Positions 1 through 43,316 of a stretch of DNA of 43,316 bases are shown piece by piece. Source of the DNA: a virus. The notes beneath the pieces were generated by a model. That model had not been told where the DNA came from. It saw only the letters and a program-made list of their open reading frames with translations, and ran no database searches. The stretch's first letter is position 1. The number at the start of each line of letters is the position of its first letter. The translations under genes were made by a program, and so were the position numbers. The DNA lies in the IMG/VR virus record IMGVR_UViG_3300047548_000539, positions 1 to 43,316 of that record; one strand, given 5' to 3'.

Positions 1-19
1 CAAATCTCGTACTCAATCG
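1..19. repeat. Terminal direct repeat, copy 1 (contig overlap)
   Basis: The first 19 bases match the last 19 bases (43298-43316) with one difference, at base 6 (c here, a at 43303). A reading frame on the minus strand continues in frame from one copy into the other. This is what a circular or circularly permuted genome gives when it is assembled linearly. A short true terminal repeat is less likely, because the site lies inside a gene. Confidence 0.75.
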
Positions 20-128
20 GTACGCCTATCGTGACACGAACATAACTAATAAATTCTCGCCCCGTCACGGAATCCCCGCACCTATCGCACCAGTGTTGCG
101 GCACACTACCAGAATAATCCCTACCCAT
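1..128 (-). CDS. Cys-rich small protein, N-terminal part (gene crosses the window ends)
   Basis: The start is ATG at 128 behind a GGGGG motif and the frame is open to base 1. If the ends are joined at the 19-base overlap it continues in frame at 43314-43192 and gives about 77 residues. Cysteine pairs CDRC (near residue 14) and CCVPC (near residue 43) suggest a treble-clef or zinc-ribbon fold. Residue 41 reads Glu in this copy and Asp in the other. The function is unknown. It lies in the series of tiny leftward genes, 11 bases after the preceding stop codon. Confidence 0.7.
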   Translation of the reverse strand, partial: MGRDYSGSVPQHWCDRCGDSVTGREFISYVRVTIGVPIEYEI

Positions 129-139
129 AACCTTACCCC

Positions 140-295
140 CTACTCAAAACTAGCGACACGGGTAACATTCCCCGCCCGATATTCTGGCGTGACACTATCA
201 CACACGCCACACAACCAAACCTTACTATCCCCGTAACGCCTAGCAAACAAACCGCCACCCGTCACCCGCTTATCGCATTCAAAACATTCAAACAT
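140..295 (-). CDS. Zinc-ribbon-like microprotein, 51 aa
   Basis: The start at 295 is chosen because GGGGG lies 4 bases before the ATG. A longer upstream extension of the frame would cover the neighbouring gene and is discarded. Two CxxC pairs (CFEC near residue 4 and CGVC near residue 30) are spaced as in a zinc ribbon. The start overlaps the stop of the 288-509 gene by 8 bases, implying translational coupling. The function is unknown; it may be an RNA-, DNA- or protein-binding adaptor. Confidence 0.7.
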   Translation of the reverse strand: MFECFECDKRVTGGGLFARRYGDSKVWLCGVCDSVTPEYRAGNVTRVASFE

Positions 296-509
296 TATGC
301 CCCCAAGCGATAGTCTGATTAGCCGCAATAGCCGCCAAACAATCGTTGTAACCTTCACCCCGAACAATAGTTTCATAATCGCCAGTATCGCGGCGGAATC
401 GGTACGCGGCAAACAAATCATCATCCCCATAATATTCACCCGCCACAAACCAAACCGTGTCACCTATCATACTGATACTCTCAATAACAACCCCGTCAAA
501 TTGTTCCAT
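288..509 (-). CDS. Hypothetical protein, 73 aa
   Basis: This is an acidic small protein with several aromatic beta-strand-like stretches and no recognised motif. ATG at 509 overlaps the preceding TAA as TAATG and follows GGGGG at 6 bases. It is part of the coupled leftward series. The function is unknown. Confidence 0.7.
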   Translation of the reverse strand: MEQFDGVVIESISMIGDTVWFVAGEYYGDDDLFAAYRFRRDTGDYETIVRGEGYNDCLAAIAANQTIAWGHNV

Positions 510-649
510 TAGTTACCCCCTTCATTATCATCATCGTTAGGATATTCCAATTCCTGTTCCGCCATAGCCCGTTCCCGTTCCGCCATAGCCCGTTCAAACA
601 TTAAATTAAACAACGCCCTACCCTGTTGTTCGCTCATTTCCCATTCCAT
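509..649 (-). CDS. Hypothetical helical microprotein, 46 aa, with internal repeat
   Basis: The ATG at 649 lies 4 bases after GGGGG. The centre contains an in-tandem repeat of the heptapeptide ERAMAE(R/Q), encoded by a 21-base direct repeat near 553-594, and is predicted to be one charged helix. The C-terminus EGGN is encoded by the ribosome-binding site of the next gene. The stop TAA and next ATG overlap at 509. No family was recognised. Confidence 0.65.
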   Translation of the reverse strand: MEWEMSEQQGRALFNLMFERAMAERERAMAEQELEYPNDDDNEGGN

Positions 650-657
650 TATTCCCC

Positions 658-801
658 CTAATTATCCTTACCGTCACTCCACAAACCACAATCCCCGCAA
701 CGATAATCCCTAACAACACTACTCCAAACCAATTCATCACTATCACAAAACGCGCAACGATTAGTTACTGTTTCACAACAATCACAAACAACCGTATCCA
801 T
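658..801 (-). CDS. Six-plus-cysteine zinc-ribbon microprotein, 47 aa
   Basis: Translation from ATG at 801 (GGGGG upstream) gives a protein with CDCC, CAFC and CGDC clusters in 47 residues, enough to bind two metal ions. It is clearly related to the first half of the 42308-42583 product. The two share the pattern VVCxCC, TNRCxxC, SDEL.W and C.DCG.W. This is a paralogous pair within one phage. The function is unknown; a nucleic-acid- or protein-binding zinc module is the likely class. Confidence 0.7.
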   Translation of the reverse strand: MDTVVCDCCETVTNRCAFCDSDELVWSSVVRDYRCGDCGLWSDGKDN

Positions 802-996
802 TTATATCTCCCCCTTATCTACTCTGACGGGCAACATAAACTTATGCCCCCCGCAACCGTCACAATCCCCCGACACGCCCAAACCGTCACGGACAACAAA
901 CCTAATATCCGCCGCCGATTCAATACAACCGTAGCACCTAAACATAGTTACTGTTTCCCTAATCATAGTTTGATATTCGCTAACCGTCATACTCAT
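802..996 (-). CDS. Hypothetical CxxC protein, 64 aa
   Basis: The start at 996 overlaps the preceding stop as TAATG, with GGGGG 7 bases upstream. An N-terminal helix is followed by CYGC (near residue 21) and CDGCGG (near residue 45), a zinc-ribbon-like arrangement with a beta-rich middle. The next gene begins immediately after the TAA. No specific family was recognised. Confidence 0.7.
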   Translation of the reverse strand: MSMTVSEYQTMIRETVTMFRCYGCIESAADIRFVVRDGLGVSGDCDGCGGHKFMLPVRVDKGEI

Positions 997-1235
997 TACT
1001 GTTCCCCCTTCAATCCTTCACACAACAATTCAATCATCCCTAACCTAGTCTGCCGCAATTCTGGCAAACTTACCCCCGACAACGCGCCTTCACGGTAATC
1101 GTGTAGCAAACAATCAAACGCCGCCGCAATATCATCCGCCGCGTTAGAATCTCCCGCCCGCGCCGCCGCCACACAATCGGCAACACTATCCCATCTATCG
1201 GGCAAATAATATTCCGCCCATTCCGCGCCACTCAT
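996..1235 (-). CDS. Hypothetical alpha-helical protein, 79 aa
   Basis: This is a mostly helical acidic protein with an Ala-rich middle and no metal-binding pairs. ATG at 1235 sits 7 bases after GGGGG and overlaps the upstream stop by 4 bases (ATGA). Its own TAA overlaps the ATG of the 802-996 gene. The function is unknown. Confidence 0.7.
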   Translation of the reverse strand: MSGAEWAEYYLPDRWDSVADCVAAARAGDSNAADDIAAAFDCLLHDYREGALSGVSLPELRQTRLGMIELLCEGLKGEQ

Positions 1236-1423
1236 TCCATTCCCCCTTCCGATTCAAGATAATCGTCATAATCCGCCGCTGCGCAACGGTAAGCAACATA
1301 ATCACACTTGAACAGAATATCAGCGGGATACAGTGTCACGCCCCCAATACTGTAAGTGCCATAACAATCATTCAACATATCGTCAAACCTATCGTTCCGT
1401 TCACGGTTACTCAAATTGTCCAT
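1232..1423 (-). CDS. Hypothetical acidic protein, 63 aa
   Basis: ATG at 1423 is preferred over a GTG one codon upstream because it lies 6 bases from GGGGG and overlaps the preceding stop as TGATG. The protein is acidic and rich in Tyr and Asp, with three isolated cysteines. The C-terminal EGGME is encoded by the ribosome-binding site of the following gene. No family was recognised. Confidence 0.65.
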   Translation of the reverse strand: MDNLSNRERNDRFDDMLNDCYGTYSIGGVTLYPADILFKCDYVAYRCAAADYDDYLESEGGME

Positions 1424-1614
1424 CACAATCCCCCTTCAATCGTTGATTCCATACTGGCAACATAATCGGCACTAAACCCGCCCCGCACCCGTTCCACAAT
1501 CCATCCGCGCGGATAATCACTATCACAATAGTAATCCCCCCATCCGCCCGCAATCGTATCCATAGCGTACACGGTAGCCGCCGCGCCGCACCTAGCACAA
1601 ACCCGTTCACTCAT
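1423..1614 (-). CDS. Hypothetical CxxC protein, 63 aa
   Basis: The N-terminus carries CARCG (residues 6-10) and a further Cys near residue 30, a possible half zinc ribbon. The start at 1614 overlaps the upstream stop by 4 bases, with GGGGG 7 bases before. The C-terminal IEGGL is the translated ribosome-binding site of the next gene. The function is unknown. Confidence 0.65.
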   Translation of the reverse strand: MSERVCARCGAAATVYAMDTIAGGWGDYYCDSDYPRGWIVERVRGGFSADYVASMESTIEGGL

Positions 1615-1790
1615 TCCGTCACCCCCGTAATCACAACAGTATCCGCCATAATCTTATGCGCCACAATTCGCCGCCCGCTACGGTACTCAACAACCCATCC
1701 GTACCCGCCGCTAGTTTCCCCGACAATCACGCCCGTATCCCCGTACAAATTAGTAACCGTGTCACCCAATTTAGTTTGTTCCGTAATCAT
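1611..1790 (-). CDS. Hypothetical SH3-like beta protein, 59 aa
   Basis: The frame is complete from ATG at 1790 (GGGGG 9 bases upstream) to a TGA that overlaps the next ATG. The sequence alternates hydrophobic and polar residues with G-D-T and G-x-V-V turns, resembling a small KOW or SH3-like beta barrel. That resemblance is only an impression. Both ends couple to neighbours through ATGA overlaps. Confidence 0.65.
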   Translation of the reverse strand: MITEQTKLGDTVTNLYGDTGVIVGETSGGYGWVVEYRSGRRIVAHKIMADTVVITGVTE

Positions 1791-1936
1791 TCTTGCATTC
1801 CCCCTTCAAGAGAATCATTATTTACTGACACATACAACCTAACACACAACCTAACCATTCGCAACCATTCCGCCCCCATCGTAACCAAACCGTTATCAAA
1901 CCCGTAAGGAAACATAGCATAATCATCCACAAACAT
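1787..1936 (-). CDS. Hypothetical protein, 49 aa
   Basis: The frame is open from ATG at 1936 to a TGA overlapping the ATG at 1790. A GGGGG tract lies 12 bases before the start, farther than usual, so the start is less certain. The C-terminal EGGMQE comes from the ribosome-binding site of the following gene, as elsewhere in this series. No motif was recognised. Confidence 0.5.
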   Translation of the reverse strand: MFVDDYAMFPYGFDNGLVTMGAEWLRMVRLCVRLYVSVNNDSLEGGMQE

Positions 1937-1938
1937 TA

Positions 1939-2013
1939 TCACAAACCGCCCCCGAAACCGACAACCCGCGCGGCATAAACCCGCATAACAAAATTAACAA
2001 CCCGCCAAAACAC
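1939..2013 (-). CDS. Possible 24-aa basic peptide
   Basis: A GTG at 2013 overlaps a TAG (TAGTG), 9 bases after GGAGG, and reads 24 codons to a TGA just before the next ATG. The peptide is basic and hydrophobic. The only support is the continuous stop/start chaining seen in its neighbours. It may be untranslated spacer. Confidence 0.3.
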   Translation of the reverse strand: MFWRVVNFVMRVYAARVVGFGGGL

Positions 2014-2081
2014 TAGCCCCGCCCTCCAAACAAACAACCGTTGTTAAGTAGTGTTGTTATGTTGTAATAACTAATAATCAT
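2013..2081 (-). CDS. Possible 22-aa peptide in AT-rich island
   Basis: ATG at 2081 follows a run of seven G by 7 bases and reads 22 codons to TAG. The start codon lies in the loop of a perfect 7-bp hairpin (2072-2088). It could be a leader peptide or merely an accidental frame in an AT-rich regulatory stretch. Confidence 0.3.
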   Translation of the reverse strand: MIISYYNITTLLNNGCLFGGRG

Positions 2082-2088
2082 ATTATTA
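2033..2088. repeat. AT-rich island with two palindromes
   Basis: Two perfect inverted repeats lie in a short AT-rich stretch inside otherwise C/A-rich sequence. The first is AACAAC-C-GTTGTT at 2033-2045. The second is TAATAAT-CAT-ATTATTA at 2072-2088. They could be an operator, an mRNA hairpin or part of an unwinding element. Confidence 0.5.
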
Positions 2089-2094
2089 CCCCCC

Positions 2095-2238
2095 CTAATC
2101 CAGGACCGCCGCAACAACCGCCGCAAACCACACAATACCAACACAACCCGCCACACTCAAACAATCCACAACAACCCGCCCCCGCCGAGTAAGCGGCAAC
2201 CGTTCCCCCTTCACCGTAATCGTTCCGTACCCGTTCAC
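2095..2238 (-). CDS. Single-pass membrane microprotein, 47 aa
   Basis: A GTG at 2238 overlaps the preceding TGA (GTGA). The N-terminal half is basic and polar. Residues 28-46 are a continuous hydrophobic stretch of Val, Ala, Ile and Gly, predicted to span the membrane with a short C-terminal end. It is unlikely to be the main holin because it is far from the lysis genes. It could be an early host-membrane effector; the role is not known. Confidence 0.55.
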   Translation of the reverse strand: MNGYGTITVKGERLPLTRRGRVVVDCLSVAGCVGIVWFAAVVAAVLD

Positions 2239-2363
2239 GATACCTTACCCTTCACCTTATCCGCCGCCCGCCGTTCATCCCGCCGCTTCAAATCCGCAAC
2301 CTTCCGACCATACTCACGCAACCGATACAACGCCGCCCGATTCTCACTGTAACGCTTACCCAT
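2235..2363 (-). CDS. Highly basic microprotein, 42 aa
   Basis: This is an Arg/Lys-rich helical peptide (about 16 basic residues in 42), consistent with nucleic-acid or ribosome binding. The start ATG at 2363 overlaps the preceding TAA, and GGGGG lies just upstream. The stop TGA overlaps the GTG of the membrane microprotein. No family was recognised. Confidence 0.6.
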   Translation of the reverse strand: MGKRYSENRAALYRLREYGRKVADLKRRDERRAADKVKGKVS

Positions 2364-2488
2364 TACGCCCCCCGATTCTCAAACAACCCGCACAATCCAC
2401 ACGCCCGCAACGATTCCCCCGACACAATCCACAACACGGGGACACGGCAACGACACGCGGCAGACAACCTAACAACCCGACTAGTCAT
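2363..2488 (-). CDS. CxxC microprotein, 41 aa
   Basis: ATG at 2488 overlaps the upstream TAA. The protein has a CRC pair near residue 12 and a CGLC pair near residue 30, as in the other zinc-ribbon-like products here. It is coupled on both sides by TAATG overlaps. The function is unknown. Confidence 0.55.
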   Translation of the reverse strand: MTSRVVRLSAACRCRVPVLWIVSGESLRACGLCGLFENRGA

Positions 2489-2778
2489 TACTGCCCACCA
2501 TTCTCACGGTACTCACGAACATACGCGGGAACATTCCGCGCCGCAAATTCATACGCCGCTTGAATCGCGCGGATACGGTTGAACAATCCGCGCGTGTTGT
2601 CGGGTTCCGACAATTGGTGAACAATCGCCCCCGCCGCGTTGTAAACAACAACATAAGAGAGAGTCCACGCGATAGCCGTGCCGATAGTTTCGCCGTCGTT
2701 TAGTGCGCCGCATACACGCCCCGCGCGTGTGGCATTCTCACACGCCGCCGCAAATTGCCGTTTAGTGATTCGTTCCAT
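2488..2778 (-). CDS. Hypothetical helical protein, 96 aa
   Basis: This is one of the larger proteins of the left segment. It starts at ATG 2778 with GGGG about 6 bases upstream. Helices flank a central beta stretch, and there are no cysteine pairs. It begins after a 100-base non-coding structured stretch (2779-2882), so it may start a new translational unit. No family was recognised. Confidence 0.75.
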   Translation of the reverse strand: MERITKRQFAAACENATRAGRVCGALNDGETIGTAIAWTLSYVVVYNAAGAIVHQLSEPDNTRGLFNRIRAIQAAYEFAARNVPAYVREYRENGGQ

Positions 2779-2823
2779 TGTGTATCCCCTTACTCTGTAC
2801 CGTAACCCGTTGTCACGATATCG

Positions 2824-2872
2824 CCCCGCCCTACGGTGTCGAACCGTAGCCGCCCCCCAATCGGTGACGGGG
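2824..2872 (-). other. tRNA-like hairpin lacking D and anticodon arms
   Basis: Between two genes (2779-2882, about 100 bases without a credible frame) the minus strand has a 7-bp outer stem, CCCCGTC with GGCGGGG (one G-T pair). It encloses a 6-bp stem CTACGG/CCGTAG around the loop TTCGACA, which has the T-loop consensus TTCRANN. The 16 bases between the stems are too short for D and anticodon arms. It may be a tRNA-like element, a relic, or an attachment-site remnant. It is not callable as a tRNA. Confidence 0.4.
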
Positions 2873-2882
2873 AATCCCCTAC

Positions 2883-3050
2883 CTAATCCACAACCCGCTC
2901 AACAATCACAAACCATTCCGCCCAATCGCTACCGTGATAAATCACCGCCGCCGTAATCGCGCCCGCCCGTGTCGTGTGCCAAGCACCGCGCCACCGTTCC
3001 CCGTCATCCCCTACGCGGCGTGCCGCTATCGCGTACAGTGTCACGCCCAT
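2883..3050 (-). CDS. Hypothetical protein, 55 aa
   Basis: ATG at 3050 is chosen because it overlaps the previous stop (TGATG) and follows GGGGG by 4 bases. A longer frame to 3104 would run through the neighbouring gene. The product is beta-alpha with many aromatic residues and no cysteines. The function is unknown. Confidence 0.6.
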   Translation of the reverse strand: MGVTLYAIAARRVGDDGERWRGAWHTTRAGAITAAVIYHGSDWAEWFVIVERVVD

Positions 3051-3190
3051 CACTCCCCCTTCACTGTAAATTCTGTAATTGACCCATCGGCTAGGTAATC
3101 CCAAGCCGCCGCCATAACCGCCGCCATATGTTCGCGCGGCATTGTGTAGGTAATTCGCTTACCGTCGCGCGTGTAGATTATCGTGAACAT
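3050..3190 (-). CDS. Hypothetical protein, 46 aa
   Basis: The frame from ATG at 3190 to a TGA overlapping the next ATG encodes a beta hairpin followed by an Ala/Met-rich helix. It starts 3 bases upstream-strand from the end of the 3194-3463 gene. The ribosome-binding site is weak, so translation probably depends on coupling. No family was recognised. Confidence 0.55.
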   Translation of the reverse strand: MFTIIYTRDGKRITYTMPREHMAAVMAAAWDYLADGSITEFTVKGE

Positions 3191-3193
3191 TCC

Positions 3194-3463
3194 CTAACGC
3201 CCTTCGTTCTCGATTCGCGCGGCGCGGCAATCTAACCCGCCGCGTTCCGCTTCCGTGTGCCAATCACTGCCGCAGTAGTCGCACTCGAAATAATCCGCTT
3301 CGCGCATATAATCCACGGTGCGGGCGTGATAACCGTTCCGCGTAAGCGATTCGATTTCGTTGAGTACCGCTTCAAATGCGGCGGCGTTGTTGGCGTTGCG
3401 CGTTTGCGCGGCTAACGCTTCAAGTGTTAGTGCTAGTGTTTCGCGGCGTCGTTCCGTGTTCAC
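3194..3463 (-). CDS. First gene of the leftward arm, CxxC protein, 89 aa
   Basis: GTG at 3463 lies about 9 bases after AAGGAG, the only near-canonical ribosome-binding site in this end of the arm. The N-terminal 50 residues are helical and charged. CDYC near residue 60 and a later Cys give a partial zinc-knuckle pattern. It is the promoter-proximal gene, so it is expected to be expressed earliest. The function is unknown. Confidence 0.75.
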   Translation of the reverse strand: MNTERRRETLALTLEALAAQTRNANNAAAFEAVLNEIESLTRNGYHARTVDYMREADYFECDYCGSDWHTEAERGGLDCRAARIENEGR

Positions 3464-3503
3464 TGGTTCACTCTCCTTATGTTGTGTGATGTTGGCATAT
3501 TTA

Positions 3504-3512
3504 GTTATAACA
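3504..3512 (-). promoter_or_regulatory. Candidate leftward promoter (extended -10)
   Basis: The minus strand reads TG-T-TATAAC, which predicts a start of transcription near 3497 and a 33-34-base leader for the first leftward gene. There is no good -35 hexamer at 16-18 bases. It matches the extended -10 pattern repeated elsewhere, except for its last base. Confidence 0.4.
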
Positions 3513-3522
3513 ACAACCTAGC

Positions 3523-3687
3523 ACCGATACGCGGCGCACGCAACACAAAACGGGCAATATTTGATAACGAAATTGTTACACAAATACGCTTGACAATTGG
3601 CGCGGCATAGTGTAGGCGCGTGAACCGATACGCGGCGGCGGCGGAACATAGCACACACTTACGCGCGACACGCCGTAGTTTGATAAC
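3523..3687. repeat. Interleaved direct repeats (iteron- or operator-like)
   Basis: ACCGATACGCGGCG occurs exactly at 3523-3536 and 3624-3637. TTTGATAAC occurs at 3560-3568 and 3679-3687, each followed by related AACGAAA or GTAACGAAA words. The spacing between copies is 101 and 119 bases. Such repeats in a non-coding control region suggest binding sites for an initiator or regulator. Confidence 0.5.
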
Positions 3688-3925
3688 AATTTGGTAACGA
3701 AAAACGCGGCGCGAGAATGCCCTCTAACGCGCTAACGCGAGTAGGTTGGGGTGATTGTATGCCAGAGAATTACACGCGCTTACGCGGGCATATAGCGCGT
3801 ATCAGAGATTTCTGACATAACAACAAACGCGCGGCGATACTCAACGGCAATATTATACATAATATATTCATTTAGGCGCGTTACCGTTTCATAGGATACA
3901 CACAGCAAACACACAGGCGCGGCAA

Positions 3926-3941
3926 TCGAACAAATGTTCGA
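3926..3941. promoter_or_regulatory. SOS (LexA) box 1
   Basis: TCGAACAAATGTTCGA has perfect 7-base arms around AA. It fits the actinobacterial/Gram-positive LexA site TCGAAC-N4-GTTCGA. It is the first of three such boxes and the farthest from the terminase promoter. Confidence 0.8.
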
Positions 3942-3972
3942 CACACGGCGGCAGAATCGTCGCACCTATGTT

Positions 3973-3988
3973 CCGAACAAATGTTCGA
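3973..3988. promoter_or_regulatory. SOS (LexA) box 2
   Basis: CCGAACAAATGTTCGA differs from box 1 at the first base only. It is followed at once by a further half site, TTCGAAC (3985-3991... overlapping the right arm), so a second LexA dimer might load nearby. Centre-to-centre distance to box 1 is 47 bases. Confidence 0.8.
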
Positions 3989-4006
3989 ACAAACATCACG
4001 GATTAT

Positions 4007-4022
4007 TCGAACAAATGTTCGA
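4007..4022. promoter_or_regulatory. SOS (LexA) box 3
   Basis: TCGAACAAATGTTCGA is again a perfect palindrome with AA centre, and it extends one more base each way (4006-4023). Its centre is 34 bases from box 2 and about 70 bases upstream of the terminase -10 element. The host LexA repressor is the expected ligand. Confidence 0.8.
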
Positions 4023-4078
4023 AAGCGTGGCGTGGCACTATCGCATATTTTTTTCTATGGTTTTGTGTTTGTGGCCTC

Positions 4079-4087
4079 TGGTATGAT
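4079..4087 (+). promoter_or_regulatory. Late-arm promoter (extended -10) before terminase
   Basis: TG-G-TATGAT predicts transcription start near 4094, only about 11 bases before the GTG of the small terminase gene. No clear -35 element lies 17 bases upstream. The three SOS boxes lie 57-160 bases upstream and could modulate it. Confidence 0.55.
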
Positions 4088-4104
4088 TTGTGTGGAGGTG
4101 TGTT

Positions 4105-4611
4105 GTGTCTGATTTGGATTTTGTTGACCGTGTGTTGTTGCGGGAGTATGGTCGTAAGTCGCCTAAGGAACTTGAGGCGTTGACGGGTGTGCCTGCGGTT
4201 GAGGTGGCGCAACGGTTGGAGAGGTTGTTGGGGGAGAGGGATTTTTTGGGGGAGGATGCGGCGATTCGTGTGTTGTTGCATCGGTTGGATTTGATGGTGG
4301 CTGAGGTTGAGTCGCGGTTGTCTGGTGTGTCTGATAGGAATGTGGGTGCTGTGGTGAATGCTGCGGCTGGTGCGATTGGTCGGCAGTTGCGGGTGTTGCA
4401 GGATTTGAGGGATAGGTCGCGGGTGGATTTGGAGAGGGTGCAGGCTGTGTATGCGGCTGAGTTGGTGCGGATTGTTGAGTTGTCGTTTGAGCGTTTGTTG
4501 GGGCGGTTGGAGGAGAGGTTTCCTGAGGTGTCGGCTGATGAGTTGCGGTCTGAGTTTGAGTCTGTGATTTTGGCGGTGGCTGCTGAGGTGGATGAGGGTT
4601 CTGGTGTTTAG
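4105..4611 (+). CDS. terS: Terminase small subunit (probable)
   Basis: This is a 168-residue helical protein encoded directly upstream of the large terminase gene, the usual place for the DNA-recognition subunit that starts genome packaging. Residues 10-35 look like a helix-turn-helix (KSPKELEALTG..AVEVAQRL). The rest is long amphipathic helices suited to ring oligomerisation. GTG at 4105 lies 6 bases after GGAGG. The assignment is mainly from position and architecture, because small terminases diverge strongly. Confidence 0.7.
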   Translation: MSDLDFVDRVLLREYGRKSPKELEALTGVPAVEVAQRLERLLGERDFLGEDAAIRVLLHRLDLMVAEVESRLSGVSDRNVGAVVNAAAGAIGRQLRVLQDLRDRSRVDLERVQAVYAAELVRIVELSFERLLGRLEERFPEVSADELRSEFESVILAVAAEVDEGSGV

Positions 4612-6157
4612 TGGGGTTGCGGCGCTTGCGGTATCGGAAATGCAGGAGAAGTCTAGGGCGCGGGTGTATCGGACTGACCCTGAGGCGTGGATGGCGGATG
4701 TGTTGGGGGTTCGGTTGTGGTCGAAGCAGTCGGAGATTGCTGAGGCGTTTGTGGTGAATCGTCGTTCGGCGGTGAAGTCTGCGAATGGTTGTGGGAAGTC
4801 TGCGTTGGGTGCGGCGTTGGTGTCGTGGTGGTGTTCGGTGTTTCCTGTTGAGGAGTCGTTGGCGATTATTTCTGCACCTACTTTGTCGCAGATTGAGAAG
4901 GTGATTTTTGCTTATTTGAAGAATAATCATGCGTCGGCTAGGGTGTTGGGTTCTCCTTTGCGGGGTGAGTTGTCGGAGGAGTTGACGTGGAAGGTTGCGA
5001 ATCCTGTGACGGGGAAGAATGATTTTTTGGCTTTTGGTAAGCGCCCTGCGGATAAGGATATTGTGTCGTCGTTTCAGGGTACGAGGAAGTTGCGTACTTT
5101 TGTTTTGTTGGATGAGGCGGGTGGTGTGCCGAGGGAGTTGTTTACTGCGGCTGAGGCGGTGACGACTGGTGAGGAGTCGCGCCTGTTGGCGATTGGTAAT
5201 CCTGACCATCGGGGTACAGAGTTTTATAATATTTTTACGCGACCTGAGTTGATGGATGAGTTTTGGTTGGGTACTATTTCGGCGTTTGATTTGCCAACGT
5301 TTACGGGGGAGAGGGTGTATGGTGATGTGCGTCAGGAGGAGTTGTTTCAGAAGTCGTTGACGAGTCGTGACTGGGTTGAGCATAAGAGGCGTGTGTGGGG
5401 TGAGGGTGACGCTAGGTGGTTGTCGAAGGTGTTGGGTGAGTTTCCTGCTGAAACGGATAACACGTTTTTTGGGCAGACGGCGTTGGACCGTGGTGTGGAT
5501 ACGGTGGTTGTGGATGATGCGGCGGTGCGCCCAATTCTGGGTGTGGATGTGGCAAGGTTTGGTGAGGATGAGTCTGTTGTTTATATGAATCGTGGTGGGC
5601 GGGTTCGTTTGGTTGATTCGTGGGGGAAGGTTGATACGGTGGTGTCTGCTAGGCGTGTTCACCAGTTTGCTCAGTCGGTGGATGCTGCGGAGGTGCGGGT
5701 GGATGCGTCGGGTATTGGTGGGGCTGTGTTTGATATGTTGGATTCGTTGGCGGAGTTTGATGATAAACGGTATGTGTTGATTGGTGTTGATGGTGCGGCT
5801 AGGTCACCTGACCCTGCACAGTGGGCGAATGCTCGTGCGTATAATCACGACTCGTTGCGGAAGCAGTTGTTGGATGGGAAGTTGGATATTGATTTTGAGG
5901 ATACGGAGTTGCGTGACCAGTTACTGATGGTGACGTATCGGTTTAACAATCGGGGTGCTGTGCAGATTACTCCGAAGGATGAGTTGCGTGGTGTGATGGG
6001 TGGGTCGCCTGACAGGTTGGATGCGTGTATTTATGCGTGTACGGATTTGTCGTGGTCGTTGCCTGTTGAGGGTGGGTTGTCTGCTGGGGATAGGGTTATG
6101 TTTGACCCTGCTGATGTGTTGGGTGTTGCGGTGAATGATTATGGTATGCCGTGGTAA
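4592..6157 (+). CDS. terL: Terminase large subunit
   Basis: This is the packaging ATPase and nuclease. A Walker A-like SANGCGKS lies at residues 63-70 and a Walker B LLDEAGG at about 172-178. The RNase H-fold nuclease carries acidic residues in GVDVARFG (D319), VRVDASG (D371) and RLDACIYA (D477). The length of 521 residues is normal. The ATG at 4592 overlaps the small-subunit gene by 20 bases. GTG at 4604 (with GAGGG upstream) and ATG at 4640 are alternative starts, since the first 16 residues are not typical. Leucine is almost always TTG, unlike the capsid gene. Confidence 0.95.
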   Translation: MRVLVFSGVAALAVSEMQEKSRARVYRTDPEAWMADVLGVRLWSKQSEIAEAFVVNRRSAVKSANGCGKSALGAALVSWWCSVFPVEESLAIISAPTLSQIEKVIFAYLKNNHASARVLGSPLRGELSEELTWKVANPVTGKNDFLAFGKRPADKDIVSSFQGTRKLRTFVLLDEAGGVPRELFTAAEAVTTGEESRLLAIGNPDHRGTEFYNIFTRPELMDEFWLGTISAFDLPTFTGERVYGDVRQEELFQKSLTSRDWVEHKRRVWGEGDARWLSKVLGEFPAETDNTFFGQTALDRGVDTVVVDDAAVRPILGVDVARFGEDESVVYMNRGGRVRLVDSWGKVDTVVSARRVHQFAQSVDAAEVRVDASGIGGAVFDMLDSLAEFDDKRYVLIGVDGAARSPDPAQWANARAYNHDSLRKQLLDGKLDIDFEDTELRDQLLMVTYRFNNRGAVQITPKDELRGVMGGSPDRLDACIYACTDLSWSLPVEGGLSAGDRVMFDPADVLGVAVNDYGMPW

Positions 6158-6160
6158 AGT
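6152..6160 (+). promoter_or_regulatory. Leaderless promoter (extended -10) before portal
   Basis: TG-G-TAAAGT ends 7 bases before the ATG at 6167, so transcription is predicted to begin at the first base of the start codon. The AGAGG just before the ATG is only 1 base away, too near to act as a ribosome-binding site, which fits leaderless translation. Confidence 0.5.
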
Positions 6161-6166
6161 AGAGGT

Positions 6167-7675
6167 ATGGCTAAAGAGAACCCTGTAGAGGTAGAGCAGA
6201 AACGTCAGATTGAGGCGCTTGAAGGTGCGTTGACGGAGATTAGAAACCGTCACGAAACCACTGCGTTTGAGTTGCAGGAACGTATGGTGGAACTTGACCG
6301 TATTATGGGTGGTCAGGAAAACTGGATTCCGTTGTTGTCGTATGGGGATGAAGGTCCTTCGATTGAACAGTTGGTGACACGGGCGAAGCAGATTCGTGTT
6401 GCGGTGACGTTGAATCCGCATGTGAAGCGTGGTGCAAAGTTGCGTTCGTCTTATGTGTGGTCTGACCAGATTGATTATTCTGGTATTCCTGGTATGGGTG
6501 AACCTGCTGGTCGTGGGCAGGCGAATGTTGGTGCGCGTGTTGATGACCCGATTAATCAACGGTATGTGTTTAGTGCGTTGGCGCGTGAGGAACGTGAAAT
6601 GTCGCTTTACACTGACGGTGGTTTTATTCTTATTGGTGATGAAACAGATAAAACGTTGCGCCCTATGCCGATTACACAGATTAGTGGAATGTACACGAAC
6701 GATGAAGACCCGTCTGAGGTGTGGGCGTATCGTCGCCTGTGGTACACGGAGGGTGGTTTGAAACCGAATGTGGAATGGATTTTTACTGACTTGTTTAAAT
6801 CGAAGACGACATCGGAGATTGTTTATAACGGTGTCACTGAACCTGTGAATCGTCGCAAAACAATTATTGATGGTTGGGTGAACACGCAACCTGGTTGGGC
6901 GTTGGGTTTCCCTGATGCTGGTTGTATTGTGGAGTGGGCAAGGATTTATTCTGAGTTCATCAAGTCGGGTAAGTTGATGACGGATGCGATGGCTCGTATT
7001 TGGGCTGTGGCGAAAGCGCAGTCGTCAACGGGTGCTGCGGCTGTTGCAACTAAACTTGGTGGCGGTACAGGGTTTGGTAATGTTGCGGTTGGTAATGAAC
7101 TTGCACCGTTGGCTACTGCTGGTAAGGCTTATGATTTTGATGCGGGTCGCGCACTGATTTCGATTGTGGCGACTGGTATTGAGGTGTCGGTTATTCATTT
7201 GACTTCTGACCCTGGCGCGTCTGGTTCGTCGTATGGTTCGGCTGCGACTTTGGATTTGCCGACACGGTTGGCGGTTGAGGCTCGCCGCCGTTGGCATGAA
7301 CAGTATGAGGAGAGGGTGTTGCGTTGGTTGGGTGCGCGTAATCCTCGCGCAAAGTTCCCGCCGATTGTGGATGGTGCAGAGTTGTATCGTAAGACGCAGG
7401 CTGTTGTGTTGAAGTGGCAGACTGGTCTTTACACTCCTGAGCAGGTGAAGAATGAGTTGCAGTTGTTGATGGGTGACCCGATGCCGTCTGATATTCCTGA
7501 TGGTGTGTTGATTCCCAACAACGAGTATTCGGCGCAACGTGCAGACATTGATATGGATGTTGCGGCAATGGATGATTCAATGCCTACTGTTGCGTCACCT
7601 GACCAGGGGCAAGACAACGGCACTGGTTCGTTGGATGCTTTGGGTATGGACTTGAGGGATGACACTATCTCGTAA
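6167..7675 (+). CDS. Portal protein
   Basis: This is a 502-residue portal that forms the dodecameric DNA gate at one capsid vertex and docks the terminase. Evidence is its length, its place between terL and the protease gene, an N-terminal helical segment, and the stretch around residues 60-110 (VTLNPHVKRGAKLRSSYVW) typical of actinophage portals. The C-terminal 40 residues are acidic and probably disordered. It starts at ATG 6167, 9 bases after the terL stop. Confidence 0.88.
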   Translation: MAKENPVEVEQKRQIEALEGALTEIRNRHETTAFELQERMVELDRIMGGQENWIPLLSYGDEGPSIEQLVTRAKQIRVAVTLNPHVKRGAKLRSSYVWSDQIDYSGIPGMGEPAGRGQANVGARVDDPINQRYVFSALAREEREMSLYTDGGFILIGDETDKTLRPMPITQISGMYTNDEDPSEVWAYRRLWYTEGGLKPNVEWIFTDLFKSKTTSEIVYNGVTEPVNRRKTIIDGWVNTQPGWALGFPDAGCIVEWARIYSEFIKSGKLMTDAMARIWAVAKAQSSTGAAAVATKLGGGTGFGNVAVGNELAPLATAGKAYDFDAGRALISIVATGIEVSVIHLTSDPGASGSSYGSAATLDLPTRLAVEARRRWHEQYEERVLRWLGARNPRAKFPPIVDGAELYRKTQAVVLKWQTGLYTPEQVKNELQLLMGDPMPSDIPDGVLIPNNEYSAQRADIDMDVAAMDDSMPTVASPDQGQDNGTGSLDALGMDLRDDTIS

Positions 7676-7691
7676 ATGTTATCCCATATTG

Positions 7692-7700
7692 TGATAACAT
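7692..7700 (+). promoter_or_regulatory. Leaderless promoter (extended -10) before protease
   Basis: TG-A-TAACAT ends 7 bases before position 7708, the A of the ATG. No Shine-Dalgarno sequence is present. Transcription and translation of the protease gene probably start at the same base. Confidence 0.5.
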
Positions 7701-7707
7701 TATGTAG

Positions 7708-8619
7708 ATGAAACTTTTAAATGAAGCGTCTAGTTCTACGCTCACGCGACACGGTAAGCGTTGGCGTGGTGTCCTTGCTGTACCTGGTCAAGGTTCTTCA
7801 GGTTTTTATTCTGAAGAAGTGTTGCGCGAGTTTGGTCCTGCCGCGTTAGCGCCTGGTGCTAAAGCGTTCATTGACCATGACACGCAACGTTCACCGAAAG
7901 ACATGATTGGTGTTTACCCTGACGGTGCTGTGTGGGATGACGAACTTGGTGCGTTGGTTGGTGAGTTGGAAGTGTTCCCTCACTGGCAAGAGTTTGTTGA
8001 AGCCGTTGGACCTCACGCTGGTTTGTCTATTTACATGATGGGTGAAACAGATGCTGACGGTAATGTGACTGCACTCATCCCTGACCGTATGAACGGGGTT
8101 GACCTTGTTTCATACCCTGGTTTGGTTGGGTCTGGGTTGGTTGAAAAATTGTACGAGTCGGCTAAGGCTGCACTTGCTACTGAGGGTTCTGACATGGATG
8201 TTCAGGATGCCAATACCGTTAATACGGAAGGAATGGATATGGAAAAGGAAGAACTCCTTACCATCCTTGAAGGGTTTAAGGCTGAAATCACTGCTGCAGT
8301 GATTGAGTCGGTTAAGCCTGTTGAGGAAGAAGTTTCTGCCGAAGAAGAAACCACAGAACTCGCTGACATGGCGGCGGTTGCTGAGGTTGCTGTTGAGGCG
8401 GGTATTCCTGCTGAACTTCGTGCGGAGATTTACGAAGCCGCTAAGAGCATGACGCACGATGAGGCGCTTGCACTTGTTGAGGCTCGTAAGAACACGGTGG
8501 ATGCAATCCGCAAAGCCGTGTCTGAAAACGCAAAGGTTGAGGCTGCCGCCCCTGCTGGTCGCGTTGTTGAAGCGGGAACGGCTCGCTTTGACCTCACTCA
8601 GATTGCAAAGGTTAAGTAA
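7708..8619 (+). CDS. Capsid maturation protease fused to scaffold
   Basis: Residues 1-150 resemble actinophage prohead proteases, with GSSGFYSEEVLREFGP, FIDHD, LSIYM and VDLVSYPG segments. These are candidates for the Ser/His catalytic core (H57 region, S107). Residues 178-303 are acidic, Ala/Glu-rich and helical, as expected of a scaffold that guides capsid assembly and is then digested. The family logic is that of HK97-type heads. A nested start at 8239 could release the scaffold alone. It lies between portal and decoration genes. Confidence 0.85.
   Translation: MKLLNEASSSTLTRHGKRWRGVLAVPGQGSSGFYSEEVLREFGPAALAPGAKAFIDHDTQRSPKDMIGVYPDGAVWDDELGALVGELEVFPHWQEFVEAVGPHAGLSIYMMGETDADGNVTALIPDRMNGVDLVSYPGLVGSGLVEKLYESAKAALATEGSDMDVQDANTVNTEGMDMEKEELLTILEGFKAEITAAVIESVKPVEEEVSAEEETTELADMAAVAEVAVEAGIPAELRAEIYEAAKSMTHDEALALVEARKNTVDAIRKAVSENAKVEAAAPAGRVVEAGTARFDLTQIAKVK
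8239..8619 (+). CDS. Nested in-frame start for separate scaffold, 126 aa
   Basis: Inside the protease gene, GGAAGGA (8226-8232) lies exactly 6 bases before the in-frame ATG at 8239, at the boundary between the protease and scaffold parts. The host gene itself has no ribosome-binding site. Internal initiation would make many free scaffold copies per protease, as in phage lambda C/Nu3. This is inferred, not proven. Confidence 0.5.
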   Translation: MEKEELLTILEGFKAEITAAVIESVKPVEEEVSAEEETTELADMAAVAEVAVEAGIPAELRAEIYEAAKSMTHDEALALVEARKNTVDAIRKAVSENAKVEAAAPAGRVVEAGTARFDLTQIAKVK

Positions 8620-8996
8620 TGGCTCTTAATGAAATTTACCGCGATGGCGAGTCCATCTCGTACAAGGTCAACTCTGCAGTTGAGTCGGGAATGTTTGTTG
8701 TTCTCGGTGGAACTGCTGGTGCGACTGGCGCTGCCGCCACAGGTGTCTGGGGTGTTGCAGAAACTGACGCTAAACTTGGTGAAGATGGCAACTACTACGC
8801 CACCATCCGCCACGTTGGTGTTTTCACTGGCACAACATCGTCTGCTGTTGCCCCTGGTACAGCACTGTACCTTGCTTCGGCTGCAACATACGGTACAGCC
8901 CTGACCACAACGGCAACCTCCAACTACTTTGTTGGATACGCTATCAACACAAAGGGTGCTGTCGCAGGCGAAGCCCTTGTACGAGTCAACAACTAA
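8619..8996 (+). CDS. Head decoration / stabilisation protein (DUF2190-like)
   Basis: This 125-residue beta-rich protein has alternating Gly/Ala/Val and the G-V-F-T-G and A-P-G-T-A-L-Y-L-A pattern of DUF2190-type capsid-associated proteins. These bind the outside of the shell as trimers or at quasi-threefold positions. The ATG overlaps the preceding TAA, with AAGG 7 bases upstream. The gene directly precedes the major capsid gene, as usual. Codon use shifts here towards C-ending codons. Confidence 0.75.
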   Translation: MALNEIYRDGESISYKVNSAVESGMFVVLGGTAGATGAAATGVWGVAETDAKLGEDGNYYATIRHVGVFTGTTSSAVAPGTALYLASAATYGTALTTTATSNYFVGYAINTKGAVAGEALVRVNN

Positions 8997-9005
8997 GGAA
9001 TGATG

Positions 9006-10148
9006 ATGACTGACCGTAAACTTATGATTGAAAACGCGATTGAGAACATCAACCGCACCGCTAACGAACGTCAGGTTGAGGCGGGTCGCCTTTACCTCGG
9101 CGCTCTGCAGGGCGACCAGAAGGCTAAGCATGCCCTCATTGAAGGTATCTCCACCTCGGACATTCCTTCGCTTCTCGCCCCCGCTATCAACGTTCAGTTC
9201 CTTGCGAACTACGCTGACATGCCCGTTGTTTGGAATCAAATCGCTGAAGATGTTATTGACGCGCCCCGATTCGGAACAGTTGAGTTCGGTGGATTCGACT
9301 TTGATGTTGAGTCGCTGAAGGGTGTTCACGACGGTGACGAGTACGTTGGTGCTGGTCTTCCTGGTGTTGGCGAGTACGGCGAGTACCCTGCTCTTGGTTT
9401 CACAACCGAGCAGTTGGATGCAGACCTTCGCAAGAACGGTGTTCGCCTCCGCATTTCGTGGGAAGCGATTATGAACAGCGGAAACGTTGACATTATTGGT
9501 CGCGCCACTTCTGCGTTCGCCCGTTACGCTGCTGAGCAGGAAGACATTGCGCTTGCTAAGCAGTTCGTTGCAACCGACGGAACAATCAACGCTTCGTTCG
9601 TTGAGGCTAACGACGGTGTTGACCCGAACCCCGCACTTACGCTGGAGTCGCTTGAGAAGGTTATTGCTCAGGCTGCCCGCATTGATGTTGGAACAGGTCG
9701 CCACGTCAACGCTCGCGGATACCGCCTCGTCACGACTGGTGCGCTTGCTCAGACTGCTCGTCGCATCCTGTCCACCACTGAGGTTCGCCGCACCGAAGGT
9801 ACGGATGTTCTCATCCAGTCGCCTGCTCTTGGTAACGTTTCGTTCACCGAGTTCTGGGCGCTTGACGCAGTTGGTTCGGCTACAACTGCTGGTGCAACGG
9901 ATGACTACTGGTTCATTGTTCCGCAGGGAACTTCGCGCCCCGCGTTTGCTGAGGTCTTCCTCGCAGGCTACCGCACCCCGCTTATCACCATCAAGGACAG
10001 TGGACAGTTCACCCTCGCTGGTGGCGCTGTGCCGTCGCGTGAAGGTTCGTTTGAGTCGGATGACATTGAGGTTCGTGGTCGCCACGTTGTTGGCGCAGCC
10101 GCGATTGCCCCTCAGATTGTTGTCGCCTCTGACGGTACTGGTGCGTAA
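9006..10148 (+). CDS. Major capsid protein
   Basis: The protein of about 380 residues has the expected size for an HK97-fold major capsid protein and lies in the expected place. It has an N-terminal helical arm (residues 1-60), an extended beta loop with Asp/Gly-rich segments (EFGGFDFDVESLKG), a long spine helix near residues 150-190, and a beta-rich C-terminus. Three ATG codons occur in tandem (9000, 9003, 9006). AAGGA at 8995-8999 is best spaced (6 bases) from the third. C-ending codons (CTC, CGC, ATC, ACC) mark it as highly expressed. A terminator follows. Confidence 0.9.
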   Translation: MTDRKLMIENAIENINRTANERQVEAGRLYLGALQGDQKAKHALIEGISTSDIPSLLAPAINVQFLANYADMPVVWNQIAEDVIDAPRFGTVEFGGFDFDVESLKGVHDGDEYVGAGLPGVGEYGEYPALGFTTEQLDADLRKNGVRLRISWEAIMNSGNVDIIGRATSAFARYAAEQEDIALAKQFVATDGTINASFVEANDGVDPNPALTLESLEKVIAQAARIDVGTGRHVNARGYRLVTTGALAQTARRILSTTEVRRTEGTDVLIQSPALGNVSFTEFWALDAVGSATTAGATDDYWFIVPQGTSRPAFAEVFLAGYRTPLITIKDSGQFTLAGGAVPSREGSFESDDIEVRGRHVVGAAAIAPQIVVASDGTGA

Positions 10149-10173
10149 TAACTAAGACGCTACCTTAGCGATT

Positions 10174-10202
10174 AATCCCCGTCAGCAATGGCGGGGATTT
10201 TT
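10174..10202 (+). terminator. Rho-independent terminator after major capsid gene
   Basis: AATCCCCG (10174-10181) pairs with CGGGGATT (10192-10199) across a 10-base loop and is followed by a T run (10198-10202). A smaller hairpin, CGCTA-CCT-TAGCG (10158-10170), precedes it. It would cap the abundant capsid mRNA and limit transcription into the connector genes. Confidence 0.85.
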
Positions 10203-10215
10203 CGTGTATCATTGT

Positions 10216-10321
10216 TGTTAGGATAACGTTTCACTCCCCCCGTCAGTTATCCTAAGCGGTTACCTCCTACCGCATGGTGTGGGGTTGAGGTGCTTTGCCC
10301 CTTTCTCACCTCCCCCACACC
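10216..10321 (+). promoter_or_regulatory. Structured intergenic island after the capsid terminator
   Basis: The gap 10149-10345 holds no gene. After the terminator, TG-T-TAGGAT (10216-10224) fits the extended -10 pattern and lies in the left arm of a 10-bp inverted repeat, TTAGGATAAC (10218-10227) with GTTATCCTAA (10246-10255). A second long hairpin follows, GGTGTGGGG-TT-GAGGTG (10276-10292) with CACCTC-CCCCACACC (10307-10321). This could be an operator plus attenuator, or a small structured RNA. Confidence 0.5.
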
Positions 10322-10332
10322 AGTTCATACGA

Positions 10333-10338
10333 TACAAT
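10333..10338 (+). promoter_or_regulatory. Leaderless promoter before connector genes
   Basis: TACAAT is a near-consensus -10 hexamer placed 7 bases before position 10346, the A of the ATG. The extended TG is lacking (CGA precedes). No ribosome-binding site is seen, so leaderless translation is predicted. Confidence 0.45.
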
Positions 10339-10345
10339 GGATAGT

Positions 10346-10774
10346 ATGAGTAACTCTGGTGTAGCCCCTTATGACCCGTCAACACTTGTTGGTAAGGTTC
10401 GTGTTGTTACTGGTGACGTGAATTATGGTACACCTGTTGGTGGGTTTGCCGAATATGAAATGTTCTCTGATGATGAGATTGAGGCGTTTCTTGTAGAATC
10501 TGAAGATAGTGTTTTGCGGGCTGCCGCATACGGTTATTTGGCTTTGTCTGGTCGTGCATCGTTGCAGGCTAAGACGGTTAAAGATTATGACTTGTCTGTT
10601 GATTTGAAGGCTGTTGCGGCTGAGTTGCGTAAGCAGGCTGATGATTTGTTTAAACGCGCTGACGAGAAGGATGGTCGTGATGGTGTGTCCGATGTGTTTG
10701 AGTGGGCAGCAACTGGTCGCCCTTACACTGTTTCCGAACTGGCAGAGCCTGAGAATTGGTTGTGGAATCTGTAG
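10346..10774 (+). CDS. Head-tail connector / adaptor
   Basis: This 142-residue protein (from ATG 10346) has an N-terminal acidic segment and then helices with A-A-A-Y-G-Y-L-A-L and a long Lys/Asp helix. That pattern is common in gp6-like adaptors, which sit under the portal as a 12-mer ring. It is the first gene after the capsid, where adaptors are normally found. An in-frame ATG at 10337 is possible but does not fit the predicted transcription start. Confidence 0.65.
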   Translation: MSNSGVAPYDPSTLVGKVRVVTGDVNYGTPVGGFAEYEMFSDDEIEAFLVESEDSVLRAAAYGYLALSGRASLQAKTVKDYDLSVDLKAVAAELRKQADDLFKRADEKDGRDGVSDVFEWAATGRPYTVSELAEPENWLWNL

Positions 10775-11211
10775 TGAAAACTTTTACGAGTTGGGAAGAA
10801 CAGATAGCGTCGGTCAGTTCACTGTCCGAGTTTCAGAATGCGACGATTGTAATCACTGACCCGTCACAGTTGACGAAGACTTACGATTATGACAGCAACA
10901 CTTACACTGTTAGTGGTGATGGTGTTGTGTATTCTGGGCAGGCGCGTGTGCAACCTCAACGTGCCGCTGCTGATGAACAGTTTATGGTTGGTGACCCGTC
11001 ATCGTCTAAACGGATTTTGGTGCAGATTCCGTCAACTGAACTTGATGTTATCAAGCGTGGGTTTCAGGTTCAGGTGACTGATGGTGGGCGTAATCCTGCG
11101 TTGGCTGATTTTTTGTTTACTGTGGTTGCTGATGTTAATTCATCGCATATGGCTTCGCATACTTTTGAGTGTGCTGTGGATGTGGAACAGAATCCGAACT
11201 GGGGTAACTGA
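10774..11211 (+). CDS. Head-tail stopper / head closure protein
   Basis: This is a 145-residue beta-rich protein with a centre (GDGVVYSGQARVQP...) typical of the stopper group that caps the connector and docks the tail. GTG at 10774 overlaps the preceding TAG (TAGTG). An earlier TTG would overlap more and is not preferred. It lies between adaptor and HK97 gp10-like genes, the standard order. Confidence 0.65.
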   Translation: MKTFTSWEEQIASVSSLSEFQNATIVITDPSQLTKTYDYDSNTYTVSGDGVVYSGQARVQPQRAAADEQFMVGDPSSSKRILVQIPSTELDVIKRGFQVQVTDGGRNPALADFLFTVVADVNSSHMASHTFECAVDVEQNPNWGN

Positions 11212-11666
11212 TGCCGTCACAAAAGTTTAATGTTGCGGCGTTTAGCAACTGGGCTAACCGTACACCTGATGAGGTTTCTTCCACCGCGCAGACTATTGTT
11301 ACCAACACTATTCAGGAGTCTGCGTTTCTTATGAGGGAAACTATTATGACTACGGGTACGAATAAGGATTGGGGTAAGTCGTGGCCTTCACGGGCGCAGG
11401 GTCGTAAGTCTTCTTCTGGTCCTGCCCGTTTTGATACTGGCGAGATGCGTGATTCTGTTGATTCGCAAATCATTCGCTCTAGCCGCCGCATTGTTTCTGG
11501 CGAGTTTGGTTGGTTGCGAAACCAGCAAGACTATTTTATTTATCAAGATAAAGGGTTTACCCATTTTGGTGGGGCTGTGATTCCTGCGATGAATGCGTTG
11601 CGTGACGCTTTCACTTACGCGGTCACAACTATTGATTCTGAGTTGAAGAAGGCGTTTAGAAAATGA
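11211..11666 (+). CDS. HK97 gp10-like neck / tail-completion protein
   Basis: This 151-residue protein contains WPSRAQGRKSSSGPARFDTGEMRDSV and, later, a F-I-Y-Q-D-x-G-F-x-H segment with a terminal PAMNALRDAF helix. That is the usual order of features in gp10-like neck proteins that join head and tail. ATG overlaps the stopper stop codon (TGATG), and ATGA overlaps the next gene. Confidence 0.75.
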   Translation: MPSQKFNVAAFSNWANRTPDEVSSTAQTIVTNTIQESAFLMRETIMTTGTNKDWGKSWPSRAQGRKSSSGPARFDTGEMRDSVDSQIIRSSRRIVSGEFGWLRNQQDYFIYQDKGFTHFGGAVIPAMNALRDAFTYAVTTIDSELKKAFRK

Positions 11667-12094
11667 TTAGTATTGAGTCTATCCGCACCGACATTCTCGG
11701 CTATCTTGAAACAGAAGTTTCGTTGGATGTGTACCGTGGCGGTGTTCCTGAACTATCAAACTTGCAATACGAGAACGGTATTTTGAAACCGTATGCAGTA
11801 ATCAACTTTGGTGACATTATGAAAGTTGGCAACGGTTCGTTCACTGGTGCGCGTAGTGACGAATACATGCAAACAATACAAATTTACTGTGTCGCTAAAG
11901 AAGTTGACATTGCTGAGGGTTGGCAGATTCGCATGATGGATGCGTTGCTCGGTTACCGACCTGCATATGCTGGTGAAATTTACAAGCGACCTGGTGCAGG
12001 AACTTTTGTGGTGGTAAATGACAGTGGCGGTGTGGAAGCGTTCATTTCAACAACAGCGTTTGGTTGTAATGTGCAACTTCTAGATTTGCCTTAA
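11663..12094 (+). CDS. Tail terminator protein
   Basis: This is a 143-residue alpha/beta protein. The size, the start Ile-x-x-I-R-x-D-I-L-G-Y-L, and the position between the gp10-like gene and the tail-tube genes match tail terminators, which cap the tail tube and set the joining surface. The 4-base ATGA overlap couples it to the upstream gene. Direct sequence similarity was not tested. Confidence 0.6.
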   Translation: MISIESIRTDILGYLETEVSLDVYRGGVPELSNLQYENGILKPYAVINFGDIMKVGNGSFTGARSDEYMQTIQIYCVAKEVDIAEGWQIRMMDALLGYRPAYAGEIYKRPGAGTFVVVNDSGGVEAFISTTAFGCNVQLLDLP

Positions 12095-12098
12095 ATCG

Positions 12099-12107
12099 TG
12101 ATAGAAT
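12099..12107 (+). promoter_or_regulatory. Near-leaderless promoter before tail genes
   Basis: TG-A-TAGAAT predicts transcription start near 12114, 0-3 bases before the ATG at 12117. It agrees with the other late-arm promoters in form and spacing. Confidence 0.5.
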
Positions 12108-12116
12108 GGATTAGAT

Positions 12117-12383
12117 ATGATTAAAGTAATAAACACTATCAGTGGACAGACTGCGATGGTTTCTGAGAAAACTTTGTCGCACCCTGTTCTCGGTAAAAAC
12201 CTTGTCCGTGTTGAGGATGAGCAGAAGTCGTACATTCCTGAAATGTATGAACCTAAGAGTGCTGACGCTTTCATTGAAAAGCCTAAGCGTTCTAAGAAAA
12301 CCATTGAAGAAACAGAAGTTGTTGACGAGCCTAGCATTGAAGATGCGGCTGTTGATTACTTCGCTGAAACTGAGGAACAGTAA
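12117..12383 (+). CDS. Small tail-region protein, 88 aa
   Basis: The N-terminal 40 residues form a short beta domain (INTISGQTAMVSEKTL), and the rest is an acidic, probably disordered tail with a Lys-rich patch. It overlaps the next gene as TAATG. It lies between terminator and tube genes; its role is not known. It may be a tube-associated or assembly factor. Confidence 0.65.
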   Translation: MIKVINTISGQTAMVSEKTLSHPVLGKNLVRVEDEQKSYIPEMYEPKSADAFIEKPKRSKKTIEETEVVDEPSIEDAAVDYFAETEEQ

Positions 12384-12895
12384 TGACTAACACTCGCTTG
12401 TACCGCGAGAACGTTACGTTCGCACTTGCCCTTCCCGAAGCGTTTGCTGACTGGGAAGCGCCTACGGCTGCGGAACTTAACGGCGCTCTCGTTTACAACA
12501 TCACCTGCGCTCTCAACGAAGACGGAACATCGTTCGACTTGGGTGACTCTGACACTGACGATTCGTTGTCGTTCTGTCAGGCTGCTGGTGCTGTTTCCCC
12601 CACCTATTACAACCCTTCGGTTACGTTTGAAGCGTTCCGTTCGGAAGACCCCACAGATGATAACACTGCCAACGATGCGTTTGGTTTGATGGCTTTCCCT
12701 GACATTGAATACTTTGCGATTCTTCGTGTCAACGGTGCGCCTGATGCCTCATTCGCTGTTGGTGACCGTGTAAGCCTTGTGCGTGTCAAGACGGACAACC
12801 CTGCAGACGTTATTGCCGCTGGTGAAAACATCCGTATCAGCAACGCTTTCCTTGCACAGGGTGACGTTAACTGGAACTACGAAGTCGCAGCGTAA
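12383..12895 (+). CDS. Tail tube protein 1 (170 aa)
   Basis: This is a beta-rich protein of tail-tube size. Residues 18-34 (LPEAFADWEAPTAAELN) align with residues 22-38 of the next gene product, so the two are tandem paralogues. It has an ideal start, with GAGGA 6 bases before the ATG. It lacks the Ig-like C-terminal domain of its neighbour. It could be the main tube subunit, with the longer paralogue as a decorated minor form, or the reverse. Confidence 0.7.
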   Translation: MTNTRLYRENVTFALALPEAFADWEAPTAAELNGALVYNITCALNEDGTSFDLGDSDTDDSLSFCQAAGAVSPTYYNPSVTFEAFRSEDPTDDNTANDAFGLMAFPDIEYFAILRVNGAPDASFAVGDRVSLVRVKTDNPADVIAAGENIRISNAFLAQGDVNWNYEVAA

Positions 12896-12907
12896 GGAGA
12901 ATAAATA

Positions 12908-13690
12908 ATGTCTGTAACTCTTGACTACACAAAACTGACCTCTAACGGTCACGTCACTGTCCTTTGGGCGACACCTGGTTCGTTTGCTAACTGGAAATCC
13001 CCGACTGCTACAGAACTAAACGCAGCCCTGAACCTGTCGTCTTCGATTTCGTGGAACGACTTTGGTTTTGGTGTGCAAGCATCGAACACTCAGAACGACC
13101 CGTCGCTTGCTGACATGGGTAACCGTACTGACCGTGGTGCTTCACAGTACGGTGGCGCGATTTCGTTCTACTACCCTGGCGCTTTTGATGACAACACAAA
13201 CGACTACTCGTTGGCGTTTGATGCTGTTGCTGTGCCGCGCACACTTGGTTACATTGTTATGCGTATTGACGGTAACAAGCCGACCACGCAGGCGTTTGCT
13301 GCTGGCGACTATGTTCACGTTATGGAAGTTATGACTGATGGACAGACTAACGTTATTACTGGTGAGGAGGCGTTCCGTTACACAGTGAACATGCTTCAGC
13401 AGGGTGCGTTGGAAGTTTACACGGTTGTTCGTTCCGCTTCGCCTGGAACTGTTACTGTGAATGTTACCCCGTCAACGCTTTCGTCAACTGCTGGTGATGT
13501 TGACCGCCTCAACGCAACTGCTAACGCGCGTGAATACACAAACGGTGTTGTGTGGACAACAAGCGACCCGACTGTTGCAACGGTTTCTAGTGCTGGTGTT
13601 GTCACATCTGTTGCTGCTGGTTCGGCTACAATCACTGCCACGTTTGCACAAACTGGTGCGACTGACACTTGTGCGGTAACTGTTTCCTAA
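12908..13690 (+). CDS. Tail tube protein 2 with C-terminal Ig-like (BIG2) domain
   Basis: Residues 1-170 form the tube domain, paralogous to the upstream protein. Residues 183-260 are a bacterial Ig-like group 2 domain: VTVTPS.LSSTAGD, WTTSDPTVATVSSAGVVT and AAGSATITATF are its hallmark strands. Such domains decorate tail exteriors and can bind cell-surface sugars. AAGGAG lies 8 bases before the ATG. Hairpin and promoter follow the stop. Confidence 0.8.
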   Translation: MSVTLDYTKLTSNGHVTVLWATPGSFANWKSPTATELNAALNLSSSISWNDFGFGVQASNTQNDPSLADMGNRTDRGASQYGGAISFYYPGAFDDNTNDYSLAFDAVAVPRTLGYIVMRIDGNKPTTQAFAAGDYVHVMEVMTDGQTNVITGEEAFRYTVNMLQQGALEVYTVVRSASPGTVTVNVTPSTLSSTAGDVDRLNATANAREYTNGVVWTTSDPTVATVSSAGVVTSVAAGSATITATFAQTGATDTCAVTVS

Positions 13691-13695
13691 CAGTG

Positions 13696-13704
13696 TGTTA
13701 GAAT
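13696..13704 (+). promoter_or_regulatory. Promoter (extended -10) before tail chaperones
   Basis: TG-T-TAGAAT predicts transcription start near 13711, giving a 48-base leader. Unlike the leaderless cases, this leader carries a hairpin and a good ribosome-binding site. Confidence 0.5.
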
Positions 13705-13711
13705 GGGCTTT

Positions 13712-13740
13712 AGCCCCGTATCCACAACGGGTACGGGGCT
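13712..13740 (+). other. 5-prime leader hairpin or terminator
   Basis: AGCCCCGTA (13712-13720) pairs perfectly with TACGGGGCT (13732-13740). It begins at or next to the predicted transcription start, so it may stabilise the chaperone mRNA. It may also end upstream tail-tube transcription, although the following TTAGTCTTT is a poor T run. GGAGG at 13749-13753 follows. Confidence 0.6.
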
Positions 13741-13758
13741 TAGTCTTTGGAGGATTAA

Positions 13759-14331
13759 ATGAGTGAAGAAGTAAACCCTAAAACGTTTGACCTTGCCAGC
13801 GTGTTGGCTGGTGTTGCCTATCCTGAAACAACTGTTGATGTTTACTTCAACAATGATTTGGCGTATCAGATTGCCACTTTGAGTGATGAACTTGATAAGT
13901 TGTCGGTTGCTGGTGGTAAAGAGTATGATGCGGCACAGAAAAAGTTTGACAAGTTTATTGACGAAGTGAAGCAACACAAGTTTACTTTCCACATTAAAGG
14001 TGTTCCCGCGCATGTGGAGAACAGTATTGTCGAAAAAATCCGTAACGACTATCCCAGTAAGAAGAACGCTTTTGGTGTGGTTGAGGGTGACAATGATGAT
14101 GCCGACAAGGCGTATGTGAAACTTGTTATGCAAGCATACATTTCTAAAATTGTTGCACCTGACGGTTCAGTTATTGCGTCACCCTCCGCTGATGATATTG
14201 ACACTCTTTTTAACAATGCACCACAGCATGTGTTGTCCACTATTCAGGATGCGATTGTTCGGTTGAAAACAAAGACAAGTGCTGGTTTTGAAATTGGTGT
14301 GAAGTCTGCCGATTTTTTATCGAAGCCCTAA
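13759..14331 (+). CDS. Tail assembly chaperone, short form (G-like)
   Basis: This 190-residue acidic helical protein is encoded just before the tape measure gene, where tail chaperones that coat the tape measure during assembly are found. ATG at 13759 lies 5 bases after GGAGG. The last codons include a -1 slippery heptamer at 14313-14319, and the zero-frame stop TAA follows at 14329-14331. A fraction of ribosomes is expected to continue as the G-T fusion. Confidence 0.85.
   Translation: MSEEVNPKTFDLASVLAGVAYPETTVDVYFNNDLAYQIATLSDELDKLSVAGGKEYDAAQKKFDKFIDEVKQHKFTFHIKGVPAHVENSIVEKIRNDYPSKKNAFGVVEGDNDDADKAYVKLVMQAYISKIVAPDGSVIASPSADDIDTLFNNAPQHVLSTIQDAIVRLKTKTSAGFEIGVKSADFLSKP
14313..14319 (+). 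promoter_or_regulatory. -1 ribosomal frameshift site T-TTT-TTA
   Basis: In the zero frame the codons read GAT TTT TTA, so the heptamer fits X-XXY-YYZ exactly. After slipping, reading resumes at 14319 and is in frame with the downstream 14319-14765 frame without a stop. A small CCCT/AGGG hairpin begins about 6 bases downstream and may act as the stimulator. Confidence 0.88.
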
Positions 14332-14765
14332 CTAGGGGCGCATCTAAACGTTACGCATCCACTTTGCGGGTGGCGGTGAAAATGAATCAACGACCAACAG
14401 CAATGTTGTTTCGGGATTTTTATGCGTTGAATCGTAACGTGTTCACTGGTGAACCGATGGTGTCGGAGAATATGTGGACTGATTGGGATTATGCTTTGGC
14501 TGAGGCGATTCAGTTTATTGACGATTACACCACACAAGAAGGTCACCTTATTTGGGAGGCTGAGTCTGAACGGGTAACGTTTAATGCGAAGAAGAAAATT
14601 AATAAGGCTCGCGCCGCTATTGACCGCAGAACTAAAGGGTCAAAAGATAAACCGTATCAGCCTTCGGATGGGGAGTATTGGATTACTGAACCAGTGTTGA
14701 TGCGTGGCGATGATTGGCCTACATTGACAGAATGGTTTGAAGACCAAAACCGTAAAAACGCATAG
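14319..14765 (+). CDS. Tail assembly chaperone, frameshift extension (T-like)
   Basis: The -1 frame from 14319 to 14765 adds 148 residues to residues 1-187 of the short form, giving a fusion of about 335 residues. The stretch after about residue 25 of this part (RDFYALNRNVFTGEP) is helical and basic, as in T domains that contact the tape measure. There is no good independent start. A TTG at 14364 is the only candidate, and it lacks a ribosome-binding site. Confidence 0.82.
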   Translation: MEALTRGASKRYASTLRVAVKMNQRPTAMLFRDFYALNRNVFTGEPMVSENMWTDWDYALAEAIQFIDDYTTQEGHLIWEAESERVTFNAKKKINKARAAIDRRTKGSKDKPYQPSDGEYWITEPVLMRGDDWPTLTEWFEDQNRKNA

Positions 14766-14766
14766 T

Positions 14767-14791
14767 GTAAACTTGAAAGAGTAAAGTTTAC
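14767..14791. repeat. Inverted repeat before tape measure gene
   Basis: GTAAACTT (14767-14774) and AAGTTTAC (14784-14791) form a perfect 8-bp inverted repeat with a 9-base loop. The left arm contains TGTAAACT, a -10-like sequence without the spacer base. It could be an operator over a weak promoter or a weak hairpin. Confidence 0.45.
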
Positions 14792-14813
14792 CACAACATA
14801 GGCGGTTTTTGCT

Positions 14814-17800
14814 TTGGCAGAGGACAACAACTATAAGGCTCGCATAGACATTGAAACCAATGCTAGGCCTGCTAAGAGTGACCTTCAGAAACTCAATGAG
14901 GAGATGGAGTATTCCAATAAACTTATTGATAAAAACACTGCCGCGCAGAAACGTAACCTTAAAGCAACTCTTGATGTAAACGCTGGTTGGCGTGAATCTA
15001 TCAACCGTCATCGTAACTTTAGGATGATGATTGGGGAAACCGAACAGGCATCCTCAAGGGTGTATCGCAATGTTGCAACATCTATGGATGCGATTATTGC
15101 TGAGCGTGAAAGGGTTGGGCAAAACTTTTCTGACTCATTGCGAGCCAGACTTATGGAGGAACAGAAGTATGGGCGGCAAACGCAACAGTCTAGCCGTCTG
15201 TATCTGAATGAGTCCACAAAACTTGATGCCGCTATTGAGGCGCGTCGTAAAGAATCGGAACAGTTTGCGCGTGGGTTGCGTGAACGGTTGCAACTTGAAC
15301 AGCAACAAATCAACCAGTTGCCTCGCCTGCGTTACGCTTTGTATGATGTGGCTAACGCGGTGGGTGCGGTGTCGGTTGCTTTTGGTGCGGCAACCTTTGG
15401 TGCAATCAAACTTTCTGCAGATTTTGAAACAGCGTTTACTGGTATTCAAAGAACAACGTTGGCTACAGGTGATTCTCTTAATTTGATTCGTGAACAGTTG
15501 TTAGCCTTGTCAAGGCAAGTGCCTGTTTCGTTTACTGAACTTGCTGGTATTGCTACGATTGGCGCACAGTTGGGTATTGCCTCAACAGACCTTGCAGGTT
15601 TTACAAAGAATGTTTCAATGTTTGCGGCAACAACAAACGTGTCTGTTGAGGAAGCGTCAAAATCGTTTGGTGCTTTGGGGGAGTTGTTGAATGTGCCGAC
15701 AAGTGAGTTCAACAAACTTGGTTCTGCTATTGCGTTTGTTGGTGTGAACTCGGTTGCTACTGAAACAGAAATCTTGTCGGTTGCTAAAAACTTGGGTGGT
15801 GTGGCAAACCAGGCTGGGTTGTCTGCCGAGTTTGTGGTTGGCCTGTCTGGCGCTTTGGCTTCGTTGCGTGTTCCTGCGGAACAGTCGCGTGGTGCGTTGA
15901 CTCGCGTGTTCCAAGAAATCAACCGAAGCACGATTGAGGGTGGCGATAAACTTCAAGCGTTTGCTGATGTGTTGGGTGTTACTGCGGCTCAGGCAAAAGA
16001 GTTAGCATCAACCAACCAGCAGGCTTTCTTCCAACAACTGTTGCAAGGCTTGTCTGCACTGAACTCCGAACAACTCACCGCCGCGCTTGATGCGTTAAGT
16101 TTGTCCGATATTCGTGTTACCAACACGCTTACTCGTTTGTCTAAAAACTTGGATGTTGTAAACGCCTCACTTGGTGATTCCGAAAAAGCGTATGAGAGTG
16201 GAACATTCTTGGCGCAGGCTTACGGTTTCCGTGTTGAGGACTTGGCTTCACGTTTCCAAATATTCCAAAACTCTTTATCTGAAGTTGGTGTTGCGTTTGG
16301 TGACGCTATCAGCCCTGCACTTATTGGCATTCTTGACGCTATCAGTAAATCATTGAATGGTCTTGCCGATGCTTTACAAACTGATGCGGGCAAGGCTTTT
16401 GCTGCAGTAACGATTACAACACTTGGTTTTGTTGCCGCTGTCGGTTCAATCATTAGCACATCACTTCTTGCAACCGCTGGTTTGACCGCTATCAAAACTG
16501 CTATGGTTACTGCTGGTTGGGCTGAAGCAACTGTTGGCGCTAAGGCTGTAACCGCCGCCCTGTTCGGCGTACAAAACGCCGCCCTTGCTGGCAGTGCTGG
16601 TGTTGCAAAGTTGAAAGTTGCGCTCATCTCTACGGGTATTGGTGCTGCCGTTGTTGCTCTCGGAACTTTGGCTGCCGCTTTCTATCAAACCGCGACCAGC
16701 GCTGAAGACACTTTCAACCGTTACGTTACAGACACTTCTGGTTTAACTGAGGCTATTGCGGCAGATACTGAAGCGTTCAAAGCAGCCCGTCTTGCTGGTG
16801 ATAAAGAAGCAATGGATTCTTATTTTGCTTTGACGGCAACAATGGGTGAGGCTTCCGCAGACCAGATTGCTTATCAGGAAAACTTGCGTGACACTGCGGA
16901 TGTTTTGGGTGTTGTTATGCCTAACGCTATTGGCGCATCTAACCTGGCTGTTCAGGCTGACACACGCTATATTGGTGAAAACACTATTGCGTGGTTGAAG
17001 AATGCGTTGATTAAGAATGAGGCTTTCCAAGACCTTATCAATACAAGCATTGCTTCTGGTCAAACAGTGGGTAGTATTCTTTCGCAAACAAGTTTTAAGT
17101 TTGATGAGTTTACACGCATTGTTGCAAAACAAGGCGCTGAGGCTGGTAATGCTTACATTTTAAATCTTGTGAACGGCATTTCTCTTGGTGGTCGTGGCGG
17201 TCAACTTTCCGTTTTGCCTGCGGCGTTTCAAGAAATTACAAACATTGTTTCAGGTTACACTGGTGTTTTGAAATTCTTGGGTCTTGAAACAAATGACGCA
17301 ACATCATCCACGAATGATTTTGCTGACGGTTTTGAAAACTTGGGTAACCAGATTGGTGCAACTTCTGAGCAGATTCGCACACTTGTAGATTACGCAAACG
17401 ATTTGTCATCAACCTTCCAACGCGCATTCGACATTCGTTGGCAATCTGCATTAGCGGCTGACGACCTAGTTGAGGCGTGGGAAGAACTAGGGCAACGCAT
17501 CACTGATGCCCGTAACCGTATTCTTGGTTTGACTGCTACACGCGACAGGCTTCAATACTTCTTGTCTATTGCTATTGCTGCTGGCGACACTTTGCGTATC
17601 AACGAGTTGCAGGCTGAACTGGCGGAAAACGCTGAAGAAGTTGCTGAGGCTACTGATGATGCGTCAACCGAGTTGGCTGGTAACAGTGCCGCTGCTCGGC
17701 GTAACCGCGCCGCGTTGACTGCTTTGTTGCAAACAAACGCCGCATACATTACTTCGTTGGCTTCTTCTGGTGCAAGTTTAGAGTTTATTCGTTCAGAAAT

Positions 17801-18542
17801 TAATCGTTTGAATCAAGAGTTTTTGGCGCAAGGTATGGCACTTGGCTATAGCGCAACGGACCTTCAAGAATATTCTGCAACTTTTGGTGACTTGACAACA
17901 ATTATTAACGCTGTTCCACGGGATATTACAGTTAGTGCCTCTACTAACCCAGCACTTCAAGCCCTGAATGAGTTTAAGGCTAAGGCTGAGTCTATTCTGG
18001 GTGGTGGTATTACATATCCTGTAACCATTGACCCTGAAACTGCTGCACAGATTAAGGCGTTGAAAGTTATTCGACAGGGCATGACTGACCGACAAGCATA
18101 TTTTAGAAGCATCGGTGAGCGTGAAGCGGCTAACGCTTTGCAGGCGCAGATTAACCTTATTACTACTGAGATTGGTTCTTTGTCTAACTTGTGGACTGGT
18201 GGTTACACTGGTCGTGGCGGTAAGTATGAACCTGCAGGTATTGTTCACAAAGGTGAATATGTTATTCCTAAGAGTATGGTCAATCAGTCAACAGGGTTAC
18301 CGCATGCTGATGCGTTGGGTCGTCTGGTTGGTGGTTCTGCACCTGCCGCGCCCACAGGTTATGCGAATGGTGGTTTGGTGACTGGTGGCATGATGGTGTC
18401 GTTATCGCCTGATGACCGCAACCTTCTTCGGTCTATTGGTGCTTCTGGCGACATTGTGGTGGCGGTTGATTCGCGTGAGATTGCTAGGGCAAATGCGCGT
18501 GGTGCTAAACTTGTTACTTCCGAAGGAGGGTATTTAGTCTAA
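14814..18542 (+). CDS. Tape measure protein
   Basis: This 1242-residue protein sets tail length (at about 1.5 angstrom per residue, near 186 nm) and helps DNA entry. The first 190 residues are charged coiled coil. Hydrophobic helices follow (near 175-195 and 520-620), with long Ala/Ser-rich helical stretches. The C-terminus has the common ending GRGGKYEPAGIVHKGEYVIP and ends at the ATG of the next gene. The start is TTG at 14814 with AGGCGG 8 bases upstream, which is unusual but without a good alternative. Confidence 0.93.
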   Translation: MAEDNNYKARIDIETNARPAKSDLQKLNEEMEYSNKLIDKNTAAQKRNLKATLDVNAGWRESINRHRNFRMMIGETEQASSRVYRNVATSMDAIIAERERVGQNFSDSLRARLMEEQKYGRQTQQSSRLYLNESTKLDAAIEARRKESEQFARGLRERLQLEQQQINQLPRLRYALYDVANAVGAVSVAFGAATFGAIKLSADFETAFTGIQRTTLATGDSLNLIREQLLALSRQVPVSFTELAGIATIGAQLGIASTDLAGFTKNVSMFAATTNVSVEEASKSFGALGELLNVPTSEFNKLGSAIAFVGVNSVATETEILSVAKNLGGVANQAGLSAEFVVGLSGALASLRVPAEQSRGALTRVFQEINRSTIEGGDKLQAFADVLGVTAAQAKELASTNQQAFFQQLLQGLSALNSEQLTAALDALSLSDIRVTNTLTRLSKNLDVVNASLGDSEKAYESGTFLAQAYGFRVEDLASRFQIFQNSLSEVGVAFGDAISPALIGILDAISKSLNGLADALQTDAGKAFAAVTITTLGFVAAVGSIISTSLLATAGLTAIKTAMVTAGWAEATVGAKAVTAALFGVQNAALAGSAGVAKLKVALISTGIGAAVVALGTLAAAFYQTATSAEDTFNRYVTDTSGLTEAIAADTEAFKAARLAGDKEAMDSYFALTATMGEASADQIAYQENLRDTADVLGVVMPNAIGASNLAVQADTRYIGENTIAWLKNALIKNEAFQDLINTSIASGQTVGSILSQTSFKFDEFTRIVAKQGAEAGNAYILNLVNGISLGGRGGQLSVLPAAFQEITNIVSGYTGVLKFLGLETNDATSSTNDFADGFENLGNQIGATSEQIRTLVDYANDLSSTFQRAFDIRWQSALAADDLVEAWEELGQRITDARNRILGLTATRDRLQYFLSIAIAAGDTLRINELQAELAENAEEVAEATDDASTELAGNSAAARRNRAALTALLQTNAAYITSLASSGASLEFIRSEINRLNQEFLAQGMALGYSATDLQEYSATFGDLTTIINAVPRDITVSASTNPALQALNEFKAKAESILGGGITYPVTIDPETAAQIKALKVIRQGMTDRQAYFRSIGEREAANALQAQINLITTEIGSLSNLWTGGYTGRGGKYEPAGIVHKGEYVIPKSMVNQSTGLPHADALGRLVGGSAPAAPTGYANGGLVTGGMMVSLSPDDRNLLRSIGASGDIVVAVDSREIARANARGAKLVTSEGGYLV

Positions 18543-19429
18543 TGAAACAAATCTGGTTTGGTATTCCAGGTCAACACATGCAGTGGTGTCCTGCACCTTT
18601 GGCTGGTGCTGAAGCGGCAAACGTAAACCATGTTGCATCTATCGCGTTTGAGAATGGCGGCTCTGATGTTGCCCGTTCAAAACAGTACCGCAAACAGTAC
18701 ACTTTTAGTTTTACTGGGTTAGCGGAAGAACTTGACGGCATTGGTGTTTATAACAAGTTTGCGTCAGGTTTTTACGGTGACGGTTTGTTTTACTTTTCTG
18801 ACCCGTATGCGTGGGAAACAAACCTTTTCTCGGCAGGGTGGGCTTCACCTGGTTTGATTGAGCAAGGTTGGGAAAACATTTATGACACTACACCAACGTT
18901 TGCTAACACAACTGCTAACAATTACAATCAACCTTTGCGTACACCAACCTGGTCGGTCACGTCTTCTGCGAATGCTGTACCTGCTACTGCGAATGGTGTT
19001 CAATACATTGTCATTCCACCGACGCACACTCTTAATATTGGAGTTACGGGTTCAGCAACTGGCACTGCTGTTGTTAGGGTTGTACCTATCAACACTGATG
19101 GTACTAACGGTACTGCAGTTGATTTGACTTTGATTGGTGCAACATCAGCAACCCGTATGAACGCCACATTTGCTGGGTCGTCATATCAGGCTGTGAAAGT
19201 TTACATTACCCGCACTGACACAAGCACATCAACTATTAGTATTGTTTCGATGATGGCTCGCCTTGTTGAAACAGGTAAGTCGTTGACTTTGACTGGTAAC
19301 CACATGCCTGGTGAAGGGCATACAGGTTTAGAGTTTTCTGATGATGCCCGTGTTGAAACATACACTTACATGTATCCGCCGCGTAAAGGTTTGTCCACAA
19401 CACTTGTTGAGGTGGGTGCATGGCGTTAG
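18542..19429 (+). CDS. Distal tail (Dit-like) protein
   Basis: This 295-residue beta-rich protein is encoded immediately after the tape measure, where the distal tail protein that starts the tail tip is found. It has an N-terminal segment with FENGGSDVARSKQYRKQY and Y-F-S-D-P-Y, and a C-terminal galectin- or carbohydrate-binding-like beta sandwich (about residues 115-240). The stop of the tape measure and this ATG overlap (TAATG). Confidence 0.7.
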   Translation: MKQIWFGIPGQHMQWCPAPLAGAEAANVNHVASIAFENGGSDVARSKQYRKQYTFSFTGLAEELDGIGVYNKFASGFYGDGLFYFSDPYAWETNLFSAGWASPGLIEQGWENIYDTTPTFANTTANNYNQPLRTPTWSVTSSANAVPATANGVQYIVIPPTHTLNIGVTGSATGTAVVRVVPINTDGTNGTAVDLTLIGATSATRMNATFAGSSYQAVKVYITRTDTSTSTISIVSMMARLVETGKSLTLTGNHMPGEGHTGLEFSDDARVETYTYMYPPRKGLSTTLVEVGAWR

Positions 19430-22365
19430 AAGTTTCTATGACGGGTACTGGAAGCATTGGCGACATTACACCGAACTGGACAGTTAACGAGTTTGCTACA
19501 CCCGTAGCAATCGGTTCGTTAGGCGCAGGAACAGGGTCTGTTTCTTTGAACGCTAAAGCAAATGATGACTCGTTGTTGTGCATCAACAATAATGTTGTGT
19601 CAACAGTGAACGGTTTTGGTACTGTCAATGGTGTTGTGCAGTCGGTTAATGAAACTGGTATTAATGTTTCTTTGACGCATGGTACTTTGTTGGACAAGTT
19701 TAACCTTGACCTTAACGTGCCGCCGTTGCTGGGTGGTGATGTTGTTAGTGCGATTGACTATTTTGAGCAAGCAGTTTTGGGTAATGCTCGCACAACAAAA
19801 ACAAACACTACTGGTGTTGAAAACCAGTTCTTTACTATGGGTGGTCACGGTTACAGTTTCATTGCTGACGGTGACGGTAAAGCAGTTTTTCAGCAACCAA
19901 CTGGTGTTAGTAAAAGTATTTCTTATCTTGACACTGGCAGTGTTATCACAACATACCCGTACTATGATGTTCGCAACCAGTTGTCGTGTGCAAACTTTGT
20001 AAGATTTGATGGACATGTTTATGGGAACAACGTTGACGGTAACATGTTCTATTCTGAACCTGTTGGCGGCGCTAACCAGTCTTCAACTTTTACGGTAACT
20101 ATTGCTTCACCAGCAACCGCAACATACACTGGTGATTTTCTTGCGAACAATGATGAAGTTATTATTTCAACGACTGGTTCGCTGCCGAACATTTCTGGAA
20201 CAGTAACTATTAGTTCAACTAAGGGCGGTCAAAGACCAGGTGGTTCTCCAGGTTTCCCGTTGTATGGTGCTTTTTATTATGCCGTAGGTCATAAAGTTCA
20301 GGCGGGAGATTCTGTAACTTTTAGTGGTTTTTCTAACGCATCATACAATGGCACAAAAACTATTCTTGGTGTTGATGGTGACTGGTTTTATGCAAACGCT
20401 GGTGGTTTGTTGCCTCCTGGCGGTTCAGGTTCTGGTGCTGTTTCTGGTGTTTTCCGTACAACACCTTATGTTGTTAATGTAACATCAACAACTTTCCAGA
20501 TGGCTTTGCAATCTGGAGGTTCAGCAATCGGAACAACTGGTTCACAGTCTGGTGTTCACACGGTTGCTCTTGGCGGAACTGCTGACCGAGCATCACGCAT
20601 CTATTACAAAACAATGTTGAATGGCAGTGACAACTCGTTCCATATTGTTGGTGAACCTGAAATTCTTAGTTTCGACTGGGTGCTTGACGCAACCATGCTG
20701 ATTGATTATTCGGCAGAAACTTTAAGTTTTGTTGGCGAATATGCTGCGGGTGGTTCACCTGTTTCTCTTTCTGGAACAACCAGTGTCGCATCACTTGACC
20801 TTGATTCCGAGTTGGCTGTGTTCTTCCAGTATTACATTGCGCCTGGCGGCAACTACACTTTACGCGCCACCGTGTGCAACACTTCAGACTATTCCGTTTA
20901 CGTTACCCTCAGCGAAACATTGTCACCTAGTAGTGTTCCGCTAATCACATCGTGGGATATTACTGGTAATGCGCGTGACGTTTACCTTCAAATCAACTCA
21001 GCATCAGACGCAACTTTAACAACTGAAGAATACACTATTGATTCAACTTTTTATGTTGATGAGTCAACACGAACATTCTCAGCCCCAGTCATTGCATATG
21101 CTGGAGTTTTTTGGGAATACTTGCAAATGGGTTGCGCCGCTTTCTCCCAAGAAATTTCTGTGAACGGTGACACGGTAACTGTTCGCAATGTTGGTGAACA
21201 AGTGTTTGATATTACAAATGTTGTTGCGTCACCAACCATCAACCCGACAAGCACACTATCTGGTCGGCAAATCAACATTGCATACAGTGATTCCGCTTTT
21301 GTTGACGGAACAGTTTACAGTGCGGCGGATGATGGCAACAATATTATTAGTGTTCGTGCAGGTGAAACAACTGTTACTTCTGTAAAACACACAGTGAACC
21401 CAACTTTTGTGAAACAACCAACACGTTCCGATACTTGGCCTATTGGTGACGGTCAATATTATGTTATTGATTCTTCTGGTGTTGTTTTGTTGGCTGGTGA
21501 GTGGGATGAGTATGGCGCATCGGTTAGTGTTGAGATTGACCCTGACGACCCTGCCGCTATTCAGATTACTGTTGTTGGTCCTTACACGGACACTACTTTG
21601 GCTGGTGGACCTTACGAGTTGGCGGCTTCTGATGGTGAAAACAAGTATGCGGCATTGAACATTTCTGGTACAGGTGTTTATTCGGGTGATAATGCTCTTG
21701 GTTTGTTGACGGGTATTGACCCTGAAAAATATACTCGCGCCACTGTTAACACTATTACTAACCCTTTTATTGCTAATCTTGAGCAGGCTTATGACCGTGG
21801 TGTGTGGGCGGCTCAGAAAGCGTCTGGACCTTTGGTTACAATGTCTGCACAGATTCCGTCATCGTCTATTAGCGGTATTGGTTTGACGTGTGGTTCGTTG
21901 GTTGCTTACCGTAACAGCACTTATCGTATTATGTCGTGTTCGATTAGTGGTATTGGTGCGAGTATCACTGCTGAACGGTTTGTTACTGTTGCCGATGTTG
22001 ACGCTATCTGGGGAACTGGCATTACCGCACCTAAAACATTCACAATGACAATCGCCTCTCCAGCAGTTTTTACTTCATCAACACATGGTTTGGTTGATGG
22101 TGACTTTGTTTCCTTTAGCACAACTGGTGAATTGCCAGATAATGCCGCAACATCTTCAACTATTTGGGGTGGTTATGTTATCAACTCCGCCACAAACACG
22201 TTCCAACTTTCTGCAACACCTGGTGGTTCAGCAATAAACTCAACTGGTTCGCAGTCTGGAACGCACTCGTTTATTACTGGTGATACAAGTGTTGCCGAGT
22301 ATGATGGTTTTTGGGAAAACTATGAATGTCAAGACCAAATTATTTTCCCGTATCTGGAGGCGTAA
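19420..22365 (+). CDS. Large minor tail / baseplate hub protein with adhesion modules
   Basis: This is a 981-residue tail-tip protein. Residues 1-220 likely form the hub-like part. A short adhesin-type module with V-x-S-x-T-F-Q, G-G-S-A-I and T-G-S-Q-S-G-x-H occurs intact near residues 875-955. It occurs again near 225-385, split by an insertion of about 85 residues rich in Gly. ATG at 19420 overlaps the previous gene by 10 bases, with GAGG 7 bases upstream. It probably contributes to cell-surface contact. Confidence 0.75.
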   Translation: MALEVSMTGTGSIGDITPNWTVNEFATPVAIGSLGAGTGSVSLNAKANDDSLLCINNNVVSTVNGFGTVNGVVQSVNETGINVSLTHGTLLDKFNLDLNVPPLLGGDVVSAIDYFEQAVLGNARTTKTNTTGVENQFFTMGGHGYSFIADGDGKAVFQQPTGVSKSISYLDTGSVITTYPYYDVRNQLSCANFVRFDGHVYGNNVDGNMFYSEPVGGANQSSTFTVTIASPATATYTGDFLANNDEVIISTTGSLPNISGTVTISSTKGGQRPGGSPGFPLYGAFYYAVGHKVQAGDSVTFSGFSNASYNGTKTILGVDGDWFYANAGGLLPPGGSGSGAVSGVFRTTPYVVNVTSTTFQMALQSGGSAIGTTGSQSGVHTVALGGTADRASRIYYKTMLNGSDNSFHIVGEPEILSFDWVLDATMLIDYSAETLSFVGEYAAGGSPVSLSGTTSVASLDLDSELAVFFQYYIAPGGNYTLRATVCNTSDYSVYVTLSETLSPSSVPLITSWDITGNARDVYLQINSASDATLTTEEYTIDSTFYVDESTRTFSAPVIAYAGVFWEYLQMGCAAFSQEISVNGDTVTVRNVGEQVFDITNVVASPTINPTSTLSGRQINIAYSDSAFVDGTVYSAADDGNNIISVRAGETTVTSVKHTVNPTFVKQPTRSDTWPIGDGQYYVIDSSGVVLLAGEWDEYGASVSVEIDPDDPAAIQITVVGPYTDTTLAGGPYELAASDGENKYAALNISGTGVYSGDNALGLLTGIDPEKYTRATVNTITNPFIANLEQAYDRGVWAAQKASGPLVTMSAQIPSSSISGIGLTCGSLVAYRNSTYRIMSCSISGIGASITAERFVTVADVDAIWGTGITAPKTFTMTIASPAVFTSSTHGLVDGDFVSFSTTGELPDNAATSSTIWGGYVINSATNTFQLSATPGGSAINSTGSQSGTHSFITGDTSVAEYDGFWENYECQDQIIFPYLEA

Positions 22366-24516
22366 ATGAGTTTGAATAATGTTCGGGCTGTTGGTGATGA
22401 CAGACCGTGGAAAGATGAAGTTGAACGGGAACTTGCAAAAGTTTGGGATACACTTCGTTACGGAAAAATTAGTTTACGCGCAACAGGTGGTGGAACAACT
22501 GGTGGTGGCGGTGGTGGCGGCGCTGATTTGTCCGCTATTAGTGCAACACTACCCGCAACTTACAACACCACAACATACACTATTGGTGTTGACCAAGACG
22601 CTTTCGACCACATAGCCAATCTTGGTTACGCCCAGTTTGACACTGCTGTTGCTACAGGTACTTACAACGATATTGGTTTGTTAACGTGGAATGACACGCT
22701 TGGAACTTTAGAGTTTGGTTTGAAGGGTGGCAATGTTACTCTTGAGGTTGGTCAAGCGCAGGTTCAACGGGTTCGCAACAACACTGCTGGAACTTTGGAT
22801 GTTGGAACTGTTGTTTACATTACAGGTTCTGATGGCACAAACTTTAATGTTGATAAAGCGAGGGCTGATGCTGACGCTACTTCGGCACAAACTTTGGGTG
22901 TGTTGGCGGAAACCATAACCACATCTGCACAGCATGGTTTTGTTACAACAAACGGTTTGGTTCGTGGTGTTGACTTATCATACATTGCTGGTTTGACCGC
23001 TGGCGACATTCTTTATTTGGATGGTACAACTGCTGGTCGAATGACTCGCACAAAACCTTCTGCACCGATTCATCTTGTTTATGTTGGTTATTGTTTGTCG
23101 GCTTCTGGCGGTGGAACTAACTCAACGATTTTTGTGAAACCACAAAACGGTTATGAACTTGATGAGATTCACGACGTAAAAATTACTGACCCTGTTGCAA
23201 ACAATGAAGTCTTGGCTTACACTTCTGCCGATGATTTATGGGAGAACAAGACCGCTGCTGAGGCTGGTTTGGCAACGGCGGCTAACCCAACATTTACTGG
23301 AACAGTAACAACACCTTTGACTACTGCTGGTTATGTGACTACCACTTCTGGTGGTGTGTTAAGTTCGGTTGCTACCATTCCGAACGCTGGATTGACTAAC
23401 TCATCCGTTACTGTTAACGGTACAAGTATTGCTCTTGGCGCTTCAGGCACAATCACTGCCGCGCCGTCTGGTTCTGCAGGTGGTGATTTGACTGGCACAT
23501 ACCCCAACCCGACATTGGTGGCGACGGGTACTGCAGGTACTTACACGAAAGTAACAACAGATTCTAAAGGTCGCGTCACTGCTGGTACAAGTGCGTCGTT
23601 GGATGATTTGTCCGATGTTGTTATTAGTGGACCGTCAACCGACCAAGTGTTGAAGTATAACGGAACTAACTGGGTAAATGCGGCATCGCCTGGTGGCGGT
23701 GGTGGTACTGTTACCAGTATCACGGCTGGTACTGGTTTGTCGGCTTCACCGTCGTCACCGATTACCACTAGCGGAACATTGAACCTTGCCAACACTGCTG
23801 TCACTGCTGGTTCTTATGGTTCAGCCACACAGGTTGGCACGTTTACGGTTGATGCTCAGGGTCGTTTGACTGCGGCTGGTAACACTTCGATTGCTATTGC
23901 CCAGTCGCAGGTAACGAACCTTGTAACCGATTTGGCGGCTAAGGCTGCAACATCAACGGTTGGTTTGATTGGTATTGTTCCATCATCTGTTACTGTTGGT
24001 TCTGGTTCTGGGTCTGCCGCATCTGATGGTTTGGTTACTTTTACGCAGGCTTCATCGGTTAGCCTGAACGGTGTGTTTAGTTCCACATATCGCAACTATG
24101 AGGTTGTGCTTAATATTGCAACGGTAAACACAAGCAACGCGAACATCACTTTGCGTATGCGAGCAAGCGGTACAGATAACTCAACAGCAGGCTCATACCT
24201 TATAGCGATGAACGGAATAAACACTAGCGGCACTGCCGCTAATATTGCTACCACAGGTACGCAGGCAACATTCTCTTACGGCTCATCAGGTTATCAGGCT
24301 ATTGGCGCAAGATTTACTGTAATGAATCCTTTTCTGGCTGTACCAACAAAAATGCTGGTAACCACATCAGGTACAGATACTGCCTACACAAACTTTACTG
24401 GGCGTTCAGGGGCAATTGCGCACAACCAGTCAACATCTTATGATGGTATTTCATTCCTTCTCGCTGGTGGCGGAACATCTATTACAGGAACGGTGAAAGT
24501 TTATGGATACAACTAA
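22366..24516 (+). CDS. Tail fibre / receptor-binding protein
   Basis: This 716-residue fibre has an N-terminal attachment helix (residues 1-35) and a Gly-rich hinge (42-53). Repeated fibre motifs follow (GGDLTGTYPNPT, T-x-D-S-K-G-R-V-T and T-V-D-A-Q-G-R-L-T), then a beta-sandwich tip after about residue 580. GGAGG lies 5 bases before the ATG. The last 400 bases change codon use (more ACA, AGC, TCA), suggesting a swapped tip domain. Confidence 0.8.
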   Translation: MSLNNVRAVGDDRPWKDEVERELAKVWDTLRYGKISLRATGGGTTGGGGGGGADLSAISATLPATYNTTTYTIGVDQDAFDHIANLGYAQFDTAVATGTYNDIGLLTWNDTLGTLEFGLKGGNVTLEVGQAQVQRVRNNTAGTLDVGTVVYITGSDGTNFNVDKARADADATSAQTLGVLAETITTSAQHGFVTTNGLVRGVDLSYIAGLTAGDILYLDGTTAGRMTRTKPSAPIHLVYVGYCLSASGGGTNSTIFVKPQNGYELDEIHDVKITDPVANNEVLAYTSADDLWENKTAAEAGLATAANPTFTGTVTTPLTTAGYVTTTSGGVLSSVATIPNAGLTNSSVTVNGTSIALGASGTITAAPSGSAGGDLTGTYPNPTLVATGTAGTYTKVTTDSKGRVTAGTSASLDDLSDVVISGPSTDQVLKYNGTNWVNAASPGGGGGTVTSITAGTGLSASPSSPITTSGTLNLANTAVTAGSYGSATQVGTFTVDAQGRLTAAGNTSIAIAQSQVTNLVTDLAAKAATSTVGLIGIVPSSVTVGSGSGSAASDGLVTFTQASSVSLNGVFSSTYRNYEVVLNIATVNTSNANITLRMRASGTDNSTAGSYLIAMNGINTSGTAANIATTGTQATFSYGSSGYQAIGARFTVMNPFLAVPTKMLVTTSGTDTAYTNFTGRSGAIAHNQSTSYDGISFLLAGGGTSITGTVKVYGYN

Positions 24517-24718
24517 CGAAATAACACCCGAAGATTCGGTAGTACCCGTCTATCTTGAACCGATGAGCGAAGAAGATAGGCTTGCCATTCTTGCTGAGCA
24601 GGAAGCGTTTATCGCTCAACAGCAAGCAATCGCTGATGCCAGACAATCGGCACTTGCTAAACTAGAATCATTAGGTTTAACACAAGAAGAAATTAACGCG
24701 CTTACAGGAGGCTCATAA
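24503..24718 (+). CDS. Small fibre-associated protein, 71 aa
   Basis: This is an acidic helical protein with A-E-Q-E-A-F-I-A-Q-Q-Q repeats and the ending L-G-L-T-Q-E-E-I-N-A-L-T-G-G, a pattern I associate with small proteins encoded after tail fibres. It may be a fibre-assembly chaperone. It overlaps the fibre gene by 14 bases and the next ATG by TAATG. Confidence 0.7.
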   Translation: MDTTNEITPEDSVVPVYLEPMSEEDRLAILAEQEAFIAQQQAIADARQSALAKLESLGLTQEEINALTGGS

Positions 24719-25389
24719 TGCCAACAACATCACCCGACTCAATCTATTACGCCGACGGCACAACACCAGCATCATTGGCTGACATAACATCAGCAATGGC
24801 AACGAGTGTGCAAGACGCACTCAACCTGCGTGAAGAACATTCGTTTTCGTGGGCTGATGCTACAGCGAAATCTGCACAAACAGGTATGGTCACAGGTGAC
24901 ACAGGCTACCAAGCCGACAATGACACATTCTATATTTACACTGGTTCGGCGTGGGTTATTTGGGCTAAACGGCAAACATCTTACACGCCAACATTCACAA
25001 ACTTTAACGCATCATCCAGCACTTTTGTTTACAACATTTCTGGTGGTCGTGTTTTTGTTACAGGTAAAGCGACCTGTTCAGCAACATTGCCAACAGGCGC
25101 AATCACATTCACAACACCTAGCGGATACAACATAAACACCACACCACTAGACGGTAACGAAGCCGCCGTTATTGGTGAAGGTTCTATTGATGACGCATCA
25201 ACAGCAACAGAATATCCTGTTCTTGTGCGTGTCGCATCATCAACAACGGTTGGGTTGCTTGCACCAACATATAACGGTGCGGCGGCTGGAACAGCGTATC
25301 TGACAACAACAGCAACATCCTCAACTGTTCCGTTGACGTGGGCGCAGAGTGATGTTTTCTATGTCACCTTCTCATATCCTGTCGCATAG
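24718..25389 (+). CDS. Minor tail protein, probable receptor-binding tip
   Basis: A 223-residue protein. Residues 1-85 contain a short attachment segment with a G-D-x-x-Y-x-A-D-N-D-T-F-Y-I-Y motif common at the base of fibre proteins. Residues 90-223 form a Thr/Ser-rich beta sandwich. AGGAGG lies 6 bases before the ATG. Codon use is like the fibre tip (ACA and TCA rich), hinting at shared recent origin. Confidence 0.7.
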   Translation: MPTTSPDSIYYADGTTPASLADITSAMATSVQDALNLREEHSFSWADATAKSAQTGMVTGDTGYQADNDTFYIYTGSAWVIWAKRQTSYTPTFTNFNASSSTFVYNISGGRVFVTGKATCSATLPTGAITFTTPSGYNINTTPLDGNEAAVIGEGSIDDASTATEYPVLVRVASSTTVGLLAPTYNGAAAGTAYLTTTATSSTVPLTWAQSDVFYVTFSYPVA

Positions 25390-25393
25390 TATC

Positions 25394-25402
25394 TGGTAAA
25401 CT
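25394..25402 (+). promoter_or_regulatory. Near-leaderless promoter before lysis cassette
   Basis: TG-G-TAAACT predicts transcription start near 25409, 3 bases before the ATG at 25412. It gives the lysis genes a promoter of their own. Confidence 0.5.
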
Positions 25403-25411
25403 GGTAGTATT

Positions 25412-25699
25412 ATGACTATTAAAGACCGCCTCATTCTCACACTTGAAGTTATCGGCTCAGTAATCTGGCGCGGCTTTGGTGTTTTCCTATTCATTCTTGG
25501 TGGTGCTGCAGGTTCAGGTGCAGTCATCACAGGCGACCCGTTGACAGGTATCCTTATCGCATGGGTGACGTTGATGCTTGGTGTGGTTGGTGCAATCGGT
25601 TACGCTATCGCCGTCACTGGTAAGGTTTCTAAGTCTGATGTTGCTCGCGCCACAAAGGATGCTGTTCAGAAGCATGTTGAGGAACAGGGTAAAAAGTAA
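25412..25699 (+). CDS. Holin-like membrane protein, 95 aa
   Basis: Two hydrophobic segments (about residues 16-38 and 44-67) are followed by a charged, Lys-rich C-terminal tail, the layout of two-helix phage holins that permeabilise the inner membrane at lysis. It lies directly before the endolysin gene with an overlapping stop/start (TAATG). Confidence 0.8.
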   Translation: MTIKDRLILTLEVIGSVIWRGFGVFLFILGGAAGSGAVITGDPLTGILIAWVTLMLGVVGAIGYAIAVTGKVSKSDVARATKDAVQKHVEEQGKK

Positions 25700-26325
25700 T
25701 GGCTGCACAACAACCGATTGACGGTAAGTTTAAGATTACGTCACCGTTTGGTTGGCGTGTTCACCCGATTACGAAGAAGAAGAAGCATCACAACGGTACA
25801 GATTATTGGAAGTCTGGCAACGTTTATCTTGAGGCGTGTTTTCGTGGCAAGGTGAAGAAAGTTGTTCGGTCAACTGACCCGAACTCTTTTGGTAACTATG
25901 TGATTCTGCACTGTAATGTGATGGGGCAGAAAGTTAGCCTCTTGTATGCACACATGGTTGATGGTTCAATCAAGGTGAAGCCTGGTCAATGGATTGATGC
26001 TGGCACTGTGATTGGCAAGATGGGTGAAACAGGGTTTGCGACAGGACCGCACTTGCACCTGGAAATTTGGAAGGGTCACCTTGCTAAGCAACCTAACGTA
26101 AACTCTGGCGGTAAAGGTTTTTATGACCCTGACAAGTTTATTAAGGCTGCAATTGCGTGGGAGAAAACCCATAAGGAAGCGGTTGAGGCTACACCTGCCG
26201 ATGCGCCTGCTACTGTTACCCCTGACCATTCAGTAACTGCCGTTAAGCCTGAACCTAAGAAGCCTGTTGCTGACCCTAAACATCCTGCTGTGAAGCGTTC
26301 ACCGAAGCAGGCTAAGGACAAGTAA
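25699..26325 (+). CDS. Endolysin, M23 (LytM) peptidoglycan endopeptidase
   Basis: The M23 zinc peptidase signature is complete: S-P-F-G-W-R near residue 15, H31-N-G-T-D35, Y-A-H85, and G-P-H-L-H (H118, H120). The enzyme cuts peptide cross-links of the host wall. Residues 160-208 are a Pro/Lys-rich linker with no recognised wall-binding domain. The basic tail may bind the wall electrostatically. It is flanked by two membrane proteins, forming a lysis cassette. Confidence 0.92.
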   Translation: MAAQQPIDGKFKITSPFGWRVHPITKKKKHHNGTDYWKSGNVYLEACFRGKVKKVVRSTDPNSFGNYVILHCNVMGQKVSLLYAHMVDGSIKVKPGQWIDAGTVIGKMGETGFATGPHLHLEIWKGHLAKQPNVNSGGKGFYDPDKFIKAAIAWEKTHKEAVEATPADAPATVTPDHSVTAVKPEPKKPVADPKHPAVKRSPKQAKDK

Positions 26326-26543
26326 TGTCCGAGCAAGAACCACGCGAACCCGCTGTTCGCATTACACTTACGCAGGTTTATCAGAAACTTGTGGAGATTG
26401 AGATGCGTTTGGGTGACCACCCTAAAATGTTGGAAGACCATGAGGTTCGTATCCGAAACTTGGAGATGAAGGTGTGGGGGTTCGCTGGTATCGGTTCTGC
26501 TATTGCTATTATTGTTTCTGCAATTATCACCAAATTGCCGTAA
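26325..26543 (+). CDS. Second holin-like protein (XhlA-type), 72 aa
   Basis: The N-terminal 45 residues are a charged coiled coil (E-I-E-M-R-L-G ... V-R-I-R-N-L-E). One hydrophobic helix (about 49-70) lies at the C-terminus, the plan of XhlA-type lysis proteins. It may be a holin partner or antiholin for the upstream protein. AAGGA lies 6 bases before the ATG, which overlaps the endolysin stop. Confidence 0.75.
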   Translation: MSEQEPREPAVRITLTQVYQKLVEIEMRLGDHPKMLEDHEVRIRNLEMKVWGFAGIGSAIAIIVSAIITKLP

Positions 26544-26548
26544 ACATC

Positions 26549-26557
26549 TGGTAGCAT
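26549..26557 (+). promoter_or_regulatory. Promoter (extended -10) before phosphoesterase
   Basis: TG-G-TAGCAT predicts start near 26564 and a leader of about 25 bases containing AGGAGG (26574-26579), 9 bases before the ATG. Confidence 0.5.
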
Positions 26558-26588
26558 TGCCGTAACCGTAAACAGGAGGTTAAAGGTT

Positions 26589-27833
26589 ATGGCTAAGGCT
26601 GAATGTGTAACTTGTGTGTGGGCTAAAAGTTCAGGTGTTGCCCTTGATAGTTCAAAGTCGAATAGTGAATGGGCGGAACTGATTGGTGTGTCTGAGGCTT
26701 CGGTGCGCCGCCACTTCAAACATGCAGGCAAGTTGAGTGTTGCAGTGAATGATTTGCCTGCTAATGCTAGGTGGGAGTTGTCCGATGAGGAGTTTGATGG
26801 GGCATCGCCAGCGTCTGAGTTTCCGTTGGATGTTGATGATGTTGAACAGTTCTTGTTGTCTAAAGGTTTGAACCCTGCCGAGTGGGAGTATCAGTGGAAG
26901 TTTTCGGAGTGGGAACAGTTCTCTAAAGCGAATGGTTTGCGAACACTCAACGCTTTCAAAGTGTGGGGTAGGCGTAAGAAAAACACTGCAACGCTTGATG
27001 AGTTGATTGCAAACATTGACACGGTTGAATGGTCACCCAGTAAACAGTCTGATGGTGTGTCGGCTGACAAGTCACTTGTTGTGTTGGCAACCGATTTTCA
27101 GTTGGGTAAAACTGATTGGGGTGGCGGCACTGAACAAACCATTCAGCAAGTGTTGGAGTCTTTCCATAGTGTGAAGTATGTGGCTGAAAAGTCTGGTGTT
27201 GATGAGATTGTTGTTGTTGATGCTGGCGACATTATCGAAAACTTTTACAACACATCTTCACAACGTCAAACAAACGATTTGTCTTTACCGAAGCAGGTGT
27301 TGGCGGCGTACAAGTTGATGGTGCGTGGGTTGCGCATTCTTGCTGATAGCGGATGCGTATTGAAGTATGTTGCTGTACCGTCAAACCATAGCCGTGACCG
27401 TATCGGTATGCAAGCACCCGCAGGTGACGTGCATGACGACTGGGGTATTGTTGTTGCAAAACTGATTGAGGCAGCAACCGACATTGAAGTTATTGTGCCT
27501 AACGACTATCACGACAGTGTGGCGTTTATTACCGCAAACACTGGTATCGGTGTGGTGCATGGACACCAGGCTGGTTCAGCCGACAAGATTGGTGCATGGT
27601 GGCAGGGGCAATCACACGGTGAAATGCCAACCCAACACGCCGACATTTTAGTAACAGGACATTTCCATTCGATGCGTGTCCAACAATCGGGTAATAAGAA
27701 GTGGATTATTGTGGGGTCTGCTTCTGACCGTGGCTCGTCATGGTTTACCAACAATCGTGGCGAACAATCCGTGTCTGGTATCACCGTGTTCACTGTTGCT
27801 GACGGTCACTGGTCTGATTTGCAGATTTTGTAG
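26589..27833 (+). CDS. Calcineurin-like metallophosphoesterase with N-terminal HTH
   Basis: This is a 414-residue enzyme. Residues 25-50 look like a helix-turn-helix (SEWAELIGVSEASVRRHF), preceded by a CVTC pair. The C-terminal half has the metal-site motifs of calcineurin-like phosphoesterases: DFQLGK near 175, DAGDIIEN near 220, SNHSRDR near 270, HGH near 327, and TGHFH near 359. It probably hydrolyses nucleic-acid phosphodiesters. The late position after lysis genes is seen in other actinophages, but the role there is unclear. Confidence 0.8.
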   Translation: MAKAECVTCVWAKSSGVALDSSKSNSEWAELIGVSEASVRRHFKHAGKLSVAVNDLPANARWELSDEEFDGASPASEFPLDVDDVEQFLLSKGLNPAEWEYQWKFSEWEQFSKANGLRTLNAFKVWGRRKKNTATLDELIANIDTVEWSPSKQSDGVSADKSLVVLATDFQLGKTDWGGGTEQTIQQVLESFHSVKYVAEKSGVDEIVVVDAGDIIENFYNTSSQRQTNDLSLPKQVLAAYKLMVRGLRILADSGCVLKYVAVPSNHSRDRIGMQAPAGDVHDDWGIVVAKLIEAATDIEVIVPNDYHDSVAFITANTGIGVVHGHQAGSADKIGAWWQGQSHGEMPTQHADILVTGHFHSMRVQQSGNKKWIIVGSASDRGSSWFTNNRGEQSVSGITVFTVADGHWSDLQIL

Positions 27834-27836
27834 CCG

Positions 27837-27845
27837 TGGTAAAAT
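27837..27845 (+). promoter_or_regulatory. Leaderless promoter before 27-aa peptide gene
   Basis: TG-G-TAAAAT is the best match to the extended -10 pattern in the window. It predicts transcription start at 27852, the first base of the ATG. Confidence 0.55.
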
Positions 27846-27851
27846 GGTTTG

Positions 27852-27935
27852 ATGGATGAAAATATGACTAATGCTGGCGGGTATGTTATCCCCGTTGACC
27901 CTATGGACTTGCTGCAATGCGATTCGTGTCAGTAG
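27852..27935 (+). CDS. Leaderless 27-aa peptide ending in CDSCQ
   Basis: ATG at 27852 coincides with the predicted transcription start. The peptide reads to TAG at 27933-27935, has a Gly-Tyr-Val-Ile-Pro-Val-Asp-Pro-Met-Asp core, and ends in CDSCQ. A strong terminator begins 46 bases later, so promoter, peptide and terminator form a compact unit of about 170 bases. The function is unknown. It may be a regulatory peptide or a small RNA that carries a coding sequence. Confidence 0.6.
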   Translation: MDENMTNAGGYVIPVDPMDLLQCDSCQ

Positions 27936-27980
27936 GTTCATAGTTTCCTATCCCTTGACTGAGAGGATGGTGAACAAATG

Positions 27981-28009
27981 AAACCCCCCGCCTTTTCGGT
28001 GGGGGGTTT
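27981..28009. terminator. Bidirectional terminator between convergent arms
   Basis: AAACCCCCC pairs with GGGGGGTTT around GCC-TTTT-CGGT, giving a very strong stem with T runs on both strands. It separates the rightward late arm from the leftward arm and should stop both transcripts. Confidence 0.92.
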
Positions 28010-28013
28010 CTTG

Positions 28014-28085
28014 TTAAGCGGTTTGCTGTTTCCATCTCGCTAAGGTTCTCACCTGCGTGGATTCATCTTCTAGCAGTACCAGCAT
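28014..28085 (-). CDS. Possible 23-aa terminal peptide
   Basis: ATG at 28085 reads 23 codons to a TAA 5 bases before the terminator stem. It follows the 28093-28275 gene by 7 bases. The ribosome-binding site is weak. The composition is protein-like (mixed charges, one Trp), but nothing else supports it. Confidence 0.3.
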   Translation of the reverse strand: MLVLLEDESTQVRTLARWKQQTA

Positions 28086-28092
28086 ACCACTG

Positions 28093-28275
28093 TTAGCGTT
28101 TGTCTTTGTTACGCCAGTCACCTTCATATGTTTCGTCATCGTTGAGTGCGGCGGCGAGGGCTTGGTCTATTGCCGCTTTTTTGGTTTCGTGGCATCCGAT
28201 GACGCGCCCTTCTTTTGTGACGGCAGCCCATTTGCCTGAGCATCCTTCAGCGTCTTGCCTAATGTAGTAGGGCAT
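28093..28275 (-). CDS. Small conserved phage domain protein, 60 aa
   Basis: The motif G-C-S-x-K-W-A-A-V-T-K-E-G-R-V-I-G-C-H with a following T-K-K-A-A-I-D-Q-A helix resembles a short beta-alpha module that I recall from actinophage proteins, sometimes fused to larger structural or maturation proteins. That memory needs a profile search. It overlaps the start of its terminal position by one base with the methyltransferase stop and is the last well-supported gene of the leftward arm. Confidence 0.7.
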   Translation of the reverse strand: MPYYIRQDAEGCSGKWAAVTKEGRVIGCHETKKAAIDQALAAALNDDETYEGDWRNKDKR

Positions 28276-29381
28276 TAAAATAATCCTTCGTTTGTTGTTT
28301 GTGGTTTTGTTTTGTTTGCGTGGTTTAGTCGCGCTTCTATGATGGGTAAGTATTCTTCTGTTAATTCTACACCGATGAATTGGTTGCCTTCTAGTAGTGC
28401 GGCTTTGCCTGTTGACCCTGACCCCGTGAATGGGTCTAGCACTGTGCCACCTTTGGGTGTGACGAGTTTGATGAGTTCGCGCATTAGGTCGGTTGGTTTT
28501 ACGGTTGGGTGTGTGTTGTTTGCGTCACCTTCGTTGCGGTCACGTTTGTTTGCTTTAGAAACGTAGAAGAACCGTGAAGCGCCACCAGAGTCGGCAGTAC
28601 CTGAATTAACAACAGAACCGCCGTCACGACCAGCAAACATTCCAGCAGAAGCGTCAGAACGCTCTTGGGTTAAAGCCTGAGAACGACTTGGGTTTTTCTT
28701 TTGACCGACAACTCCTTTGCTAAAGCCGCTTTGTTCGTCTACAAGTTCTGCGGTGTATTCGTCTAACATCACATTTGCGGGCCAACGACCCTGTGGGTGC
28801 TGTTCGCTCACATACCCAGACGGAGAGTACGCAACTTTGCCGCCAGTATTTGCTGGCATAGACTTGCCTGACTGCGCTTGCCATGTAGTCCACTTGCCCG
28901 CAATCCGTGTACCGTCAATGTTCATTGCGCCTGTACCGTACTTGAGAACATTCGCTGCAACAGTTTTTTCTGCCAGCGGTTTACGACCCATAATGATTGG
29001 TTCAAACGCAGGCTTTAACGCTGTACCCCAACCCTGCCACTCGTCTTTGAGATTGTGCGACTTTGGGAAACCCGAACCATACAACCAAGCAATAGAATCA
29101 CGCACCTCAAACCCCGCATCCTCAATAGCAACCGCCAGCCGATGCCAAGTACGCGACCCACCAAACGCCAACAAATGACCACCAGGTTTCAGCACACGCA
29201 AACATTCACGCCAAACCTCAACATTGTACGCAATACCAGAATTATCCCACGACTTACCCATAAACCCCAACTCGTAAGGTGGGTCGGTAACAACGGCATC
29301 CACTGATTCATCAGCCAACTCCGTCAAACGGTCAAGGCAACTCCCTGCCATAACAAAATAGTTTTCACCACGAATATCCAT
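28275..29381 (-). CDS. DNA methyltransferase (N4-cytosine / N6-adenine type)
   Basis: This is a 368-residue enzyme with catalytic DPPY (residues 33-36) placed before the SAM-binding DPFTGSG (about 317-323), the beta-type motif order. It transfers methyl groups to exocyclic amines in DNA, probably to protect phage DNA from restriction. ATG at 29381 overlaps the preceding TAA and lies 5 bases after GGAGG. An upstream TTG frame extension is not needed. No restriction enzyme gene is adjacent, so it is an orphan methylase. Confidence 0.92.
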   Translation of the reverse strand: MDIRGENYFVMAGSCLDRLTELADESVDAVVTDPPYELGFMGKSWDNSGIAYNVEVWRECLRVLKPGGHLLAFGGSRTWHRLAVAIEDAGFEVRDSIAWLYGSGFPKSHNLKDEWQGWGTALKPAFEPIIMGRKPLAEKTVAANVLKYGTGAMNIDGTRIAGKWTTWQAQSGKSMPANTGGKVAYSPSGYVSEQHPQGRWPANVMLDEYTAELVDEQSGFSKGVVGQKKNPSRSQALTQERSDASAGMFAGRDGGSVVNSGTADSGGASRFFYVSKANKRDRNEGDANNTHPTVKPTDLMRELIKLVTPKGGTVLDPFTGSGSTGKAALLEGNQFIGVELTEEYLPIIEARLNHANKTKPQTTNEGLF

Positions 29382-29902
29382 TACTGCCTCCAATACTTTT
29401 CCAATGTTGGAATATGTTTCTGTTTCTTTAGATATGCTAACGCATGAATAATGGCATCGTTAGTATCTCTAGCGTCTTTCCATCCTACCTGTTTTCCCGT
29501 ATGCCACAAGCCGTTCTCACGCAGTATTTTATCGGTCACAAGTGATTTGTCAGACCGTTGCTGCCACGCCACAGGAAGCGACCACAAGGCTTGTAAAGCG
29601 CCCTCTACGAGTAGTGGTTCAGTGTCTGCAACAAAGGCGTTGTTACGCAACACAAACTTTTCTGAAACAATTTCTGTTGGTGCAAGAAACGACCATTCAT
29701 AGTTTCGGATTACTTCTTTACCGATAGTGTTCCACCAACCAATAAATCCCGTCACACCATCCGACACTTGCCACACATCAATGAGTGTGTATGGGCAGTT
29801 GTCACCATAAACCGCTGCCGCTATCCCCGTCTGTTTTCCTGGGTCTAGGCTGATTATCAGTTTCGGGTTTTGGATTAACATACCGTTCATCTGAATCTCC
29901 AT
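29381..29902 (-). CDS. RuvC-like Holliday junction resolvase
   Basis: This 173-residue RNase H-fold protein has S-L-D-P-G-K-Q-T-G (D20), an acidic SEKF strand, and the C-terminal D-A-R-D-T-N-D-A-I-I-H-A-L-A-Y helix, the usual RuvC order. It would resolve branched DNA before packaging. ATG at 29902 lies 6 bases after AAAGGAGG. Because of this the gene overlaps the C-terminal tail of the upstream gene by 101 bases. Confidence 0.8.
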   Translation of the reverse strand: MEIQMNGMLIQNPKLIISLDPGKQTGIAAAVYGDNCPYTLIDVWQVSDGVTGFIGWWNTIGKEVIRNYEWSFLAPTEIVSEKFVLRNNAFVADTEPLLVEGALQALWSLPVAWQQRSDKSLVTDKILRENGLWHTGKQVGWKDARDTNDAIIHALAYLKKQKHIPTLEKYWRQ

Positions 29903-30215
29903 CAGCAACCTCCTTTACTTCTGCACCCATAATGCGTGACAACATTTTATCCATTGTCACTATTCGGTTGTCTTCACGCAACCCAAAATACCATAGCAAC
30001 GCATTTGTGAATCCTTCTACACTTCCCGATTTCACTAACGCATAGTCACACAAGAATGGCGGTGGTTCGGTGCAGATTACTTTATCGTCACCAGGTTCAG
30101 CCTGTTTCGGTGTTACTTTGTGAGGGTAACCTGTTGCTTGTTTAGCGGAAACAATTGTTTCACGGTAAACATTCCAGTCACTCCACGGGTAAAAGTTTAG
30201 TTGCATGGCATTCAC
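29802..30215 (-). CDS. Hypothetical protein, 137 aa, with overprinted tail
   Basis: The N-terminal 95 residues look globular, with aromatic and Pro-rich segments (FYPWSDW, EPPPFLCDY). The last 33 residues are polar, low-complexity and encoded in the stretch shared with the resolvase start. The start may be ATG 30215 or 30206; neither has a good ribosome-binding site. The function is unknown; the neighbours are recombination genes. Confidence 0.7.
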   Translation of the reverse strand: MNAMQLNFYPWSDWNVYRETIVSAKQATGYPHKVTPKQAEPGDDKVICTEPPPFLCDYALVKSGSVEGFTNALLWYFGLREDNRIVTMDKMLSRIMGAEVKEVADGDSDERYVNPKPETDNQPRPRKTDGDSGSGLW

Positions 30216-30258
30216 AGGGGCAAGGTTGGTAGATGCAGTCGGTGTGGTGTGCTGTCAT
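30178..30258 (-). CDS. Possible 26-aa Cys-rich peptide
   Basis: ATG at 30258 reads 26 codons with C-P-C-E-C-H near residue 13, similar to C-I-C-E-C-H at the end of the 30860-30991 product. It overlaps the start of the 29802-30215 gene by 38 bases and fills the gap after the FmdB-like gene. No ribosome-binding site is evident. Confidence 0.35.
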   Translation of the reverse strand: MTAHHTDCIYQPCPCECHATKLLPVE

Positions 30259-30287
30259 ACACCAACCGCTGAGGGTTGTGCCTTTGC

Positions 30288-30455
30288 TCACAGGTGACCC
30301 CAACCGCCACCTTTAAACGTGACTGCGGGTGCGGAAAAAACTTTACGCATACCCTCTTTACATAGTTTGCAGGTAATGTTTGGTTTTTCATTCACCCCGT
30401 GTTCGACTGTGTGAATCATGTGACATTCAGGGCATTTGTAATCGTAGAGAGCCAT
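30288..30455 (-). CDS. FmdB-family zinc-ribbon protein, 55 aa
   Basis: M-A-L-Y-D-Y-K-C-P-E-C at the start, CKLC near residue 29, and R-K-V-F-S-A-P-A-V-T-F-K-G-G-G near the end match the FmdB zinc-ribbon family closely. These are putative regulatory or nucleic-acid-binding proteins common in actinobacteria and their phages. ATG at 30455 overlaps the preceding TGA. The biochemical role of the family is not settled. Confidence 0.85.
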   Translation of the reverse strand: MALYDYKCPECHMIHTVEHGVNEKPNITCKLCKEGMRKVFSAPAVTFKGGGWGHL

Positions 30456-30661
30456 CAGTTCTCTCCCTTGATAAGTGCGATGATGTCGCCTCTGAATATT
30501 GTGGAAACTATTTCTTCGCTCACAGTCCAGTCGCTTTTGTTGACCGCGCGTAATACTCCCTCTAGTTGTGCTTCGAGTAGTGCGATGATGCGTTCACGTT
30601 CGCTCAGCACACCAGCCCTGTAACCAACATTGAAACCTTCATTAGTAAATTCCGCACCCAT
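30455..30661 (-). CDS. Tandem paralogue B, 68 aa
   Basis: This 68-residue helical protein shares G-x-x-x-E-R-x-R-I-I-A-L-L-E-A and the ending I-I/N-I-A-L-I-K-G-E-N with the next upstream gene, which has exactly the same length. ATG at 30661 overlaps the TGA of that gene. It lacks the CEMC pair of its neighbour. The function is unknown; the pair arose by tandem duplication. Confidence 0.7.
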   Translation of the reverse strand: MGAEFTNEGFNVGYRAGVLSERERIIALLEAQLEGVLRAVNKSDWTVSEEIVSTIFRGDIIALIKGEN

Positions 30662-30867
30662 CAGTTCTCTCCCTTGATAAGTGCGATGTTGATACGGGTT
30701 TCCTCGCACATTTCACAGGGTCCATCATCATAGCCCGTATCTTTACTTACTTCTTCCCAATTACATTCGTCAATTCTGGCTTCGAGTAGTGCGATGATGC
30801 GGTTACGTTCACGAACAGCACCCAACTCCATCGCCTCTTGCAACTGCTCAATCTCAACACTAGGCAT
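30661..30867 (-). CDS. Tandem paralogue A, 68 aa, with CEMC
   Basis: ATG at 30867 lies 6 bases after AAGGAGG, so the longer frame to 30912 is rejected. The protein has an N-terminal helix with R-E-R-N-R-I-I-A-L-L-E-A-R, a CEMC pair near residue 53, and the terminal A-L-I-K-G-E-N. The final 30 bases of this gene recur at the end of the 30455-30661 gene. The function is unknown. Confidence 0.72.
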   Translation of the reverse strand: MPSVEIEQLQEAMELGAVRERNRIIALLEARIDECNWEEVSKDTGYDDGPCEMCEETRINIALIKGEN

Positions 30868-30991
30868 TGTTGTCCTCCTTGTGACATTCACAGATGCAGT
30901 AATCAACTGCACCTTCTACCAACTTTGAATACCAAACCGACGGGCATTCACCGCAATGGCGTTTACCCACGCACCACCCCAACGGGTACAT
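30860..30991 (-). CDS. Cys-rich microprotein, 43 aa
   Basis: ATG at 30991 overlaps the preceding TAA (TAATG) and the stop overlaps the next start by 8 bases. Cysteines at residues 7, 13, 16, 32, 34 and 36, plus a His in C-E-C-H, suggest two metal-binding knuckles. AAGGAGG of the next gene lies inside it. No family was recognised. Confidence 0.6.
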   Translation of the reverse strand: MYPLGWCVGKRHCGECPSVWYSKLVEGAVDYCICECHKEDNNA

Positions 30992-31326
30992 TACTTTGGT
31001 TTGTTGTCGGGGTCAAACTTTTGCTGCTGCACCCAAGACGCACCAGCATCGCCACCCCACGCATCCCACGCTACACGACCAGGGCTAGGGTATCCGTCTT
31101 CGCCACTATTGAAACCTTCCGCTTTTTTGTCGTTGACGTGGCGACCAAAATAGTTTCGCATCCGCTGAATAGTATCCCAACCGATACTGATTCCTGACGC
31201 GAGTTGTTCTGCTCGGTAACGCCCAACAGCGGTGAACCCGCTACCTGCTTTGCCGTCTTTAATCCATGCCAGCGCACGTTTCGCTGCGGATGCTACACCT
31301 GCTGGTGGTTTGTATGTTTCAGCCAT
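30991..31326 (-). CDS. Conserved actinophage domain protein, 111 aa
   Basis: A-L-A-W-I-K-D-G, R-Y-R-A-E-Q-L-A-S-G, R-M-R-N-Y-F-G-R-H and A-W-D-A-W-G-G-D-A-G occur in the order of a phage domain I recall from actinophages, sometimes fused to structural or replication proteins. Its function is not known to me. Transcription is predicted to start at or next to the ATG (TAGAAT at 31332-31337), implying leaderless expression. Confidence 0.7.
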   Translation of the reverse strand: MAETYKPPAGVASAAKRALAWIKDGKAGSGFTAVGRYRAEQLASGISIGWDTIQRMRNYFGRHVNDKKAEGFNSGEDGYPSPGRVAWDAWGGDAGASWVQQQKFDPDNKPK

Positions 31327-31331
31327 AGTTA

Positions 31332-31337
31332 ATTCTA
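31332..31337 (-). promoter_or_regulatory. Leaderless promoter (-10) on minus strand
   Basis: The minus strand reads TAGAAT, ending 6 bases before the ATG at 31326. The preceding bases are GGA rather than TGN. There is no ribosome-binding site. Confidence 0.4.
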
Positions 31338-31339
31338 TC

Positions 31340-33667
31340 CTAAATGTTTACTTCTACTTTAGTTCCAGACGCATCTTCACGCAACCTACCTTGCTGATAC
31401 AACGATTCTAACCGTTCATTAAACTCACGGAAACGCATAGCCCGAAAACGGTTCACCAGTTTAGCCTTCGTCACAGACCCACCGTTTGTTACAACAAACC
31501 GTTCCACATCATCACATTCACGCTGAAACACTGACGCACTAATACCCTCAGAAACGGTAACCAAATTGTTTACCCACTCCTCAGCCTGACGAATCGCATA
31601 CAACGCATGCTTCAACGTAACAGTTGTTGAACCCTCCGACAACGCAATCAAAGACGCAAACTTGCGAGTTGTTTCCGCAGCCAAACGCTTCCACGAAGGT
31701 TCAATGATACGCCACAACGGATGCTTCACCAACACTTCTTTCATCTGTTTTGATGCCAACGCAAACCGTTCCAACGCTTCATCAGTGGCGCGTACAGGGT
31801 GACGACCTGAACCAATCATGCGACGTGTCAACATAAACTCGGTAGCAAACCCACGCGCAACAGGGTCATAATCAAGTCGGGCAAGTTTGCTGGATGCTTG
31901 CGACATTCGGTGTTGGTCATCCGAATCATCTGGCGGGTCACCAATAGTCCACACAAAACGTGGCAGAAACCCTGTCATAAACATATCCTGTGTGAGAATG
32001 TCCATCACACGGTCAGGTGTACCATACATTGCCACATTGAAAGAAGTCATTGCAGGTTTCGCAGTGTCGGTTGAACCACGCCGCAACATTGGTGGCACAT
32101 AACCCTCGTACAAGCGTGTCAAAAACGACTCCATACCAGCCAACCATTTCTGTTCCACCATTTGTGAGAACGTCACAGCCGCCTCGTCAGCGTTAAAGAA
32201 TGATGGTCGCCCATCCCGTTTCAACAACACATCATTCAACGCCTGAATAGATGCGTCAGAACCCAAGTCATATGTTTCGTCACCTTTGAAAAACTCTCGC
32301 AACACAGCGTCACGCATTTTAATTGACCGTGTTTTACCTGTGGATGATTCACCCAACCCAATCTGAAACACATTCAACCCCATCGCACCTTCCGATTCAG
32401 GAATAAACCCGTACATTCCATAAGCCAATGACAGGATGGTGACAGCGTTCATACGGTGGTAGGGTCGGTTTACATTCTTTGATTTTGATTCAACCCAGTG
32501 CAAGTATCGGTCAACGAACGTGCAATACCCTGACAAGTATTGTTGTTCCTCATCAGACAGCAACGAAATGTTTTGCAGTTTTGCAACATTCTCAATAATG
32601 GTGGGGTTTTCAATGGTGACATTGTTTTTTGAACGGAGTTCCGCAATTTGTTGATATACATACTGCAACCCCCATTCACGCGCCCACTGTTTCACCGTTG
32701 GTGCGCCCCACAAAATAGCGGCAACTTGATAATCGTCAAACGATTCAATCGCACACAACAACCGCATCACATCAAACAAATGCTTCTTCGGTTTTGCTTC
32801 ACCAACCAACATGCCGATAGGGAAATCGGTGGGTAGGTTAGCAAGTGTGCTGGAATATTCAGGCAGTTCAGTAATCGCTGCGTCTGTTGCACCAAACTTT
32901 TTCACACAACCATGCAACGCTTGGTCGTACTCGTAAGCGTAATCGTCACTGTCATATGGTGGGCGCAACCATTCACGCCGCAACGCATCCAACGCTACAC
33001 GCACACCAGGATGCCCTTCAGCGGCAAGGCGAATCAACTCCATTTGCCGTTCAACCATTTCCACATGGTCAAACTCGCCTTTAGGAATCCTTTGAATAGC
33101 CTGAATGACACGACCATCAGGGTCACCGTCAGGAACATTGTTCAACCAGTCATCAAGTTCACCATCAAACGCTGAACCTGTGCGCTGTTCAACCTCATCA
33201 CACAACCATTCAGGGGCTGGCATGATACTGTCAGCGGCGGGTGTTTCGCCATACCAAACCGCATATGATGAACCGCCACGACGGTCAACACCAGACAAGC
33301 CACGATAATCCCTGGCAGGTGCGAGCCGTTTACTTTCAGGCGCACGATAAATGTAATGCCTACCACCGCTGGGTGTGTCGTAATGGTATGAGTCGGGAAT
33401 CTCTAACCAGCCATCATCAACAGATTCAAACCCGTTCTTGCCATTCTTTTTATCAAGGTCAAGGATAACCAAACCAGAAGCACCAGCATGCACACCAACA
33501 ACAGCATTGGGGTGGTCAACACTAAACCACACCGCCACTTCTTCAACATCCCGTGACGCATCCAAATGTCCGTGTGTAGTGTACGGGTGTTTCGTGTCAG
33601 GGTTGACAGGGAACACGGCAAAACCGAGTTCAATCAAGTCAAACGCTAACGTCATCTGGTCAACCAT
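31340..33667 (-). CDS. Primase-polymerase / ATPase fusion (replication protein)
   Basis: This is a 775-residue protein. Residues 1-160 form a bifunctional primase-polymerase (AEP) domain with the metal-binding V-I-L-D-L-D (D70, D72) and T-P-S-G-G-R-H-Y-I-Y (98-107). Residues 380-600 have a P-loop G-L-G-E-S-S-T-G-K-T (437-446) and a Walker B-like S-F-F-N-A-D-E (489-495), as in DUF3987 or RepA-like helicases. It likely primes and unwinds DNA. In the absence of a recognisable polymerase gene it may be the main replication protein. It starts at ATG 33667 with GGGGAG 10 bases upstream. Confidence 0.88.
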   Translation of the reverse strand: MVDQMTLAFDLIELGFAVFPVNPDTKHPYTTHGHLDASRDVEEVAVWFSVDHPNAVVGVHAGASGLVILDLDKKNGKNGFESVDDGWLEIPDSYHYDTPSGGRHYIYRAPESKRLAPARDYRGLSGVDRRGGSSYAVWYGETPAADSIMPAPEWLCDEVEQRTGSAFDGELDDWLNNVPDGDPDGRVIQAIQRIPKGEFDHVEMVERQMELIRLAAEGHPGVRVALDALRREWLRPPYDSDDYAYEYDQALHGCVKKFGATDAAITELPEYSSTLANLPTDFPIGMLVGEAKPKKHLFDVMRLLCAIESFDDYQVAAILWGAPTVKQWAREWGLQYVYQQIAELRSKNNVTIENPTIIENVAKLQNISLLSDEEQQYLSGYCTFVDRYLHWVESKSKNVNRPYHRMNAVTILSLAYGMYGFIPESEGAMGLNVFQIGLGESSTGKTRSIKMRDAVLREFFKGDETYDLGSDASIQALNDVLLKRDGRPSFFNADEAAVTFSQMVEQKWLAGMESFLTRLYEGYVPPMLRRGSTDTAKPAMTSFNVAMYGTPDRVMDILTQDMFMTGFLPRFVWTIGDPPDDSDDQHRMSQASSKLARLDYDPVARGFATEFMLTRRMIGSGRHPVRATDEALERFALASKQMKEVLVKHPLWRIIEPSWKRLAAETTRKFASLIALSEGSTTVTLKHALYAIRQAEEWVNNLVTVSEGISASVFQRECDDVERFVVTNGGSVTKAKLVNRFRAMRFREFNERLESLYQQGRLREDASGTKVEVNI

Positions 33668-33703
33668 AAAAACTTTTCTCCCCTTTACTGTGAATGTTTG
33701 TGT

Positions 33704-33712
33704 AGTTTATCA
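33704..33712 (-). promoter_or_regulatory. Promoter (extended -10) before primase gene
   Basis: The minus strand reads TG-A-TAAACT directly after the tRNA, predicting a start near 33697 and a 30-base leader for the primase gene. Confidence 0.5.
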
Positions 33713-33713
33713 G

Positions 33714-33786
33714 AGCCACCTGTCAGAATCGAACTGACGACATTCTGTTTACAAGACAGACACTCTACCAACTGAGTTAAGGCGGC
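33714..33786 (-). tRNA. tRNA-Thr (anticodon UGU)
   Basis: The 73-base sequence folds into a full cloverleaf. It has a 7-bp acceptor stem GCCGCCT/AGGTGGC with one G-T pair, a D arm ACTC/GAGT, an anticodon stem TCTGT/ACAGA around CTTGTAA (anticodon TGT), a 5-base variable loop, and a T arm GTCAG-TTCGATT-CTGAC. CCA is not encoded. It reads ACA, a codon frequent in the fibre and tail-tip genes. Confidence 0.93.
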
Positions 33787-33823
33787 TGATGTGCGTTGTA
33801 TCTCGTGACGCACCCCACGGCAT

Positions 33824-33866
33824 TTACGGTTAGGCGATAGGGGGGGGGGGGATTACCTAACCGTAA
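33824..33866 (-). repeat. 11-bp hairpin with 12-base G/C homopolymer in its loop
   Basis: TTACGGTTAGG (33824-33834) and CCTAACCGTAA (33856-33866) pair perfectly. The 21-base loop contains 12 consecutive G (33840-33851), read as C12 in the leftward transcript. It lies between the ssb stop and the tRNA. It may be an RNA-processing or attenuation element, and its tract length is likely to vary. Confidence 0.8.
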
Positions 33867-33871
33867 TCCTG

Positions 33872-34237
33872 TTAGAAAGGTTCTTCAACCGCCGCAGCAG
33901 CAGCGTTCTTGGAATACTTTACCACAAGCGAAGCAACATAATCCGATTCAAGGCGGCGACCTTCAGTGCCATCTTTACGGGTAAATGCTTTCTCAACAAT
34001 TGTTCCATCATATTCAACAAGGTCACCCTTGCCGAACTGTTCCGATGCTCGGTCACCCCACAACTTGACAGTCACCCAAGTGGTGTCACCAGTGCGAACA
34101 TACTCACCAGTAGCCTTGTCTTTCTTGTCGTGGTTTACCGCAACAACCAACTCTTTGAGTGGTGTTTTCTTGTCACCAATCTCACGAATGGTGGGTTCGT
34201 TTGTCACATTCCCTGTGAACTGTGCTTTAACTTGCAT
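33872..34237 (-). CDS. ssb: Single-stranded DNA-binding protein
   Basis: This 121-residue OB-fold protein has the typical start (G-N-V-T-N-E-P), the W-V-T-V-K-L-W-G-D-R-A strand, and E-Y-D-G-T-I-V. It ends with a short acidic tail, E-E-P-F, like the protein-docking tip of bacterial SSB. It coats single-stranded DNA for replication and recombination. ATG at 34237 overlaps the preceding gene by one base. Confidence 0.92.
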   Translation of the reverse strand: MQVKAQFTGNVTNEPTIREIGDKKTPLKELVVAVNHDKKDKATGEYVRTGDTTWVTVKLWGDRASEQFGKGDLVEYDGTIVEKAFTRKDGTEGRRLESDYVASLVVKYSKNAAAAAVEEPF

Positions 34238-35145
34238 TATGATACCTCCTTGTTTTGTTCTTTGGTTACCTTATTCAGTTCTCGTTCATACTTCTTCAAC
34301 TCTAACGCGCCCAAGAAGCCTTTAAAATGTAGGTCAATGTTCTCAACCTTTTTTAGTTTACAGAATGATTCTAACAAGTTTCCGTTGTTGTCAAAATCTG
34401 TTGGTCGTAGATGAACAATAGCATACTCATCAAACTTTGGCATAGGCAACTCAACCCACCAAGTAGATTCACCATCCACTTTATGTTCAACCGCCGACAC
34501 TGTACCTTCAGGAACTTGCTGCATATAAACTTCACACCTACCAAGTGCGGCAAGTTGTTGGAAATGTTCAGGCCATGTGTTGCGTGACGTTTTCACATCA
34601 ACCAAAGTAACCACACCATCAATAACCCACAACCCATCAAGAGTTCCAGCATAACCATATTCTTTGTTTACCGCTGTTGTTTCAACAAGTAACGGTTCAA
34701 TAGTGTGTTCCTCTTTAAACAACTCCCACCGATACACCATCTCATCCATTTCAGGTGTGTTGATGGGTGGCGGAAAACCGTCAGTCAAGTCAGCCTCAAC
34801 CCATTCATGCACTGATGTTCCCAACTCCGCAGCATCATTCAACACACCGTTATGGTAGTTGCGTAAATCATCTGTTTCAAAATCGGGTGTGCGTTTATGA
34901 TACCAACGCAACATACCCCAACCTTGAGTTTCAGTGCGAGTCAGCAACGCATCAATGTTAGCCACAGCATACGCAGCAGTCTGGTCAACAGCCCACTGCA
35001 CAATACCAGGCTTTGCCGTCACACCCGTAACAGTTGTCACACCTGGCACAACCATCGGTTTGCCGTTATCGTCAAGCCACGTCGGGATTCGGTAGCCTGA
35101 ACCACCGAACCCTGACGCTTTGACTCGCAGAATGGGGTCAGCCAT
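34237..35145 (-). CDS. PD-(D/E)XK exonuclease (Cas4/RecB-like)
   Basis: This 302-residue nuclease has the core G-T-L-D-G-L-W ... V-D-V-K-T-S (Asp, Asp-x-Lys) followed by F-Q-Q-L-A-A-L, which is motif order II, III and QxxxY-like. The N-terminal H-E-W-V-E may supply the first metal ligand. It probably works with the adjacent Erf annealing protein as a two-part recombinase. The cysteine cluster of true Cas4 was not seen. Confidence 0.85.
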   Translation of the reverse strand: MADPILRVKASGFGGSGYRIPTWLDDNGKPMVVPGVTTVTGVTAKPGIVQWAVDQTAAYAVANIDALLTRTETQGWGMLRWYHKRTPDFETDDLRNYHNGVLNDAAELGTSVHEWVEADLTDGFPPPINTPEMDEMVYRWELFKEEHTIEPLLVETTAVNKEYGYAGTLDGLWVIDGVVTLVDVKTSRNTWPEHFQQLAALGRCEVYMQQVPEGTVSAVEHKVDGESTWWVELPMPKFDEYAIVHLRPTDFDNNGNLLESFCKLKKVENIDLHFKGFLGALELKKYERELNKVTKEQNKEVS

Positions 35146-35840
35146 TACTCTACTTCGCCCGCTTCAAGTGCGTTAACAATACCCCTCAAAGTGTCAAGGT
35201 GGTTCTTGTCGTATGTTGCCAACCCAAGTTCTTTGGTGACACGCTCACCAATCTTCTTCACCGAATCGGCAGCAACACCAGCAGTAATAAAGCCACGAAC
35301 CTTACCCTGCAACTCTGTCACCTCAGGTGAAACCTTAGACGCTTTACTAATCGCCTGTGCAGGTTTCGTGTTGGCAGGTGCAGCAATCTGCCTGTCAGCA
35401 GGTTCATACCCTTCATCATCAAACTCTGAGTTGGGGATAGTGAATGTGTGCAGGTGACTAATCTTCAACGCCTGTGTAGCCGCTTTACGAGTAGCCGTGT
35501 CTGAACCAATGTCAGACCCTTCACCAATAGCAGTCACCGTAATGGATGACCCATCCTCAACCGCAACATAAGTGTAGGTTGCTTCAATGGTGGCGTTAAT
35601 GTATTGACGGTTGTTCACAATGTTCACCTCGTGTTTGCTGTGCTTAATCGTCGGAATGGTAATCACATTCTCTTGAACCAGCAAGGCGTGAATCTTGTCA
35701 AGAATGTCCTCCGCACGAATGTACGCAAAACTACCCTTTGCTTGTGGACCAACCCCGTTACGCGGAATAGCCCCAACCTCTTTTTGAATTGTCGCAATCT
35801 TAGAGAAGATTGCGGGTACTGCGGCGGCGTTGTCAGCCAT
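35145..35840 (-). CDS. erf: ERF-family single-strand annealing protein
   Basis: This 231-residue protein matches the ERF core: I-x-K-E-V-G-A-I-P-R-N, G-x-F-A-Y-I-R-A-E-D-I-L, and a later G-E-G-S-D-I-G-S-D-T-A-T-R-K-A-A-T-Q-A-L-K. It anneals complementary strands during recombination and genome concatemer formation. ATG at 35840 lies 6 bases after AGGAGG and is preferred to a start 21 bases upstream. It precedes the exonuclease and ssb genes. Confidence 0.9.
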   Translation of the reverse strand: MADNAAAVPAIFSKIATIQKEVGAIPRNGVGPQAKGSFAYIRAEDILDKIHALLVQENVITIPTIKHSKHEVNIVNNRQYINATIEATYTYVAVEDGSSITVTAIGEGSDIGSDTATRKAATQALKISHLHTFTIPNSEFDDEGYEPADRQIAAPANTKPAQAISKASKVSPEVTELQGKVRGFITAGVAADSVKKIGERVTKELGLATYDKNHLDTLRGIVNALEAGEVE

Positions 35841-36198
35841 TGTTTTCCTCCTTACTTTCATCGTCAGAGATTATCCCCAACAGTTTCTTGAACTTTTCTA
35901 CTTCATCGTTAGTGATTGGATTATCATTGTAACCGTCACCACCGACATCAAACGTTGAATCGGTTTCCCCATCAACAAATCCTTCACCATCATCCCGCCC
36001 TACATGGTGATGAAGTTTCACCAAAGACTCTACCACAACTTCCAACAAATCCTCAACACGAAACTGTGGGTCATCATCATCAAGGTCACTAATCTTTTCA
36101 TCAATATAATCAACCAAGTTTAGTAACGCAATTTTCATATTCAATTCAGGGGCAAGCACAACCAACCCTCTAATCATTTTCATCGGGTCGTCAATCAC
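35833..36198 (-). CDS. Acidic hypothetical protein, 121 aa
   Basis: The protein is strongly acidic, with an Asp run near residue 40 and a C-terminal Asp/Glu/Asn-rich tail. The first 60 residues are helical. It overlaps whiB by 4 bases and the erf gene by 8. It has no recognised family. It could be a DNA mimic or a recombination accessory factor. Confidence 0.7.
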   Translation of the reverse strand: MIDDPMKMIRGLVVLAPELNMKIALLNLVDYIDEKISDLDDDDPQFRVEDLLEVVVESLVKLHHHVGRDDGEGFVDGETDSTFDVGGDGYNDNPITNDEVEKFKKLLGIISDDESKEENNG

Positions 36199-36512
36199 TG
36201 CTTCTTCTCCTTACCGTTACGAAACTTTACCCCACCCCACACACCGTGTGACTGTTTCGACTGTTTCGCATAAACAAAACACGCCTCAACAACAGGACAA
36301 CCAGCACACATCATCACCGCTTCCACAGCAGACGGTTCAGGGAACGGTTCTTCATCTGCCGCATCGTTACTGTAATCAGTCCACGGCGACGGTGACACAC
36401 CTAAACAGTTACCGCCAAACTCCTCCAACTCATCCTGCAAATTCTTGTAAGCATCCGACTCGTCAGGGTTCATCACCCAAGCAGAAAACAAACCTTCATC
36501 ATTTTTACCCAT
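36195..36512 (-). CDS. whiB: WhiB-family Fe-S transcription factor
   Basis: This is a 105-residue protein. Four cysteines (C36, C69, C72, C78) in the pattern C-x32-CxxC-x5-C bind an iron-sulphur cluster, and G-V-W-G-G (90-94) is the WhiB signature. A basic tail (K-F-R-N-G-K-E-K-K) follows, as in DNA-binding members. WhiB proteins are confined to actinobacteria and their phages and act with the host sigma factor, so it may redirect host transcription. It probably has a near-leaderless mRNA. Confidence 0.92.
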   Translation of the reverse strand: MGKNDEGLFSAWVMNPDESDAYKNLQDELEEFGGNCLGVSPSPWTDYSNDAADEEPFPEPSAVEAVMMCAGCPVVEACFVYAKQSKQSHGVWGGVKFRNGKEKKQ

Positions 36513-36523
36513 ACTGTAAACGT

Positions 36524-36529
36524 ACCCTA
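36524..36529 (-). promoter_or_regulatory. Candidate near-leaderless promoter of whiB
   Basis: The minus strand reads TAGGGT, predicting a transcription start near 36517, 5 bases before the ATG. It lies at the end of the helicase gene. The extended TG is absent. Confidence 0.35.
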
Positions 36530-37906
36530 TCTTTCTGTATTCTTCAACATTGACAAACGCATTTGCAACTCTTTACCCAACAATGTTTCCGCTTGCGGGT
36601 CATCCAAAGTGTTACGCGCCATAATTTTGTAAACAATAACCCGCCTAGTTTGACCTGTCCTGTTCAAACGACCAACCATTTGCTGATTCAAAATCGGGTT
36701 ATCGGACTGTGACAACTCCACCAACACACGACACACACGCTGCAACCCGTCAGTACCTTCACTAATGGCAGCCTGTGTTGCCACAATAACCCGCAACTTG
36801 CCGTCAATAAAATCTTGTTTAGCCTGTTCCCGTTCCTGCTGCTTCTTATCACCAGTCCACGCAAACCCACCAACACGGTTCGCAACAACACGCGCAAACT
36901 TTGCCGAATCGGTGGCAACCACAACCTGTTCACCAACAAGGTCGCCCAGCAAACCTTCCAACGCATCCAGTTTTGATGACTTACAATCATCAGCAAAACT
37001 AATTTCTTCCGTGTCAGGGGCAACATATGTTTCACCCAAAGTTAGTTGCCGCAACCTCACCCGTTGAGTGATGGGCAGTTCAGCAACCATCGGGTTACTA
37101 TCCAACCACGCCACCCCCTCATTTTCCATCTGCGAATAGTATGACCGTTGCCGTGGCGACAAATCCACATAGACAGGCACAACCTCTGGCTCATCAGTGG
37201 CAGTGTTACGCAAATTAATGTAACACGGAACACTTGCCGCCAACTCGCCCACATTCTTTTCACCAACAATGCGGGCATTGTTTTCCGCAAACCAGTCATA
37301 CTCTGTCGCACACCAGTTACGAACCCAACGATGATACGACCTGTCAGCAAACATTCCAGGACTGTCGTGGTCAGGGTAAAGGATGCGAAGAATCGCCCAC
37401 GCCCCCTCAAATGATGAACCAAACCAAGTAGCGGATTGGGCAATCGTCAAATCAGCGTTCACTTTACGGGCAACATTGAACCCTTTACTTTTACGGTTCT
37501 GTAACGAATGGCATTCGTCGTGAATCATCACATCAAACACACAATCTGACCAGTCACGCAACCTAAAAAATTCTCGCCCAACAAAATACCAGCCAGCAAC
37601 CCCCCACTGTAACGCTTCAAGGTTAGCCTTGCCAAACTTTGTTTTGTTGTCCACTTTTTTGAACTGTATTGTTCCGTCTGTTTGCCCAAACAAAGTATCG
37701 AACCAACCATAGTAGGTGTGGAGTGGTGCGGAAACTACAACCACACCCATTGGTGCGTATCGTAGCCCCGCTTCCACAGCCATAAGTGTTTTACCTGTAC
37801 CCAAATCGGATGCTTGTAACACGCCGCCGCTTGGTTCGTTCACCATTCTTTCAATGGCTGCTTCTTGTTCAGGTGTGGGTGTAAGCCTACCCACTAATCG
37901 TTCCAC
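36527..37906 (-). CDS. SNF2-like superfamily 2 DNA helicase
   Basis: This 459-residue ATPase has the Walker A D-L-G-T-G-K-T (34-40), DECH (130-133), S-A-T-W (158-161), and motif VI Q-Q-M-V-G-R-L-N-R-T-G-Q in the C-terminal lobe. This is the SNF2/RapA-like layout for ATP-driven DNA translocation in repair, recombination or fork remodelling. GTG at 37906 overlaps the 33-residue Cys gene by 13 bases. Confidence 0.9.
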   Translation of the reverse strand: MERLVGRLTPTPEQEAAIERMVNEPSGGVLQASDLGTGKTLMAVEAGLRYAPMGVVVVSAPLHTYYGWFDTLFGQTDGTIQFKKVDNKTKFGKANLEALQWGVAGWYFVGREFFRLRDWSDCVFDVMIHDECHSLQNRKSKGFNVARKVNADLTIAQSATWFGSSFEGAWAILRILYPDHDSPGMFADRSYHRWVRNWCATEYDWFAENNARIVGEKNVGELAASVPCYINLRNTATDEPEVVPVYVDLSPRQRSYYSQMENEGVAWLDSNPMVAELPITQRVRLRQLTLGETYVAPDTEEISFADDCKSSKLDALEGLLGDLVGEQVVVATDSAKFARVVANRVGGFAWTGDKKQQEREQAKQDFIDGKLRVIVATQAAISEGTDGLQRVCRVLVELSQSDNPILNQQMVGRLNRTGQTRRVIVYKIMARNTLDDPQAETLLGKELQMRLSMLKNTER

Positions 37907-37995
37907 GCTTGGTTAATGTCAGGAAATAACTGTTTCATTTGCGTTTCCCAACACGGCATACAAACCTGCTTGTCGTTGTGTTCACAACTTCTCAT
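37894..37995 (-). CDS. CxxC microprotein, 33 aa
   Basis: ATG at 37995 overlaps the preceding TGA (TGATG). The peptide has C4 and a CMPC pair (residues 12-15) with H6, a plausible single zinc site, followed by an amphipathic helix. It overlaps the helicase start by 13 bases, so it may couple the helicase to upstream translation. Confidence 0.6.
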   Translation of the reverse strand: MRSCEHNDKQVCMPCWETQMKQLFPDINQAWND

Positions 37996-38261
37996 CACTT
38001 CACCTCATCCGCATAGTTTGTTTCACAATCAGGGCATCCCCAGTAGCGAGTGTAATCGCCGCTGCCGCCAACACAAGTTGCTTCAATCTTGCCATTCCAA
38101 CCGCACGAATGATAACCATTCACAAAGTCACAGTTGTCATTACATTCGTGACCGTCAGGTGCGTAATCCAATTCCGCTTCACAAGTCGGAGTAATCCTCT
38201 CCGCCCACTCAACATCACTGCCACCTGAATACGCATTCTTCCAACCATCATAACCAATCAT
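37995..38261 (-). CDS. Cys-rich zinc-binding-like protein, 88 aa
   Basis: Eight cysteines occur, including C-N-D-N-C, S-C-G-W and C-P-D-C near the end, suggesting two zinc ribbons. It overlaps both neighbours by single bases (TAATG and TGATG). The order resembles that of the next upstream gene. The function is unknown. Confidence 0.7.
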   Translation of the reverse strand: MIGYDGWKNAYSGGSDVEWAERITPTCEAELDYAPDGHECNDNCDFVNGYHSCGWNGKIEATCVGGSGDYTRYWGCPDCETNYADEVK

Positions 38262-38437
38262 TAGTTACTCCCTTCATATCCGTCAGCCCCACAAGTAGGG
38301 CATTCAACATACGCCGACCAGCGCACACCGTTACCTTCACACTGAACAATCAAATCACCAACAAAATCGCACGACCCACAATCAAACCCGATAGTGTCCT
38401 GCCACACAACATCATTAGCCCACTCTGTCCAACCCAT
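38261..38437 (-). CDS. Zinc-ribbon microprotein, 58 aa
   Basis: ATG at 38437 overlaps the preceding TAA. CGSC (near residue 20) and CPTCG (near residue 46) are spaced as in a rubredoxin-like or zinc-ribbon fold, with one more Cys at 33. It is chained to the next gene by TAATG. Confidence 0.65.
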   Translation of the reverse strand: MGWTEWANDVVWQDTIGFDCGSCDFVGDLIVQCEGNGVRWSAYVECPTCGADGYEGSN

Positions 38438-38643
38438 TAGTGTTCCCCTTTCATCATTTCACTTTCAACAATAACCAGCCACAGCACAGCCAAAATACAT
38501 ATAGCAGCAACATACCCTAAACCACCGACAGCAAACCCAAGCCACGCCATAGAACCATAACCACCGTTACTGAACCAGACAGCACCCAACCAGCCGCACA
38601 TAAACACAGCGAAACTGTGGAGAATAATCGCAGCAACTTTCAT
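38437..38643 (-). CDS. Two-helix membrane protein, 68 aa
   Basis: Hydrophobic segments at about residues 4-25 and 33-60 are joined by a short Gly/Ser loop, with a charged C-terminus. ATG at 38643 overlaps the TGA of the upstream membrane protein. A pair of small two-helix proteins so far from the lysis cassette suggests an early envelope function such as superinfection exclusion; this is a guess. Confidence 0.7.
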   Translation of the reverse strand: MKVAAIILHSFAVFMCGWLGAVWFSNGGYGSMAWLGFAVGGLGYVAAICILAVLWLVIVESEMMKGEH

Positions 38644-38816
38644 CACGATAGGGTATCCACCAACAACACGGCTGTTGAAACAACCAAACCAACAGTAATC
38701 AGATACACATACCGCATAGCCGACTCGGTGTAGTCAGGATGTTTCCGCCAATCAACGGCAACAAGAATCCACGAAACAACCCAAGTCAAAATAAACACAA
38801 ACCATACACCAATCAC
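38643..38816 (-). CDS. Two-helix membrane protein, 57 aa
   Basis: GTG at 38816 lies 7 bases after AGGAGG and overlaps the preceding TGA (GTGA). Residues 2-21 and 37-54 are hydrophobic, and a short polar segment (D-W-R-K-H-P-D-Y-T-E) joins them. It is a neighbour and likely partner of the 38437-38643 protein. Confidence 0.65.
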   Translation of the reverse strand: MIGVWFVFILTWVVSWILVAVDWRKHPDYTESAMRYVYLITVGLVVSTAVLLVDTLS

Positions 38817-39151
38817 AACACAACCTCCTTCGTTTCACACCACAACCCGTTATCAAGTTGTAGCACCATCACCGACTTACCTTTACTGAAATGTGTCACA
38901 CACCACACCAAGTTATCAAACCCAGCATTGTCACGCAAATACTTCAACACCAACAACTGTTGTGCGTGATGTGACAACTCGTTACCGTAATGAAGGGAAG
39001 CCCCAACCTTACCTTCCTCCTGCCGCGCATACACACTTTCAGGAATGTCGAAAGTTTTTGTTGGTGTGTAATCCTCCAACTGAACACCAGCCCCAACATT
39101 CCACACCAACTCACCTGTGGAATAGGGTACACCGTTACTGTCCAATAGCAT
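38813..39151 (-). CDS. Hypothetical protein, 112 aa
   Basis: ATG at 39151 is preferred to a TTG one codon upstream. The protein is a mixed alpha/beta domain with a central H-H-A-Q-Q-L-L-V-L-K-Y-L helix and several beta strands. No catalytic motif was recognised. It overlaps the preceding gene by 17 bases. Confidence 0.7.
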   Translation of the reverse strand: MLLDSNGVPYSTGELVWNVGAGVQLEDYTPTKTFDIPESVYARQEEGKVGASLHYGNELSHHAQQLLVLKYLRDNAGFDNLVWCVTHFSKGKSVMVLQLDNGLWCETKEVVL

Positions 39152-39662
39152 CAACGATTACCTGATACACGGCAAAGTTGTTTGCGGATGTTGTACGGTC
39201 AAGCAACTCCCGAATCGGGTCGCTGTCAGCCCCACCAATAATGTCAAACCCTGTCACAACATCATCAGTGTAAACAACTTCACAGAACAACTGCCCATAC
39301 ACACGCTCACCCAAATAGTCCACATAGTTTACAGTGAACGCTTCAACACCATTCCAAGTAACCATTTCTGATTCAGGCAAACCACCAATAATGCCGCCAA
39401 TAGTCAGAATGTTTTGAAGTGTGTTGTGGTCTTTCGACCCAATCGCCCGCTTCAAGGTAGCCTTCTTAACCCCCATAGCGTAAGCAATCCGCACCTCGTT
39501 ATCACGAATAGCCTGTAACTGTGACAACCGTTGCGCTAACTCCTCCCGCAACTGTCGTTCCAAAGTATCCCTAGCAATACGGTAATCGTCACTTGCTTTA
39601 CGAACCTTATTCACTGCTGTTCGCTGCTCAATAGTCAGCGATGAATCCGCGTTAGTTCCCAT
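39135..39662 (-). CDS. Coiled-coil plus helix-turn-helix protein, about 175 aa
   Basis: Residues 10-50 form a charged coiled coil. Residues 50-75 (Q-A-I-R-D-N-E-V-R-I-A-Y-A-M-G-V-K-K-A-T-L) resemble a helix-turn-helix, and the C-terminal 90 residues are a beta-rich domain. It could be a transcription regulator or an anti-defence sensor. ATG at 39662 has GGGAG 5 bases upstream. An ATG at 39674 is an alternative. Confidence 0.7.
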   Translation of the reverse strand: MGTNADSSLTIEQRTAVNKVRKASDDYRIARDTLERQLREELAQRLSQLQAIRDNEVRIAYAMGVKKATLKRAIGSKDHNTLQNILTIGGIIGGLPESEMVTWNGVEAFTVNYVDYLGERVYGQLFCEVVYTDDVVTGFDIIGGADSDPIRELLDRTTSANNFAVYQVIVDAIGQ

Positions 39663-39828
39663 AAACTCTCCCATTCTCTCGGATTATGCCGCCACCAGCA
39701 CCACGCAATCTTACCCGCCCGATACCGTGTCGTTCACAAATTGTTCGATAATATTTTTCTGCTTCTTCTATGTCGGTAAACGAAACTTGTTTCTCAACAC
39801 CGTCAATATGAAACTCTACCAGATACAT
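39652..39828 (-). CDS. Hypothetical protein, 58 aa
   Basis: ATG at 39828 overlaps the preceding TAA. The sequence has a beta-strand start (Y-L-V-E-F-H-I-D-G), an acidic helix, and a Gly/Arg-rich C-terminal part (R-L-R-G-A-G-G-G-I-I-R). The end overlaps the next gene by about 11 bases. The function is unknown. Confidence 0.65.
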   Translation of the reverse strand: MYLVEFHIDGVEKQVSFTDIEEAEKYYRTICERHGIGRVRLRGAGGGIIRENGRVYGN

Positions 39829-39995
39829 TACTCTACATCATCCACTTCCGCATAATCAAATGACCGTAGCACACCCATATCGTATTTCATATTCAACACA
39901 ATCGAAACATTACCGTCAGATTCCTCTGTCAAGATAGCGTCTGGTGCGAACGAACGAACCTCCCGCATAAGCAACTCAATTGAAACTTCACTCAT
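39828..39995 (-). CDS. Hypothetical acidic protein, 55 aa
   Basis: The start is taken at ATG 39995, adjacent to a second ATG at 39998 and after AAGG, because a longer frame would cover the neighbouring gene. The protein is acidic with an amphipathic N-terminal helix and beta strands. It overlaps the upstream stop by 8 bases. No family was recognised. Confidence 0.6.
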   Translation of the reverse strand: MSEVSIELLMREVRSFAPDAILTEESDGNVSIVLNMKYDMGVLRSFDYAEVDDVE

Positions 39996-40167
39996 CATCC
40001 TCACCTTCCTCATACACTTCATAAATATCCATACCAGAAACGCCGTCATCCGACCATTCATCTAACCCCATAGATTCCGCAATCTGCCGCGCTTCATCCG
40101 CAGATTCCGCTTCAATCTCAACAGTGTATTCGTGATACACCGTACCTCTCGCAACATAGTTACCCAT
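39988..40167 (-). CDS. Very acidic microprotein, 59 aa
   Basis: I count about 19 acidic and 2 basic residues. The N-terminal half looks like one beta-hairpin-helix unit (T-V-E-I-E-A-E-S-A-D-E-A-R-Q-I-A), common in small DUF domains. The C-terminal E-E-G-E-D-D-E is unstructured. ATG at 40167 overlaps the preceding gene by 8 bases. It is a candidate DNA mimic. Confidence 0.65.
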   Translation of the reverse strand: MGNYVARGTVYHEYTVEIEAESADEARQIAESMGLDEWSDDGVSGMDIYEVYEEGEDDE

Positions 40168-40378
40168 TCACATAATCCTTTCTGTCCAAACGCCACGCCA
40201 AATCAGCCCGCAGCAAAACCATTTCCGCTTCCGACAACCGCACCCAATCAACCTCGTCAGGCACAAAAGTTAGCGCATTATCCCGCATAAGCGAACCAAT
40301 AAACGCCATTGTTCCTTCATCATCAACCGCCCACCTATTAGTAGTGTGGTCAAACTGTACGACATAATGCGTAATCAT
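40160..40378 (-). CDS. Hypothetical protein, 72 aa
   Basis: This is an acidic alpha/beta protein with aromatic residues in the first strand (H-Y-V-V-Q-F-D-H). The Met start at 40378 overlaps the preceding TGA by 4 bases (ATGA). The function is unknown; it sits in a run of acidic small proteins. Confidence 0.7.
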   Translation of the reverse strand: MITHYVVQFDHTTNRWAVDDEGTMAFIGSLMRDNALTFVPDEVDWVRLSEAEMVLLRADLAWRLDRKDYVNG

Positions 40379-40659
40379 CCAGCCGCCCCGATTCTCTTAT
40401 CAAACTGTGCGCTAATCTCGTCACGCACCATATCATTATCAACATTGTCGTATCCGCGCAAGTTGCCCATAACCGCCGCAAAAACTTCACGCGCCACATC
40501 ATCAGTAACATCACCGTAGTAATCGTCACCGTCAGCAAAATCACGCACATCATCATAAGTCCAATACTCCACACCAATCACATCATCAGGCTTCAACCAA
40601 CCCGATTCCATATCTTGTGTGAACTTGTCCACCCATTCTTTCGCCGTCATAACAAACAT
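40375..40659 (-). CDS. Very acidic protein, 94 aa
   Basis: By hand count it has about 23 acidic and 9 basic residues, concentrated in Y-D-D-V-R-D-F-A-D-G-D-D-Y-Y-G-D-V-T-D-D. Flanking segments are helical. A DNA-mimic or anti-restriction role is possible but there is no family match. It starts at ATG 40659, overlapping the preceding TAA. Confidence 0.7.
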   Translation of the reverse strand: MFVMTAKEWVDKFTQDMESGWLKPDDVIGVEYWTYDDVRDFADGDDYYGDVTDDVAREVFAAVMGNLRGYDNVDNDMVRDEISAQFDKRIGAAG

Positions 40660-40847
40660 TACTGAACCTCCTTCACATCAACATAACTTGAATCCAAATC
40701 GGCAACAATATCCCGCACATCATCAAGGAACACATCCTTAACCATATCCACCAAAGCCGCCCGTTCCCACTCACCACCGTCAGCGTAAGTGTCAAGGTCA
40801 TACTCAAACTCAATAACCATTTTCACTGAACCAAACTTGTCACCCAT
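40659..40847 (-). CDS. Acidic microprotein, 62 aa
   Basis: ATG at 40847 overlaps the preceding TAA, with GGAGG 7 bases upstream. The protein has a beta start and an Asp-rich helical second half (net charge about -11 by hand count). It ends in K-E-V-Q because the next gene's ribosome-binding site is encoded there. The function is unknown. Confidence 0.68.
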   Translation of the reverse strand: MGDKFGSVKMVIEFEYDLDTYADGGEWERAALVDMVKDVFLDDVRDIVADLDSSYVDVKEVQ

Positions 40848-41035
40848 TACTGAACCTCCTCTAACTTGTATTCATCCATAAACCGTAAAACAAACTGGTA
40901 TGCTTCCATAGCACCACGCGCATACTGGTAATCAAACCCGTCACCTTCAACATCACAATCCAGCAACTCTTGTTCCCACAACGATTCGTGCCGCAACAAA
41001 AACTCCCTCAACTCTTGTTCACTGTACCGAAACAT
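40847..41035 (-). CDS. Acidic helical microprotein, 62 aa
   Basis: This is a mostly helical protein of the same length as the next gene product and with a matching E-E-V-Q end. The net charge is about -10 by hand count. It starts at ATG 41035, overlapping a TAA. No family was recognised. Confidence 0.68.
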   Translation of the reverse strand: MFRYSEQELREFLLRHESLWEQELLDCDVEGDGFDYQYARGAMEAYQFVLRFMDEYKLEEVQ

Positions 41036-41241
41036 TACACAACCCCCAATCGTTCACGCAAAACCGACAACCCTAACCGATACAGTTTGCCGTTATCATC
41101 ACCGTCAAATTGTTCCCATTCGCAATCATCAACATTCCACACATCATCACCGTTGAAAACCATTTCCGCCATATCCTCGTCAATATGTAATGAGTTAGTG
41201 TCCTCATTCCACACCACAATAAAACGAACTTCCTTACCCAT
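41035..41241 (-). CDS. Acidic beta-rich protein, 68 aa
   Basis: ATG at 41241 lies 6 bases after GGGGG and overlaps a TAA. The sequence alternates beta strands with Asp-rich loops (N-G-D-D-V-W-N-V-D-D), net charge about -11. The function is unknown. Confidence 0.68.
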   Translation of the reverse strand: MGKEVRFIVVWNEDTNSLHIDEDMAEMVFNGDDVWNVDDCEWEQFDGDDNGKLYRLGLSVLRERLGVV

Positions 41242-41336
41242 TAGTTACCCCCTTCATCTACAAACTTCTCATAACATTCATAACAAAAATCATTATCATA
41301 AATCGGTTTCACAACCTCACACTTCCAACACTCCAT
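41241..41336 (-). CDS. Zinc-ribbon microprotein, 31 aa
   Basis: CWKC (residues 3-6) and CYEC (near 18-21) form a minimal zinc ribbon in only 31 residues. ATG at 41336 is 8 bases after GGGAGG; an ATG at 41342 is too near it. The end E-G-G-N is the translated ribosome-binding site of the next gene. Confidence 0.65.
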   Translation of the reverse strand: MECWKCEVVKPIYDNDFCYECYEKFVDEGGN

Positions 41337-41341
41337 AACCA

Positions 41342-41458
41342 TTACCTCCCTATTCTCTGAACAAATCCGCCCAGTGGCGGCAGCGATACGCCACCCGTCA
41401 CACGCGGCAACACCATAGCCCGCGTATTCACCGCCACCACCAGACGAAACCTAACCAA
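41342..41458 (-). CDS. Possible 38-aa basic peptide
   Basis: A TTG at 41458 just after the clamp stop reads 38 codons to a TAA that overlaps the ATG at 41342. The peptide is basic and Val/Gly-rich. A rare start codon and no clear ribosome-binding site make it doubtful. Otherwise this 120-base gap holds nothing recognisable. Confidence 0.3.
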   Translation of the reverse strand: MVRFRLVVAVNTRAMVLPRVTGGVSLPPLGGFVQRIGR

Positions 41459-41460
41459 CC

Positions 41461-42090
41461 TTACTTCACTGCCGAAGGCTGAAACAACACACAAAACAAT
41501 TCTGGTTGCCCCAAATCAAAACGCACAGCACCGTCACGCTTGCCTTCACTAGACACGCCACGCACCATACGCCACACTGACGGTTGTTTAGCGGGTGTCG
41601 TGAACTTACTATTCGGATTAGCGAACTTGACAATATCCGCCAACCTACGCATATCCAAACTAATATCATTCACCAGCGTATCCGCCGCCCGCCATTCACG
41701 AACCAACTGCCCTACACGCGGATACTGTCCACGAATCAGTGAACCCGTCACCTTACCCGCATAAGTTTCAAACGACACTTCACTACTATCAGTATCGAAA
41801 CTAATGGTCACCGTCACGCCACCTTCAATAGCCTTATTGCCCGCCGCAAAATTGGTAAACAAATCCATAGGGATAGTCACGCTAGTATCATCCCCCAAAT
41901 CACTCACCAACCCGCTATTGTGAAGGGCATACACGATACGGTAACGGTCAGTAACAACCCATTCAGTAGCACCGTCACCAACATAACGAACATTCACCCC
42001 GTTCAGTGCGGGATAATCCTTACCTAGTTTCGTAATCGCCGCCCACGAAGATACTCCCCGCACAAAATCCATATTCACTTCAACAAACAT
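41461..42090 (-). CDS. Probable DNA sliding clamp (beta-clamp-like), 209 aa
   Basis: V-V-T-D-R-Y-R-I-V-Y near residue 45, G-Q-Y-P-R-V-G near 123, and a C-terminal V-L-F-Q-P-S-A-V resemble conserved points of bacterial DnaN (T-D-x-x-R, G-x-Y-P-x and the last strand with M/L-P). At 209 residues it is shorter than DnaN (about 370), as in some actinophage clamps. It would tether polymerase and other factors to DNA. ATG at 42090 has GGGGG 6 bases upstream. Confidence 0.6.
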   Translation of the reverse strand: MFVEVNMDFVRGVSSWAAITKLGKDYPALNGVNVRYVGDGATEWVVTDRYRIVYALHNSGLVSDLGDDTSVTIPMDLFTNFAAGNKAIEGGVTVTISFDTDSSEVSFETYAGKVTGSLIRGQYPRVGQLVREWRAADTLVNDISLDMRRLADIVKFANPNSKFTTPAKQPSVWRMVRGVSSEGKRDGAVRFDLGQPELFCVLFQPSAVK

Positions 42091-42209
42091 TAGTTACCCC
42101 CAATCCACTTCAACAAAACATTCTCACGGAAACTATCCACACAATCGGCACACAACCCGTTAGTGTTTGATTCGTAAACCGTACCCAAACAATTCGCACA
42201 ATCATCCAT
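42090..42209 (-). CDS. Zinc-ribbon microprotein, 39 aa
   Basis: CANC (residues 4-7) and CADC (near 20-23) form a minimal zinc ribbon followed by one helix. ATG at 42209 is 7 bases after GGGGG. The stop overlaps the clamp start, so it is translationally coupled to the clamp. Confidence 0.65.
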   Translation of the reverse strand: MDDCANCLGTVYESNTNGLCADCVDSFRENVLLKWIGGN

Positions 42210-42221
42210 AATCATTCCCCC

Positions 42222-42308
42222 TTACCCTAGTTTCGTGGCACTTACAGACAACCCGTAAGCCCCGTCATAATCAACATACACAACAACATAATCATTGTCA
42301 AGTAACAT
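42222..42308 (-). CDS. Beta-rich microprotein, 28 aa
   Basis: ATG at 42308 overlaps a TAA, with GGGGGG upstream. The 28 residues alternate as a beta hairpin (D-Y-V-V-V-Y-V-D-Y-D-G). Chained stop/start signals support translation. The function is unknown. Confidence 0.55.
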   Translation of the reverse strand: MLLDNDYVVVYVDYDGAYGLSVSATKLG

Positions 42309-42583
42309 TACAATTCCCCCCTAATCTTATTGTAAACATTCAACAAATCATCATTAGCATTATCCGCTAACCATTCCCCAATAAACCCTGTCAGTGTTTC
42401 GCATTCCTCATAAGTGAAAAACAAAACCGTACCATTATCGTTCATTATTCCCCCCCGTTCCCATTCGCCGCAATCCTCACACTTCCAATCCGTAACAGTG
42501 TTACTCCAAAACAATTCGTCACTGTTACACAACACACAACGGTTAGTCCATTCGTTACAACATTCACACACAACCATAGCCAT
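42308..42583 (-). CDS. Zinc-ribbon protein paralogous to the 658-801 product, 91 aa
   Basis: The first 50 residues carry CECC, CVLC and CEDC clusters in the same order and context as the 47-residue product at 658-801. The remaining 40 residues add a helical domain. ATG at 42583 is 7 bases after GGGGGG; an upstream in-frame ATG is disfavoured. It is probably a nucleic-acid- or protein-binding zinc protein. Confidence 0.7.
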   Translation of the reverse strand: MAMVVCECCNEWTNRCVLCNSDELFWSNTVTDWKCEDCGEWERGGIMNDNGTVLFFTYEECETLTGFIGEWLADNANDDLLNVYNKIRGEL

Positions 42584-42585
42584 AA

Positions 42586-42702
42586 CTATTCCCCCCATTC
42601 TGTTTCACTAGAACCACAAAACACGCACCTAACAAACCCGCCCGCAACAACAACAGTGAACCCACCCTTCACCCTAGTTTCAAAACACTTACACTTCACC
42701 AT
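42586..42702 (-). CDS. Cys-rich microprotein, 38 aa
   Basis: CKC near residue 4 and CVFC near residue 27 form a possible zinc site, with a Gly/Val-rich beta hairpin between. ATG at 42702 lies 4 bases after GGGGG. The longer frame to 42795 would cover the upstream gene. The function is unknown. Confidence 0.6.
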   Translation of the reverse strand: MVKCKCFETRVKGGFTVVVAGGFVRCVFCGSSETEWGE

Positions 42703-42715
42703 TCCGCCCCCTAAC

Positions 42716-42859
42716 CTATTTCGGATTCGGAATAATGCGCGGCACAACCCCCGCATTATCACAACCCGCAAACCAACAATCGCCGCTAGGCACAATCACT
42801 ACTTCATCAGTAACCCGCGCCCCCGTATCCATATGTTCCGTACAAACCCTAACAATCAT
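42716..42859 (-). CDS. Hypothetical microprotein, 47 aa
   Basis: ATG at 42859 follows GGGGG by 4 bases. The sequence has three cysteines, a beta-rich middle (V-T-D-E-V-V-I-V-P-S-G), and a Pro-rich end. A 13-base gap separates it from the next start. The function is unknown. Confidence 0.55.
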   Translation of the reverse strand: MIVRVCTEHMDTGARVTDEVVIVPSGDCWFAGCDNAGVVPRIIPNPK

Positions 42860-42867
42860 TATTCCCC

Positions 42868-43005
42868 CTAATCCTGCCCGCAACGCGAACAAACAACATC
42901 CTTATCCATAACTAGCCGCATACGCGCCCGATTCACCCGCAACACAACACAACAACCATAACAAACAACCCGATACCCGCCCGCCAGTGATTCAATCGCA
43001 TACAC
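42868..43005 (-). CDS. Zinc-ribbon microprotein, 45 aa
   Basis: GTG at 43005 overlaps a TAG (TAGTG). CYGCC near residue 15 and CSRC near residue 39 flank a basic helix (R-V-N-R-A-R-M-R), a likely nucleic-acid-binding zinc module. The start codon is uncertain. Confidence 0.5.
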   Translation of the reverse strand: MYAIESLAGGYRVVCYGCCVVLRVNRARMRLVMDKDVVCSRCGQD

Positions 43006-43187
43006 TATGCCGCCGCCAATTCATCTAACGCGGCGCGTACCCGTTCCCAATAAAACCGTTCCGCCCCCGTAGTTTCGTCAATACGGTACTCAATACTCAC
43101 CATAGCCCGCGTGTACCCTACCGATTCGTAATAACTAGCGGCGCGTACCCGTTCATCCCGCGCTAACCAATACTCCACACTACCCAT
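43005..43187 (-). CDS. Hypothetical protein, 60 aa
   Basis: This is a helical protein rich in Arg, Glu and Tyr (W-L-A-R-D-E-R-V-R-A-A-S-Y-Y). ATG at 43187 follows AAGGGG and AAGG. It lies 5 bases after the stop of the junction-spanning gene. No family was recognised. Confidence 0.68.
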   Translation of the reverse strand: MGSVEYWLARDERVRAASYYESVGYTRAMVSIEYRIDETTGAERFYWERVRAALDELAAA

Positions 43188-43191
43188 AACC

Positions 43192-43316
43192 TTACCCCTT
43201 CACTCCCGTACCATAAATATTCGGCACACTCTTACCAACATAACCGACACTCACGGGCGCATAACAATACGCCAATTCCCCCAAACACGGCACACAACAA
43301 ATATCGTACTCAATCG
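43192..43316 (-). CDS. Cys-rich small protein, C-terminal part (gene crosses the window ends)
   Basis: The frame is open from the end of the window (first whole codon at 43314) to TAA at 43192-43194. It carries a CCVPC cluster and a further Cys near the end of that segment. Joined to the 1-128 part at the 19-base overlap it makes a 77-residue zinc-ribbon-like protein. Its interruption by the window edge is best explained by circularity. Confidence 0.7.
   Translation of the reverse strand, partial: IEYDICCVPCLGELAYCYAPVSVGYVGKSVPNIYGTGVKG
43298..43316. repeat. Terminal direct repeat, copy 2 (contig overlap)
   Basis: This matches bases 1-19 except at 43303. See the copy at the window start. 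Removing one copy would give a genome of about 43,297 bases. Confidence 0.75.

Follow-up and report, generated by a model that had tools for sequence, protein, structure and literature searches.

A conserved array of LexA-type operators ahead of the packaging genes in a probable actinophage lineage with no visible repressor

The window (the whole stretch of DNA analysed here, an IMG/VR virus record of 43,316 bases) is divided into two arms by a gap at positions 3464–4104, with a leftward ORF starting at 3463 and the rightward TerS gene starting at approximately 4105. The rightward arm runs in order through TerS, TerL, portal, protease, cement-like protein, capsid and tail genes to an M23 endolysin and an SbcD-like exonuclease. 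The leftward arm extends from 3463 down past the record start and continues from the record end, and carries genes for a beta-clamp-like protein, helicase, WhiB, Erf, exonuclease, SSB, primase-polymerase, tRNA-Thr and DNA methylase. The genes on which the argument draws are these:

3194–3463, minus strand: first gene of the leftward (replication/early-like) arm, encoding a small Cys-containing protein; conserved in close relatives
4105–4611, plus strand: TerS-like first gene of the rightward operon, assigned by its position before TerL; GTG start at ~4105 (ORF tool: 4090), with a Shine-Dalgarno sequence, GGAGGTG, at 4094–4100
4592–6157, plus strand: terminase large subunit (TerL); phrog_2, 6.3e-29
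6167–10148, plus strand: portal, head maturation protease, cement-like protein and capsid, in the same rightward operon
33713–33786, minus strand: tRNA-Thr (TGT), between the primase-polymerase and SSB genes
36195–36512, minus strand: WhiB-like regulator; supports an actinobacterial host

The ends of the window (1–19 and 43298–43316) are alike over 19 bases with one mismatch (CAAATCTCGTACTCAATCG / CAAATATCGTACTCAATCG), suggesting a complete or nearly complete genome, and the record of a close relative, G001, has an exact end overlap of 127 bp; both records are probably complete or nearly so. As no near DNA match to window positions 1–12000 was found among deposited phages, conservation was assessed in IMG/VR relatives. 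The host is inferred to be an actinobacterium, because the genome encodes WhiB and its TerL resembles those of Clavibacter, Arthrobacter and Microbacterium phages. Similarity of the tRNA-Thr was no guide to the host (best 80–84%, in two different MAGs), and the search for TerL homologues gave one distant match and none close in 300 genomes from the family of MAG G006 and 201 from that of G007, the latter set having no positive control.

A Pfam scan of the 75 window ORFs gave no match to an integrase, serine recombinase, CI-type, S24 or LexA-type repressor, LexA DNA-binding domain, ParA, ParB or Rep, and the PHROGs matches shown belonged to replication, packaging, tail, lysis and methylase families. 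Searches in all six frames for PF00589 and PF01381 returned 0 matches in this genome (G000), in the close relatives G001 and G002 and in four distant relatives, and were positive in 14/14 control genomes. Within the families known to these resources, the original prediction of a phage with no visible integrase or repressor was thus borne out: neither the integrase and HTH repressor of a classical temperate actinophage (Pfam/PHROGs-known families) nor the partition or plasmid replication-control genes of a phage-plasmid (Pfam, 75 ORFs) were found.

Between the two arms lies a control region with the following elements, the boxes and the palindrome being given no strand:

3564–3579: second operator-like palindrome, imperfect, ATAACGAAATTGTTAc, 10–11 bp upstream of TTGACA (3590–3595); perfect forms in relatives
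3926–3941: LexA-type box 1, TCGAACAAATGTTCGA; an extra copy relative to close relatives
3967–3972, plus strand: TATGTT, -10-like hexamer adjoining box 2, a putative promoter element; similar adjoining layout at many host dnaE2/recA promoters
3973–3988: LexA-type box 2, CCGAACAAATGTTCGA; left half of a conserved 33–34-bp pair, equivalent to G001:40961 and G002:34836
4001–4006, plus strand: GATTAT, -10-like hexamer adjoining box 3, likewise putative; the TerS leader would be ~92 nt
4007–4022: LexA-type box 3, TCGAACAAATGTTCGA; right half of the conserved pair and closest to TerS, equivalent to G001:40994 and G002:34869
4033–4055, plus strand: GTGGCACTATCGCATATTTTTTT block, possibly a leader or UP-like element, between the LexA pair and TerS; invariant in the three close relatives

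Matched against the operator form TCGAAC-N4-GTTCGA, a 16-bp palindrome, the window holds two perfect copies and one 15/16 copy. The core CGAACN4GTTCG occurs at no further site in the whole 43,316-base record, and a reversed control pattern gave 0 matches in the same 43.3 kb. Under a dinucleotide model of the window, 0.085 perfect sites are expected per 43.3 kb, and 0/200 simulated windows contained three sites inside 100 bp. The positions originally predicted for the cluster proved exact, and a chance origin of the array was rejected on these figures.

The boxes are almost certainly LexA operators. They match the actinobacterial LexA motif perfectly, that of Streptomyces being tCGAAC-N4-GNNCGa (PMC9380542). 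When each bacterial or archaeal species, represented by a single genome, was searched for the exact phage 16-mer, at least 116 loci were recovered and, among the matches listed, 30/116 had a dnaE2, recA or lexA homologue no more than 1.5 kb downstream of the 16-mer. Profile checks of genes flanked by the 16-mer placed three in the DnaE/error-prone polymerase family (error-prone polymerase in the top two) and identified one as RecA. Actinobacterial MAG loci L250, L251 and L252 carry in their lexA promoters an operator, TAGAACAAATGTTCGA, that shares 15/16 bases with the phage box, AAAT spacer included. The Streptomyces motif, together with the presence of the same 16-mer at dnaE2, recA and lexA promoters, lends firm backing to the operator identity first proposed for these sites.

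Two close relatives, G001 and G002, with TerL identities of 85% and 81%, carry two boxes each at a 33-bp spacing in the corresponding intergenic gap (CGAACAAACGTTCG and CGAACATATGTTCA in G001; CGAACATATGTACG and CGAACAAACGTTCG in G002), and in their 41 kb no other site lies within one mismatch of the core. Their N4 spacers are altered (AAAC, ATAT) and vary by copy and by genome, at least 9/10 half-site bases are retained, and in each relative one of the two boxes departs from the core at a single base. The conservation that had been set as a check on the original prediction, in relatives with the same gene order, therefore holds for two of the boxes. Box 2 and box 3 of the window, 34 bp apart, could be matched to the relatives' pair via the intervening shared sequence AAACATCAC(A/G)GATT, by which alignment the boxes are of unequal age, the pair being kept by close relatives and the third copy (box 1) being peculiar to the window genome. 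A search with an invariant 21-mer recovered the G001 and G002 contigs alone, as did a search for relatives based on the primase.

LexA boxes were also found in six independent distant lineages (L019, L020=L107, L023, L276, L283 and L288; TerL 38–49%). In 6/6 the boxes lie 2.3–2.6 kb upstream of terL, three of these lineages (L019, L020=L107 and L023; TerL 38–41%) having been found via the 16-mer itself, a route that is biased for the presence of boxes and unbiased for their location. A divergent gap precedes the operon leading to TerS/TerL in 5/6 box-bearing lineages, L283 fitting less clearly, and L288 has a pair of boxes 30 bp apart. To judge by sequence, LexA-box control is dispensable in the wider family, since boxes were present in just 3/~24 TerL relatives with 40–52% identity and at least ~2.6 kb of upstream sequence (L276, L283 and L288), and the isolate phages CN1A, CMP1, Amavida and Cassita, which have a different layout with no same divergent arrangement, showed no perfect-core site in the stretches read.

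Several further features of these and other contigs were recorded. In L019, L020, L023, L276 and L288 the leftward arm starts with a protein beginning MCGIGGFSLS or MCSIAGFSLS, by eye similar to class II glutamine amidotransferases, and in most of them the rightward arm starts with an amidoligase-like protein with an EIE motif, again by eye. In L276 a small rightward ORF (MFDTQTLIDALVFYAFGVTAYLIISRTK) has its ATG within the box at 3571–3586 and a Shine-Dalgarno sequence ahead of it. L006, a 63% relative, has an intein-like insert in TerL after the Walker A region (~480–1540), comparable to the annotated TerL intein of Clavibacter phage CN1A. Among viral contigs recovered with the 16-mer, a second perfect CGAACN4GTTCG lies 26–72 bp away in L012, L026, L037, L045, L046, L055, L063, L076, L086, L094, L099 and L101 (three in L101), so that phages may often carry arrays of LexA boxes.

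As to which arm the array would serve, spacing favours the rightward one. In the window, box 3 is 83 bp from TerS and box 1 is 463 bp from the leftward gene; in five other lineages the boxes are roughly 60–400 bp from the first rightward gene and ~600–1000 bp from the leftward gene. Promoter-like elements are consistent with this orientation. At host SOS loci, a TAT adjoins the box on the gene strand in 13/30 cases and on the opposite strand in 3/30 (counted by eye), and a rightward-strand TAT adjoins window box 3 (GGATTAT/TCGAAC) and both L288 boxes (CCTAT/TCGAAC and GTTAT/TCGAAC); the window has no box-adjoining TAT or -10-like hexamer on the leftward strand. No clean -35 was found for the box-adjoining hexamers, and a scan for consensus promoters scored nothing near the boxes above the chance level. 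Another -10-like hexamer, TATGAT (4082–4087), is downstream of box 3, where LexA would not cover it, and a candidate rightward promoter (TTGACA at 3590–3595, spacer 17, TAGGCG, the latter being TAATAT in G002) lies ~300 bp upstream of the boxes. The rightward TerS/TerL operon is thus the likely target of the array. Of the two targets offered by the original prediction, a late switch or the divergent early promoter, the link with the late operon gains support from distant relatives, and the early promoter is disfavoured by boxes that lie nearer the rightward operon wherever the gap is readable. The plasmid-like or pseudolysogenic persistence and the sensing of replication stress that it also proposed are hypothetical.

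The second palindrome, with consensus ATAAC(A/G)A(A/T)AT(C/T)GTTAT, recurs in these control regions (L005 ~9088 and ~9206, L246 ~3785, L276 3470, L019 2965, L435 8930 and L424 8204), and in L435, G001, G002 and the window it is ~10–13 bp upstream of a rightward-strand TTGACA. The motif is AT-rich and its matches across IMG/VR are mostly chance; just those near TerL relatives were used. A regulator or activator encoded by the phage probably binds there. A candidate for such a phage regulator is the 179-aa product of ORF 39135–39674 (minus strand), in which an HTH-like stretch, VRIAYAMGVKKATLKRAIGSKDHNTLQNI, is nearly invariant in three close relatives. This ORF had no Pfam or PHROG match, and its AlphaFold model (mean pLDDT 51) was unusable.

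From the observed sites, their identity with SOS operators, their conservation and their position, we infer that LexA would bind the array, repress the rightward operon and make it inducible by the SOS response. The model we favour, and consider reasonably probable, is that host LexA represses the packaging/structural operon and that RecA-triggered LexA cleavage releases TerS, TerL, portal, protease, capsid and the genes onward. Intact host LexA on the boxes would keep the rightward operon repressed or throttled, with dimers at boxes 2 and 3 either covering the box-adjoining -10-like hexamers or blocking transcription started upstream; were the start at the TTGACA candidate at 3590, LexA would act as a roadblock. 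Single-stranded DNA, arising from host damage or from phage replication or recombination, would activate RecA, active RecA would promote LexA self-cleavage, and the virion genes would be released. Since the replication arm is apparently not under LexA, the simplest outcomes would be delayed or damage-boosted virion production, rather than full lysogeny.

Other explanations for the array itself fare poorly. That the sites are functionless, through chance or as relics, is barely credible: boxes are indeed missing from most distant TerL relatives, but the low expectation and the lack of any simulated triplet stand against chance, and in relatives the half-sites stay while the spacers change. It is also highly improbable that the boxes bind a phage-encoded regulator and resemble LexA boxes only incidentally. 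Phages frequently have operators of their own, and the HTH-like stretch noted by eye in ORF 39135–39674 might supply the protein; however, the identity with host SOS operators is exact and extends to the AAAT spacer, Pfam gives no LexA-like or repressor protein, the fold predicted for 39135–39674 is of low confidence, and the second palindrome of this control region would make a more plausible site for such a regulator. That the array governs the early, leftward arm, or both arms, in place of the rightward operon would be easier to accommodate, given that the gap is common to both arms and that regulation from 463 bp upstream is not impossible, but we regard it as unlikely, because the first rightward gene is nearer to the boxes in every lineage with a readable gap and the -10-like hexamers of the window adjoin the boxes on the rightward strand only.

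The consequences of LexA control for lifestyle can be read in three further ways. The phage might be a temperate phage-plasmid for which host LexA is the sole lysogeny repressor, as in the Bacillus thuringiensis tectivirus GIL01, the genome being kept extrachromosomal with its late operon off until induced by damage. The conservation of LexA boxes where no integrase, HTH_3 or S24-type repressor was found would suit such a state, and GIL01 offers the precedent of an extrachromosomal prophage under host LexA at its early and late promoters (PMC6182141). We nevertheless think this rather doubtful: partition and plasmid replication-control genes had no Pfam match, and with boxes near the late operon only, LexA alone would leave the replication genes on; the lack of a close TerL homologue in the 300 and 201 sampled bacterial genomes counts little either way. 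The array may instead time the late operon of a phage that is strictly lytic: LexA would delay it until replication ssDNA activates RecA, and lysogeny would play no part, a reading to which we give a fairly low probability. It accords with boxes placed ahead of packaging and structural genes, with the phage-encoded Erf, exonuclease, SSB and SbcD-like protein, which could shape single-stranded DNA, and with the failure to find lysogeny genes; deferral of lysis by a host regulator has a precedent in CtrA (PMC9437464). Against it, SOS induction by infection in the host is an assumption of the model, and a phage activator may also be needed, as GIL01 shows. Deferred lysis comparable to that of CtrA phages would be a third possibility. 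In its boldest form, which we judge improbable, host LexA cleavage would be the early-to-late clock of a strictly lytic tailed actinophage lineage, a damage sensor replacing both repressor and late activator, with the operon freed once infection makes RecA-coated ssDNA.

To our knowledge, a phage that lacks its own repressor and leaves its virion genes under the direct gate of host LexA has been described in detail once, in a small Bacillus tectivirus. In coliphage 186 (tum), N15 and CTXphi, LexA sites lie at antirepressor or co-repressor genes, and cleavage of host LexA feeds the lytic switch. LexA thus acts there via an antirepressor or together with a phage repressor, whereas in the window the boxes stand before packaging genes and no repressor is visible. 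The closest parallel, and the precedent for the favoured mechanism, is GIL01, whose promoters P1 and P3 are associated with dinBox1/1b and dinBox2/3 (PMC4551915, PMC6182141). In GIL01, host LexA occupies the early promoter as well as two boxes at the late promoter P3, and damage alone is insufficient for induction, a phage activator also being required (PMC6182141). Both phages have host LexA boxes of the CGAAC-N4-GTTCG class in control regions, the promoter being putative in the window, and GIL01 combines a late capsid/lysis promoter, P3, with two LexA sites and no chromosomal integration (PMC4551915, PMC6182141). In the window, likewise, the boxes lie nearest the late genes, with a presumptive promoter, and no CI-type repressor or integrase was found among Pfam/PHROGs families. 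GIL01 differs in being a 15-kb linear tectivirus with terminal proteins, LexA at the early promoter too, gp7, and gp6 (a LexA homologue), whereas the window phage is tailed, has a presumed actinobacterial host, carries boxes near the rightward operon only and yielded no LexA homologue: a check for gp6-like proteins gave no S24 or LexA DNA-binding match in 75 ORFs, and a small protein like gp7 is not recognisable by sequence.

Two other systems share part of the arrangement. Prophage genes vnz_21525 to vnz_21550 of Streptomyces venezuelae have actinobacterial LexA sites upstream and are strongly induced by mitomycin C (PMC9380542), but they form a predicted cluster whose LexA sites are tabulated in the publication as single and imperfect; no array, repressor-free phage or conservation is shown there. 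In alphaproteobacterial CtrA phages, sites for a host regulator are concentrated in intergenic regions, and timing of lysis by host state has been proposed (PMC9437464), although CtrA reports the cell cycle and LexA DNA damage, and hosts and gene sets are different. A literature search of partial coverage found no description of LexA boxes in this kind of actinophage.

The array thus comprises real, conserved and functional-looking LexA operators, pointing to direct control of late genes by host LexA in tailed actinophages of a lineage in which no repressor is visible, and suggests that the phage holds back virion production until the host's DNA-damage alarm, or steps it up in response. If so, genomes scored as virulent because they have no integrase and no repressor may still answer host DNA damage, for example from sunlight; lifestyle prediction from metagenomes would be affected, and LexA-box arrays would provide a searchable marker.

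Follow-up and report, generated by a model that had tools for sequence, protein, structure and literature searches.

In the window, as the whole 43,316-nucleotide stretch of viral DNA analysed here is called, a leftward arm of tiny genes is unusually dense in proteins with paired cysteine knuckles, and the chances are about even that this arm is an early set of accessory genes, variable in content, for small zinc-ribbon adaptors. The most likely role of the two-knuckle proteins is that of small accessory factors which contact host machinery at an early stage of infection.

The last 19 bp of the window (43298-43316) repeat positions 1-19 with one mismatch, so that the record looks like a circularly closed phage genome, and closure turns 37894-43316 and 1-3463 into one leftward block of about 8.9 kb, which runs on the minus strand in the order 3463→1→43316→37894 through about 40 tiny genes and then a helicase gene. 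Joining the ends restores an extra two-knuckle gene (43192 through 128, 77 aa, CDRC/CCVPC), and two related viral contigs, L001 and L002, which have complete equivalent arms and helicases 86% and 79% identical to that of the window, cross the same junction without a break. The earlier note had spread the array over two separate regions; its genes are present, and the regions are one block through the contig ends. To judge from a terminase 53% identical to that of Clavibacter phage CN1A, a primase 34% identical to those of Microbacterium phages, and a WhiB-type gene, the phage is of an actinobacterial type; no host was assigned because a scan of bacterial and archaeal genomes with the helicase found no relative. 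The replication genes (helicase, ERF, SSB, Prim-Pol) lie on the same strand as the array and downstream of it, and the arm has the form of an early module, a run of small non-structural genes beside replication genes. From this position the arm is probably transcribed first. A single polycistron is plausible from the layout, in which most genes overlap or abut; scans for promoters and terminators gave no clear excess over shuffled sequences. The Cys-rich genes, two landmarks and one example of a gene junction are listed below in the order of the run, followed by three genes near 30 kb.

3194-3463, minus strand: first gene of the arm, 89 aa, C-terminal C-x2-C-x4-H-x9-C finger; both relatives have orthologs, and the four ligands do not vary across the three phages at 33-38% overall identity
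2363-2488, minus strand: doubtful gene, 41 aa, CRC/CGLC; weak SD score (4.0), competing frame, no relative found
1423-1614, minus strand: 63 aa, a single CARC knuckle plus one Cys; gene call with a GGGGGTG ribosome site
802-996, minus strand: 64 aa, CYGC/CDGC; gene call, weak matches to the DnaG zinc ribbon and phrog_11425
658-801, minus strand: 47 aa, CDCC/CAFC/CGDC; paralogous to 42308-42583, with 7/7 Cys in common and 57% identity across 44 aa
507-523, minus strand: example junction GAAGGGGGTAACTAATG, a single block that comprises the ribosome site, the tail codons (EGGN) and stop of one gene and the start of the next
140-295, minus strand: 51 aa, CFEC/CGVC, TRASH-like; ortholog L002:6903-7028 (4/4 Cys kept), weak PF24273 and PF24444 matches
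1-128, minus strand: N-terminal part of the split 77-aa CDRC/CCVPC gene, its frame restored by the 19-bp end overlap
43192-43316, minus strand: C-terminal part of the same split gene, joined through the end overlap
42868-43005, minus strand: 45 aa, CYGCC/CSRC; L001:3197-3334 is orthologous, with 5/5 Cys conserved and a dN/dS of about 0.15
42586-42702, minus strand: 38 aa, CKC/CVFC; gene call, no clear relative found
42308-42583, minus strand: 91 aa, CECC/CVLC/CEDC domain with an added C-terminal half; paralog of 658-801
42090-42209, minus strand: 39 aa, CANC/CADC; gene call adjoining the clamp gene
41461-42090, minus strand: DNA sliding clamp (landmark), PF02767 at 29.7 bits (cutoff 27)
41241-41336, minus strand: 31 aa, CWKC/CYEC; gene call
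38261-38437, minus strand: 58 aa, zinc-ribbon-like, CGSC/CPTC; shares 72% identity with L001:7269-7445, which retains 5/5 Cys (dN/dS of about 0.14)
37995-38261, minus strand: 88 aa with 7 Cys, perhaps a ribbon with elaborations; L002:9428-9706 is the ortholog and retains 7/7 Cys (dN/dS of about 0.13)
37894-37995, minus strand: 33 aa, C-x-H-x5-C-x2-C; gene call, no relative found
36527-37906, minus strand: helicase closing the array (landmark), PF00271 Helicase_C
30860-30991, minus strand: 43 aa, GWC-x5-C-x2-C ... CxCxCH; conserved in L001 and L002, with 6/6 Cys and the last His unchanged across the three phages
30288-30455, minus strand: 55 aa, FmdB-type zinc ribbon (PF09723, phrog_1076); counterpart in L001
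30178-30303, minus strand: 41 aa, GWC ... CxCxCH type; counterpart L001:15188-15295

Genes were called by dynamic programming that weights length, start codon and ribosome site, and three calls were set aside as spurious; the small genes called ahead of the helicase mostly have strong ribosome sites, and many show stop/start overlap. By a strict criterion (at least two non-overlapping CxC or CxxC knuckles per gene), 11 of the 40 called small genes of the arm qualify, or 10 without the doubtful 2363-2488. Four further arm genes have one knuckle and an extra Cys or His, and with the three Cys-rich genes at 30178-30303, 30288-30455 and 30860-30991 the loose total is 18. The figure of about 18 tiny Cys-paired genes in the earlier note therefore agrees with the loose definition and exceeds the strict arm count, and the three examples that it quoted (CWKC/CYEC in 31 aa, CANC/CADC in 39 aa, CDCC/CAFC/CGDC in 47 aa) all exist. 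Its claim of unusual density is borne out: the window arm has 12.4 two-knuckle genes per 10 kb and the related arms 8.4 and 10.2 (six genes in L001, eight in L002), compared with 1.26 per 10 kb (21 among 341 small genes; same caller, Fisher p 1e-4) in a panel of 18 stretches from 16 other phages, mostly helicase/primase relatives plus SPO1 and TM4, which were chosen by relatedness and convenience rather than at random and include at least one match (TM4) that looks spurious. One of the six in L001 (A30) looks like a membrane protein, and five is the fairer count there.

Gene content differs greatly between these close relatives. Orthologs in L001 or L002 were found for 5 of 15 Cys-type arm genes and 14 of 25 other small genes, a difference that is not significant (p 0.20), and faster turnover of the Cys genes was rejected on this basis. 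Among named phages, the arm had no match at the nucleotide level, and three of its Cys genes had nothing meaningful at the protein level; scans of viral contigs with conserved arm genes returned the same two relatives only, and a viral-contig scan with the pair 658-801 and 42308-42583 returned no relative.

Comparison of the arm Cys genes with Pfam, PHROGs and PADLOC gave no confident match, the weak matches being mostly to assorted zinc-binding domains. Near 30 kb, the product of 30288-30455 (MALYDYKCPEC...CKLC) matches the FmdB-type zinc ribbon model PF09723 over its full length at 31.3 bits (curated cutoff 34.4) and the FmdB-like phrog_1076 at E 5.9e-05; other tested members do not match PF09723. 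AlphaFold2 models are mainly beta, with the knuckles at strand ends, at pLDDT 61.6 (38261-38437, all-beta) and 55.8, a low confidence that makes them too weak to name a fold, and a Foldseek search of the models gave no significant match. Zinc binding is predicted from the conservation of the paired cysteines; in a study of such proteins from Haloferax, 9 of 14 bound zinc and 5 of 14 were zinc-free (PMC11241148), which means that the prediction can fail for single members. The cysteine pairs would form zinc-ribbon or treble-clef microdomains, the array would be transcribed early after infection, and most members would act as small adaptors that bind proteins of transcription, translation or replication in the host (or those of the phage). 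A ribbon with two knuckles is a cheap route to a stable fold in 30-60 residues, and such a fold would be favoured by genes under size pressure and rapid replacement. Host takeover and zinc-dependent interaction adaptors, two of the roles suggested in the earlier note, would be compatible with this picture.

It is very improbable that the array is a by-product of composition, in which the GT-rich coding strand would yield TGT codons and the small frames would be mostly noise. The GC skew of the arm is indeed near 0.5, with a GT-rich coding strand that favours TGT, and the overall Cys content of L001 equals the composition expectation; the Cys content observed here is in mild excess (0.040 versus 0.031 predicted from codon-position composition). 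The pairing of knuckles, however, exceeds expectation about 10-60 fold: the 11 two-knuckle genes compare with 0.18 expected from composition-matched random genes (maximum 2 in 1000 trials) and 1.15 from shuffling of residues within genes (maximum 5 in 2000), so that composition explains the cysteines and not their pairing. Most of the small frames are also preceded by ribosome sites, and purifying selection is evident. Pooling seven pairs of Cys-rich orthologs gives pN 0.34 and pS 0.70, an order that 0 of 1000 bootstraps reverse, with synonymous sites near saturation and dN/dS ratios rough; in the same pairs, columns with Cys in either sequence are kept in 36 of 39 cases versus 175 identical among 371 other columns, and 11 of the 36 conserved cysteines have different codons. 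The earlier note had named neutral codon evolution as grounds for rejecting the array; among members with relatives the changes are mainly synonymous, against neutrality, and together with the kept Cys columns this indicates real proteins with constrained cysteines. Selection is thus shown for the subset with orthologs. The by-product reading is largely refuted for members with relatives, but could still apply to 2363-2488 and to a small number of other genes that lack them.

The main rival, possible if somewhat unlikely, is that the ribbons serve the phage itself, as accessory subunits of its replication, recombination and transcription proteins, and are not directed at the host. It is the main rival because some conserved members lie beside the helicase (38261-38437 and 37995-38261) and the clamp (42090-42209); in L003 and L009, too, similar four-Cys genes precede the helicase, and their cysteines align with four of 38261-38437. 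Many replication and transcription proteins contain zinc ribbons, and proteins of this type are among the weak profile matches. Content that differs despite helicases 79-86% identical would be odd for core subunits, and the far, promoter-proximal part of the arm contains many of the members. A dedicated anti-defence island is improbable: the location and changing content of the array are typical of anti-defence genes, but the tested Cys genes match no known defence or anti-defence family in PADLOC, Pfam or PHROGs beyond generic zinc-ribbon similarity, and the sole PADLOC match, of one protein to a Cas12-type stretch (E 0.011), is probably a generic zinc ribbon. The toolkit of this kind proposed in the earlier note thus finds no support, and anti-defence is a possible use of single members. 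Equally improbable is redox or metal buffering, in which the CxxC pairs would be thiol/disulfide centres or a metallothionein-like zinc sink. Cys pairs are redox motifs too, and the zinc-free share of the archaeal look-alikes (5 of 14; PMC11241148) fits such a role, but the spacing of about 10-25 residues between knuckles and the conserved non-Cys residues fit ribbons better, and Cys-dense metallothionein patterns are absent.

As with 42090-42209 in the window, Cys-rich genes (A17 and B16) are found at the clamp gene or close to it in the relatives. The adjacent 38261-38437 and 37995-38261 were considered as duplicates, and a Cys-masked comparison showed no relation at E 0.05.

Arrays of small genes in phages, zinc micro-proteins and repeats associated with start codons are all known separately. 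The zinc-finger micro-proteins of Haloferax volcanii have two C(P)XCG motifs in fewer than 70 aa (PMC11241148, PMC6562870), and resemble the array in size, in their two Cys knuckles and in being many per genome, with the majority of those tested binding zinc; here, nine of the 11 genes encode fewer than 70 aa with two CxxC-type knuckles, within the micro-protein limit of about 70. The Haloferax proteins are archaeal and cellular, whereas those of the window are packed in one phage gene run and mostly depart from the CPxCG consensus, CxxCG occurring in some knuckles only; apart from a weak TRASH-domain match, the two sets showed no sequence family in common. The terminal-redundancy genes of Bacillus phage SPO1, which act in early host takeover, are likewise a run of small genes in an early-type region with mostly unknown functions, but the first 20 kb of SPO1 contain only 2 two-knuckle genes by the same procedure. 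Literature searches, for which most subscription papers were outside coverage, found no report of a phage zinc-microprotein array, and the searchable papers held no description of its concentration in one early arm together with an early-specific GGGGG site. Small phage proteins are a large untested reservoir, many being missed by gene finders, and the 18 genes, with clear boundaries and evidence of selection for several, form a compact library in which to ask whether zinc ribbons serve as a building block for phage-host interaction factors in general. For effects on growth, the share to compare with is that of Waterfoul, where 34% of genes (32/94) were growth-inhibiting (PMC9339283).

The early genes share a second feature, a GGGGG run in the ribosome-site window, present before 22 of 43 early genes in the window and 15 of 32 and 17 of 33 in the two relatives, and before none of the window's 26 late (rightward) genes and 13 replication-region genes. 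All but one of the runs stop 4-9 nt short of the start codon (the exception is at 12), and the 22 so placed in the window's arm compare with 2.1 expected from random placement. Because GGGGG can pair with the CCUCC of 16S rRNA if one of the pairs is G-U, it may be no more than a variant of the ribosome site, though it could also be bound by a regulator. This early-only ribosome-site class could mark such genes in other genomes. In Cluster K mycobacteriophages, start-associated sequences (PMC3203893) are likewise a repeated motif a few bases before the starts of unrelated non-structural genes, at the ribosome-site position. The sequence differs, being GGGATAGGAGCCC in Cluster K, a consensus that the runs here do not match, and GGGGG here, with GAAGGGGGTAACTAATG as its fullest form; the motif here, unlike that of Cluster K, often lies within the last codons of the preceding gene, whose stop overlaps the next start. 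It is rather unlikely that the arm is a dedicated early cassette array in which tiny genes can be exchanged through the shared junction (GGGGG site, tail codons, TAATG), with zinc-ribbon microdomains as the favoured interchangeable part and a modular, rapidly renewed set of host-binding adaptors, with its own ribosome-site class, as the result. Across viral contigs, exact GAAGGGGGTAACTAATG is recurrent in the L002 phage only, with single matches elsewhere at about the estimated chance level, and many L002 genes end in EGGN or similar because this ribosome site of the next gene forms their last codons.

The coding-strand GC skew reaches approximately 0.5 on either side of the region, at about 3.5-4.0 kb, where the genes diverge (1-9000 and 36000-43316) and declines with distance from it, a pattern which suggests that this region is an origin or a site of strong divergent transcription. 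Two features are located around there:

3472-3614, a non-coding stretch ahead of the first leftward gene, with 79% identity to the related phage contig L002
3926-3941, 3973-3988 and 4007-4022, the palindrome TCGAACAAATGTTCGA, present three times directly ahead of the rightward operon

The former is a candidate early promoter or leader. One of the three palindrome copies carries a mismatch, and similar palindromes are found at the matching location in L002 and in L001, a second related contig. Because the palindrome resembles the actinobacterial LexA (SOS) box, the rightward genes of the phage may be under the control of the host SOS repressor.

In the leftward microprotein array and beyond it lie the following genes:

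1232-1423, a 63 aa protein that matches phrog_9294/9396
41461-42090, a sliding-clamp-like protein of small size (209 aa), encoded within the array
36198-36512, a WhiB-type protein (PF02467), immediately downstream of the helicase
33713-33786, a lone gene for tRNA-Thr (TGT) within the replication region

A longer version of the first of these, also matching phrog_9294/9396, is encoded by L005 (6101-6421), a distant relative, and ends in a tail with two cysteine knuckles; a similar protein of another viral sequence, L011 (3524-3832), likewise has a two-knuckle tail, and thus the putative zinc ribbons may, on these sequence comparisons, have been gained or lost in the form of tails. The sliding-clamp-like gene has counterparts in both L001 and L002.
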